Assembly: GCA_950295325.1 (NCBI GenBank)
Contig: OX485805.1
Coordinates: forward strand, 54,646,758 to 54,710,757
Reading direction: 5' to 3'
Source: Polytrichum commune
Taxonomy: Eukaryota > Streptophyta > Polytrichopsida > Polytrichales > Polytrichaceae
DNA length: 64,000 bases
Shown: one piece after another, positions 1-64,000 of the stretch
How positions within the stretch are numbered: the first letter of the stretch is position 1
How the letters are laid out: each line of letters starts with the position of its first letter
Notes under the pieces: generated by a model
What the model saw: only the letters and a program-made list of their open reading frames with translations
What the model was told of the DNA's origin: nothing
Databases searched by the model: none
Program-made: the position numbers and the translations under genes

Positions 1-810
1 GAACAATTACCGGGAAGATGCTTAGATGCTACATCCGAAATGCATGACACCAAGAGAAGGAATTTAGAACTAGAAGAGTGCTGCGATGATGTAGACCCAA
101 AAAAAAAGTCGGGACGCCAGCAGTTTCGTCGAGGGTTCTCAAGTGTTGTATTTTGCAACTGTGATTCTTGGGTGCAGGCAGGTCTGCGGCCGGCGGCTGG
201 CTGTGGAATTCAAGTTCCGGAGGAGGGTGAGCAACTTGAACGTGTTAGGAAGTAAAAAAGAAATTCCTGAGTGGTGGATTTTGGCAGGTACCCAGAAACA
301 GCATATACTGTAACTTGCATTGAAATACGGGTAACCTATGTTGGGAATGCCAAGTGCTTTAGTGACACTGTGAAACCTACACGCAATGCTTTAATTACTT
401 TCACTTCACAATACTGGCTTTTTTGAAAACCAAGGTGTTTCTTAAATTTAAGCAAAATTTGGTGAATCAAATTTATAGTATTGTGGTCCACATCAAACCT
501 TAAGAATGCGGCAGATGCTTAGAATTAGTGTTATTCACATTATGTAGAGTAAATGAGTGCAATTAGAGGGGGGTGGGTGCAATGAACAGGGAAAATCCCT
601 TTATAAGTTCAAAATATGAGGGGGGACGGAAGAGGGGGAATCACTCAATGGTTTTAGTAGAAACTTCAAGGGATCAAATGCATTACTCAGCTAATGAGTT
701 GTGTTCATAGGTTCAACAATAGATTTGAGAATAAAGACTACGGATGTCGAAACCCCATTGCTTCAGACTGTATTTGAAATCATAGGAGTTGAACAAAGCT
801 CATTAGTTGA
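1..810 (+). repeat. ~0.8 kb direct duplication, copy A
   Basis: This stretch is nearly identical to 22362-23158, in the same orientation, with scattered substitutions and small indels. The match fades after about 810, where copy A reads cattagttga and copy B cattgattga. Copy A is cut by the window edge, so its true left boundary is unseen. No LTR hallmarks are visible at its right end. A segmental duplication or two copies of a dispersed repeat are both possible. Confidence 0.85.
40..255 (+). CDS. hypothetical 71-88 aa reading frame in duplicated repeat, copy A
   Basis: A short open frame, kept open and conserved in sequence in the second copy (22350-22616), where an upstream ATG extends it to 88 residues. 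The peptide is acidic and cysteine-bearing near residue 14 (ECCDDVDPKKKSGRQQ) and has a Gly/Pro-rich second half. I do not recognise a family. In copy B the end is followed by a sequence resembling a splice donor (AA|GTAAGA), changed to GTAAAA here, so this may be a first exon rather than a whole gene. Conservation of the frame between copies could simply reflect recent duplication. Confidence 0.25.
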   Translation: MHDTKRRNLELEECCDDVDPKKKSGRQQFRRGFSSVVFCNCDSWVQAGLRPAAGCGIQVPEEGEQLERVRK

Positions 811-1374
811 ACCAAATCTTGAAGGAGGTGTTAATTAACAATTAAGATTGTCTGTAATGAAAGGCTAATTTCTCTACATGAATAAATTATATGAAAAGTA
901 CATGATGCATATAACATCTAGAAGTTGTGCTCATGGTTTCTGACGTGGAGAAAACCACCTTCTTTGATTTTAAGATGAAGAATCTACAATAGATTGAAAT
1001 GGTATTATGATATTATTACTTACATTATAGATGAGCTGCAAACTATTATCAAAATAGCACATACTAATATTAGATGATCATATTCGACGACGATGACCAA
1101 ATTTACCTAATACATAAAGGAAGAAAGTTTATACTAGCAAATGCCTTCAATAGACCCTAGAAAACGGACTCCCACACGTCATATAATCATGCAGTAGGTA
1201 CGTAAACTTTCTCATTTTAACGTCAGGGTCTTTGTGAAGAGTATTAATACAAGCAGGAAGATGAAAGATACAAAAAGATAAAAATCGAAGAAGCTATCAT
1301 GTGGGGGCCTCTCAAAAATTCACATGTTGTCTAGGTCCACTTGATACTGATCTTTATATGTAACTGCTGCTTAG
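811..1374. other. AT-rich stretch, no gene seen
   Basis: No convincing coding sequence. The segment just before 1375 has a pyrimidine-rich run ending in TTAG and could be the tail of a P450 intron, but no upstream P450 exon is present in the window. Confidence 0.6.
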
Positions 1375-2126
1375 GATTTGATGTTGGCGGGGACAGAAAC
1401 AACTGCAACTGCGACGGAATGGGCAATGACGGAGCTTGTTCGTCACCCTGACATTCTGTCACGAGCATTGGAAGAGATGCATTCTGTAATAGGGTTGGAC
1501 CGCCTTGTTAAGGAATCCAACATACCGAATTTGCTATACCTTCAAGCGGTTGTTAAGGAGAGTTATCGCTTGCAGTCGTCAGTACCACTATCTCTACCAC
1601 GCAAATCGAAAGAAGAAGTTGAGTTATTAGGACACAAATTACCAGTCAACACTCGACCATCCTCAATATCTATGCCATCCATCGCGACTCCAATGTTTAC
1701 AAAAATCCGGAGGAGTTCAACTCCGAACGATTTTTTGTTGACCACCCTGAAATCTCCGCAACCTCGGGCAACGATCACTTGGAGCTTCTGCCCTTTGGGA
1801 TGGGCCGACGCATGTGTCCTGGATTTGCTCTTGGGGATCTACTGTTTCACTTGATGTTAGCCCACCTTATACAAAGCTTTGATTAATCATGGCCTGATGC
1901 TCGAGATCCGCGCACTTTGGATGTGGAGGAGATGTTTGGTATTGCCTCCGGCAGGGCAAAGCACGCTCCCCAGCTGCATTCTATTGATCCTGTCTCTACT
2001 CAAAAGACACACATCGTCTATATCCACAAAGTCGTGCAAAGTGATGTTGTCACCACATTTTTACAAAGTTACGGGGCGACATCCAATCTTGGATTGAGTC
2101 GATTTTGTCTGTTGCAAGAGGCCTGA
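1375..2126 (+). pseudogene. cytochrome P450 (A-type, CYP71-clan-like), last exon, broken
   Basis: Only the C-terminal half of a plant haem-thiolate monooxygenase remains. It starts at an intron acceptor (gcttag|gat) directly before the I-helix motif AGTETT, near the conserved position of the A-type P450 intron. The K-helix ExxR follows as ESYR. After the residues GHKLPVNTR, near 1652, a one-base loss shifts the frame. In the new frame the PERF-region (NPEEFNSERF) and the haem-binding loop FGMGRRMCPG are clear, the cysteine being the haem ligand. An in-frame TAA at 1884-1886 interrupts the FDxSWPDA region, and the C-terminal tail decays after about 1990. The N-terminal exon is missing. Membrane-bound monooxygenases of this clan act in secondary metabolism. 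This copy cannot make a working enzyme. Confidence 0.9.
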
Positions 2127-2323
2127 GAGGTTTTGCTAAAGGGAGCAATGTGAGAAATTTCTCAAGAAAACCCAACGAAACCCAGCTTCAGCTAGAAATG
2201 TGAGAAATAGAAGTGAGAGGGATTCAATGGAGTGCTTCGAAGAGTGAAAGTATGAGGTAGATGGGTCTAAAATGGTTACTTTTTCCGACTAGCCCACTTC
2301 CGACATGCAATTAGTACAACAAA

Positions 2324-2349
2324 CACTATATTCGTTAAATTGAGACTTT
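2324..2349 (+). repeat. left terminal inverted repeat of the 16.9 kb element
   Basis: 26 bp starting CACTATATTCG and ending GAGACTTT, an exact reverse complement of 19186-19211. It is preceded by AAA. Confidence 0.75.
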
Positions 2350-3047
2350 CTCTAGTCTCAAATTAATATATGGATCAAACAACATGAAGATGCCCGAAAC
2401 TATATTGTCAACAATCTCAAATATATTAAATGTTCTAATATCCCACACCTATGATGTGCGGACATAAGCACATATGGTAGAGCACTCAACACCAACTTCA
2501 TCAACAAAAACACATTGGGTAGAGCACTCCAAACAAGTTTCACCCAAAAATATATATATAATGATTTCTATTATTAGCATGCTCCATAGAATATAGACAT
2601 TGCAACATACAAAGTGCATGTAATAAATGCATATTTTTTCAATGGACAATTTAGTCCCAAACTTAATAAAAAAAATGAACTTCACATTTGTATTGAAATA
2701 TAGTAAATGGATATTCATCCAACTCCAAAACAATATAGTATTCGTAAGTTCTACCCAAACTCTGCCCCAATTTTGAAGAGCACACATATGAGTAATATAT
2801 GTTCGTAGAATTACATATTACACTATAATCATGCTAACACAATCCTACCAACTTCTCATTCAACGTGGGTTGCTTCTTCTGCGATCCGAGCAAGGTTGTC
2901 TTTTGCAAAAATTATGTACTTTTGAGGGATGGACACTGATCCACTATGATTTTTCCGTGGTTTTCATGCTATGAATATGGAATCTGTATCTACCCAAGAT
3001 GGACCGTGCTCAGAATCCACCTTCCACCGAAAGTTAGGGTTTGTATC
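2350..3047. other. left subterminal region of the 16.9 kb element
   Basis: Non-coding and AT-rich. It carries short repeats GGTAGAGCACTC at 2476-2487 and 2518-2529, and a 29 bp block at 2605-2633 that recurs inverted near the right end. Such arrays are where CACTA transposase accessory proteins usually bind. Confidence 0.55.
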
Positions 3048-5941
3048 CTAGCCTGTATAATGCCGTATCACATCTTCATTCCTTGCCGTCGGTCGGTAGT
3101 ACTCCACTTGTATTTGTCGAAAATGAGGGCTGGAAGTTACAAAATTGGGTTTGGACAAAGCTCTTGCCACCCACACTGGCTTCACATATGTCTCGTCTCC
3201 AGGACGCAAAATGAGCATATAACCTTCATGACAATCCACTGCAATGCGGAAAGATGGTGGCGGACGACTACTAGCAGGCCCCACGTAATGGTCGTCCACA
3301 TCAAACTCCTCTCGAACCTCTCCATTTCCCAAAAGACTAGCCTCTAAAGCTTGTACATCGACTCGTGTTTGTGGCCAAAATCCATGCTTTAAAGTATGAG
3401 GGCTATCTTGGTGGAGGTCTACCAAGGCGGCACGAACACGTGTCCAATAATGTATCCAACTCCCATAACGATGCCAACATGATCCGCCAACATCCGCTAT
3501 CTTCAAACTCTCCCAATATTGTATGAAGCCTGATATACCTTTCAAAATATCCTCCAAATTCTTCATGGCTATTGGCTTACAAGGGCTAGGCTCCCCATCC
3601 GGTAACATGGTCTTCCCATCCGCATCCACGCGCCACACAAGAAGACCCTCCGGCGGGCTCCAGTCTTGTGTCGTGCACAACAACTTGTATTGCATGGCCA
3701 GGACACCATCGTCACGCATGTAAAACCGGAATTGTTGTGCCTTCGTATGCCCAATCAATCGGTGAGCTCCACTCCGAATATAAGGTTCTATAAATGCCTT
3801 GAAGTCTGGCACCTCCTCAATCATATGGGGGATGACGGGAACGTTCTCCAAATCCATGTATGACTTCATCAATAATGGAATTGTAGGAAAATCCTCCTAC
3901 CGCAACTTCATGCTCCACCGCCCAAAAGATGCATCAATATCATCGTGCGTGTGGCCTACCAATAGGAAGGACACAAAAACCTCCTTGAAAATGCCTTTCG
4001 CAACCAACAACGACCAATATGCAAATACATATCTGCTTTTATTGTCCTTGGCACAATTGTCCAATTGGACACGCAAAGTTGGAGGCAACTTCTTGGCAAT
4101 CACGGGTTCATTGGGTGGCTCGGGCAACGAATGTAAGCATACATCTTTTCCATCCAACACCGCTTCATATAAAGGTGTTGAACCCGTGTTCTCAAATAAC
4201 AATCCTGAAGAATAGGCTGGTGGTTTCTCTAAATCACGTAAAAGCCTTGCAAATGATCCTATCGTGTGGTTTGAATCCGCTGGATACAAATCAAGAGCAT
4301 AATGAGCAAACTTGACATCACCGTGTCTATGTGCAATCATTCCTGCAATGCCAACCCAACGTGATTAGCATCTATGTATGAATAAACCATTATGAAGGAA
4401 TCCATGTTCTCCAGTACATCACGGAATAAAAAACCACAACATTTAGGGTATGTCATGACATTGTTTCGAAGTTCACCTGTAACCGATACAGGCAACTTAA
4501 AAAACCCATCCGTGGCCTTTATTCAATTTGCAAAACATGGGGAGGTTGTTTTGGCATGGTCCATTTTGTCATGGATGACCGTAAGAACCTCCAAGGGCCT
4601 GGAGATGGACAAAGCTCTATTTGTGTAGTAATCATTACGGTGTGCCTCTTGCATGTTTACGTGCTAGAAATAATTCAATTGATGCGCTGCATATGACTCG
4701 GTACCCATCGTGTGTGCATCCCGGAGGTGCTTCAACTTCTCGCAATTAGAGCACCTGGCAAATTTGTCCCCTCGTCTTTTTGTAATGTATTCGCTAAAGT
4801 TTTGTTTCTTGATTGCACTCAATTTTGACAATGAAATTGGCTCCAACCCAATCTTCTCGCCAACTGCATTAACGTCCAACAATATGTCTTTCCATTTTGT
4901 GCCTGTGGGAAGAACTTTCTCCACAACCTTTTCACCGGTTGTGAGTGTGCGTGTTTTGTGCGGCATTGCATCAGCAAGGGGGACAATGATGGTTGCTAGA
5001 GTTGTCGTTGCTTGCCTTGTTGCTTCCCTAGGTTTCTTTAAACCCACGTTCCCATGGTGACGGGACCGGCGGCCTTCCTTGGCATAAGCAGCTTGTCTAT
5101 AGAAGTCCGCCTTCGACACACCGTGAATGGTGTACCATGCCTTACAACACACGTCTATGCTTTCAATGGTGATTACCTTGCGACCCGTCCCATTCACATG
5201 TATTGCCCTATGGACATCAAGTTTTTTTGTAGATCTTAGACGAAAATCTCCAAGCCACATTTCTTCACGGATGGCCTTCAATTTATCCCTTGGAAACAAT
5301 TGGCAATAACGATGCACACAACAATCTTTTGTGGCAACTTCTCTTATGGACTCCTCCCCAAGCAGCCTTTGACGTTTACAATTAGTTGCAGATGGAGAAG
5401 GACGTGCCACAGTATCGTACTTTCTTTGACCCTTGCGTGGCCGCATGTTTGATTGCATTTCATTTTCGAGTTGCATGTGTCGTTGCTCATGTTCACGCAA
5501 GCTAACTCCATCAGTCGTGACATTCCTCAATGGCCACCTGCGGAGGGAGAACCTATGAGTGGGATCCACCTCAGAAGGAACGAGTGACTCCAATATGACA
5601 ATCCCAACGTCCTCGGTGCCAAGCGGATTTTGATCAATGCAATCTTGTGGATGGGTGTTACGACAAATACCCTCCGCCACAACAACCCCACTGTCATTAA
5701 GAAGTAACACATCCAAATTCACCCATGAAACTCTTGAAAGCCCGGAACATTCTGGAATGGGACAGTCCGGTACGGAACGCGAAGGTATATCGAAATGCTC
5801 TTCATCTGAACTCTCATCCATAGTAGCCTCCCCGACAATGTCTAGCTCTTCCTCAGATGCAGATGGCCAAGTGGCCATGTCTTCTCCAGACGAATACCCT
5901 CTTCCAGTATACCCATCCATTTTGCCTACACACATGAACAT
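3048..5941 (-). pseudogene. DUF7869-type transposon protein (candidate transposase), decayed
   Basis: Two exons, 5941-4477 and 4342-3048, joined by a 134 bp GT-AG phase-1 intron; splicing restores the family-typical VSVTG-MIAH junction. The N-terminal part is acidic. The middle holds the DCCVHR block, the CCKAWYTIHGVSKADFY block and a CxxC pair (ARCSNC) near the exon end. The C-terminal part carries DHAKT, the HYALDLYPADSNHTIGS block, QLDNCAKDNKSRYVF and VGHTHDDIDASFGR. I know these blocks from DUF7869 proteins of transposon-rich genomes, where spaced acidic residues suggest an RNase H-like fold (inference). Three in-frame stops break it: TAG at 4666-4664, TGA at 4525-4523 and TAG at 3899-3897; each is one C-to-T change from a glutamine or arginine codon. 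The start is uncertain; ATGs lie at 5941, 5935 and 5920. Confidence 0.75.
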
Positions 5942-6113
5942 GGAACCTTGTAAAGAATTGACAAAAGCTATAGGGTCCAATAGAAAAACACAGGAATCTT
6001 ATCATAACACATGTTGTATGAATATTATATCGATGGGTTCCAAAAGGATGGAGCGCACAACAGTTTGTTCAAGATCCGTCTATGCACATCCCCATTGTGT
6101 GCATGAGGGTGGG

Positions 6114-7058
6114 TTTGGGTCGAGCGACCCAAACCTCGTGCCAGAATGGGTCTGCTAAACAAAACCCACTGGTGATATGGGGCTGGGTTTGGGTCGCTCG
6201 ACCCAAACCTCGTGACAGGATGGGTGGTAATCCAGGCCCAGCGCGTGATAGCGGTGGGTTTGGGTCGCTCGACCCAAACCTCATAATGGAGGTGGGTTTG
6301 GGTCGCTCGACCCAAACCTCATAATGGGGGTGGGTTTGGGTCGCTCGACCCAAACCTCACAATGGAGGTGTGTTTGGGTTGAGCGACCCAAACCTCGTGA
6401 CAGGATGGGCCTGGTAATCCAGGCCCAGCGCATGATAGCAGTGGGTTTGGGTCGCTCGACCCAAATCTCGTGACAGGATGGGCCTGGTAATCCAGGCCCA
6501 GCGCGTGATAGCAGTGGGTTTGGGTCGCTCGACCCAAACCTCATAATGGAAATGGGTTTGGGTCGAGCGACCCAAACCTCGTGACACGATGGGCTTGCTA
6601 ATCCAGGCCCAACCCGTGACAGGGGTGGGTTTGGGTCGCTCGACCCAAACCTCACAATGGAGGTGTGTTTGGGTCGTGCGACCCAAACCTCGTGACAGGA
6701 TGGGCCTGGTAATCCAGGCCCAACGCGTGATAGCGGTGGGTTTGGGTCGCTCGACCCAAACCTCATAATGGAGGTGGGTTTGGGTTGAGCGACCCAAACC
6801 TCGTGACAAGATGGGCCTGCTAATCCAGGCCCAACCCGTGACAGGGGTGGGTTTGGGTCGCTCGACCCAAACCTCACAATGGAGGTGTGTTTGGGTCGAG
6901 CGACCCAAACCTCACAATGGAGGTGTGTTTGGGTCGAGCGACCCAAACCTCGTGACAGGATGGGCCTGCTAATCCAGGCCCAGCCCGTGATAGGGGTGGG
7001 TTTGGGTCGCTCGACCCAAACCTCACTATGGGGGTGGGTTTGGGTCGAGCGACCCAAA
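6114..7058. repeat. array of 18 palindromes TTTGGGTCG-NN-CGACCCAAA
   Basis: Eighteen copies of a 20 bp near-perfect palindrome whose 9 bp arms flank a two-base centre, mostly CT or AG (the same site in opposite orientations), once TG. Two copies have one arm changed to TTTGGGTTG. Spacing alternates between about 38 bp (filler CTCATAATGGAGGTGGG-like) and about 73 bp. The longer filler contains a second hairpin, GGGCCTGGTAATCCAGGCCC or a variant. The array lies just upstream of the DUF7869-type gene on its strand, so it could serve as promoter, protein-binding site or recombination site. Long open frames through it are by-products of the repeat. Confidence 0.95.
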
Positions 7059-8397
7059 CATTCCGCAAATTCCGCCTTAAATTGCGGTAATCTTCCATAT
7101 TCAGCTACGTGGATACTAATTGGAAGAATTCAGGCCGTGCATGGCTGTTGTAATTAGCTACTCATCAACGGATGCATACACGAACCTTGCACTCCACCAC
7201 TACTTGAGAGAGCTTGCAACCATTTCAGAATGGAGAGATGAGAAAAAAGGAGCAAAGTTTGGGGGGTTTGGTACTTTATACTACCCGCCTCCGCCTTGGC
7301 CTTCCTCTTTGGATCCCTTTCCCGCCCGAACGTAAACCCTAAACCTAAGTTCAAACCTTCTGACATAATTTCCCGCTTCTTGTTGGTAATAGAGCATCCA
7401 TATTTAGCCTGCCTCTTCGTGGCGCCAACCATCAAATGACCTTGGACAACTAACCTCCTAATTCCGCTATTAAATAACTACACAAAATATGATGTGTGGA
7501 TTTGATTATATGTAGTGTTGTTACCACCCTTACATGCTCAACATTAATTTTCAATCCTATGACAGTTAGTGTTAGAAGTAAATGTGTTGCTACCTTCTAC
7601 TCTCACGTATATTTCTTCTTTTCACATCCTTACTAACACTAAATTCAAACATGTCAATGCCACATATTACTATAGCTTATATTTATTGTTTGAGTTTATA
7701 TTTAATGTTTATTACTTTCATATGGTTATTGATATATTGTGTATGCACTTGTATTTAGTGTATCAAACACTAAATATCATACTTATTGTAGTTGTGTTTT
7801 GTACCTATAGTTTTTATTGATTTGGCTTGCCAAAAAAATGTAGTCAACTTTATTTGTTTTAACAAATGTTTGATGAAAAATCTAAACATATATAGTTGTA
7901 TCTATTCAATGCAAGTTGAGCAGAACATGTCCTTAAATACATGTTGGTGTGTTCTAGTGTCACTACACCAAATAAGATATTTAGAGATTTATACACTAAA
8001 TATGAACGCATCTACGACGTACCAATACCACTATGACAGTAATTAACATTAAATGTAAACTGAAACACTCAATGTTAATTATAAAGGTCATATGTTTGAA
8101 CATAGTGTTAGTAAGGACACATGACATTTTTTAGTTCGCTCTTTCAAGGATTTTTAAACCTATCATGAACTCCATTTCAACTGCAGCTTTGCATGTGAGC
8201 CAAACATGCAAAGTCGAATAATATGTACGTCCTCATAACAAACATAACATGAAATGTAACCAACGTTCATGTTCATGAATTAGACTATTGTGATATCTAT
8301 ATACATTTGTTTTTAGAACCACAAGCGACTTGGCCCCCTCATTTGACCTATGCGCCATTCATTTATGGCTTCGAGTGCAACAAGACACATTTATATA
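7059..8397. other. no gene seen; AT-rich
   Basis: Begins with GC-balanced sequence and becomes strongly AT-rich after 7440. A short inverted match exists between about 7624-7641 and 8104-8121, perhaps a decayed MITE, but no target duplication was found. Confidence 0.5.
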
Positions 8398-8444
8398 CCC
8401 TAAACCCTAAACCCTAAACCTTAAACCCTACACCCTACACCCTC
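8398..8444. repeat. short interstitial telomere-like repeat (CCCTAAA)n
   Basis: Three clean CCCTAAA units followed by diverged CCTTAAA and CCCTACA units. This is the plant telomere motif, here inside the chromosome arm and within the transposon. Confidence 0.85.
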
Positions 8445-8466
8445 GTAGTTGTTCAGGGTTGCTTCC

Positions 8467-9030
8467 CACGGGTAGGTCACTTAGTGCATTTTAAAAACGA
8501 CCTGTGGCATAATATAGAGAGGATTAAAATCATTTGAAATAAAAATTATAAAGGAATTCCAAATAATGAAGGGGCCATTAAATGTAGACAATCCCATTAT
8601 AAGTAAGTTAGATGGACATAAAATGTGGGCCATTATTTTTTTGTAAAATTAATATAGGGGCTGAAGATAAGGTTCCTAGAAGGTATGTTTAGTATAATGT
8701 TTGCTATGGTCTCCTATGTGTTTTCTTCATAACTTTGTTTGCAATGATATTATTGTTTGCACCCTTCTTTGTTTCCATGGTTTCCCTTAACACTCGTCAA
8801 TGCGTTAGGAAGTAGATTAGCTTTTATTACTTAAAAGGAATATAGAGTACAAAAAATTGCAGTGACTTGGACAATATAAGTAATGGAAGGGTGCAAACAA
8901 ATGGGCCATTTTTGAAATTCAAGTAATTATAGGGAGGCTTTAATTCAACCCTTGAAGGTAAATAGCCCCAAAACAAAAAACCCCGAGCCGCACGTGGTGC
9001 ACAAAAATGCCTTAGAGTGACCTACCCGTG
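8467..9030. mobile_element. 564 bp MITE, 8 bp target duplication (one mismatch)
   Basis: Terminal inverted repeats of about 26 bp begin CACGGGTAGGTCACT on both sides, with minor mismatches. Flanks are TTGCTTCC (8459-8466) and TGGCTTCC (9031-9038), consistent with an 8 bp duplication and hence a hAT-like origin. There is no coding capacity. It is nested inside the 16.9 kb element and so inserted later. Confidence 0.75.
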
Positions 9031-9944
9031 TGGCTTCCATATAGAACACCATCTACTGTAATTTGTGCCTCATTTCCTAATAAGATATGTTGTTTAATAT
9101 ATGTGGAGGGATCATCCAACAACAAAGTGATTGCTTAAATGGCTTCATATAATGTTGAACTCCACATATTAGTATTTGATAGCTTCATATTTGTATAAAT
9201 GGTGCTTCTCTCATTTACTATCACTATATTCAATATTTGTAGACTTTATCTTGTCTCAACTAAATATATGAACAACAACAACATTGTCTAATGTTTGGGT
9301 CGTCCTACCTAAACCATCTTCATATGAGTTCTTAATTGGGTTCTTCAGCAAAAACACCCGCTTCAATATATTTGTATCTCATAAATATGTAAACTTCTAA
9401 ATAAGTATGTTAATGTTCCATCATGCTATAAATCAAACAACATCTTTGTTGCTTTTCGCAAACAACAATGATATTAAGTTGTCAACACTTAATATTGCAT
9501 AATTCCATATTATAATGAATGACATTACATAAACTTGTATAATTAGATTTAGTTCAATGGTATGTGTTAACGGATCCATCGTAGGCTATAGCATTGTCCT
9601 TTACCAACAACCTTCATAGATAATTACAATATATATAACTCGAAACCATTCATTGTGTAAATGGTTACCATAGTTATATTATTCCATTATGTAATTGCCT
9701 ACGAGGATTGCAATATAATTATTAAATACTCCTCTTAGTCTAGTATCTATCATTCTCGATTCATCCATATGTGTAGATTACTAAAATTACAAAACCAATA
9801 CAGTTTCATTATTTGATATTAGCAAATCCATCGGGAGACCATTAAATTAAAAACCTTAGGCTATAAAGGTTTTTTAGTATCCTCAAGGATGGTATGGGAT
9901 ATTAGGTGGCTAAAGGATACCCACCTGCGAGGCTTATCGACCGT
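9031..9944. other. AT-rich spacer with one diverged palindrome
   Basis: No gene. At 9294-9316 lies a decayed palindrome (gtttgggtcgtcctacctaaac) followed by sequence also present near 19035-19100 (atgagttcttaat-ggggttctt), linking this spacer to the right subterminal repeats. Confidence 0.55.
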
Positions 9945-10075
9945 CGATGGGCCTGGGGCTCTCCAATGGCCCAAATTGTGTATTCGTTTGGGCCATGGAG
10001 CGCCCCGTGACACGTGGCGGCCATGAGCCGAACGGACACGAAAGGCGCCGGCCCGAATGGGTCCCGCCCTTGAGT
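9945..10075 (+). promoter_or_regulatory. candidate promoter of the ParB/methyltransferase-like gene
   Basis: A GC-rich island in AT-rich DNA. It holds several TGGGCC/GGCCCA motifs (site II elements, bound by TCP factors in plants), including an inverted pair ATGGCCCAAA (9966-9975) and TTTGGGCCAT (9987-9996). An ACGTGGC core (G-box/ABRE-like) lies near 10013. A CT-rich leader follows. Promoter function is inferred from motif content and position. Confidence 0.45.
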
Positions 10076-10380
10076 GACCTTCCCCCTTTCACTCTCCCCT
10101 CCGCACTTTCTCCTTCTCTCTCCTCCGCTCCAAGCTCCTCCTCCTTTGTACGTTCCTCATACTTTCTGGAGGCGCCGCCGCTCTTGAAAGCGCCGCCTCC
10201 TCCCTTGCATTCTCTCTCTCCTTGTCGAACTCGCATTCCCTCTCTCCATCCCTCTTCATCATTATCTCATTCTCTCTTTCACTCCTCCTCTTCTTTTGAT
10301 CTATTTTGTTGTTCATTGAGTGCGCATTGAGCGAGTTCTGAGTGTAGTATGAGTTTTAGGGTTTGTTTTTGTATTAAAGT
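10076..10380 (+). other. CT-rich probable 5' leader
   Basis: Strongly pyrimidine-rich (cctccgc, ctctctctcc runs), typical of plant 5' untranslated leaders. Open frames across it are compositional. If it is transcribed, the segment from about 10.4 to 11.92 kb would be a leader intron ending at ctacttgcag|atg. Confidence 0.4.
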
Positions 10381-10952
10381 CTATACATTTTAGCCATTTC
10401 AGAACGTCTTTGTTGTTTTGGAGTGTGAGTGTTGTTTCAAAGTGGTTGTGTCAGTTCCTCCTGGTCTTAGAAACATTCATGTGTGAGTGTAGAGTGATTT
10501 CGGAATTAAAATGATTGTTCGAAAATCAGGGTGCATGTGTGGCCTTCAGATAGCTTCTTTGTTCATGTTTGTAAACACTTGTTACATTCAGAGTGAATGT
10601 TTGTGAGGGATTGTTTAATTCAGAGTGAATGTTTGTGAAAGTTTCTTCAATTCAAAGTGAATGTTTGTGATGCGTTCTTAGTTTTCTGATATCCAATCCT
10701 TTCTAGAATCAACTTCCAAGACTAGCTTGTTAGAACTGCTTCCAACAGCAGCTTGTTGTGTAGTTTGCAAAGCAAGGTAATTTCTTCAACTTCTTTATGT
10801 GTGTCAATTTCTTTAGAGTTTCGCAGCATCTACAATGCATAAGCATTGTATATGCTGCGTAAACACATTATAAAGGTCTCTGGAATCAAAAGTGTTTCGA
10901 GAGACGACCCAAACTTCAATTTGAAACCCTAAAACACTAAACTCTGCAGCTG

Positions 10953-11896
10953 GTTTGGGTAGAGCGACCCAAACTCTCCAGCTGGTTTGGATCGTTCGAC
11001 CCAAACTCTGAAGATGGTTTGGGTCGTTCGACCCAAACTCTAAAGATGGTTTGGATCGTGGGCGCCAATCCATCTGCAGAGTTTGGGTCGCTCGACCCAA
11101 ACCATAAGCATTGTTTGGGTTTAGGGTTTAGGCAAACTCCACATCAAATGTTCATTTATAATTAATTTAATCATCATCTTGGGTGAATATCTAACCCTAT
11201 CGACCCAATCCATCTACAGAGTTTGGGTTGCTCGACCCAAACTAGCACCTGCTTTGGGTCGTTCGACCCAATCCTTCTGCAGAGTTTGGGTCGCTCGACC
11301 CAAACTAGCACCTGTTTGGGTCGCTCGACCTAATCCATCTGCAGAGTTTGGGTCGCTCGACCCAAACTAACACCTGTTTGGGTCGGTCGACCCAATCCAT
11401 CTGCAGAGTTTGGGTCGTTCGACCCAAACTAGCACCTGCTTTGGGTCGCTCGACCCAATCCATCTGCAGAGTTTGGGTCGTTCGACCCAAACAGCGCATG
11501 AAATGGTAATTGATAATTTAGGTAATCATCATCTTGGGTATGATCTAAGGCCATAGCCGATCATTCCATACCGCTACAAAGTTTGGGTCGAACGACCTAC
11601 ACTCTGCGTAAATTTTTACTGCTTATGAACAATACTTACACTTATAAACAACAACTCAAACACCCAAGCAATAATGAAATGACCAACAACTAGAACAGTA
11701 GCTCCTGATGATTGTGGTATCTATGAACATAAAGATTGGTTTTCGTAGCCAAATAATATATTATTCATTAGCCATTGTAGGCACAGGTTTGGGTCGTTCG
11801 ACCCAAACCTGTGAAAAGTAACCCCATATATAAATGTTACTAAACCCAGACGTAAGCCTATATGATTTGAAAGAGTTTGGGTCGCCCAACCGAAAC
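10953..11896. repeat. cluster of about 17 palindromes upstream of the large gene
   Basis: The same 9 bp-arm palindrome as at 6.1 kb, with centres CT, TT, GT, AA and others, in tandem units of about 60 bp that carry two palindromes and the filler CCATCTGCAGAG / TAGCACCTG. Dense from 10953 to 11100 and from 11200 to 11493; single copies near 11583, 11788 and 11877 (the last degraded). It lies between the candidate leader and the first coding exon, so it is probably intronic or leader sequence. Confidence 0.9.
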
Positions 11897-13249
11897 TAAC
11901 ATATGTATTTCTACTTGCAGATGCCCCCCAAGAAAAGACCTGGAGAACGATGGTTCAAGCCGACACCAGACGCGATCTGGCATGAGCACGAAACTCCTAA
12001 AAACTAATCCTACGTAGCAAAAGAAGACCTTGTAATTGCATGGTCCTTTCTTGTAGTAAAGGCAGCTCAATTCAAAATCCTCCTTGTTTTGAAAGTTGGC
12101 ACGGAGGAGCAACACACATGGGATCCTTTGACGGGATGGGAGGTAACATCAGTTCAGGCTCTAGGAGAGCATGTTGACGTCATCCTGGAAAACTCTTCTC
12201 TGGAAAATGTGCACATGTTCATGCATGAGCAAGCCGAGCCATTCGATCCGGTATACGTGAAGGAATCCTGCGCTGAGCCAGACATTGTTAAACCGGATAC
12301 AATCTTCATAGATGCGATCATTTCAAACATGAAGGTTGCAACCAGGTTCACTAAACTTAAGCAGACAATCAACGCAATAAACAAGACCTAGCAAAGCAAG
12401 TCAAAATCTCAACAAGCTGTGAGGCGCAAGGCGACTGCTGAAGAGGGCGTAGGGTCGTCAAGACCTCAAACAGTGAGGAAGCCCCGACCGGTTCCAGCTG
12501 ACTCGAGGAGAACAACACCTACGGCAACTCCTGCTGATAGTGAAACACCGACGCCATCAGAAAGCCGGCAGACGACACCATCTAAGAGGCCGAGAGAGTC
12601 AGCATTTGCCATGACAGATGAGCATGTTTCACTGGAGCTACGTATGCCCAAGCCCGGGGAAGGAGTGGAGCCATCGGAGATCCAGAAAATACTCAACAAT
12701 TTCGACACCAAGTGTTTACATTGTTTTTTCATGGGCAGAGAATTCAAGTTTGATGTCAATATCGCACAATGCCACCTAGCGCCACCAAAGAAGTGCGTTC
12801 GGGCAAAGGAAAATGCGTATGTTGATTGGTTAATCGCCCAGATGGTGAGCGACCAGTTTAAACATGATAGGCAGACTATTGTTATCATGTCTCAGGGACA
12901 CAAAAGAATGCCTACACCGGATATGTGGCCTTCTATAGAGAAAGGCGATTTTTGGCTGATTGACGGTCAGCACAGTGTTGAAGCTTCAAAGAAACTTCAA
13001 CTGATGACGGAGTGGAATGATCCCAATGGTCTAAAGGATAAATTGAAGGTATGGAAGGCATTGGTCGTGTGGTCGGACGACGAAACCCGGCTGAGCGATA
13101 TCTCCCGCTATTTCAACATGAATAACAAGAAGCGGGCATATCAAGCTTTTTGTATTAGGAACATCATGGCATCGCGGGATGTGTGGGAGTTCTACGGCCG
13201 GCCTCCCAAGGAAAGGGAGAATGCAAAAGACAAGAATCCAAAGTGGGAG

Positions 13250-13482
13250 GTGAGCATTGTTTATCAAACAGAGTTTGGGTCGATCGACCCAAACTTTGTG
13301 TTTCTTCATACAGTTTGGGTCGCTCGACCCAAACTTTGTCTTTCTTCATACAGTTTGGGTCGCTCGACCCAAACCTTGTGTTTCAGTTTGTGTTTGTCTA
13401 CGCAGTTTGTTGTTCATCATTTTTCTTCTTTGTTTGGAAACAACATATTGAGAATTAACACGCATTCTATGCTCTTGTGCAG
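13250..13482 (+). other. intron 1 of the ParB/methyltransferase-like gene, with three palindromes
   Basis: Donor gag|gtgagc, acceptor gtgcag|ctt. It contains TTTGGGTCG-NN-CGACCCAAA at 13274-13293 (centre AT, a perfect palindrome), 13314-13333 and 13354-13373 (centre CT), at an exact 40 bp period. Confidence 0.8.
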
Positions 13483-14805
13483 CTTTTCAAATACCAAATG
13501 ATAAACAAGTTCTCCTCAATTGACAATTCAAGTCACAAGCAAAAGAAGTACAATGAGCTAAGAGGAGAGATCTACTTGATTACATCATCCGACATGGTTT
13601 AGAAGAAGTGGAAGACAGTGTTTGAGAAATACGAGACAGGGGATCTCATGGATCCTGACACATGCAACCTCTTCAACTCGTCCTCTCGATTCAAGGCGAT
13701 GAAGCCTCTCATGAGAGAATTCTTTAGAAGTCTGCAGGGTCTTTCGGAGGCGGAAATGGGGAAGGCGGCAACGCACATCTTGCACAACAACCCGACCCCT
13801 AAAAGATTTTGGGTGTACCCCAAAATAGTCTTCACCAAGCCGAAATCCTTTGTTCCTTCATGCTACACAATGAAGGAATGGGCGGAGAATAGGAAGAAGA
13901 AAACAATGATCGTCCAGGAGCTGCAGAAGCTAATCCCGGAAAAGAACATTTTTGTCGATGATGAGGTGAACTGGAGAGCGTTCAAGGCTGAATACAACTT
14001 CACCAGTGCATCCATGGCAACTTTGATCAGGGAGGCAGGAGAAGACTTCCTAAAGTCAAAACTGGTGAAGGGTGGGAAGAACCTGGCTCTTCCAGAACAC
14101 TCGACGCGTGCCTTCTCGAACTTTATAAAGGAGAAGAAGATTGTAAGTTTTGAGGGGGATGCGCATTTCAACCTTGTCGCTTTTGACCCTATTAAAATCC
14201 AGGGATGGCCTGGCCTTGATTCCAGGAAAGAAATACGAGTAAGAGCAGCGGACCGGTTCCCCTTTGGCATAATAGACTTCCGGAGCATTCCTAGGAGTAC
14301 GTTTGAGGGCACAATGGGTACACCCTTCTACGAGCCCTTCATGTCGAAGTTCGTGGAGTATGCAAGCCCTAAGCTTAGGGAGGTCGATATGTGGCTGTGG
14401 ATAGTAGAGGATAGGAGAGCAGAGCAGGTGTATGAAATTGTGAGGAAATTGCAGCCTGAGTATGCGGTGTCTAAGTCTCATTACATTGCTGCACCGGCGG
14501 AGGGGGTGTACACGACACTAAAGGACAAGAAAACCAAAATCATGAATTTGTTGTGCTTGTACTTTGTGTTCAAAGCAACCTTGCTGAAGGTGGAGAACCA
14601 CCCCATAACCCGGATGCAGAAACTATTCCAAGTTCCAGAAGGCCTGGGTGCAAGTAAGTCCCTCTACGACGAGGCAAAATATGCCATATACCATTCGGAC
14701 GAGTTGCGGATGGAATTCTATCTCCGAATAATGAGGGCCTTGACGAGAAGAGGGGACTGTATATTCAACGTCTTCGGCGGCACCAAGCCCATCTTCGCTG
14801 GCATG

Positions 14806-14955
14806 GTAAGCTCCTTACCATAATTGTTTTCATAGTTTGGGTCGCTCGACCCAAACTATAACCTTTGCAATTGATATTTGGTCTTGTATGTACTTCCCTT
14901 TTTTGTTGGAATCACATGTTATGCCATATAATAACATCTGGTGGGATTTTTGCAG
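14806..14955 (+). other. intron 2 of the ParB/methyltransferase-like gene, with one palindrome
   Basis: Donor atg|gtaagc, acceptor tttgcag|atg, phase 0. A perfect-arm palindrome with centre CT lies at 14836-14855, 30 bases inside the donor. Confidence 0.8.
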
Positions 14956-16071
14956 ATGCTGGGGCTGAACGTGTACAGCTATGTAGACCTTAATGACATC
15001 CAATTCTACAAGGCCCAAAAATCGTTGGCGAAGAAGATGGATATACTAGACTGGATCCCTGGGAGCTACGCCGAGGAGACTGTTGAAGGGGGTGAGAGCC
15101 CGCTGGATAAGGCGAGGCGTGTCAACCCTGAAGAATTGGCCATAAGGGTTCCAGTTGTTGTACCAGAGCCTCTGGTCCAAGTGCATCCAGGCACATCCTC
15201 TCGGCGACCGCGTGACGAGGAGGGGGAGGAGGAGGTGGAAGAGGAGGAAGAAGAGGCTAAAGTGGAGGGCGAGGTCGAAGAAGGGGGAACAGGCTTCACT
15301 CAGGAATCTGAAGCCCCTCAACGAAAGAAGGCAATGCGGGTAGCAACTCCACAAAGTAAGTTGGTGCCCGTCCTGACGGTTGATGATGCCCGCGACATGT
15401 ATTCCAGGGACGCGATTGCCGCGTTCAAGGAGAGGAGGAAACTAAAAGGCAAGAAACTCTATGGCGACTATGCCATCGAGGAGACAATTGCCATTAGCAG
15501 CGAAGACGAGGGCGACATGGAGCTCGCCAAACGGCTCAGGTCGGACCCTCCTTCTCCAGGGGCCTTCGCAGGGATGGTGAAGGTGAAGCCGGAAGTCCTC
15601 ACCGTGCAAGAAGCCAACGAGAAGATGTTAAGGGACGAAGAGCAGCGCGTCCGCTTGCAAAAGGCCGCTGCTGAAGAACCCTCAGTGCGGAATGAAGTGG
15701 CAGAGCTAAGGGCTCTCTTATTGGAGCAAGAGCGACTGCGGGCATTGGCGCAACCTCCAACTAGTGCGGACTTAATCACGCAAGTGATTCGAGGCATGTG
15801 GGCGCAGGGTTTGGTGGTGGCTCCCCCGGGCTCATTTCCACACTTGCCCCCCGGCTTCCCTCCCCAGAACATTCCTCCGCAGCCCGTGCCGCAATCCTCC
15901 TTCAGCTTTCAGCACATGGTTCCCCCCCACGTCCGTCCGTATCCGCCGGTTCAACAAGCGGATGACCCCAATATATGGCGCCTTCCCGGGTCTTCTAGAC
16001 CTCTGACCCCCCCACCACTTCGGCCGCCCCTGGTGATCCCCCCGCCCCATCAGCAGGACGACCCCCACATG

Positions 16072-16160
16072 TTTGGGTCGTCCGACCCAAACCCGCCCCC
16101 CCTTACAGTGCAACAAGGCCAATCTCATGATGCAGGAGAGTTTGGGTCGGCCGACCCAAA
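16072..16160 (+). repeat. two palindromes inside coding sequence
   Basis: 16072-16091 (centre TC) and 16141-16160 (centre GC, perfect palindrome) lie in the proline-rich tail of exon 3, in frame, where they read as FGSSDPNP and FGSADPNP. Arms are intact despite being in an open frame. Confidence 0.9.
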
Positions 16161-16440
16161 CCCCGTGACCGCTCAGTCTTCAATGGACCAGCATGGGTCT
16201 GAAAGAGACACACCCATGCCTGATGTTGAAGGTCCTCGAGGGCCTGGTGATACTTCTACTCCTATCCCAATCGATGAACCTATGCATGATGCACATGCGG
16301 AGGTTGGGTTAGGAGAAGGTCCTGACACTGAGCGCTTGTAGGAGAGGGGTGCTGACATCGTCGGAGAAGGCGGTGGCGAGAGAGAACGACAAGCGGAGGC
16401 GGTGGAGGCTTCCATGGCGTCCAGGCATGACCAGGGAGAG

Positions 16441-16931
16441 GTAATACACTGAGACCTCCTCAGTTTGGGTCGCTCGACCCAAACTCCTGGTCTATTGTCT
16501 TGTTGCCGTGGTCGTGTCCCCCCTAGCTAGGAGGAACTGCCCCCACCCCGTCCATCCGCTCTCGCATCCCTTCACCCCCCCCCTTCGCGACGATCACTAA
16601 CGTCGCCCGCCCCACGATTTTACTCGAACTTGGAGGCGTGCACACAATTTTGTAGATGTTGAATTAGGATAGTTTGAACGGATCGTTCAACGCGGCTTCG
16701 CACCCCTAGGCATTTTGTACATAGAGCATTGCAAACAATAAAATTATTATTTTGTGCCCATATGTTTGTTTTCGTGTTCAAATGTATATTTTGTCCTCTT
16801 GCCCCCTCTTGGATTTGCATGGCCGCCTATGCATAGTGGTTCTTGTATTTTTCACAGAAAATATTGTATTCACTTTAAGTGGACATAGCATGACATAGTC
16901 TTCCCCCGCCTTATGTCGCTCGTCTCCACAG
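16441..16931 (+). other. probable intron 3, with one palindrome
   Basis: Donor gagag|gtaata and acceptor ctccacag|gga are both phase 0, so the ParB/methyltransferase part could be spliced to the FCP1-like part. A palindrome (centre CT) lies at 16464-16483, 23 bases inside the donor. If the transcript instead ends here, this is an intergenic spacer. Confidence 0.5.
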
Positions 16932-17744
16932 GGATCGGAGCATAGCGTCGCGGCTCCCCACCGGGCCTCTCCAAGAAGCGAGGAAGGTAGCGCGATGGTC
17001 CCCCCCATTTTACCCGTTCCACCTTTGCCGCCTAAGACCCGGTTCCTGGTGTTAGACCTCAACGGGGTCCTCGTCCAATGCGTTCATTGCCCGAGGACCC
17101 CCACGGTGCCCTTTTGCAAGCCCGAGGACGCGAATTACGACGGGCCGCCCACGTTCATAAAGAGCAAGCTAGTTCACCTCCGCCCGTGGCTTCGGACCTT
17201 CCTCCAGATCGCCCAACAACGATGGTGGGTGGTCGTGTGGAGCTCCATGAAGGCCGAGAACACCAATGCAGTCGTGGAGTTCATCTTCAAGGGCATCGAG
17301 CCCCCCTGCATGGTCCTAGCACAGGAAGCTTGTAGAATATTGTACACACCGGACAGCAAAGTCGTCAAAAAACCAAACAACCCCGCTTCCCCCCAATACC
17401 TCAAGGTCTTGAAGCCCATTTTTTGGGACCAGCGTCCGTCATTGATAGGTGTCCCCTACGACGTCCGTCCCACCCGGGAGAACACGCTCATGGTGGACAA
17501 CAGCGCCGCAAAGAACATGTTGAACCCGACGGCCAACTTAATAGTTTGCCCTACGTGGACGGTCGAGAAGGTCCGGGACCGATTTTTGTTAGACCTTAGT
17601 AAATACCTCCAGGCGCTCAGGGGAAGCGGACTACCTGTAAACAATTTTGTTAGGAATAATCTGATAGGCGAGAGATACTTGGATCCACGAGACCATTTGT
17701 ATAGAGAGTTGTTCTCTCACGCGAAATTTAACAAGCTCATTTGA
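16932..17744 (+). CDS. FCP1/NIF-like HAD-family domain protein (possibly last coding exon of the upstream gene)
   Basis: Intact frame; either ATG 16995 starts a 249-residue protein, or the frame continues back to an acceptor at 16931 and joins the upstream gene in phase 0. Counted from 16995, the HAD motif I is LVLDLNGVLV (nucleophile position Asp21; the usual second Asp is Asn23), motif II is VWSSM (residues 81-85), and the late acidic motif is LMVDNSAAK (Asp168, where FCP1 proteins have DD). FCP1/NIF enzymes remove phosphate from phosphoserine in the RNA polymerase II tail. The DxN change is seen in plant FCP1-like relatives and raises doubt about catalysis. Base composition is much more GC-rich than the surroundings. 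It looks like captured cargo within the element, with no break seen. Confidence 0.75.
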   Translation, partial: GSEHSVAAPHRASPRSEEGSAMVPPILPVPPLPPKTRFLVLDLNGVLVQCVHCPRTPTVPFCKPEDANYDGPPTFIKSKLVHLRPWLRTFLQIAQQRWWVVVWSSMKAENTNAVVEFIFKGIEPPCMVLAQEACRILYTPDSKVVKKPNNPASPQYLKVLKPIFWDQRPSLIGVPYDVRPTRENTLMVDNSAAKNMLNPTANLIVCPTWTVEKVRDRFLLDLSKYLQALRGSGLPVNNFVRNNLIGERYLDPRDHLYRELFSHAKFNKLI

Positions 17745-17752
17745 GGCAGTAC

Positions 17753-17780
<28 letters not shown>
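17753..17780. repeat. (GT)n microsatellite
   Basis: About fourteen GT units directly after the FCP1-like stop codon. Confidence 0.95.
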
Positions 17781-17783
<3 letters not shown>

Positions 17784-17865
17784 CGCCCGCCCACTTTGTG
17801 TAATATATGCTTCATATGTATCTTGATTTTCACGCGCTGTATCAAACCCTCCTCCCCCTTGGGTT

Positions 17866-18661
17866 TTGTTTCGTTTCCTTTTTTGCGCCATCGTTTGGAG
17901 CCTTCGATTGAGATCATCAGCGAGTCAAACTTGGGGAGCTTCTTCTACGAGACCGTTTACGACGCCGCGTCAACCATTGACTACTCCAAGGAGCCTATTG
18001 ACGCCGGCGTCGTCGATAGCCCCCCACCCAAGCAAATCTTACGGCGATCTCCGTCCCCGTCGCCGCTCAAGGGCATAAATCACAAATGCGTCCGGACATC
18101 CCCCTCTCGGCCCGGCGGAAGTATTATACCTCAACGGCGGCTGTGGATGGACGCACGGCCAACGAAGAGTGGAACCCTTCCTATTCCTTTGCGGGACGCC
18201 TTGCCCCTCCTCGCCAACTCCGACGGGAACGCCCCCGGTGACAAGGTGAAACCCCCCCCCCCCAAACATGGTTAACCGCGCATTACAATCATTTTGCACT
18301 TAAAAAATGATCATGTGACACGTTTGGGTCTTCCTCCCTAAACTAACACATGTGGTCTTGCATTGACGCGTTGCAGGTTGCTCCCACCCGTAAACCTATG
18401 CGGTCTAGTGCGTCCATCGAGTTCGAGCATATGTACGCCATGACCAGAAATGCGAGACAATCCACTTCATCGTATTCGAATTCTTCGACGTATATTTCGG
18501 GCGGCCGACGGACTCCAAAATGTGTTATGGATGGCGGTCACCCCAAGAATGGCTATAGTCGCGGGGCGGAGATTTTCAGGAATGTTGAAGCAATGCGAGC
18601 AAAAGAAGCCGCAGCAAAAGAAAAAGAGGCAAAAGAAAAAAAAAGCAATCTCCGAGGCTAG
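17866..18661 (+). CDS. two-exon basic/serine-rich hypothetical, start unresolved
   Basis: An open frame ending at 18245 (donor gacaag|gtgaaa) joins in phase 0 to 18377-18661 (acceptor ttgcag|gtt), giving APGDK-VAPTRKPM across the junction. The first part is Ser/Pro-rich (RRSPSPSP). The second has a region with ARQSTSSYSNSSTY and ends in a Lys/Glu/Ala-rich helix (AKEKEAKEKKSN). I do not recognise a family. No good ATG was found for the first exon, so it may begin upstream by splicing, perhaps from the FCP1-like transcript. The intron carries a decayed palindrome (gtttgggtcttcctccctaaac at 18323-18344), matching the pattern in the upstream gene. Confidence 0.4.
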
Positions 18662-19185
18662 ATAGGCCATAGTAGGCATAGGGTTTTGGGCCATAGGCAA
18701 CATCATTTTGGGTCGCACTATCCAATGGATGTGTGGTGTTAGCATGCTATGCATTTTACATGCCATACTTTGTATGTTTTTTTTGCAATAATATAAGTGT
18801 CACATGATTTCCCCTTCAATATGGTCCAAGGTTTGGATTGCCCTAACTAAACCATCACAAATATGAGTTTGGAATATTTTGTATGTTATATTATATTGGT
18901 TCACATAGTTCCCCTTCAATATGGTCTAAGGGTTTGGAGTGCCCTACCTAAAACATATTCATACAAGATCTCATATTTTGTGTGCGATAATATGAATGTT
19001 TTAAGATTTCCCCTTCAACTTGGCCTAAGGTTTGGATTGCTCATCCTAAACAATCCCAAATATGAGTTATTAATGGGGTTCTTGTTCTAAATACCCGACA
19101 CAAAGTGTTCACATCTTACAACTTTCTCCAATATGTGTTCCATTTATCCTTGTTCTTATTTATGTGAATGTCTCAAAATGCCCAA
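18662..19185. repeat. right subterminal region with about 100 bp tandem units
   Basis: Three units start with ccccttcaa at 18811, 18911 and 19010. Each contains GGTTTGGATTGCCCTAACTAAACC or a variant, which looks like a decayed form of the palindrome seen elsewhere. Another remnant, ttgggtcgcactatccaa, is near 18709. Parts of this region recur inverted at the left end of the element. Confidence 0.7.
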
Positions 19186-19211
19186 AAAGTCTCAATTTAA
19201 CGAATATAGTG
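19186..19211 (-). repeat. right terminal inverted repeat of the 16.9 kb element
   Basis: Exact reverse complement of 2324-2349, ending CGAATATAGTG. Followed by TTA, which does not match the AAA at the left end. Confidence 0.75.
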
Positions 19212-22200
19212 TTAACATGGGTAACAAATCCAAATTGAGGCCCTAGCCACTTTCCTCATGATTTTCAGAGCTTAAATGAATATCTCTTAAGTGGATTTTC
19301 TCACGTTCATTAAATGGTCATATAGGGTCCCTTTAATTATGTTGCCTATTGAACCTAAGATTGTCCTTATAATTTGAACAAGCAAGCCAATATCTTTTAA
19401 GCATAATGGTATCTTTTCTTGGAGCCACACCAAACTACATACCACTCATATATAGGTGTTCTAATAAGAAAAATTGAAAAGAAGGGTTTTCTACCTTACG
19501 TATAAAGGTAAGTGACCATAAATGGCACCTCTACATTTAGGCTACCTACAAACTAATTTAGACAAACCAAGCGAGTTTTTTAAGTTAGCAATTGTTCCAA
19601 ACTTGAAGCAATTGAAAATATTTGATTTTAGTGATGTTGAGTCTCATGTCTTATATGACACAAACTTGAATTGATATGTATATCTCAACCCAAAGTTAAA
19701 GTTGGCTTGTTAAGATCAATTCATGTGTTGCATCTTGATCCTTAAAATAACATCATAAAACTATTGTTTAAGGTGCACAACTTTGCAATTTGTACTTCAA
19801 AAAGTAGGTTATTTAAGGTCACTTACCTTGGAAGCAAATTGAATTGTAGTATTGAAGTATATGTTGAAGTATACTTTACAAGGTTGATTTGATGATTTGT
19901 CAACAAATCAAAGTTGAAGTACGTAATTTACAATCTATACTTTAAAAAGTAGTCAACGACAAGTGATGTGAGTGGCCACATTAATACTGTCCATATTCCA
20001 CTCAAGAATAATCAATGCCAGCTCTTGTGGAATGCGTACACTAGAAATTTTCCACTGGGTGTCTCAACTTATTGGAATTTGATGTGGACGCTATAGTTTA
20101 GCACCAAAAAAGATAAACTAGGAAGTACTATACGGTACTAGCTATATCTACGTTTTTAATCAAAATACTATGGGCACCCATAGTAAGAATATCCCAATTA
20201 ACAAGATCATTGGTTAGATCCACTTTTGCTAACACAATTGGAGGCTCATCATGTTCTTGAACTTTGTTGTTGCCTTTGTGTACTCCACAAGACAACAAGG
20301 CCTCATTGGCTTGATGTACAACTGCATCATTCACGGGAACACTTACAAGATTTTGGGAAGATTGATCATGCTTACTTACTTTGAATGCCTAGTATGATTA
20401 CTTGTGAAAGGAGAGGACATTAATTAAGATATTATAAAACGAATAAGCTAAAAATGAGAACATTATTTTAAGTTTCATTTAAAAATGGAAATCAGTAAGT
20501 CTAGAAAAGATTGGGCCTTTAGTCTTGGTGGGTTCCAGTCACATAGTCAACTTATAATGAAGTTATTTTTACTATAAGCAAGATTTCTACAACACTAAAT
20601 ATTGATTTAGAGTGGTCTATATTATTCATTATCAACTAATAATAATTGTCTCACAATTAATGAATGGCAACAAGAGAGGGGGTTTAATGACACGTGGTGT
20701 TACATGAAAAGTCACAAAGACCACAATTATTAACATGGCACATCATGTTTAATGATACACTAATTTAGATGTTTAATGCACTAGCAATTATCATATTTCG
20801 AATTTACTAAGTCATAAAACTTCAAGACATATTGCAAGGTGTCTCACTTGAAGAAAAGCCCCTAGTTTATGCTAGCCTTCTTTGTATGTATTTGTGTATT
20901 TTTCAGAGCAAATTACTCCAAACCTTATGAAACCATTGGAAGTGAAAGAAACTTATATTCATTGGCTATATAGACCTATATTGAGATGGTTCAATGTAAA
21001 TAAAAGGGGGGACCGAAGGAAGGAGAATTTTCGCATTTGGTGGAAGAGATATTGCAAACGGATTATTCAATGGACCTCCTCTGCAACTTAAGATCACTTA
21101 GTCCTTCTAATCCCCAAACCCTTTGATTAGTTTCATCGTAAGCATATTTACATGTGCAATTCTATAGGCAGATTTGGTCATACAAATCAAGCATCTGTTC
21201 TTCAAGACTAGATTCTAGTGTGCCTTCACTTGAATCTAAGCTGAGTGCATGAAAAAGCATCAATAATATTTTTGTTGAATCGTTGTTGCACAAAAGAATA
21301 ACAACAATTTCCCAATCCCCTACACACTAACCCTAAGTATGGCCCGGGTGAAACTTCTGATCACGAAGAACATGGAGTTGTTTGTGCACTTCCGAAATGA
21401 TGAAACTATTTAGACCAGGATTCACATAGCCTCAGATTGTAAAAATACTCTACACATGGTACATGATTGTGGCAACCTACTTGATGGGAGCACACGTATA
21501 GAAACCTAAATCTCTCGCATCTGGAGCTCAGCTTTAAGGCAGTGGGATATTTCATCTGCGCCAAAGAAGAAAGAAGGGGCGATCGGCTACTAGCTCCACA
21601 AATGATTGCATCATTGCCGACACGCCTGCTCAACGAATCTTGTCTGCATGGTGCCTGCTGAGGTCGTGAAATTGCAGTCAAATGAAGAAGCCCCGATCAA
21701 TCGGTCTTGCATCAGTTAGTTATGGCCAACACCAGCCAGGGTGGTACTGTCCATCGGCAATTAGTCACAAAATGAGCGCCCAGCTGCCTACTGATGCACT
21801 TTGACTCCATCAATCTGAGCACAAATTCGCTGGCCATGGCTGCAGATCTTTTTGTGGTGGTACGTGCATCTCTGACCCTTTCTCCTGGCCTCAGGATCCG
21901 CGCACAAGGAGGTTGTCATCACCAGTGTAGCTTCGAATATCACCACGCCCAGCATCACAGCCACGAATGGCAACATCTTCGAATTTACAGTAGTTACAGT
22001 TTTAAACGAAGCCTTGAAGTTTCTTCTACGACACTGCAAAATTAATCTTGGTCTGTCCGACCTTGGGAAGAACAATTGCTATGTGGAGCTTGAGTATATA
22101 CGAAACCTTCGCAATCCTCGCTGAAGCACCTCGACCAGACCCAATGTGCATCTGTGTACTCCGCTTCAGCCAAAACTTCTGTGAGATTAATCTAGCATAT

Positions 22201-22349
22201 ACAACCGTGTGGTGAATCAGACCTTGAGCAAAACTCCTGTGTGAACCTTGAGTGCACTAAACCTCCAAAGACCAAACTGAATATAAAGCACAGATGTCTA
22301 GAGCACTGTCTGTCCACTCCAGCCGAAGTCCGAGAATTGAATCTCCAGG
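19212..22349. other. no gene seen
   Basis: AT-rich to about 21.3 kb, then more balanced. Short open frames exist at 20128-20334 (minus), 20882-21091 (plus) and 21788-22075 (minus), but none has recognisable motifs. Confidence 0.5.
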
Positions 22350-22616
22350 ATGTTTAGCAGCGAACAATTACCGGGAAGATGCTTAGATGCTACATCCGAA
22401 ATGCATGACACCAAGAGAAGGAATTTAGAACTAGAAGAGTGCTGCGATGATGTAGACCCAAAAAAAAAGTCGGGGCGCCAGCAGTTTCGTCGAGGGTTCT
22501 CAAGTGTTGTATTTTGCAGCTGTGATTCTTGGGTGCAGGCAGGTCTGCGGCCGGCGGCTGGCTGTGGAATTCAAGTTCCGGAGGAGGGTGAACAAATTGA
22601 ACGTGTTAGGAAGTAA
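22350..22616 (+). CDS. hypothetical 88 aa frame in duplicated repeat, copy B
   Basis: The complete counterpart of the frame at 40-255. It begins ATG-TTT-AGC (MFSSEQLPGRCLD), is followed in frame by the shared MHDTKRRNLELEECC segment and ends ERVRK before TAA. A donor-like AA|GTAAGA overlaps the stop, so it may be a first exon spliced onward. Only a few amino-acid changes separate the copies. No family recognised. Confidence 0.3.
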   Translation: MFSSEQLPGRCLDATSEMHDTKRRNLELEECCDDVDPKKKSGRQQFRRGFSSVVFCSCDSWVQAGLRPAAGCGIQVPEEGEQIERVRK

Positions 22617-23158
22617 GAAGGAAATTCCTGAGTGGTGGATTTTGGCAGGTACCCAGAAACAGCATATACTGTAACTTGCATTGAAATACGGGTAACCTAT
22701 GTTGGGAATGCCAAGTGCTTTAGTGACACTGTGAAACCTACACGCAATGCTTTAATTACTTTCACTTCACAATACTGGCTTTTTTGAAAACCAAGGTGTT
22801 TCTTAAATTTAAGCAAAATTTGGTGAATCAAATTTACATTATTGTGGTCTACATCAAACCTTAAGAATGTGCCAGATGCTTAGAATTAGTGTGATTCACA
22901 TTATGTAGAGTAAATGATGTGCAATTAGAGGGGGCTGGGTGGAATGAGCGGGGAAATCCCTTTATAAGTTCAAAAACGGAAGAGGGGGAATCACTCAATG
23001 GTTTTAGTGGAAACTTCGAGGGATAAAGGCATTACTTAGCTAATGAGTTGTGTTCATGGGTCCAACAATAGATTTGAAAATAAAGACTATGGATGTCAAA
23101 TCCTAGTGCTTCAGATTAAATTCGAAGTTATAGCAGTTGAGGAGAGCTCATTGATTGA
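22362..23158 (+). repeat. ~0.8 kb direct duplication, copy B
   Basis: Same orientation as copy A, 22,361 bases downstream. Small indels (for example the shorter purine run near 22975) show independent decay since duplication. Between the copies lie the P450 fragment and the 16.9 kb element. Confidence 0.85.
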
Positions 23159-23888
23159 ATAATGTTATGTACATTATCTCGATAAATAAACAAATAAATT
23201 GATGGGAAAAGTTCTGCAATGAAATGAAGTTGATTTAAGAGACCGGGAAGCCAAAAGGCAATGGGTGGACATGGGATTGTGCACATGAAAATTCCAATAT
23301 ATATGTCCAGTTTTGGCACTTGTAAAATATTTTTGATTGAAAATTTGTCTCTAAAATGACACTAACTTTGATTCACTAGTAACAAAATATCCACACCCAA
23401 AAGGGGCCGGGGGGGGGGGGGGGGGAGGAAGGCAAAACTCATTAGCATGAAGTGTTTTTTTTTTTATGACTTACCATTTGTAGTTGCCTTTAAGTAATTT
23501 GAACCTGAACTTCACTAGTGTGTTGAAAACCATATTATCTTTTGAATGCTTGTTTTTAGAAGAATTTAATTGATAGATATTTTTTTCACAAGTAAGCTAT
23601 ATCTACAAGCTTTGATACATAAATATTATAATTTTATGTGAATCTTTTTTTTTGATGCAACAAGTAACAAGATTGGTGCATGATGCAAGCAAGACAATCC
23701 TCATGAAGTAGATCGTAGGGGGATGATCCCCAAAAGCTATGGTGGACATTTTTGTCCAAGCAATCACCATTACGTAACAATTCCAACATACATGTTTATG
23801 TTGTAATCTTCTAATTTTGGACACATGGACAACTACATTTTTTTTGTAAACAAATGCAACTCAACAAAACTTTGACTATACAATCAAA
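23159..23888. other. no gene seen; poly-G run
   Basis: AT-rich non-coding DNA. A homopolymer of about 17 G lies at 23409-23425. The segment ends in AAA, one copy of the target duplication of the CACTA element that follows. Confidence 0.6.
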
Positions 23889-23958
23889 CACTAGTAGAAA
23901 ACATGGTAAAAAAGAACCGCGGTCATTTTCCCATTGCGGTTCTTTTGACCACTGTTTT
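23889..23958 (+). repeat. left terminal inverted repeat of the 20 kb CACTA element
   Basis: 70 bp. It contains its own hairpin: AAGAACCGC (23912-23920) and GCGGTTCTT (23936-23944) around a 15-base loop. Confidence 0.97.
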
Positions 23959-26690
23959 CAAAGGGTGTCCACCTAATGCGAAATCATGTTACAGTTGAAG
24001 TTTCCTTTGGGTGTCGGTTGGAAATACACATTGACAATGAACGTATTCGAAGTGGCCCGGGTTTTCTTGGTGTTCACAGCTACGTACATAAATACAATTA
24101 TTTTTCGCGATTGTCAAATTCCGTCAGCGATCGATGTTGAATATATATATATGTATATATATAATTATTTGAAGCAAATGTTGGTTAAATATGATGTCCA
24201 TGCACAAATAATTGGAGATGTTGCGGATCCCCAGTCCTGTCGGCTCGAAATTCATTAACAATGCATGGTGGCTGTCACTTGCATATAGCTGCGTAGCTTG
24301 CAAAACCAGGGGAATGCTGGTTTGGGCTTCCAGTCCCGGCTGCATATGACCGTGACCTTCCAGCGGTGAAAAGGTGATGCACTCTATGCATGGTTTGTGT
24401 GTCAGTCAATAACTAACAACATACGCTGGAACTAAAAAAGTTTGCGTGTTTAATGCATTCCTGGAACACAACTCGACTGCGCAGCAATTACATGCACCCA
24501 AAATTGGGTGCAGATCTAGCATCAGCAAGCCCTTCAACACCCACGTGACTGCAGATTGCGAGTCGCATTGTGTGGAGGTTTTTACGGACTCGAAAATTTG
24601 TTTAGTGCACTGTGGCGTTCTGCATCTGCAGACTGTCCTTTAATTGCACTTGACTTCTGTAATTATGCCTCCTGCATGTGTGGCCTCCACTACATTGCTA
24701 GAGTGGTGTTCTGTGAACCTCTTTGCAACAAATTCTTGGCCCACAATTTCAATGTTGATGGACTCGTGTACCTAGATACCACACTGCAAGTAATGTGACA
24801 ACTACATTCAAAACCTTTGAATAGCTATTTCTGAACGCCACAATGGTCCACCAATTGCCGTTCTCCTCTGCCTTAGAACACTATTTACGCTTGCATAGCA
24901 CTGCGTAGTCTCCGTGTGTGTGCATGCCCGACAAACTGAAGGCGATGGGTTTCTTCGACCTGGGGTGTGAACTACATCAAGGTCTAAACTACATATACAA
25001 TTTTCAAAAAGGCGATTGGCACCATGTTCATGGCCTCCCGATAATTGGTCACCTTCGGAGTGGTGTTTGACATTGTGCATGCAATGGATTGGTCGGGAAC
25101 TTCACAACACAACCACATATGGAACTGTTTGGGGAGACACAATGCACAGTAGAGTGTGGTAATAGGAGGATTTGCATTATTGATTATTAACTCAAATGCC
25201 AAAGACCAGGACAGACAGTACATTGTTTTTCACAGACTGTTTGCTACGAAAGTATTTCATATTCAAAAGGGATGCTCCCACAAGTACAGAACGCCAAGAA
25301 CGGGAGGTCGTCTTCACAAACATCCGACCTCCCACTACATACTCGCTGGCGAGTACCGCATGCCATGAGAACTCTCGGCTCAGTATGTAGTTCACATTGA
25401 GTCCCCACAAACATGTCTACATTGTGTGTATGTATTTGACTACGTCTATTGCTTATATTATTGGAAATAAACACAAACTAAAAATATGACAATGCTTGCT
25501 TCCTTGTGCCCCTCTGCACGGAAAATGGAGGGCCCTTGCTGATCAAAACTCTTCATTTGGTGGTTTGTTGTCTGCCATTGCAATCCCGCAGGTCACGATG
25601 ACTACCGTCTTCCTTGAATTTTGCCGTTCCCCTGTCTTCATACTGAGAAGGCACACGATTTTCATTAAAAAAATTGAATGGACACATAGAGACTACATAT
25701 ACCCATCCCATGCACCACCTCCCACAGTCATGCAAAGCAATGACATCAGCTTTGATGAATTCATACAACATGTAAGACCGCACTAGTGCCCTTCGGATTG
25801 GAACCTACAGGTTATTGTGGTCGCGAAACCCTCGATGAATATCCGTTTCTCCGACACTGTCCATAACCGTTCGGGTTGCAGGGATGCACAACACCGACGT
25901 CCATGTCGAACCATCCTCCGTGCGCCACTGCCCAACAAATTCTGCATCCGATTGCATCCCACACCTGTGTCAGGTGTTCTCGCACACATTACACTAAAAT
26001 AACATCAAGTGTGTGATCAATGCAAGTCATTTCTGTTCCCACGAGGGTGCAACGAAACATGTAAACCAAAATAGCCAACAATCTCATGCACATCAAAGAA
26101 ACCAGCTTGTGTGGCTCACCTCAACTACAAGTTGTACCGAACCAAGACATCGATAGTACGGATGCAGTCACTGCTGTCAGCATCCAACATAACAACACCT
26201 TAAAATTACACACAATTAGAATACACATGAGCTGCACTGATTGGAGAGAATCGACCACTATGTACAGACGCAGAAGCCGAGTTCCGGAGATAAGCGGTTA
26301 GTGACCACCGATTCAGGAACAAGGCAGCGCATAGTTCGGATTGACCACAAGTCTGCTGCACCTTGCGAAAAGTAGCAAACAGGAGTGCACACAGAATGTG
26401 GGGAAATTGCAGGTCGATGTTCATATTAAATGATAATTTTGCTGAACTTCAGAGGTGCACTTCAAGCTCAGCTTCAGATTCGGGAACAACAAGTTAAGGG
26501 GTCCAAGGACACACTTACATCAATGTTTGAAGGATGAGATGCCGCCACATGACTCCTCGGGGATGCAACATCAGGTTATAGATTGAAAGCCGGTATCATG
26601 TCAGCAATTCACACTCGATTGTAGCTTGTTTAACAAACAAAGCAATCAAGCGAAACAACATTACAAGAACTGACATTACCTGAAATTGCA
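23959..26690. other. left subterminal/internal region of the CACTA element, no gene
   Basis: Non-coding as far as I can see. In CACTA elements such regions hold accessory-protein binding repeats; I could not define a repeat unit by eye. Confidence 0.5.
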
Positions 26691-29600
26691 TTATAAAATT
26701 TTCTTGCCCGATGCTTTCATTGTATCGGTTCTGTTCTTCAATTTGGCACAGTTGCGCAGTTTCACAGTTTCCGATACTTCATTGTTGTTGCAGGGGGATT
26801 TGGAGGTCTTCCCATCTAGGCCTTTTTCAAGAGCAGTAGAGGACGCCCTGCCACAAACTGCGGACGTGAACTTCCCCATCATGCGGGTTATTTCTTCCAT
26901 GCTTGGGATCTGCATAATGTAGGAGACACCCCACAAAATCGGGCTATTGGGTAGTCCTTCCGCTTGATCAAGGAAGGCTATATGCTTTGGAAAACGCCCC
27001 TCCTTTGAGAACATCACCGGAGTGTCCTTGTAAAAGACTCTGATTACAGAGATCATTTGCTCCCCTTTTTTGCACAAATCTTGCTCGTCGTTTATGCACC
27101 TGGACTTGTGATTGATTCCCGCATACGCTTCTGCTACAACCTTCCCTTCAAATTCCGGGTGCAATACCCAAACCTTCACTCTTACCCTGATTGGATTCTA
27201 CAAAAAAGATGGAGAAACCACAAGTCAAATACTATCATGGCATGTTATGGACTCCATGGATGCAACTCGGTAGCATAGAGATATCCACAAACCAATTTTG
27301 TTTAAACACACAATAACAGTGCAACGGTACTTACGCAATTTTGTGGTCGCTTCCCAAATTCCAGTTTTGTTATGACAGAGGCGTCAATCTGCGGTGTTCT
27401 CTGCTTCTTCGTTTGTGGGTTCCCGGATTTGGTTTTGCCTCTCTGGCTACTCTTCTCGGCTCCTCTTGACTCACTCATTAACTTGCGCTTAACGGGAACC
27501 TTGGGCAGCACCGGCAGTTCCTCCCCATCTGAATCTCCATTTTCAGCACCCTCAGTATCCTCCTCGTTGGACTCGTCCCCTTCATGCAAGTTGACATCAT
27601 CAACGAGTTTCTTTCTGTCATTCTTCTTACGGGACTCATTCAACCCATGCACACTGTTATTCTCAGTCCTCTTCACTGTCCCTCCTTCGCGCACAGTCTC
27701 TGCATTCTTGGGCCATCTGAGCTTCATAAAGGGGCTCTCAATGGGCGGACTTTTCCCACCAGGGCTGTTCATGTCCTCCTCATAGCTGTAGTCCATGAGA
27801 TGACTACTTTCGGGGGACCTCGATGGGCTTTTTTTATCTACCTCTGTTGGCCGAACCCTTGAACTTGAGCTCCTAAACTTTGTGCTATTCTGTTTTCCCA
27901 CCATTATCCTGGAATATTTCATGGATGTACGAAGTCCATCATCGGAAGAGTGGTCTGATGACAAAATCTCAATGGATTGCATGATATTACCTATGGACGC
28001 CAAATCATGTGTGCCTCGGCCATGCTGTGCTTCATCTTTTGACAAAGTATTTTCGGAGCTGATATCCACCGATGTCACATCATTTTGGATGTCGGTCTCC
28101 TCCAATGTCGATCTCTTGGGCTTCTTTTCCCTCACATGCCGAACAAATCTCCCTCCCTCTCTGTTCCTAGTGTTGCCGTCTTGCAACTTCGACATCCCAT
28201 GTTCCAGCCGCGACTTCCCCTCTATGTGATGAGGGTCTGTTGAATGCTCGCCAGAGGGCCTCCTTAATCCATTCAACACCTCCGTTGTGCTGCGGTTGCT
28301 CAGCCTCGGAGTCTTCGCGGCATCTGGTCCACTGTCCCTCGCGGCGTATGAGTGAGCTTGAGTTGAAATGTTATTCGCCAGGGAGTCACATTCCGAGGAC
28401 ATGTTAGACACAAATTCGTCCACCATGGCATGCAACTTGTTGCTAATCTCGATCATGGGTTGACGCTCCAAAGCACTGTCTGAGGAAGACACCTTGGAAG
28501 AATGTGTGCCTTTAGTGTGACCAGGGGGTGTCTTGACACTGCTGATGTTTTCTTTGAGCTGCAGCATGCATTACCGGCACAGTAATGGGTTACCCTTATC
28601 TATGTGCATAACATTGCTCATGAAGATAATGCACATATTTAACTCCTTTATGTTAATGTTATACTGAATGGTTCGGCATGGCCAATAAAAGAATGCAATC
28701 GCCAAGGAGCAGGTTAACATGTTTACATACCTTTGGCTTGAATGTTTTGGCTTGCTCAATTGAACTGCCACACACACCATCTGTGCTTCCACCTGTACTT
28801 GACTTCCCTTGAGACATGTGCCTGCGCTTCTCCTGCATGGAAGCAGACAAAGAAAATGGTACAACAATGTGAGGGGACTACTCCAACAACGGTGATAGTT
28901 GTTTCTGAACTTGCTTATTGGAAAGAACATTATTTGGACATAAAAGTGTATCCAAATTGATGAATGCACGGACTGTCATGTCCAATTTGCATACTAAGAG
29001 TCGAGGGTATGAAATCTTACTGGAACGCATTTTTTTGCAGAAGCATTTGCCTTGTTTCTTTCGCATTCTTTGTTCCCTTCCCTTGACTTCCAATAATCTA
29101 CCAATTGTGACCACGCAGCTGATGAACAATCGTCAGGCTTACTCTCGTCACCGTGTACGGTCCAATGACCATGATACACAGCTCTATTTCTCTTATACAT
29201 ACGTTGTAGAAATCCCGCTACCATGCCTTCTGGGAGAGGCTTCTCTATTACAAACTGTCTCCTCACTTCTGTCATGATTTCTTGCATTGTGGAGGGATTT
29301 TTAATGTCTATATCAGCGTGAGGAACAATAGCAAGTGCAGCTAATTTTAGGGCGTTCAGGAATTGCGATTTGTATTGCACTATGTCTCCACTGCTGTTTT
29401 GTGCAAGGCGGACTTGTGGCACTCTGCCTTCCGCTATGGATCTTTTCACTTCTTTTAAATACGACTTCTCTTCTACTCTAAGTTGTTTTCTCTGAGACGA
29501 CGTGTAAGGTGGGGATGACTTACTGGTATTCGAACTTAACAATGGAGGATTATTGTTGTTTTGTGTTGGGGTCAGATCCTCCATCATGGAGTCATGTTAG

Positions 29601-30759
29601 TGGCGCAAGGTACCCCCTCCTGATGCAGGTTGGGCACTAGGAGTTTGGTTGATCGTAGAACGCCCCAATGTCGATGGTCGAGGTGCTGCTATTACTGAAT
29701 CCTTGTCAGGGCATGAAGCCCCACGACCCCCCCTCACATCTCTCGTTCCTTGCACAAAGATTTGAGCCCCGCGTGGACCTCCTGCCACCGGTGGAACGGC
29801 TCCAGTCAACCCTTGCTCCCCTACGTCTTCAAATGGCATACCCTGGTTGGGCGGGCGAGGCTGCGGGTTCTCATGTCCTGAACCTGGGAATGGTTGGGAA
29901 ATGTAGAATTCTTTCCCTGCCATGTGCCCAGATTGAGAGCTAAATGCTGCACCATGAGGTAGATTGTGCATTGGTAACAACATATGGTTGCCATTCGACC
30001 CCTCGTACTGGCTTTCTCTTGGCTGGGCGGAATATGTCAGCTGGCTGTTGTATTGATTCGGGGATGCAACGGGCGTCCCCATACATGGATTGTACATGGA
30101 CTGGCTCTGAGGACCTATAGAGCCAAAAACCGGTTGGGCATTTTGCCAAGGAATTGTGCTACGTGGTTGATGGTAGCTCCTTGCATAAGGCAGCCCCAAA
30201 ATCTGCGCATAGCCACCAACTCAAAGATTAGGTTTACATTTCTAATGCGAGAAAAACCAGGTGTCACCGCCCCCAACCCATAATGTGCACACTTACAAAG
30301 AAAAATTCGACTGGAGCACATGTTTGTATACTCAACTCAACATTGTATGCAACAGAAAACACTTTGACATTGACAGCAATGTGACCCACATTGAGAAACA
30401 TGGACAACCATTTCTTGACTTTCAGGTAATGAGTGTAGGGATGCGGTGCACCTGTGTCCGATCAACGTACTGAGGTTGGGACTGTCCGACCCTAAATACC
30501 TGTGGAAAAACATGGGAAACAAATACAACTCAATTGCGCAGCCAGTCCCATGATCTGAGCAAAAGCAACACGCACTTAACATGACAGGCATGATATACTG
30601 CTAGACATCCATGCATGAAAGGAACGCAACTTCAAAATGAGGAAATCGAAATCCACATACCCCACATGTCAAATCATCCACAAACTGGGTGCTTCTCACA
30701 ACATCAAAGTCGGCAAGGGGAGCATTCTCGTATTGGTCAGCCATAATATATCCCTGCAT
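26691..30759 (-). CDS. TNPA-like (Ptta/En/Spm) CACTA accessory protein, six exons, one in-frame stop
   Basis: Exons 30759-30661, 30499-30452, 30202-29021, 28832-28731, 28558-27335 and 27197-26691 join in phase 0 throughout with GT-AG sites, about 1,053 residues. Exon 1 starts at ATG 30759 (alternative 30744). The N-terminus is Gln/Pro/Ser-rich. Exon 3 ends with AAWSQLVDYWKSREG then ERNKANASAKKC, the pattern of plant En/Spm TNPA-type proteins. Exon 5 is a long charged, Ser-rich linker with basic clusters. Exon 6 holds VWVLHPEFEGKVVAEAY and GLPNSPILWGV, positioned like the conserved C-terminal block. TNPA proteins bind subterminal repeats and help the tnp2 transposase. A TAA at 29599-29597 (one C-to-T step from CAA) interrupts exon 3. 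If ATG 29587 is used instead, the C-terminal product is intact. Confidence 0.75.
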
Positions 30760-33700
30760 CTCGCAGACAGCAAGGACAGTTTCATCGGCGTCTCCCACAC
30801 ACAAAGTTATTAGCAGATGGAAGAGATAATATCTTGCCTATAGACAGTTACTCTGTAATACTACATGCCACACCAATAAAAACAACGTGGGCAAGGATTG
30901 ACCCAAAAGCAACAGTTGCAGTGTGGACGACCTGCTCTTTCTGGCGAAATGTCTCCTCTGTAGGGGATGATTCTTTTGCCCTTGACTCCGGAAAATGTAT
31001 CAAGATGCAATTCCAGGGCCCTAGAATCCACCCAGTATTGTGGTTCAGTATTGCGTATATTGAAGCCACTGAGAGTTGCTTGCGACCTAAACTACTTGCA
31101 AACTGTCTAGTGCAGTTTCTTCGGCACATGATCCGAACCCAACAGGCTGAATCACAATGTGACAAAAATTTTGCACATCCACGGCTTTCCAACTGCATCT
31201 TTTGCCCTTCTCATTTTTTCATTAGCGATATTTCGGTAAGGAGGCACTGGATGCATATGTGAGCTAATGGTAGGATGCAAAATAATGACAACCTGGAGGT
31301 GAGGAAGAACAGAGTCGATATGTTCTGCTAGATGGACTTACCCCCGGGACGCTCAAACTACAAAGTGCGCACAGTGTCATAAAACGCCTTGCTGAACAAC
31401 ATATTGCAGTCTATCTTATTATGTTACCCCTACTCAGAACGAAAAGCATGGGTGTGCCACTACTAACTCAAATCACAGGCATGGGCATGCATGTGTACAG
31501 GAATTACACCAGGTATGCGAGACAACTCTAGGTGGGGAAAAGGGAAGGCCACGGTACCTTCTGGATGCTTTGGGAACAGAACTACATCAGCAGATGTTGT
31601 GGTAGCTGGAAGGCCAATCGCTTTGACATGAGTGTTTATGCCAATCGCTTATCTCTCGTGATTTTCAAGAGCAACTTACTCATAGGACTCAGATGGCACT
31701 TGCATTCCATTCCCGGCCACGTGCACAAGAGGTAGACTATAATTGCAAAAACCTCCTATCCATGATGCTTGCCACAAGGAGGAGCGATTCAAGTTTGTGA
31801 GACATATGTTTTCTGAGGTTTTGCACAGTATATTGACCCCTATTCATGAACTATGAACTCTCCAAGATTGACCAGGTTATCACATAAAACAGGAAGTTGC
31901 ATTGACACTTGCGCGGCAAGACCATACTGTGCCAACTCCAAAAACGCCACGCCGACTCCAAAAACAAACGTTTGTCTCACAACGTTGGGCCCTCAAAAAA
32001 ACGATGACTATGCGACTTTGATTTTAGTGACGCTTTTCAGTGGAGATGGGAAAAAATTTCGTACTTATGTTATGCAGTAGCGCACAACCTTTGTGATTCT
32101 GTAAACCCAGATCGCCGCGGCGTCGAAGTAGCACACAACCGCGTCCCAAGGTTCCACCACACCAGATCGTTGCATCCTGGACGAACACCACAAGCCCAAC
32201 ATGTGAGGAGAAGAACGTATATTGAGTAGTGATTCACTTCACACAAAGGAGGCGCCATGAATATCTACAGACATGTAAGAGCCTGAAGGGTGACAACATT
32301 GGAAAAAAACCAAGCGCTCGAGCCGACCACGTTGCATTGCGCTCTCTGGCCACTGTGCATTTCATGGATTTCCTTGACATAACCACCGAACAGTGCGAGG
32401 ACCACCTAACCGACACGACACCTAATCACAAGGTTGTTTAGACCAATGTCGGCGTTGCTTCCAATCACATGGAGCATCACATTTGTTGTAGAGAATACAC
32501 TATATACGGGATGGATTATACAGGGACGCTGTTGTAAACCAAAGTGCTGAGACACCTTTCCATTGGTATCACCATGATCAAACACAAACTGCCGTTAAAG
32601 AAGATCCACATGGATGATGTTAATCCATACAAGCATCTATAAGTCGTATAGCTAATCCGCAAGAAGTTTAATACAATACAAACTGGCGTGGACTCTAGGT
32701 CACAAAGAACTCTCCGTGCACATCACTGTGCAGCAGGCCTTCCGCATGCACAATTCTGCAAGGACACCACAGCGCAGGAGTGGCCACATTGACAACATCG
32801 ACCAACCCACACCAAATGGATCATTGGGCTCCCAACACAACGCCCCACAACACAGACATGCACCGTCGGTGCTCATGATCCCAACGGCCGACTCCGGCAC
32901 ACTGCCATCAATAAACACCACACTAAGTTGGGCCGCATATACGACTACATTACAATGTGTGAGATCAAAAGTGCATTGCGATGACATTCACAACACTACC
33001 GAGTAGCGTGATTTGGAGGGCGAATGCAAAAGATCGACAACAAGGCCACGCAATGCGATGCAGACCGCAACAAACTATGGCGATCTAAATGACATGAAAG
33101 CCATTTCCGGTTAACCCTCGGGACTGAAAAGAACACTTCTAACACTCTGCCAAAGAACTAGACAACACTCTGGCAAAGAAACAACCAAAACACTGCTGAG
33201 TGACGATGGCGATGACCACGGTGCTTCAAGGGCTGGCCCCTCCTCAGAGTTCGCAGTTGGCCAACTGCCAGTCTAGCTAGCAGGAGATGAAGGCAACCCC
33301 TTCCCACAGTTAGCAAAGTGGGATCATGGAGAGCCATGGTCCTAGAGTACGACTCCGGATAGGTGCAGTAATTGCGAATTCGGGGGGAGTGGGAGTGACA
33401 TTCACCCCATCATTGCCGGGGGCTACAACATATCCATGATACGAATCGCCCACACCAAGTACACGGATCTGCCAGCCCCCCGCAATGATGGGGTATGGGG
33501 TACGGGCAGGAGGTTGCAGATGTGCGGCCCAGATCACCACGGGCAGGTGTGGAATGTTGCTGCCGGGCAGGCGATATGCACATCGACGGTGCAGATGTGC
33601 CCGGGCAGCCTCGATGTCGGGCGTCGGCGGCGGACATGCCCCTCCACTTTGGCTGTCCCCGTCATCATTGTCCCTCTCTCCAAGGCGGGCTGCTCACTTT

Positions 33701-35989
33701 TTGCCATGCCATCCCCCTCAGTTGTCTTACGTCTGCCTCCCCTTCGCGTCTATCACCAAACAGATGCCCTCCGCCTCCTTCGCCTTTGCTTTCTGAATCC
33801 CTTGCAGTCCGATCCCGTTCCCTCTCCTTCCATGTCGACGCCTCCACTATGCTTTCTGAAACTTGTGTCTGTAGCACCTTTAGATCACTCGCAGTTGGCA
33901 TTGAGAGTGAGGCATGGCAGTCTTGGCTCTGACACCCAGGAGGAACAGGGTGACGCCTGCTGTGAGGGGGGAGAGTAGGCCATGATGCTTGCCTCGGTTG
34001 GGGGGAGTGCGAGGTGTTCTCTCTCGGGCGTGGGGAGTGCGATGCGATCAACTTCCTCGACCCTTGCATGCTCATGATCCGCACAATGCACTACTAACAA
34101 GCTGGGGAATGAGATAACCTCGATCTTTGTGCATAATTCATTTGATTTCCTCCTTCGTGCAAAGTTTATGTCCGCTATGTAGTGTCCAGTTTACACACCA
34201 AATCATTCGTCATCGCGATTTTTGTTGTTCATGTGAACCTTGTGTCTGTAATGGCGGGTTGCTCAATGCTTGCTTTTTACATCTGCGAAGAAATGATTTT
34301 GTGTTGGGTATCTCATTCACTCACATGTTTTAATTGTGTGGCCCCCATCCGATGTAGGATCCGAGCGTGCTCAGTACGTGGGAGATGAGGCTTGTCAGCA
34401 ACAACAAGAAGGAGATCAAGAACGTGTGAATGTCAATGGTCCTGGTTGAATGCCGCTTGGGGGAAGTACATCCCATCTCCTTGATTTCGGTGCATGTTTA
34501 TTGGGGCATGGTGTGTTGTAACTGAAAAGCTTTGGACTGGGCACTCGGGGTTTTGGGGCCAGTTCACGAGCAGGTAGTGATCACCACAATTTTGTTTGTG
34601 CAGTTCTCCTTGTTGTTGCCAATGGAGCGGGTTTATCTCTCCACATGGTGAAGTAACGTCTGCCTGCTCACCTGTGTCCAGATCACTACCCTGACTTTGT
34701 TCCCAAAACCCCTTTTGGACATTCCGAGTTTGCCTTGACACATTGAAATGCAGGTTGTGTATTACACACAAAGGGTTATCGTTCTACAGTAATGAAGTGC
34801 GTCTTATGAAATTTAGACATGTAGGACTTGTTTCCTCCTAAACCGACCAAAGTTAACGTTGACAAGTGGTTTGTCCGAGTTGGGCTTATTTGTGTGGTGT
34901 ATATGTGGTGCAGTCAGTCGTCGGAGGTGTTGATGTGAGTTTTTGGTTGATTCGGCATCCCTGGAGATGTGTTGGTCGAATTCCATGACCGACCTTGGCC
35001 CACGGGGAATTGTAAAGGGAAACGTGGATTGCGCCCTGTGGCGGCGGGCATCGATGATCCAATGTGGTTTGAACAATGATGTTGGTTTCGAGGCTGATAA
35101 TGAGCCTGTGTTTTTGTTTGTCACATTCAGTATTGTTGTGTTTTAGGCCACTTTCCGGACTTTCTAGTTGACACCTCCCCGGTTTGTGATCCCCACAAAT
35201 GTCATTCCAATTTTTAATGTCAAGTCGCTGCGGTGCGTCATATTTTGCATCCTTTTTCAGTGTGAACCATGTGAGGCGAATGGGAGTCACTTGTCGGCTA
35301 ATCCCCGCCCGCGTGTTTCATGTGAAACTGTCCGTGATGTGGACCAGGGCATCTTTTTTGTTGTGTACCTAATGTCAATAGAACGGTTCCTTGTGCGTTT
35401 GGAGTTTTGCTTTCGCATGATGCTGAGTGGGAAACAACCGACTGCCATCCATGGATGAACCGCTTCTTGGGCAGGTAAGTAGGACTAAACGCAATGCTAC
35501 GGCGGAATGGGATTTTCACATACTTTGACGAATGGGAAGCGTGCTTTAACACGATGACCTTGATCGATGTTCATGCGCTCATGTTGTGGTAGCTGGGGTT
35601 AGTTTTTTACTCAATTTTTAGTGCCAAGGATCCTTGACGCGATTATTTGTGTAACACAGTCGTATTTGCGTCTCTGCGTGTGGAAGAAACAACACGACAG
35701 ACTGGGCATTTCCACTTCATCGCTGGTGACCGCAATTCAAAAAACGAAGCCCACGTTGAAAGTGTGCATTAAACATGTGTTAGTTTCATTAGAAGTGCCT
35801 CATTCTGCCATTGTGTCGAATCTAACGGGCGGGATTTTTCCTCGGACAGTGTGTTTTTTTACAATGTAAATGAACTCTAATGTCAGGATGTGGTTGATTC
35901 AAGCTGCGCCTTACTGGTTCCTTGGTCCGATCAAACGTTCCTAAACCCTTTCAGATGCAGAAGTTTAGTGTTTAGAGATTAGCATTCAC
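30760..35989. other. internal region of the CACTA element between divergent genes, no gene supported
   Basis: About 5.2 kb between the divergently transcribed TNPA-like and tnp2 genes, so probably contains both promoters. Open frames (for example 33436-33978, Ser/Pro-rich) show no conserved motifs. Confidence 0.5.
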
Positions 35990-38900
35990 ATGGACGGAGA
36001 ACCTGCAGCTCGACTTCCACTAAATCATCCCCTTCGCATCAAGGCAAGGGACTTAAAGCTGCAACGCCGAGATGAAGAACGTGCAAGTAGGAATGAACTG
36101 CAAAGGTACAGGTGTCCGTGCAACCTTTGTGGAGGTCGAAGGCGGCCATACAATAGCAGCACTGTTGCACGGCACCTGAGGCATCGAGGCAGGCATGGTG
36201 CCTTGAGAGGATGGACACAGGTAACCCCGTCCCTACATCGTGATTGAGCCCTTCATCCGCTGGAAATGCACGCATCTGGAAATCTATGTTTCAAAACCTG
36301 AATGTGTTAATTTTTTCTGTGAGGCAGGGTGACGACTGCGACTCATCGGATGAGGAGTGGGAGGAGCACATTGGGAGAAATGCCAGAGCATTTCTTGGAC
36401 TAAATGAGCCAGTAGCCGAGATCGCACTGGATGAAGGGGTCGGGATGGGAACGATGGTGAGGAACGCCTTCGCTCGTGCGGATGACATTCACATGCGCGC
36501 GTCTCTCGCGGAGTGCTCCTCCAACGGCATGCCAGTCGGTTCACATGTGGACGAGCAACCATTACAGGGTCGACACCCAGTTGGACTTGACAATGGCAAT
36601 GTGCATTACAATGATGCAGGGCCCGATGCTTCTGAAGGATCCCACCACCTCGGCGAGGCATGCGACATGGACATCCATTCCAACAACACTGCTAGCCTCG
36701 GCACAAACTCCTCTGAGTCGGGAGATAGCGACAGTGGGGAACCAGCTGGACACGTGAGGAGAAGTCGCTCCGGGGGATCCAACGCACAGGAGCAGTCATT
36801 CGGCGTGGAGGAGAATGGTCATGCGGTGGACAACTGCAGTGAATCTGTGAGAGATGAGGAGTGGGATGCAGCAGATGACACATCCACTGACGGCGAAGAT
36901 GTGGAAGAAATGCTGGAACAAATTCCTCATGACCGCATGGGGTCAAATCCAGAGATTGACACATCAGCCACACTGCCCTTGTATGAAGGTAGCACCGTAT
37001 CCATGTTATGTGCTACTTTACTTATATTGAATTGTTGCAAGACACACGGTGTTTCCAACATGTTCATGAACGAGTTACTTATGCTCTTGAGCATGAGCAT
37101 TCTGCCTGTTGGGAACTGCCTACCCAAAACAGAGTACGAGGCGAGCAAAATTCTGCGAAGACTTGGGTTGGCATATAATATGATACATGCATGTCCCAAT
37201 GGTTGTTGTTTGTTTAAGGGTGATTTGGAGGACTCAGAAAAGTGTCCAGTTTGCGATGCTGAGAGGTATAGAATGTCCGGTAGGGCAAGGGTACCAACCT
37301 TGATATTGCGTCATTTCCCACTAATTCCTCAGTTGCAAAGAATGTACAGTTCGAGGAAGTTGTCCAAATTAAATGTGTGGCATCATTTTCACAAGAGTGA
37401 GGATGGAAAAATGAGACACACAGCTGATTGTCCTCAATGGAGTTTTGTGCACACAGATTTGGAGCCCGATGCAGGCAATGGTATGTTCGGACAGGATCCA
37501 CGGGATATGCATCTAGGTCTTGCCTTAGATGGCATGAACCCATATTCGGAGAAGCGTAGTACCGAAAGCTTAACTCCTGTAATTGTGTTCAATTACAATC
37601 TGCCTCCATGGATGGTAACCAAAAAATATTTTGTATTGTTATGTCTTCTGATTCCAACAAAATTAAGACTAACTGGCTTGAATTTTGATGTGTTTATACA
37701 ACCGTTGGTGGATGAATTGCAGCAACTTTGGAGTCGGGAAGGGGTTCTTACACGGGATGCTAGAGCGTACATGGGGATGTCTATTTTCAAGTTGAGGGTT
37801 GTACTAATGTGGACATTGCATGATTTTCCAGCTTACGGGCTTATTTCTGGACTAACCACAAAAGGATTTAAAGCTTGTCCTGTATGCGGACCGCATACAA
37901 AATCACGGAGGTCAAAGGTTCTCCGAAAAAATGTGTACTGCAATTGCCATCGACGGTATCTTCGAGAAGACCACTACTTTCGTGGAGCGGTTGCTACATT
38001 TGACAATGAGGCCAATGTCGACAACGAAGAGGAACCCCTAACTGGAAATCAAACAATTAGACGTGGCATCCAATCGGAGGCCTACATTGACGGTGGCGGG
38101 TTGGAAAATGACGATGGATTTCCAGCAAAGGAGCACGGTGTGAAAAGGGTATCAGCCTTATACCAATTACCATATTGGCGGGTTAGTGCTCTAAACCTAA
38201 CTTTGGGCATTTTGCTTGTTTGTGCTTGCATATAAACAACATTGATTCTGATCTGATGCTATTGCATTGTTGTTCGGCCACACAGTCCAAGAAGATAATA
38301 CACTCTTGGGTTGTTATGGAATTTCGCAGGCACAGGTATTAATGAGGAATGAGTTTAATCTAGTGAATAAAATAGCAGCTGCTCAGAGTTTCCAAGAGGT
38401 CCAGGTTACATCTCTTCAATGGTTTCTGTAACACACAATCATGCCTCAGAGTAGTCGCAGTTTAGTATCAGTGTTGGATCCTCATTATTACTGCTGCCCA
38501 TTCCAACTCTAGACATACCCAAAATCTGGCGAGTGCATCTTATTTCCTTCAGTAAAACTATAATGACTGGGATTGACTTATTGTTTTAATTTAAGAAAAA
38601 TAAAATCAAACCAATTTGAGGCCAATTTGTATATGTAAGCTAGCTACTGAAGGTGAGGCAGTTGATGCAGGATGATTTGATTATTGGTCATCCCTTCCCA
38701 GATTGGAGAATGGAGCAGAAGAATAACCAAACCCCAATATCATGTTGCGCACAATTGAATGGGTGTTGGAGCGGCCTGAGGCAATACCGTCGATAATGAT
38801 CGTGGTTGAGAGTTACTGGCTAAGCTTGTAGAAGCATACACGAAGTTCCAACTGATCACCCGTTAACAGAGGGGCAAGCTTAGAGTGAACAATGGATTGT

Positions 38901-41100
38901 ACACGTGCCTAGTTTCAGCTGTTCACCGTGTCACGAACATGTCCTACATTCTCATATTGCTCATGGATTATGTGTCCGATGCACTATTTAACTAACGTGC
39001 GTGAATGTTTTTGCTACAGAAGCTTCCAATTCGCCATCTATTGGACGTAATGCACATTGAGCGAAATATATGTGAGAGCCTATTAAAACTACTATTTGGA
39101 GCCAAAGACACTGCAGCATCACGTCGAGACATGGAAGAGGAGGGAATACGGCAACATCTGTGGATTCGACGAGAGCCGATAGCAGGTGGCCACTACTTCA
39201 AGCCTCCGGCGCCGTATGTGTTGAAGAAGGAAGAACAAAAAAAAATTTTGGAGCAATTGGATGGCATATCTTTACCGACGGGTTATTGCGGTCCCATGAA
39301 GAAGCACATCATCAAGAACAAAATTGGTAACATGAAGTCTCATGACTTTCACATTTTTTTCCAATTTATACTTCCTGTTTGTTTGAGACATCTATTGGAC
39401 TCTGGCCCTCGGCAGGCCATAATTCGGTTGGCCAAGTTGTTCACGATGATCTACAAGAAAGTCATAAATGTTGCTGAATTGGATCGTCTCCAACATTATG
39501 CAGCGGAAACCATGTGCTTGATGGAGATTTGGTTTCCTCCTTCGTTTTTTGATATTATGGTACACTTGCCAATCCACCTTGTCAGACAAGTTAAGTTGTG
39601 TGGACCAATAGCTAATGCTTGGTGCTATCCAGTAGAGAGACACCTACATGTTTTGAAAAAATATATCCGGAGCAGGGCACATCCCGAAGGGGCAATTGCG
39701 AACGCTTACATGTATGATGAAGCTTTAGGTTTCTGCACCGAGTACTTAAAGTTGTACCCTCACACACGACGAAGGATTTGGGACGAGGAGGAGGAGCTAG
39801 GCGATTGTGGGGAATTGTTGGTAGGAAAGGCATCGAACAGAGAATTAACCAGCGAAGAGCGTCGAGGAATCCATTCCTGGATTATCCGGAATTCCGAGGC
39901 AACTATGCAGCCCTGGAGGTATGACCATTGTCATTCAGATTTTGAGTAATCTGAATCCACTTTGTTTCGCTGGCATGCTACTTTGATGTTTACATATTCT
40001 AGTCTTACAATACATTAAGACGAAGTACTTCTGTGGCAGAGAGTACCAGGCTGTAGCTGAGGAGCTTGAGGCAGGCAGGGATGCATTCCGAAGGGACGCT
40101 GCATCAAGGGGACTGCCTCGAAGAGAACAACATGTGTATCCTCCTCACCTATTGCATGATCTGCCGGACTTTGTTGAGTGGTTGGCCCAGTACACAACAC
40201 AGTTGGTCAATGCACAAGGCTCCAGCAATGTTGACATTGAATTGCAACGTTTATCTGCTCTACCCTCGAGGCACGCAGAGACTTACCAACAAATGTGGGC
40301 ATATGGAAATCACTATAGGGTGCTGAATGACGGAGTCGAACATGGATTCATCACGCAGGATTATGGCATCGCCAGTATATTTGGAGCAGAGGAAGGACAA
40401 AGTGCAGGCGTGAGTTTGGTGGGCGTATTGAAAGAGATAATTGTTGTAAGGTACTCGGCCCAACGGAGAGTAGTATTTCGTGGATCCTGGATACGCAATG
40501 ACTGCGGGCCACGCTCATCAACAAAAATAGACCAATATGGCTTCACCTTGGTACGTTTCAACGATCGCATTGCACGAGATAGGGAGCCATATGTATTGCC
40601 AGCTACGGTCCGGCAGGTATTCCAGCTTCTTTTCTTAATTGATTGCATAAAGCAATGTGCTTGTTTGTGTTCGGATTGAGTTGCATCATTGTAGCAAATG
40701 AGGTTGTGAAATTTTGATTAGGCCTCATACAACGATGTCATGGCAATGTGCACCTTTGGAACAGGTGTTCTTCATCAAAGACTGGAGACATCCGGGGTGG
40801 CGGGTTGTCCTTCAGAAGGAGCCAAGATCCAGGAGAGTGGTGGACAACAACGACGAACAAATTTTGGGGATATCGGGAGATTTGATCGGCTTGCAACTGC
40901 CGGTGGACATGAATGCAGTGGAATTCCGCCCCAATCCGGGCCATGACGGGGAGAGGGTTCCAGCAGCGGAAGTTGCTAGGTTGAATGCGTTGGTGAGCGG
41001 CGAAAGAATTGACGAACACGAACATGGAAGAGCTCGGGGACGAAGGGGAAGGGGAAGGGGGAGGGGACACATCAGGGGAAGACCGCTCCGGAGAATCTGA
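35990..41100 (+). CDS. CACTA transposase, tnp2 type, with DUF4218 and DUF4216-like C-terminal domains
   Basis: Catalyses excision and integration of the element. Exons: 35990-36220 (ATG; transposase-associated CPCNLC and HLRHRGRH), 36328-38181, 39020 to about 39932, about 40011-40616, and 40765-41100. All defined junctions are GT-AG and phase 0; the exon 3/4 junction is approximate. Exon 2 has the acidic N-terminus, a CPVCDAERY zinc-type knuckle, LALDGMNPYSE (Asp about 478), LNFDVFIQPLVDELQQLW (Asp about 531), LMWTLHDFPAYG and ACPVCGPH, all tnp2 hallmarks. Exon 3 is DUF4218 (RHLLDVMHIERNICESL, WCYPVERHLHVLKKYIR). Exons 4-5 match the DUF4216 pattern (DQYGFTLV, EPYVLPA, VFFIKDWRHPGW) and end in an Arg/Gly-rich tail. 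About 1,310 residues, no internal stop: potentially functional. Exon 5 ends at TGA. Confidence 0.93.
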
Positions 41101-43816
41101 ACTAAGTCACTATTGTGGGACTGCAGAAGAGTTCTGCTATGACAGGGGTGAGTAGCAGGTTAGTCGATGTATGCACAATCTGTAAAGTGGATTCACTGTG
41201 GTAGAATATTGGATGCGAAGGTCTGTTGTCACATTAACGACAAATTGGCCATGTGAGGAAGTTCTTCCATGCAGAATTTCAACTTGGCGAACGACTTTGT
41301 GGTTGCAGATTGTGTGCACCCCTTTTTGGTTGTGACGCAACTCTCAGTTGACGTGTGTGACTGGCTGTCCATAATGCTTACAAGTGTGGAGTACAGGGAG
41401 ATCACCATCGCATTTGCGCAGTAGGTGTAGAATATTGAATGCATAGAAACATAGTGACCACAATTTTGGAAGTTTTGTGCAGATTTATATGCCAACATCT
41501 GAGCATGGTAGAGGGCGTATCCTGATTTGTGTGCCTGGCCTTACACCTCGTTGCAATATGTTTGTATGTTGGACAGCATGCCATCCCACCTGTATGTGGT
41601 GGTCATTGTTGATGTAATCCATGAATCAACAAGACCTCGGATGGTAGCGGTGTTTATCTTCTGCAGGTTATAGCGCTTATACTTATGCCAGAGCTTCATT
41701 CACATATTTCATCTGTGGTGTTATGCTGCAATGTAGGTGCTGCACGTCCGGGCAGCGTGGCAGATAATGCTAGGAAGCTCAGCAGTGAACCCTTACCCCA
41801 AAGCCAACTTCATTTTCTGTGCATTTGGTGTGCCTTTGAAATGCACATGATATTTGTTGAATACATGTGCATAGCTTCCGCTAACATAGCATCTTATTGA
41901 GCCAGGAAATGCGTTTGACGATCACAAAGATGTTTTTTGTTCTTAGATGAGGAGCAGAGTAGAGTGGCGTCCAAGGAAGAAGAACAACTTTTGGGCTCAC
42001 ATTAGGGCCAATACTGCTTTTGAGAAATGCATGTTCCCAGAGGCTCGAGGCGTGTACAGAAGGTACCCTAAGATTTGTGTCAATGTCATTGCAATTCCTT
42101 GATATGTACGCAGCTTTAGTACTTCAGGTTTTGTTTGTGGGTCCGAGCATCAGAATTATATGAATCAACAGACATTGCGTTGTGCCTAATGGATTTTTGT
42201 GAGCCTAACTTGACTTCTGAGTGTCCATGGAAGCGCTTATGTTATTTGTTGTTTGATCTGTTGTGCAGGGAGCATCCCATGGCATGATAATGAGCACGTG
42301 TGCAAATTTTGTGTAGGGGAGATTGCAAGAAGTGGCAGGGGCTGTCTTGCAATGCATGCAGGGGGTGTCAGAATAGAGTCAGGGACTTGATGTTTAATTG
42401 AATGGACATCTGCAGTTGGTTATGGACTTCATTGTTTATGACATATGTGACAAGTTTGGCACCATGGCAGCTATTTTAATGCCTGTTGTGCGTGCAAAGA
42501 TGCCCAATTTTGTCTTCCCAGCCCACTGGAGGGAGTTTGTGGTTGGTATAATTTCCACCATAACATTTATGCATTCATTAAATTTTGTTAGCAATGTTCC
42601 TCAATCTGGAAAGTAGTGGGATGCATGTACTGTTCGTGACAAATTAGGGCCAGTTTGCATACACTGGTGAGACAGACAAAAACTTTTGCTTGCACTGAAT
42701 GCAGTAATCCATGTAGCCAACTTGATGCTTGGAAATATTGTAATTATGGCACCATGTTTGGATCTTCAAAACCTTTGCAATGTATGTTACAACTTGCATG
42801 TAGTCATAGTTCAAAGACCATATCGGATCTGATGAGTAATTTCCATCTATGCATGCACCCACTTGTGGTTTCCATTAATGAAGTTTGCATTCTACTGCAG
42901 CAGTCCAGTAGTGCATTTGTTAAGGGTATGCGACCTGTGTAGTCCCCAAGTCTTTGAGCATTCTGTAAGCAGCACTGTGTACACCGAGTACCCTGAAATC
43001 GACAGAAATTGGGTTTGTAGGTCATACTGTAATGCGACCAAGAACTCGTATAGGGTGACAGTTTAGAGTGAGCGTTTTTTGACGTGACATTGCAGTTGAA
43101 TGTTCGCGACGTTAGTCTCTGCATTGCAGTGGAATTTGGGAGGCTGCCCATATCGGGGGGCAGTTGAGATCGACTGTCAGTCGATTTTGGGTGACACTGA
43201 AATTTGAGTGACAATGGATTTTGACTGCCAATGGATGTTGAATGTCAGCTGGACATCACAGACACTAAATTCCGCATGTCACAAGAATTTGGGCGTCATC
43301 GCAATTGGATTGTGGATGCACATGACTGACAACCGACTGTGAATTGCAATATGGGTGTTTGTTCAGACTAATCTTCCAATTAATCCCACATGCGCCAAAC
43401 ACTCGTATATGCATTCATGATCAGAGCGAGGGATGAACTCATGGCATGGACTTGGCCAGCCAACTATAAACTTTTACAGAAGACACAATTGTGCAAGACT
43501 GCATACAAGTAATGTGACGATTATGTTAGATAATTGCAGCAGATAGTAAATGCATTCTACAAGTCTGTTGTTCCCAATCAACAAGTGAATGATTTGGCAA
43601 TGCAAATTACAGATAGAAATTGGAATTCCCGGGCAATGTATATATACCATGAATTTTGCAGTCAATATACAGTCAAAATTTTGGAGGACAATTAATTGCA
43701 CGTCAATGCTTACACTAGCTAGGTTTGGGAAAATCATCAATGAATGCAAAAGCAGCTGGAACCTCGGATGACAATGACTCAAAATCGGAATTCAATTAAA
43801 AAAAAAAAAAACCCTC
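41101..43816. other. right subterminal/internal region of the CACTA element
   Basis: Mostly non-coding. A possible small exon at 41947-42062 follows an acceptor (cttag|atg) and reads MRSRVEWRPRKKNNFWAHI; it ends at a donor-like ag|gtacc and may be part of an alternative 3' transcript. From 43080 to 43350 short motifs such as TTGCAGTTGAAT, TGACAATGGATTTTGACTG and ATGGATGTTGAATG recur, which could be subterminal protein-binding repeats. A 16-base A run lies just inside the right inverted repeat. Confidence 0.5.
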
Positions 43817-43886
43817 AAAACAGTGGTCAAAAGAACCGCAATGGGAAAATGACCGCGGTTCTTTTTTACCATGTTTTCTACTAGTG
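43817..43886 (-). repeat. right terminal inverted repeat of the 20 kb CACTA element
   Basis: 70 bp perfect reverse complement of 23889-23958, ending CTACTAGTG and followed by the duplicated AAA. Confidence 0.97.
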
Positions 43887-44920
43887 AAATCTACCATAAG
43901 AAGCCAATTATCAATGATGAGCTTCTAAATTGGATTGAACTATTTTAAGCAATTTTGCTTCAACCTCTAGGCAATTACATCCACCATTGCGATGGACATC
44001 ATCTTCTAATGATGTCTCCATACCATTGGTTTTGAAGCTCCTCTGAAACCCTACAACTATACTGGTTATCCCATTTATTATTCAAAGCTACACATTTCTA
44101 TAACTATTTAATCAATTCAATGTAATATTTTAGCAAGCAATGTTAATTATGTTCTATAGAGTGCAACCAACCTATTGAACTTTCATTGTAAAAATCGAAC
44201 TCCTGAGACGTTATTGCATTGTGCAATTCCAAATAGTGACACCCACTAAATGGGATAATCAGTCTAGTTGGAAGCCTTTTTTGACATGGTAGTAACTGTT
44301 GAGGTTGTGATGGAAGGATTTTTTACATTGTGCTGCCTTATAAAGTGGTTGGAGAAACTTGAGAAACTTAATAGGTCCAATCATAAAGACCATGTATGTG
44401 GAAAGTTGCAAGCATCAATTGTACTATAGTAAAATATCAACCACGTTAAGATTGATATTAAAAAAATGCGGTATTAAATTTGAGATTGTGTGAAATAAGG
44501 AAAGTAAATGTCTATACTTTTACAACAATGCTCAGTCACATTCACTCAGTTGCCCATTATTCTATGAAATACCAGATATGCATTGCAGCATTACGATTCG
44601 ATACATTCTACATGTAGAAACATCACATGCGAGGCCAGACACATCACCAAATTGAACATTAAAGACGTGTCGGGCCGCAGGCTTCTAAACATGAAGAGAA
44701 TAACAAATTCTTCCAGCAGAATTGAACTTTAGAAGATCTCCGCTTTGTAAAAACCACCACTTGGTGTAGCTTTGCAGCATCTTGCAGAGGATCAAGTTTC
44801 AACCATCATCACAGAGGTTGCGTAAAACACTCAGAGGAATCACACGTCCAAGGAAATTCCTCTGAAACTCCACCACATGTGTAAGCAAAAGCGGCATGTA
44901 TAAACGTCTACATACAATAT
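43887..44920. other. no gene seen; 3' flank of host genes
   Basis: AT-rich, non-coding. The last few hundred bases may be the 3' untranslated region of the minus-strand gene ending at 44921. Confidence 0.5.
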
Positions 44921-45238
44921 TTACAAGATACTGCAGTTTTTCGGGTTCCTAGTCTTAGTCCCTTCCCAGGTCATGACAAATTCGCCATCCGTGTTGATTT
45001 TGCTCTTCTGTAATGTGACTTCGCTAAATTGTGCACAATCATCAGAGGTGAGAAAGACATTAGCAGAACCCTCTTGCGCGGCGCACCAATATTCACGGTA
45101 TGTGGCATTCGTGTCACTTTGAATAGTGTACTCCCCGTTTGCTTCCAGCGGTGAATGGAGCATGGTTTGTATTCCACCAGAGGACATCTTCAGAGTGACA
45201 GCGCAACCGGCGCGATTTATCACCTTCGTTTTCACCAT
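44921..45238 (-). CDS. small DUF7748-like plant protein
   Basis: An intact 105-residue frame starting MVKTKVINRAG. Key blocks are NATYREYW (near residue 54) and LTSDDCAQFSEVTL (near residue 72), which I associate with the plant DUF7748 family of short proteins; biochemical function unknown. There is no signal peptide or membrane segment. Nine bases before the ATG an acceptor-like cgttttacag ends at 45248, so the start may follow a leader intron, or the frame may belong to a longer spliced product. It lies only about 40 bases downstream of the stop of the next gene on the same strand, and the two cannot be joined in frame with the splice sites I see. Confidence 0.6.
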   Translation of the reverse strand: MVKTKVINRAGCAVTLKMSSGGIQTMLHSPLEANGEYTIQSDTNATYREYWCAAQEGSANVFLTSDDCAQFSEVTLQKSKINTDGEFVMTWEGTKTRNPKNCSIL

Positions 45239-45278
45239 TATATTCAGCTGTAAAACGTCCAGAAAGTAACTCTCTAAG

Positions 45279-46442
45279 CTATCTAAGACCACCCTTCCAC
45301 CTCTTAATCTCCCAGAAGTTGCAAAGAATATTAAAATACGCCAAAATGAAGATGCCTGTGAACAATAGAAGTGACCCAATCACAGCGAATCCGTTCTTCC
45401 AAAATGACTTGGGTTTGGCGGGCTCCAGCGGTGTGTAAACCTGGAATACGAAGCCTTCTCCTCTTGTTCGCACTCCTTGTCCCCTTCGGATTGCCTCCTG
45501 CATATGTCCGGGTTGGCAACTCTCCCCTTTAGAATTCAGCTATTTCTGGAATCAAAGTTTCTAATGAATTGATGATTTGTTATTCCAGAGAGAAGCACCA
45601 TGCTTGGAAAGTGGGCATGTAGAGAAAGGTAAAGTATACTCTCAGAATTAGTACTTTCAATGCAATTCAAAAACATTCTGCTCAGATTAGGTATATTAGG
45701 AACCAATTCAACCATCATGTACTCTTGATGTACTAAGTTGTGTAATATATAATGGGAACCCTAGCTAGGATGCCATACACTAAGTTCATCCCCCCGTGAG
45801 AATGAATGAAATTAGGTATAATGCGTAGGAAAGTAAAGCATGATCATCATTGGAACAACTTACTCCCTGAACACTCCTCTCCTCGAAGATCGATTTCTCC
45901 AAACTCTTGAGATTCGTGAACTTCTCCAAGATGCCGACAACGGTGACGACCGCGGCAAACAGCGTCAAGAGGATGGGAACCCAGACTTTGCCACACTGCG
46001 ACCCGCATGAGTTGGCTGCAGACACTACCTGCGACACAGCCGTGAGCACCACGCCTTGGAAGACGCTGTAGAATCCCACAAGGTTGAAGATCTGGTTGAT
46101 GAGGTCGGCACTCCGCTTCTCCCTCCGATCCACCCGACTGCTCGCCAGCCGCTCCTTCCGATCCCACTCCTCCAACGCAACGCCGTACACAGGGTGCTTC
46201 TTCGCCCACACCAAGTTCCTGATTTCCTGGTACGCTAGCCCATAACGATGATCACTTGGGCCACACTTCGCGAGATGTGGGTTGCGCTCCAGTTCCTTAG
46301 CAAAATCTCTCTCTCTATCCTCCACCTCTTTAACAGCTCCGCTCTCTAGATCGAAATCTTGCAATCTCAGAGCGACTCCACAAGTCTGACAGTAAGCAGG
46401 AGCAGCAGTCACCAAGGACTGAGGAGGATTGGGATCACCCAT
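45279..46442 (-). CDS. three-helix membrane protein of unknown function, two exons
   Basis: Exons 46442-45864 and 45497-45279 join in phase 0 (donor cagg ga|gtaagt, acceptor atatgcag|gag), giving 265 residues without interruption. The N-terminus has a CxxC pair (YCQTCG, near residue 18), then an acidic/basic soluble part with WAKKHPVYGVALEEWDRKERL. Membrane segments follow: FYSVFQGVVLTAVSQVVSA and VWVPILLTLFAAVVTVVGI in exon 1, and GFAVIGSLLLFTGIFILAYF in exon 2. Two cysteines (SCGSQCG) lie in the loop between the first two helices and could form a disulphide. The family is not recognised. Good codon continuity and clean splice sites suggest a real host gene, in a small minus-strand pair with the DUF7748-like gene. 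Confidence 0.7.
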
Positions 46443-46950
46443 CTCCGCGCTCCAATAGTGCACATGTAAGGTAATCAGGTTGCTTGAAATGAACGCCCTA
46501 AATTGACCGGACCCACTTGCTAATTGCGCTGCTACACATTGCTGGCCATGCCATACATTGCTGGCCATGCCATGAACGCCCTACTTATCAGAGACAAAAC
46601 AATTGAAAGAGTCTTGACTTCGGAGGAGGCTGAGTCTGCCGACAATAATGATATAGTAGCTGTCAAAATGCAGTTAGTCAAGTACACTATTACATTTCCA
46701 CAAAAGAGAAAGGTTCTAAATATACCCTTGTTCACAGACACTGAATGCGCCTAAGTTAAGGAAGTACACAGAAGCTTCCCCAATCCCGACACTTTTTTTC
46801 GGTCCGGAACTGTGTGGCTACGTACTCCAAAATGAATTCTAATATAATGTCATTGTAAGGATAAAAAATGTGAGCGTTCGTCGGTAGAGAGATACACAGA
46901 GTCTACCATATTATCAGCATTGGCGGACATTAAACATCCCCCCAATGAAC
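46443..46950. other. intergenic; probable promoter side of the membrane-protein gene
   Basis: Contains a short tandem repeat of cattgctggccatgccat near 46535-46575. Otherwise nothing recognised. It ends in CAATGAAC, the probable left target duplication of the hAT element. Confidence 0.5.
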
Positions 46951-47394
46951 GGGTAGTGCCGGCAGTTAGTTACGAGCTAGCCGGTTGATTTTGAGAATTT
47001 CCGAATGAATTTGGAAAGTTTAGGAAGGGGTTCCGGAAGAAAATGAAGGTTTCCGGTAATGGGCCGATTAGGAAAAAAAAATGCCGGCATTTCGGCAAGC
47101 TGCCCTAGAGTATCCACGGCAAATTGCCGATTGAAAATTTTTTTTCACGGCGGGCAGCCGACCAAATATATAATTTTTAGGTAAGGTTTTCAATACTATG
47201 CATAGTTGGAGTCTTGGAGACTATGCCTTGTTGGTTTGTGGTTTAGGGTTAGAGGGGCTTGTGGTTTAGGGCTCCCATTGCTTCCCGCCACAACTTTGAC
47301 TCCGTAGTAGTGAAGGTTTTGTTGTTGGTTTCACAAACAAGCACTTTGGAGGCTTGGACCCTAATTGTGTGAGAGAGTTGTTGTGTGGTTGTAA

Positions 47395-47905
47395 GCATTG
47401 TGAGTTGTGAAATTCTTGAGTTGTGAAACCTGTGAAAACTCTTAGAAAGCTTAGATGAGAAATCTGTGAGAACATGTGCGAACTCTTAGGAGGAGAAATC
47501 TGTGAGAACTCTTAGAAACCTGTGAGAACCTAGGAGAAATCATACACTCGAGGCAAAAAGCTTCAGAAAGCTCAGAACATGTGCGAACTCTTAGCTCAGA
47601 AAGCTTGAAAGTTGAGGCAGAAAGCTTGGATTCTGTTAGCCGAGGAGAAAGCTTGGATTGTGCTTGGATTCTGTTAGATTGGGAGAGCCGAGAAAGCTCT
47701 GTGCTGCGAAGTCTGTGAGCGAACTGTATGCTACGTAGTCTGTGAGCGAACTTTGTGTTGCGAAGTCCCATAACCCTTGGCTTGAACGGAGGAGGCATCC
47801 TTAAAGGGAAAAAATTGCGGAGAAGGAGAAGGAGAAGGAGCGGGAGCGGCGCGGCGCGGCGAGGGTTTCGCTTGTTTTTGTTTTTGTTTTTGTTTTTGTT
47901 TTTCA
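47395..47905. repeat. short-period degenerate repeats and (GTTTTT)n
   Basis: The 5' leader of the hAT gene contains repeated ctgtgagaac-tcttagaaa and attctgttag segments, then (GTTTTT)n at 47874-47903. The reverse-strand open frame here is compositional. Confidence 0.6.
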
Positions 47906-47952
47906 TTTCGTTTCTAAAGCAAAATTGTTTCTGTTTGATTTCAGGTTCTATT

Positions 47953-50900
47953 ATGGCTAAGCGGCAGAAGTCGATCAGGGACGCCTACTTTGCTAAGAGC
48001 CGCGACACTGATTCTTCCACAAGTGAGAACAACATCTCTGTTCAAAGTCCCACTACAAATCGGGCTATATGGAAGGAGCAATGGGCGACTTAGTTCAAGT
48101 GGATAGACTACTCTGCTTCGGAGGGAAAAATCTTTTGTAAGATTTGTAGAGAAAAAGGTGGCCGCTCTGTCTATGCCAAAGACGGATCAAAAAATTTTAA
48201 AGTCAGCGCCTTTACAGACCATTCCCGTTCGAACGAACATCAAAGGCTTGCTTGGGCATCCACAAGCGGAGAGAAAACCATGGAAAAAGCAATTTTTGCT
48301 GGTCAACGTGCTTGTGATGAAGCTCTACAAACCCTCTTCAAAGCCGCCTACTTCACAGGGAAGCAGTCTCTCCCGTATTCCAAATTTCCTGCTCTCTGTA
48401 AATTGCTCATGTCTGTCAATGCTCCTATTACAGCTAGTATGTATCAGGATGAAAAAGCTTGCAGTGATTTGATATTTTGCATATCCACAGTAATCCAGCA
48501 GAAAATAGTTTGTAGGATTCGTAATTCTCCATTTTTTGGCATTATGGTTGATGAATCTACAGACATCAATGCCACTGGACATCTTGTTATGTTTGCAACC
48601 ATTATAGAGGAGGGTCTGCCCATAACTGTTTTTTTGGGGCTGTTGCAGTTGGATGGCGGTAAAAAAGATGCAGCTTCAATTTTTGATTGTGTCATCTCCC
48701 AGTTAAAGTTGTGGGATTTGGATTTATGCAAGTTAGTGGCCTTTGGTAGTGATGGAGCCAGCAGTATGGTGGGTTCTCAAACCGGCGTTTCAACACGACT
48801 CAAAGAGTTTAATCCATTCCTCTTAGCCTGTCATTGTGTCGCTCATCGTACAAATCTTGCTGCTTTGGATGCTGCCAAAACACCGGATTGTAAGGTTATA
48901 TCCATTGAAATAGATGTTTTAATAAATTCCATTTCCAGTTTTTTTCACAAATCCAGTAAGCGCAAACATGCATTAACAACCTTGCAGGAACAATTGTTTG
49001 ATTCCAAAAAAACAATGAAGCGTTATCACAAAATTCGTTGGTTAAGTAGGTGGCAGGCAATCAGTTCCCTTTGTGATTCACTTGAATCTGTCCTCATTTT
49101 TTTCCAAGATGTTGATGAAAGTGAAGCTGTTGCAAAGTCTGTTTTGGAAAAATTGGGTCAGTTTAAATATATTTATATTCTGTATTTTTTGGCTGACATT
49201 CTTCACTCGTTGGCTATGTTGTCAAAGGTATTTCAGCTGAAGTTCGTGGATGTTACCACTATGGGCAGTATTGTGCGTACTGAAGTTGCTCAAATTCGTA
49301 TGATGTTTATTGTCGATTCTTGTGATTTGAATGTTGATGTCTTTAACGAGTCCACTGGTTTTCATGTTTTGCCTGATTACGGTCCTCACGGTGGATACTT
49401 GAAAAGGCTGCAATCTGAGGTAAGAGGTTCCATGTTTCACAGTTTCCATATGATATGTTCTAGGCTTGGTTTTGACTTGGAAGAGGCATTGATGTTCCAG
49501 AAAAATTTTGCACAATCTGTTTGTTCTGCCCTTGATGCACGTTTTTGTGACAATGATTTGATTTCTTGTTTTAAGATTTTGAATCCAACTAATATGCCTT
49601 CAGGGCAAGTGGGCTTGCAAAATTGGTGTGTTTCAAAATTAGATACTTTGTTGTGCCATTATGGAGTAGACCGCTCATGTCGCAACCCTTGCTAGGTCCC
49701 TTAATAATCTTGCCAATTTTCGTTTCTAGCAAAGGTTACGAGCGCTAACCCTTCGCATTCCGCCATGCTAATGGATAGCTCCTCTTACCCCGGACCAATA
49801 GTTCATAGGAGGGAACCAACCCTCCTACTTTGCTTTCGGGACTCACCCCTTAATCGGTAACCCATTTCCCCAATGTGGACTTCCATCCATGGAAGTCCAA
49901 TCCTATGTTGATCATCGCGTTGCCGGAGCAACACTACAACAACCCGAACCATACTAGGCAACTATGGCCTCACAATAGGCCAAAGCCCATGGAGGCCTTG
50001 CCGTTCGGCCTCGGGTGGGTGAGGCCACACCACCTCACCCATATAAGCCTCTAGGACTCTACGCGGGGCCCCTACCCCACCGTCAACCAACCTCTTGTCT
50101 CTCTACCAAGAGTTGGGGCCAAGTGGACACTTTCCCTTAGCCGCTGGGCCTAGAAGCCCCCAGCAACTTCAGACCATCATAACTTCCTTGTATGATGTCT
50201 GATCATAACACCCAACCACTCCATCTTCATCTACGCTTCACGTAGATGCCGATGGACTCCTCACTTGCCCCATTCAGGCAAGTCTTGAGGAAGTTATGCC
50301 TGTTTGAAGCTTGGCAGTCCCGGGAATCACTCCCAGGCACTGCTGTACCAGGGCGCTGTCCCGGGACAGCGCCCCACTCAAATGGCCATAACTCCTAGCT
50401 CACACCTCCGATTGAAGTGTTCTTGAGCATTCTAGAATCACCACGCCATGAGCTACGCATAGCTCATGGCCTTACCCTTGTGCCTCCTAGTCTCCGTGGG
50501 TGGGAGGCGTTCCCAACGCCCGGGGCCCTCGCCCACACTAGGATCACTTGGGCCCTCTCACCAACGGCGCCACAAGTCCCGGGTGTCACTCCGGGGTCCC
50601 CCTTGTGCCCATGGTGTTTTGGGCACTCCTCATGGAGAGGTGCGCGACAGCTCACATGGAAGCTTCAAGCTTCCTTCTCTTGTCGACCAAACCGCATGTA
50701 AGCGTGAATTCTTGGCCTTCAAGCTTCAATGCACTACGGAATGGGGGGATAAGAATTTCAGGGATTTGTGGGGCATGATAACTTGGAATCATGCTTTGCA
50801 AGCACGGTACCCCAACCTCCTTATTCTTGCAACGTTAGCTCATGTGCAATGTGTTTCTACTGCGACATGTGAGCGTGCTTTCAGTGTGCAAAATTTGATC

Positions 50901-51155
50901 AAAACCAAAGTTAGAAATAGGTTGGGTAGTAGGAATCTCGATGCAATGCTGCGAATTGCCTTGGAAGGGCCAGATGAGGGGGTGGATGACATAATTTGTA
51001 ACGCTATCCCACTTTGGAAGAAAGACAGTAAGTACCGTTTTTTGTATGCTAATCCTTCTTCTTATTTGAATTCTCCTAATACAGTGAGTGTGAGTGATGT
51101 GTCTTGTTCGTTTGGTGCAATTGATACTAACGGCAATGGTACGCAAATCTTGTGA
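47953..51155 (+). pseudogene. hAT transposase (BED/TTF-type finger, DUF4371, hAT C-terminal dimerisation), broken
   Basis: ATG 47953 follows an acceptor (gatttcag|gttctatt). Coding segments 47953-49680 and 50700-51155 are in one phase-0 frame once the inserted 1 kb is ignored, about 727 residues, normal for the family. Zinc-finger region at residues 50-98 (FCKIC, later HSRSNEH). Catalytic acidic residues in MVDESTD (Asp about 200) and GSDGASS (Asp about 267), then CHCVAHRTN. The C-terminal block CVSTATCERAFS carries the third acidic residue and the dimerisation motif. Two lesions: TAG at 48091-48093 (one C-to-T step from CAG, at QWAT*FKW) and the insertion at 49681-50694. Closest to ZMYM1-like/zinc finger 862-like hAT transposases. 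Confidence 0.92.
49681..50694. mobile_element. 1,014 bp non-coding insertion, 5 bp duplication CATGT (possible solo LTR)
   Basis: Splits the hAT coding sequence. CATGT stands at 49676-49680 and 50695-50699; removing the insert plus one copy restores RSC-KREFLAF in frame. The left end reads TGTCGCAACCC if the last bases of the repeat are counted, a common LTR start, and the right end can be read as CCGCA; in that reading no duplication remains. No coding capacity and no inverted ends. A solo LTR or a TRIM-type element fits best. Confidence 0.65.
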
Positions 51156-51608
51156 TTTTTCAATACTAACTAGCCTCCGGATAATACTTGGACCCTTTTG
51201 TGGTGCTTGTATTTTCTGAAGGCTAAATCCTTAGCCCTAAACGGTAGGGGCTTTGCCAGGTTCAAATCCTGCTAAGGATACTATTTAGATGACAATAAAT
51301 GGAGAGTGAATGCCCAAAGTAATAAATCCTAAACACTTTAAGAAAAATTGAATTAATGATAATGACACATCCACCACCAAAATTTAAAACCGGCCACATT
51401 TTAGACCTTCCGGAAATTGCCTAAACGAAAAAAAAAATGCCGGCTAATTGCCTAAACACATTACGAAATGGGGGCTATCAACCGATAAATTTTGCACTAT
51501 TTAGGCCACTTCCGGGAGACATTTCAAAAATCCGAGCCACCTCAAGAAACCTCGGCAATTAGCCGATTTCTCTACAGAACTCCCCGGACTGTGCCTCCCC
51601 CTATGAAC

Positions 51609-52440
51609 TTTCAAGGGAGGTGGATAGGGGCTGGGCCCGCGATCCGGTATTTTTGAGCAGCCCCACAAAACAAATCTCAAATTTTAAATTGCTGCATGTT
51701 CCGCTTGATTTTGGAAAATAAAATAGCTTTTGCATTCTTGAAGGCCGCTTGTCCATATAACCCATATTAAGTGCACTTCATTTTCAAGGTCCAAAATCCA
51801 ATATATATGTTCACTTCCATTGAGTAAATAAGCAATTGATTGGGATTTCAATTTCGAAGTGAAACCGTTAATAAAGCATGTGATTAATTTGGAAGTCAAA
51901 ATATTACAAAACCCTCATTAGCATTGAGGTTATAATTTTTGTGACTTACCATTGAAAGGGTCTGTCATTCTAAAATGGAACTTAAATTAGTTTTTTAATT
52001 TTTAGTATGTATATTTTATGATAGTTTAGTTAATGCCTTCTATTTCCACAAGTATTTATACACATTCAAACTATTAAAGTATGATTGCATGTAATTAAGT
52101 CTTAATAACCGTATTAGCAAGTAATTGAGTGCAAGGCCTAGGTTTCTACAAGTATTCATACACATTTCAACTAATTAAGCTCGATCAAGTGCAAGTAAGT
52201 GCATTTAGCATAATTAAGGGTAATGAAGCCTAAACATAGTCTTCTGTATAGTGTTTTGCGTTAGTGTTCTTCATGATGTTGCGCATTAATCCTCTACATT
52301 GAGCTCTACAATATTGTTATGTATTATCGGAATTAAAAGGTCAATGCTTAGAAGCATTAGGGTAGTCCACCCATCCGCCCAATCTTGTGGGTTGTTACTT
52401 CGCTTGGAGTAACAATTGTCACCATATCAAACATTTCCGT
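51609..52440. other. no gene seen, AT-rich
   Basis: AT-rich DNA with repeated cttctacaagtattcatacac-like phrases near 52040-52170. No coding evidence. Confidence 0.5.
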
Positions 52441-52885
52441 TGTTGGTTCCAACTACTTGCATAAAGCCAATCTAATGTTAGCATTATTCTTGTTGGTCCA
52501 AAATGCTTGCATAAAACCAAACTGATGTTATGCACTGTTCTTATTGGTACAAAATGTCAATATGATGTTAAACATTATTTTTATTAGTCCAAAATGCTTG
52601 TAAAGGAGCAATTTGATGTTGAGCGTTACTTTTGTATGAGAAAAATGCTTTCATAAAGCCAATATGATGTTAAGCATTGCCCTTGCTAAATAAAAATGTT
52701 TGCATAAAGCCAATCCGATGTTAAGTATTACCCTTGCTAGTCCGAAATGCCAATTTGATGTGTAAAATTACTCTTGTTCGTCTGAAATGCCAATACAATG
52801 GTAAGTATCACTCTTGTTGGTTCAAAATGCCAATATAATGTGTATCATTCCTCTTACTGGTCCAAAATGCTTGCATAAAACCTTT
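52441..52885. repeat. minisatellite, ~10 degenerate units of 40-55 bp
   Basis: Repeated phrases: tgcataaagccaat, atgatgttaagcatt and cttgttggtccaaaatg, in fixed order with length variation. No coding potential. Confidence 0.85.
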
Positions 52886-53231
52886 GTTGGCTTGCAAATT
52901 CTTTGTGTAGTCTATGGTTAAGGTTTGTTTGTGTTTACTGAAGAGTTGATTTCGGAGTGGGTTGTAATAGGCATCAATGGCTTCAATAACGGTGTGTTTG
53001 GAAGAAGATGGTGATCATGAGCCTAATGGCGTTATTGGACTCCAATTGTCACTTCACCTATGTAAGCGTCCTATAAGGGAGAAGGGATCTAGACACTATT
53101 GTGGACTCTCTCAATTCATCTTGTCTAGTAGCATTCTACAACATACGTTTTGCCAAGCAAGAGATCCAGTTTGTACCTAGTCTAGTGTGGAAGGAAGTGT
53201 TCAAAGAGCATAAAGAACTTTATCCCGATTT

Positions 53232-53281
<50 letters not shown>

Positions 53282-55041
53282 GACGAGACGTTGAAGGTGA
53301 TTAAGAACAATGACTAACAATGATGAAAAATCTAGCAATGCCACTCTCCAATGTGATGAGGTGTTGGAGCAACTTAAGTGCATTAATGGTCATGCAACCT
53401 AAAATATGTTGGAGAAATGGCAATCCATCATCGACCATTGCTCAACAAGTGTTCCAAGTGGAGGTTTGGCATGCTTGACACCAACATCATCCAGTGCACA
53501 AAATTCTTCTAAGGGTGTGAGAGACTCCTCCCCAAGAATGTCAAAATTCCCATTGAAAAATCCTCCTACCAAAGCAAAGATGTTATCCACACAATTGAAG
53601 CTTTGTTGCGATTACCAATCATTTGACTAATGATGTTACCAATCACTTTGGTAATGATGTTAATAAAGAAGAGTTGTTCATTGCAAAAGCAAAGGAGAGG
53701 CGCACAAAGGCACAAAAACACCTTGCTCGTATAGAATCGGATAAGCGTAGAGGAGAGTTTGTGGAAGAGAAAAAGACATCAGAAAAGGTTACAAATTTTT
53801 AGGAGGCGCATGATCTTGGAGTTATTTAGGAGGAGTCATTCAAGTCAAGGGTGGTTTCCTTGACTTGAACAAAGATTGACGTTGGATTTAGATTAATAAT
53901 TTGAGGTTGGGATGTTGACATATAGGTTGATTCTATATTTCTTGAGTAGTTTGAGGTTGCATGGGCTCATTTTGCACTTTTAGTGTCTTCAAATCATGTT
54001 ATGTATGAGTTTGAAGGTTAGTATAGTGATTATTCATAAATTGATTTTCTATGAGCACTCAACACATAGAACATGGTATTCATGAAAACATCACATGGCA
54101 CATAAAAATGTCACAAATGTCATTTTCTTGAATAGAAGGAAGGCCGGCTTGAATTGGTTGTTGGAGGCAACTTTTGCCAATTACATTTGCATGTGCAAGA
54201 GATAACGAGGGAAAAAATCTTTTAATACCATGAATGTTATGTTACTTCAAACACTCTTGATAGCACTCAAAATGTAACAAACACAATATCAAACATTTTG
54301 AGACTTTGAGGAGTTCCAAAACATGAAAATTTTATATTTTGTGCGTATGGGAACATAGGAACGTGCTTTTAAAAAATGTGGGAACATCACGTGGGAACAT
54401 GTTTATGGTTTGATGGAACTTGAGAAGGATATGTGGGAATATGGGAAGTTTCCAATTGAGAACGTGGGAACGTGTAAACTTGTTGATTTTTGAATATAAG
54501 AACATGAAAATGTCGTAACAGTCACATCCATGTTGGCCTCCACAACATGCACCATGTCCACCTCAACTAGTCTTGCATACAAAATTGACAATATTAAATT
54601 GAAGTTTACGCAACACCGCACAATAGATAGGTCACCAAAATGATGAGACATATTTGACAAGTGTGAAACATATATAATGCCAGCATGTTCATTGCTTGAC
54701 ATCAAGCCTTTCATTAAGTTCATGTATATACCACACCAATCTAATTTGTTATAGGGTGCATGTAAAACACTTAAAAAATCAACCAAAAATAAGTAAATAA
54801 ATCCCCCGTAATCCCAAGATGGCATGGTCTTTATGGACTAGCAACCCGAAAGTATTTAATAACAATGAAAAATATGTGTATGGCATTTGTCGTTCTGGCC
54901 CACACCATCAACTAACAAAAAATTTAAGACAAATCTTCATTTTCAATCCTACTGCCTGGGGAGCGCTATCATATGAGCGGTGAGCAGTGAGCAGTAACTA
55001 ATGAGTGGATAAGTGATTGCTCAAAAACATCGTTCATTTGT
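52886..55041. other. no recognised gene; (TTG)n and decayed coding-like remnant
   Basis: A (TTG)n run at 53231-53281. Frames at 52977-53180 and around 53406-53810 (KAKERRTKAQKHLARIESDKRRGEF) look like remnants of a charged coiled protein, broken by stops; family not recognised. The rest to 55041 is AT-rich non-coding DNA. Confidence 0.4.
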
Positions 55042-55049
55042 TGTCATAT

Positions 55050-56018
55050 CAGGGTTGTCTATCGCGACGTCATGACGGTGTCGTGCCGTCATGTCGTGTC
55101 GTGTCGTGACGGACCCCTCCGTCACGACACAATAGGGTCCACGTAGGGTCAACATAGGGGGAACGGACTAGGGTGGGTAAAATACTTACCTTCTTGCCAA
55201 GGTGGCGTCCTATGTGGCAGAAAACGCCAACGTGGTCGTGGATATGCCTAGCGCCAGGTAAATCATTTTGCCATTTTGTTTACCATTTTGTTAAAATCAA
55301 AGTAGTAAAAAACGACTAAGGAGGGTGTGGGGCGGACGGGGGACGAGGGTGGGGCGGACGGGGGTGGGGGGGGAACGGAGCGGACGGGGTCGGGAACGGG
55401 GGCGGACGGGGGGGGGGAACGGAGCGGACGGGGTCGGGAACGGGGGCGGACGGGGTCGGGAACGGGGGCGGACGGAGGGGGGGGGGAAATTTTTTTAAAA
55501 AAAATGGGGCGGACGGGGAAGGGGGGGGGGGAAAAAAAAAAAAACTGGGGCGGACGGGGGGGAACGGGGCGTACGGGGTTGGGAACGGAGCGGACGGAGG
55601 GGGGGGAAATTTTTTTTAAAAAAAATGGGGCGGACGGGGAAGGAAAAAAAAAAAAAAAAAAAAAAACTGGGGCGGACGGGGGGAAACGGGGGGGAACGGG
55701 GCGCGGACGGGGGGGAGCGGGGCGTACGGGGTTGGGAACGGAGCGGACGGGGTCGGGAACAGGGGCGGACGGGGGGGCGGACGGGCTCTAGTAAATTTTT
55801 CCCCAGTTTACCTTTACTTTGCTGACATGTCATCACACGTGGACATTGTAAATCCTACGTGTCCGAATTGGGTTAATGTAATTACACAAAAAATTCGGTA
55901 AAATTCTAGTCCGTCAGGATAAAGACAACATCCGGCATAATGTCGTGACGGATACGTATCGTGACGGCACGACATTATGCCGGGATTACCCTCCGTCACG
56001 ACACAATAGACAACCCTG
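55050..56018. mobile_element. 969 bp non-autonomous hAT-like element, perfect 8 bp target duplication
   Basis: Flanked by TGTCATAT at 55042-55049 and 56019-56026. The ends are inverted repeats beginning CAGGGTTGTCTAT and continuing with related GTCGTGACGG motifs for about 90 bp. These termini also contain internal palindromes such as CCGTCACGAC. No transposase. The interior is a G-rich minisatellite. Confidence 0.9.
55321..55790 (+). repeat. G-rich minisatellite inside the hAT-like element
   Basis: Units of about 20-25 bp based on GGGGCGGACGGGG and TCGGGAACGG, separated by poly-A and poly-T runs. A 154-residue open frame through it is an artefact of composition. The strand is extremely purine-biased and rich in G-runs. 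Confidence 0.9.
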
Positions 56019-56026
56019 TGTCATAT

Positions 56027-56632
56027 TGGATCACAAAATCTCAACTTGTCATCTATTACACATAAACTATCCCTACGATCGTTGACGATAGAAACATACA
56101 AGACACGATCATCTTCTCTATAACCATTGAGAAATTTATTCTCCAACAACTGAACATCAAATTCTAAAATTGGCCTAACCAAAGGCAATGGCTCTAAGCG
56201 GCATATAGGAATGGATAAACGACATTTAGGAAGAGGTCGAATTCGCAAGCAATTAATGACATAGTAAAAATTTGTTTTCTCCAACTTTTTTTATGTTTTT
56301 TTAATGTCGGTATCCGCCAAAATGTTATTCTACATATTAACAACCAAATCAAAGCCTATAATTAGTGGAAAAGATCATGCAACAAATAATCATCCACTCT
56401 ACAACAAAACATCAAATGTACATTATAAGCAACTTCAAATAAATAAATAAACTAAATTATAAAATGAAATATACTTGATATTTAAAGTTCAATGCAAAAA
56501 CAAATGAAGGCTCCTACATGGCCGTATAATTGACATAACCATCAACATTTTGATATAACACAAAATATACATATAGACTTGAAAACACCTAAATAGTTTG
56601 CTAAAGATAATATTTATTTTCAAGTAAACTTT
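56027..56632. other. no gene seen
   Basis: AT-rich, non-coding. Confidence 0.5.
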
Positions 56633-57493
56633 GGAGTAAGGGTTTCGGCACCGAAATCTCCATTCCAAAGCTTTTATTTCATAAATAAACATGGTAAAAA
56701 ATGAGGGAGGTGGCTAACCCATGTACTTGAAATTAACAAATTAAAAGTATTTAAAAAAAAAAAAATAGAATAGTACCGAAACCCCTATTTCATGACTTAA
56801 AGGCCACAGTTGTGACATAGACATTAAATTAGTCAAGAACAAATTTTAATACTTGAAACAAAGTTGTGAAATAGGATTTTTGGTACCGAAACCCCTATTT
56901 CACAACATTCTTTCAACAAAACGTCAAAATAAAATTATTGAATGACAAATATATTGTTTGAAGGAAAATTATGAATCAGGGGTTTCGGTACCGAAACCCC
57001 TATTCCATAACTTTCAGAAAATAAAATAAAAAACAATAAAATTCCGAAATCCCTATTTCACAAATTTTTTTCAAGAGACAAACATACAAGAAAATCGGGA
57101 CAACGGCTTTGACATCGATATAGAATAGGCAAAGAAGATATAGGTTTTTCAAAGGAAGTTGTGTAATAGAGGTTTCGGTACCAAAATTCCTATTCCACAT
57201 CTTTCTTTGAAGAAAAAAAATCTTCTTCATCAATTTTATATTGATATCATAGTGGCTGCCCTCATTATCTTTTATGGTTGTCTCTTCTTCGTTTTTTTTC
57301 TAATTATTTCTTCCAAAAAAATCGTACAATAGGGATTTCGGTACCCCTATTCCACAATTTGTTTTGAAGACATAAGCATAGAAGAAAATGAGGACATCGG
57401 CTATGACATGAACATAAAATTGGTAAATGATAAGTGTTTTTTTGAAAGAAATGTTTGGAATAGGGATTTCGGTACCGACACCCTTATTCCAAA
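56633..57493. repeat. second palindrome family, eight units with GGTTTCGGTACCGAAACC core
   Basis: Units at about 56633-56666, 56769-56791 (half), 56864-56905, 56969-57010, 57041-57066 (half), 57159-57200, 57322-57358 (centre deleted) and 57454-57493. The consensus palindrome extends to about 42 bp through flanking AATAGG...CCTATT and TTGTGA...TCACAA arms. Each is followed by an A/T-rich spacer with ctttctttgaag-like sequence, so the unit repeats every 85-160 bp. Unrelated in sequence to the TTTGGGTCG family. Confidence 0.9.
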
Positions 57494-60235
57494 GTTTTCT
57501 TTCAAAGTATTTTCAGTGATTATAACCACTAAAATTTGAAAAATACTTATAGATAAAATGAAAAAATGGCTTACATGTTGTCTTGGAGAACGGTCTAATG
57601 ATAGGGTTGCCAACTCCACGTCCATACCAACCGTCGCTTCATCATCGCCATCGGACGCGCGCTCTGTACACACTGGCGGATGTGGGTGCATTGTTTGCCG
57701 TTTGATGAAGGACCTTGTTTGTCATAGCAAACGCGCTGGACATTGTTCTTCTGCTTGGTTTCTCTATTGGTCCTCCACTTGGAGCGTTCGCCTCCCTTTG
57801 TACTTCGTGTGCTTCCTGCGCACAACCCTCATGAAATGGTCTTTATTTTCTCCTCACCGTTCTAAAATGTTCTATTTCCCTTCAAGATTCTGGCTAAAAC
57901 AATGTCTATTTTTTTAATCGAATTGGAAGAAAAATCCATGGGAAATGGATTAGTTCAGAAAAAATTCCCCGCAAAGCGTTGTTTCAAAATGGGAAAAAAA
58001 TCCCTTATGAATTTTAGGATTAAGGTTTGCAAGTTGCCTTATCACATTATTCTACACATAGTAACCACTAATCTGCATACAATGTTTTTTATTGACAACA
58101 TTTTCCATTTCTTTTTGTGGTTTTTTGTTTTCAAATCTCTTATAATCAAATTTTGCATAAAAAACATAATTTCTATATTTATGTACTTTAGAAGTTTAGG
58201 AGGTGATGCCAATTGGAAAATTATCTCATTTATACATAAAACCATAAAAAACTTACCGGTGCATTGTAAATGGAAGTACATTGTCTTTCTTGTTCTGCGT
58301 CAGACATATCGTTGGCAGTGTTGCTTACTCGTTTGTCATCATCATTTCCAAAAATGAAGGTTGTTTGCTATCTTGCGTCTCGATTTCAACATTCTCATTT
58401 TATTTTATTATAGGAAATTCTAGTACATGTATAATGTCTTTGATGTCACATAAAGTGACCCTACCCATTTATTGTTCCATTTTGGCCTTATGTAATTGTT
58501 TCATACTAGAAAACTTCAAGCATTTTGTCCTTCTTCTCCTCTTTCCTAAAGTCATGCACCCTTCTTCTTGCAATTCTAAATTCTCTTTTGTGCACACTTG
58601 GTCTTGTTTAGAAATAATGTTATGATGAAATTATAATTCACATCGCACTAGTGGGTTGGGTTCTGTATGATTAGGTTTTCAAATGAGTTATTTTTTAGGG
58701 TTGGATTATATATGATTAGGTTTTCAAATGAGATATTTTTAAGGGTTTGCTTTAGGGTTCTATGTTTCGTCTACAAATATTTTTTGGTTGTTATTGTGTG
58801 TTGTTATATTATTAGATTTTATAGTATCATGCATTTTAATTTCATTCAATATTATATTATACAACATTCAACATAAAGAGCCCGTTACGTCCAATAATAT
58901 TGTATAGTGCATCTATTACATTGGATCTCTATGACCACCATTAAAGCTCATAAATCTTTTGTTTCATTGACGTTGCCACCGTGTGCCACCGGCAGCTTGA
59001 AGGCCAGGAGCTTCAAGAGGAGCTCCTCCGCCTCTCCTCCTCTCTTTTATATATTTTTTTTGGTTAAAAATTTGATCCCTTTGGAGGATCAAGAATGCTC
59101 CTACACCTTCCACTTCACAAATTTATGCTTTTGGGCAACTCATGACAAGAAATTCCGTGTAAAATTCAAAGATTTCTCACCACACTTCAACTTGATGTGA
59201 CATTCACAAGAAAATATTTTTCTTCTTGTTGCTTCAACAATCCGCGGATTTCTTCGCTTCAAAACTCCGGAACTTCGTCGCTCATTGCCCCCATGCGTCC
59301 CTTGCGCGTTAAATCTCAAGAATCAAGAAGAAAAGAGAAAAAATTAGAAAAATGAAGCATTCTTGCCAAGTGAGAAGGAAGAGAGTCAAACACTCATAAG
59401 AGCTCTAAATCTCTCTTCAAATGCACACAATGAGTCAAGCTATCTCTTACTCCACCACGGGAGAATCCAAGAGTGTAAGTAGGGGGAGAAGAACTCAAAA
59501 TTTATTGTAAAAACATGCAATCTTCATCTGACACAAGCTCTCTCCATACACTCACTCACAATACTTGACTTGGCAAGAATGTCAAGCCAAGGAGGAGGCT
59601 CCTCACTTAGGAGCCTTCCTCTCCACAATTAAGATTCATCCATCCAAATCTAAATGGATGAAACCCAACGGATAAGGTGTGGCCATCGACGCCGCATACC
59701 GTGATAGGCCGAACAATAGAAGAGAGAAAGAGACGAGAGGTACGATAAACACACACGACAAAAAACCAAAGGAAATGAAGAAAATAAAAATTCTTTTGAA
59801 CCACCTGCAATAAGGTCCCATACCACTAAACCAACCCATATTAAAAGTCAAAGTGAAGGACATAAAGACCTAAATGAAGGTAACTTAGATCGAGGAGAAT
59901 TTAAAAATGATGAGAATGATTTGGTACTTGGTACCTGTGGTACCATTTTTTGGTCTGAATGCTTAAGTTTTAGTTTTGAGATGTAAATGAATGATAAATT
60001 TTACTCAAGACTAGTAAAATAGTGAAGTATTAGACACTTAGTCACTCCGAAATGGAAACATGCTAGGAAAGAAGAATTTCCTTTGCTGCCCAGAATTTAG
60101 AGGATATGAGGGGGCATGGAATTCACATGTGACAATTAGAAGTAGCACTTGGAATCCTAGCTGCAGACAATCACCACCTTTTGAGGATAGAAAGATAAGA
60201 AGAAGGAAGGAGAAGACAAGGTGATGCATTGTAAG
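57494..60235. other. no recognised gene
   Basis: Open frames at 57558-57917, 58281-58625 and 58907-59200 lack recognisable motifs. AT-rich with a short tandem phrase (atgattaggttttcaaatgag) at 58667-58735. Confidence 0.45.
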
Positions 60236-62710
60236 TTTTTGATTTTTCCTCTCGTGAAGAGAGTGAATGTTTTTGTCAACTCTCAGGGTGTGAAGCCCTT
60301 AATTTTATTGTACCACATCTTTCGAAATATATTAATACAAAGTGCAATTATCAAATCCTTTCTCAGTGAGTGGTGAATGTGAAATTGAAAGTCTGGTGAT
60401 TGGATTGGAGTGTGTCCTGGAGTTGTTACCATTGTGAAAGTGGGAAGTGTGAGCATTGTTGTTATTGTGGAATTTTTTATTCAAGGGTGTGAAACTCTTG
60501 AAGGAACTCGTATGTGTTTCATGGTTGTATTGTAAACCGTCTAGTCCAAAACTTCTTGGACAATGTCTTAAGATTCTAAAAAGCTACAGTTGATGTGGGG
60601 ACAGTGAACGTCCCTAATTCGGAGAAAGTCAAGAGGAAATTTATTTTATCCTACTCTTGTGAAGGGAGTAAGGATTAATTGTGTGACTTCAAATTCGTGT
60701 GAAGGAGTCAGTGACAGATAGGGGAGTGAGAAACTCTCAGTCACCCTCACAAGTGGAATGTGAAATTCCACCGTGGGTAATTACATAATTAACCTTTGAG
60801 AATTCCATAAGAGATATAATAGTGAACCCCTCGGGGAGAGAGGGAACTTGAAGTGTGGAAGATTACATTAATTGTGATTGAATTCATGTCTGAGTGGAGA
60901 CTCCGGGAATTTCCTGTGAGAGGAAATTAGATCTATAGTCTGGAGTTAGTTTATGAAATCAAACTTTTTGATTGAGGGAAGTTTTCTCAATTAAGTGAGA
61001 GAAAGGAACCTTATGTTCTCATCGGAATGTGAATCTCCCGAGAAGGAAGCCACATTTATTCAAACCGAGCCTATGTAGGTTGTGCCAAGTAAGAGTGAGA
61101 GTAATATCTATCTCTATGAAAGAAGATATAACACCAGCTTTGTTGAACTGAGATTTTCTCTTGTATCAAATTAAAATACGGGCCACAACAACATGTCCTA
61201 AGGTTGGGAAATTAATTATGAGTCATGAACCAAATAAGATAACCAAGATCTCATTCCGGTCCCGAGCAGTTCACTTATCAGTGTAGCCTCCGAACACTGT
61301 TGGATCGAAAGAGGAGAGGTCTATATACGTCCGATTCTCATGTGAAAGGGAGTCGATTAATTGTTTGGGCATGAGATTCTGAAGTCATCTTTCTGTAAGA
61401 AAGAAGTGGTCTCAATTAAGTAAGAGGAAATCGCTGTAAAATTCCTTCCGCATGCCAATCCCTTACGAAGGAGTGACCTTTACTAAATCAGAGTCTATGA
61501 AAATTATACATAGTAAGTGCAAGAATTGCCCATATCCATGTGAAAGGAATTATGAAAAATTCATGTGGGAGTGTTAATCTGTTCCGACCATAAGCTTTGC
61601 TAATGCAGGATGTGAAGCTTGTCATCTCTCATATCCCACTTAAATTGGAATTGAAGAGATCCATGAGTTTTAACTTTATAATCAACCTGTAGGGGAGTTC
61701 AAGTTCTGCTACTCTCTTAAGAACAACTTCCCCTCCCCATGGTTTAATCCCGAGTCTTACTGAATGAAGAACTGAATTGTGAGGAGTTGGCTTGTAAAAA
61801 GCTAATTTTTTAAAGTTGATTCCTAATGTGCTGCGGGAGTTCTCGTAGTTATGAGAGAAACACATCCGGAGTCTGACAGGACAGGAGATATTAAAGAAGC
61901 TCTCAACGAATTTAAGTTTATAAAGAGAATCAAAACAATCTCTATGTGAGAGATTGCGATCAGGAGCAATTCTCGCAGACTTGAATAGTTCAAGAGACCT
62001 CCATTAATTTCAAAGTGATCGCTGCCGTCGTAAGAATTTGGAGAGACCGGGAAGGCTGTGTCGCGGAGTGTGAAAGGTGAGACGCAGAGAAGACAGGAGT
62101 CAAGAGGAAGAGAAGTTGTGTGTGGGAGTTGAACGCGCTTTTATCCCATATTGGTTGTGGTTCACTCCAAGGGCAGGTATAAAACCTATCTCATCACAGT
62201 GGCTAATGTGTCCAGACGCTTCTCATGACACAAGACTGTCTACTGGTTACTGGTTATTGGTTACTAGACTCGTTACTTGTCTACTCAAACTGTCTACTTG
62301 GCACTGGTGACTAGGTTGTCTACTTGAGACTCTGGTTCTGGACTCTAGACTCTTGGCACTTGACTCGATACTAGACTCGTGATACTGACTTAGGCCGATT
62401 AAGACGCTTAAGACTCGTTCGCTTAGACTCGGTCCCCGTTACTCGTTACTAGACTTTTGGTAAATAAAACAAGATGATAATTTATTTTATGAACATTTAG
62501 ACTCTTTATAAATTAAGTAACCCTCACAAGTGGTCACTAAGTATAGATGAGAAAGTGAATCCTAAGTTAATTGACTGTCAAAAGCATTTCGTAACCATTT
62601 CAACCTATCAATTAATCTTATTATGACACACTAAAGTTACACCTAACACTTATTTGGTCTTCCCTGGGGTTTTTTGAGAGTATGAACCCAATCCTAAAAA
62701 CCTAACTACA
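60236..62710 (+). repeat. probable 5' LTR region of a retrotransposon (left boundary not defined)
   Basis: Non-coding sequence ending in ...aactaCA three bases before a primer-binding site, as a 5' LTR should. I could not identify the TG start; the LTR may be shorter than this span. The 3' LTR is outside the window. From 62220 to 62460 short repeats of ctagactc, tactggt and actcgt are seen. Confidence 0.45.
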
Positions 62711-62713
62711 TTT

Positions 62714-62731
62714 TGGCGCCGCTGCCAGGGA
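62714..62731 (+). other. retrotransposon primer-binding site (tRNA-Asp type)
   Basis: TGGCGCCGCTGCCAGGGA, 16 of 18 bases matching the complement of plant tRNA-Asp 3' ends, as used by many plant Ty3/gypsy elements. Confidence 0.8.
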
Positions 62732-62942
62732 AGGCTACGGTCGTCAGAATTTAGTGATGAGATATTGATAGAGGTCACTAAATTAAAAACCTACAAAACA
62801 AGCCAGATCATATTATGCACATATAGTGGTAATCACAATAAATTGAGAGCAAGTCTTAAGATTGTTCTTACAGTTTATTGACTTTTACCATGATAAAAGA
62901 AAGCATAATAGACATGCGCTGAAAATTTGAAGGACAAATTTA

Positions 62943-63933
62943 ATGTGGCCCTGGGACCCTGAAGTAGAGGGTTCTTGGATGTGTATAGTTGGCCTTTTCA
63001 CCTTAATCGTGGAATTGAGTGATAAGGCCCAACCTGTTAAGAAAGCAGTCATAGAGACGCTAAATGCACGTTTTACTCATTCAATTTGGAGACCTAAGGA
63101 AACTAATCTACACAAATGGAGTAGATTTCCTAGAGAGAAGTTTCTAACACAAACGGTGTTTGCCCGATCCCCATTAGAAACTAGAATCAAAACCCTTCCA
63201 TTAGAAATACAACAAATTATTGTGACGAAAGTTTGGCAGAACCGAACCATCATTGAGGGTACTGAAAAGATAAAAGACTTTAGTAACTTTGTAGAACGAG
63301 ACTACCTTTTAAGTCAGTATCTTGAACACACGTTGTTAGCCTCTGGTGGAGAACAATTAGTGAAAGACACTCAGGATGCGGTAAAAAGAATAGAGAATGT
63401 GGCCTTGGGAAACTATCCCGCCAAAGTCAGAAAGTTCTGACGATTGGCTTTACCAAGGCTCACATTTATTTACCGCACTCTATCGTTTTTACAAAGCTTC
63501 TTTTTGGGGTGTAGGAATTCATATAGGACCAAATCACCCTATCTATCCTAAAGGGTTTAGAGATAATTTTCTTAAATTACCCAACCACCTCCAGTCAAAG
63601 ATCTTTGAAATAGTCTGGAATCATGGTGAAGGGTTTAACGAAATTATCATAAACAATGGGTACCCAAGGTTGAGGGTGGATCCTTGATTTATGTTTTTGG
63701 TTTACAGCCAACATAAAGACGAAAATTTTCCTGCCAACAAGTTTGGGTACGGTTGTTGGAACGGTGGAGCCTTCACTAAGAAAGAGGCACGTTTTTATTA
63801 TGGTCCTTTTGACCCTTATACAAGTGTGAATATCCCAGATTTCTCCGATTCGTCCTTCAAAGGCAAAGATTACATCAATTTTGAGAAATTATGCCTACAT
63901 GGAAGAAAACGGTATGTAAAATCATATAGATAA
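62943..63933 (+). pseudogene. unrecognised retrotransposon frame in gag position, broken
   Basis: About 210 bases after the primer-binding site an ATG opens a frame to 63440, and an overlapping frame (+1) continues from about 63400 to 63933, interrupted by TGA at 63685-63687. The second part is aromatic and glycine-rich (WGVGIHIGPNHPIYPKGF, FYYGPFDPY). I see no zinc knuckle, protease or reverse transcriptase before the window ends. A Gag-like role is inferred only from position. The frameshift could be a mutation or, less likely, a programmed shift. Confidence 0.45.
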
Positions 63934-64000
63934 GTATAAAGGATCAAGTGAAACCATATGCATCTTCCATATTGGAACCTGCACATGCAAAGTCTCATGC

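Follow-up and report, generated by a model that had tools for sequence, protein, structure and literature searches.

A rigid two-armed palindrome in two transposon families of Polytrichum commune and its candidate element-encoded reader

The palindrome TTTGGGTCG-NN-CGACCCAAA is found in thousands of copies in the genome of Polytrichum commune, and all copies examined are parts of transposons belonging to at least two unrelated kinds. Judged from comparisons of aligned copies, its arms are under selection, not drift. With a probability of roughly 0.55, the palindromes serve as binding sites of a dimeric protein encoded by the transposon, likely the product of an internal gene denoted here as gene B, and act in self-recognition or promoter control. 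The following sections describe the motif, the two element families, the conservation of the arms, and the candidate reader, before the competing explanations and the known systems are compared.

Counts, unit, and geometry of the palindrome

In the window (the whole stretch of DNA analysed, 64,000 nt), 30 exact matches are present versus none in 100 dinucleotide shuffles. With up to two mismatches the number is 42, all within the interval 6-16.5 kb; for this interval the initial annotation gave more than 40, which holds at this tolerance and not for exact copies. Its 18 sites between positions 6114 and 7058 were recovered as 16 exact palindromes and two with one mismatch. The genome-wide search that it suggested yielded 9,731 exact copies in 407.8 Mb (0 for the backward control), so the motif is not confined to this locus. 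Nor is it a satellite, as the arrays are short and lie inside bounded elements, and no long head-to-tail array was seen. Array periods range from 32 to 78 bp, and identical arms are found with differing filler between the sites. No description of the motif was found in the open-licence PubMed Central literature among the matches listed for the arm strings, as judged from their titles.

The palindrome described at the outset as 20 bp long is real, but the conserved unit measures 22 bp. Among 191 near-exact sites (at most three mismatches) from the six regions read, a G precedes the palindrome in 179 and a C follows it in 180. The information content of these sites amounts to 1.46-2.0 bits in the arms and to 1.56 and 1.59 bits for the flanking G and C, respectively, with at most 0.45 bit at the other printed positions. 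Since the flanking G and C are conserved, the unit is to be written as GTTTGGGTCG-NN-CGACCCAAAC. The spacer is exactly two bases in 9,731 of 9,735 sites genome-wide, other spacers of 0-8 accounting for the remaining four (by subtraction). This fixed distance agrees with the dimer geometry proposed originally; the recombinase site offered beside it fared worse (see below).

The two-base centre had been regarded as free and as giving orientation, and neither view was upheld. Merely 669 of the 9,731 sites have neither an A at the first nor a T at the second centre base, versus 56% (9/16) expected if the centre were free and uniform, so that a complete half TTTGGGTCGA is kept at least once in most sites. 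Fully symmetric AT centres are no rarity (19 of 191 sites), which, together with the constraint, speaks against an orienting role. Among 50 listed sites of the 669 that break the rule, 28 stand in pairs exactly 69 bp apart; this is the distance between two sites in the coding sequence of gene B, where codons constrain the centre. A further exception is the family 2 array L054, in which all three exact sites have a GC centre.

Transposons carrying the palindrome

The first 100 genome places listed form seven clusters, corresponding to three complete copies of family 1 and four stretches of family 2; in one of these, a small piece at 475.3 kb, the similarity to family 2 is confined to the array. 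Similarity to family 1 or 2 extends beyond the palindromes in six of six further palindrome loci, in L056 solely through array filler. All these clusters and loci are on C1 and were selected by the palindrome. Mapping to genes, introns, and elements, as had been recommended, thus places the sites examined within transposons, including their introns and coding sequences, and not scattered over ordinary DNA.

The window harbors a complete family 1 element (Table 1). Its other copies are located at C1:610757-628840, C1:1174918-1193533, and C1:2112817-2129768, bordered by the 4-bp duplications aagt, cctt, and ataa, respectively; all four copies examined are flanked by 4-bp target duplications, each different, and the copies range in length from 16.9 to 18.6 kb. 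At the right end of copy C the inverted repeat AACACTATATTCGTTAAATTGAGACTTT contains mismatches. The DUF7869 protein, encoded leftward, is presumably the transposase of family 1. Its gene was matched in the three other copies; the frame is interrupted in the window copy, and the DUF7869 part is open in another. No literature on DUF7869 was found in open-licence PubMed Central.

CACTA/En-Spm elements have TIR tips beginning with CACTA and a 3-bp target duplication. An assignment of family 1 to this group is contradicted by the TIR start AACACTA and by the 4-bp duplications of 4/4 copies, and one to the VANDAL-type MULEs by the 4-bp duplications and DUF7869. Sola1 elements have 4-bp target duplications, and family 1 resembles them in this respect.

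Family 1 also contains a phosphatase-like ORF (Table 1), which was matched in all four copies and constitutes either a passenger or a functional accessory gene, and the window copy includes an interstitial plant-type telomere repeat (ACCCTAA, 6.7 units; 8397-8443). Elsewhere in the window, ORFs of an En/Spm-type element occur on the + strand at 36244-40679 (Transposase_21 and DUF4218, with DUF4216 below the cut-off), possible remains of a hAT-like transposase at 48094-51155 (zf-C17orf113, with DUF4371 below the cut-off), and G-rich tandem repeats around GGGGCGGACGG with periods of 10 to 122 bp at 55341-55785. DNA similar to the hAT-like remains is also present near family 2 pieces in region A.

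Table 1. Features of the family 1 element in the window (window coordinates)
Feature	Position	Strand	Remarks
Complete family 1 DNA transposon, 16,892 bp	2322..19213	+	delimited by comparison with palindrome clusters of chromosome C1
Target duplications aaca, 4 bp	2318-2321 and 19214-19217		
Left terminal inverted repeat, 28 bp, AACACTATATTCGTTAAATTGAGACTTT	2322..2349	+	
Right terminal inverted repeat, 28 bp	19186..19213	-	
Putative transposase gene with DUF7869	3048..5998	-	ORFs 4664-5998, 3897-4364, 3048-3896; PF25273, 5.8e-33
Array of 18 palindromes between putative promoter and DUF7869 gene	6114..7058	.	
TATA-like box TAGTATAAA of putative promoter, reading toward DUF7869 gene	7275..7283	-	promoter function putative
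Second palindrome array, upstream of gene B	10954..11491	.	13 sites with at most two mismatches; more at 11582, 11788, 11876
Gene B	11921..16341	+	predicted exons 11921-13249, 13483-14805, 14956-16341; DGQHS motif in exon 1
Three palindromes in gene B intron 1	13274..13373	.	many relatives have one here too
Palindrome in gene B intron 2	14836..14855	.	
Palindrome in gene B coding sequence (FGSSDPN)	16072..16091	.	
Second palindrome in gene B coding sequence (FGSADPN)	16141..16160	.	69 bp further
Palindrome directly past gene B stop codon	16464..16483	.	
NIF/SCP-type phosphatase-like ORF	16899..17744	+	PF03031, 1.5e-15

Family 2 is an element of 12.3 kb with palindromes at C1:2154-2160 kb and C1:438-478 kb. 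Its TIR (GCTATCTTATGAGCG...) forms an inverted repeat of about 61 bp that differs from the family 1 ends, and its target duplications are 10 bp long in both copies (AGTTGGCATG; TGGATGGAGG in the second copy, split by insertions). By its sequence features the family is Mutator-like, a group characterized by target duplications of about 9-11 bp and long TIRs; a weak SWIM match (E 0.076) was obtained in one transposase-like ORF and none in the other. The rightward gene region contains FIWDGNHRFFAW and carries a DGNHR motif, and the last ORF matches phage DNA methyltransferases (5e-5 for phrog_3008, and 1.1e-4). No ParB profile matched the family 2 protein above chance (one of 20 members reached E 0.16 with a ParB C-terminal model), and no usable match among PDB sequences was obtained. 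A relative of the first exon, used as query, gave at least 152 matches in the genome (150 of 1,258 first-look candidates scored); some of the weaker ones are 41-44% identical and may represent a further family. A second tandem array of family 2, made of ~64-bp units with the palindrome CCCTGTGCGTTAACGCACAGGG, precedes the TATA-like box at C1:2157772-2159390 (region E) and C1:461306-462024 (region A).

When the palindromes are masked, DNA comparison of the two families leaves one common region, a promoter-like segment (GCGGAGG..GGTAGTATAAA....ACCCCCCAAA), and tblastx gave nothing beyond this region among the matches listed. Identity to family 2 is 72% over 131 bp in the window copy and 70% over 115 bp in copy B; copies C and D show short matches only, with the TATA-like box still aligned and changed in D. 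In family 1 the segment adjoins the array in front of the DUF7869 gene, in family 2 the one in front of the DGNHR/methyltransferase gene, and the distance from the TATA-like box to the nearest palindrome on the gene side is about 160 bp in family 2 and 217-308 bp in family 1. As this segment lies beside the arrays in both, the transposon families appear to have a cassette of promoter and array in common.

Conservation of the arms

Three single-copy sites are orthologous among the family 1 copies W, B, C, and D, two of them in the coding sequence of gene B and one just past its stop codon. None of the 54 arm columns is variable, versus 82 of 193 nearby columns (Fisher P about 1e-11); variable columns number 444 of 1,125 over the whole aligned stretch and 4 of 6 in the centres. 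The flanks are homologous at these sites, so the sites were inherited in place and not newly inserted.

A parsimony analysis of 17 copies, which represent about three lineages, gave one change in the 18 arm columns of the site past the stop codon where 6.5 were expected (P=0.011), and five changes in its two centre columns. This site constitutes the unbiased test, the 14 added loci having been selected because both coding palindromes are exact in them; L032, which is not homologous there, was left out of the tree. The wobble positions in the two coding sites are all unchanged, for the 14 added loci a matter of ascertainment. The strong arm conservation in drifting DNA that had been noted initially is therefore supported, and an equal divergence of arms and filler at single-copy sites was looked for and not seen.

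Gene B as candidate reader

Searched with a relative of the first exon of gene B, the genome yielded at least 86 matches (86 of 1,185 first-look candidates scored). Palindromes lie beside exon 1 in 8/8 loci cut from these 86 protein matches, the eight being closely similar copies. Relatives found by protein alone number 79, at least 74 of them, the reference P0004 itself aside, at 31-81% identity to P0004. Thirty of the 79 have a readable tail of at least 10 residues past exon 1, and here a palindrome just inside intron 1 is exact in translation in 18 and present in 23 if one substitution is admitted; shuffled tails, which keep composition only, reached it in at most one of 30. It is absent in the remaining seven, namely P0012, P0015 (the 34% relative), P0054, P0055, P0059, P0062, and P0063. 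Read-through peptides of five of the 79 relatives (P0007, P0009, P0014, P0074, and P0082) raised the suspicion of a symmetric variant, TTTCGGTCG-NN-CGACCGAAA, whose bases are not fixed by translation alone. This variant has 0 copies in the P. commune genome and is a lead restricted to other species.

Three in-frame stops break gene B in the window copy. Gene B matched no Pfam family above the cut-off, and in its relatives neither Pfam nor NCBIfam recognized a ParB domain. The phage profile phrog_1033, a 'ParB-like partition protein', matches seven of 24 gene B relatives (A5) around DGQHS (best E 0.0075), in a near-tie with phrog_15511, a phage profile of unknown function that matches six of the 24. 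These matches hint weakly at a ParB-like protein. The search of PDB sequences returned nothing usable, the best hits (ephrin receptors, E 0.023) being taken as chance, and an hhalign comparison of gene B with the family 2 protein gave a probability of 0.3%, with an alignment of just the DGQHS and DGNHR motifs. With its DGQHS motif in exon 1 and the phrog_1033 matches, gene B is proposed as the putative reader of the palindromes.

Diverged relatives and other palindromes

Upstream DNA was analysed for four copies of a protein that shares 42-44% identity with the family 2 relative P0018, and the TTTGGGTCG palindrome is absent from all four in the 1.0-1.5 kb read. Upstream of L062, two exact GTGTCTCGG-TC-CCGAGACAC palindromes are found (four overlapping counts from the two versus at most three in 200 shuffles, which kept composition only), and upstream of L061 a repeated near-palindrome, GGGTTCGG-GA-CCGAAACC (one observed versus at most two in shuffles of the same kind). 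L060 and L063 are preceded by GT-rich repeats and no palindrome. A divergence of the motif along with the protein is a lead suggested by these sequences, with modest backing from the shuffles.

Two other palindromes were encountered. In region A (C1:468469-470900), ~138-bp tandem units contain a perfect 20-bp palindrome, GTGTCTCGGTACCGAGACAC, in 13 exact copies, and its arms occur twice upstream of L062, one of the four diverged copies described above. An isolated perfect palindrome, GGGGTTTCGGTACCGAAACCCC, at 56979-57000 of the window resembles the repeated near-palindrome of L061.

Proposed function and competing explanations

According to the reading favored here, the 22-bp unit would be bound by a dimer whose halves stand at a fixed distance from each other, and this reader would most likely be the ParB-like product of the element's own gene B. 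Its binding sites would be the array that separates the putative promoter from the DUF7869 gene, the one upstream of gene B, and the palindromes within gene B. By means of the bound protein, the transposon could recognize copies of itself and influence its promoters, which would most likely be shielded from host silencing, in the way VANC protects VANDAL elements, or be autoregulated.

The most serious competitor, although unlikely, is that a transcription factor or chromatin protein of the host recognizes the palindrome, which the transposons would have captured as an enhancer or boundary site and which no element protein would read. Arrays adjoining promoter-like segments, the use of the same palindrome by two families, and the conjectural role of gene B as reader are all compatible with this idea. 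It is at odds with the location of the examined sites in transposons (the seven clusters and 6/6 further loci on C1, chosen by palindrome) and with the absence of the motif from the 1.0-1.5 kb read upstream of the four more diverged copies related to the family 2 protein. A function in transposition is improbable. The subterminal repeats of CACTA/En-Spm elements are bound by TnpA, and the palindromes resemble them as short sites repeated in a TIR transposon, but they are internal and not subterminal: allowing two mismatches, the outer 3.79 kb on the left and 2.68 kb on the right are free of them in 4/4 family 1 copies, as are the outer 2.3 kb on both sides of the single family 2 copy measured. 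Moreover, they occur in introns and coding sequence as well, and TIRs and target duplications differ between the families.

Even less is to be expected from a recombinase or homing site, or a self-spreading palindrome, in which a two-base core gives orientation. Arms around a 2-bp core have a suitable geometry and many contexts hold sites, yet symmetric AT centres are not rare, the centre is constrained and not free, no recombinase was recognized among the family 1 ORFs scanned with Pfam, and in each of the four family 1 copies over 2.6 kb separate the sites from either element end; the homologous flanks of orthologous sites, moreover, speak for inheritance in place and against new insertion. 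It is also very improbable that neutral tandem repeats were produced by amplification and gene conversion, with arms homogenised. The regular array periods and the existence of young, near-identical copies would fit such a process, but single-copy orthologous sites keep both arms amid diverged flanks and changing centres, conversion tracts would need to stop at the arm borders and skip the centre, and the same arms occur with different filler. Finally, a 9-bp-arm inverted repeat can fold, and arrays in putative leader sequence and introns could form RNA hairpins, e.g. as small-RNA sources or for splicing control; there is little chance of this, given a rigid 2-nt centre where a hairpin would tolerate longer loops, and 0 genomic copies of the compensatory symmetric arm variant that was looked for. 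Binding by an element-encoded dimer is retained as the preferred explanation.

Relation to known systems

ParB proteins of bacteria bind clusters of palindromic parS sites. The system described here is similar in that palindrome clusters lie near the gene of the protein and gene B is weakly similar to a ParB-like phage family around DGQHS; it differs from bacterial ParB/parS in sequence and context. Comparable accessory proteins are described for algal transposons: Sola1-1_Ec32 of Ectocarpus harbors a ParB-like and DNA-methyltransferase gene, and such proteins, according to a suggestion made there, may bind the element that encodes them and modify it (PMC12477816). The family 2 protein, with its DGNHR motif and methyltransferase-like end, resembles them, whereas no methyltransferase profile matched any of eight relatives of family 1 gene B. 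Unlike for Sola1-1_Ec32, a concrete palindromic target is proposed here, none being given in the portion of that description considered (PMC12477816), and family 2 is Mutator-like.

The arrangement of the sites is reminiscent of the VANDAL/VANC system of Arabidopsis. VANC21 motifs of VANDAL21 are located upstream of VANA21 and in introns of VANB21 and VANC21 and change by tandem repetition (PMC5735166); VANC proteins bind noncoding arrays, regions that are also targeted by host RdDM, and bring about a loss of silent marks (PMC10398659). VANC6 targets carry motifs that differ from those of VANC21 (PMC5735166, PMC10398659). In both systems, arrays of a short motif occupy noncoding DNA upstream of the transposase gene and introns of accessory genes (PMC5735166, PMC10398659), and arrays gain and lose units between copies. 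In contrast to the VANDAL motif YAGTATTAY, the motif analysed here is a 20-22 bp palindrome with a fixed 2-bp spacer, which is also present in coding sequence and in two families that differ in their ends and transposases. Since the layout of the arrays resembles that of VANC21 motifs, and VANC acts in anti-silencing, self-recognition for anti-silencing or autoregulation may be inferred by analogy.

Taken further, the observations can be read jointly as a transposon-borne module of the parS/ParB type, in which an element-encoded dimer would load at the 22-bp palindromes beside promoters and spread or mark the DNA against silencing. A cassette of promoter, array, and reader would have been passed between unrelated superfamilies, and reader and palindrome would diverge together with a two-fold symmetry of ~20 bp being kept. 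This extended scheme is tentative and, as a whole, rather doubtful.

Significance

The system would represent another form of transposon-encoded, sequence-specific self-recognition, with a chance of its being a distinct one of the ParB type. In the portion of the literature covered, one system of sequence-specific anti-silencing by transposons is described, that of VANDAL. If the proposal is true, P. commune would provide a second design with a cleaner code, i.e. a rigid palindrome in about ten thousand copies, present in two families and with a candidate reader gene beside it. A concrete target motif would thereby be attached to the class of ParB-like/methyltransferase accessory proteins, which were suggested to bind and modify their own transposon (PMC12477816). 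The discrimination between self and host DNA, and the co-evolution of a reader with its sites, would then become testable.
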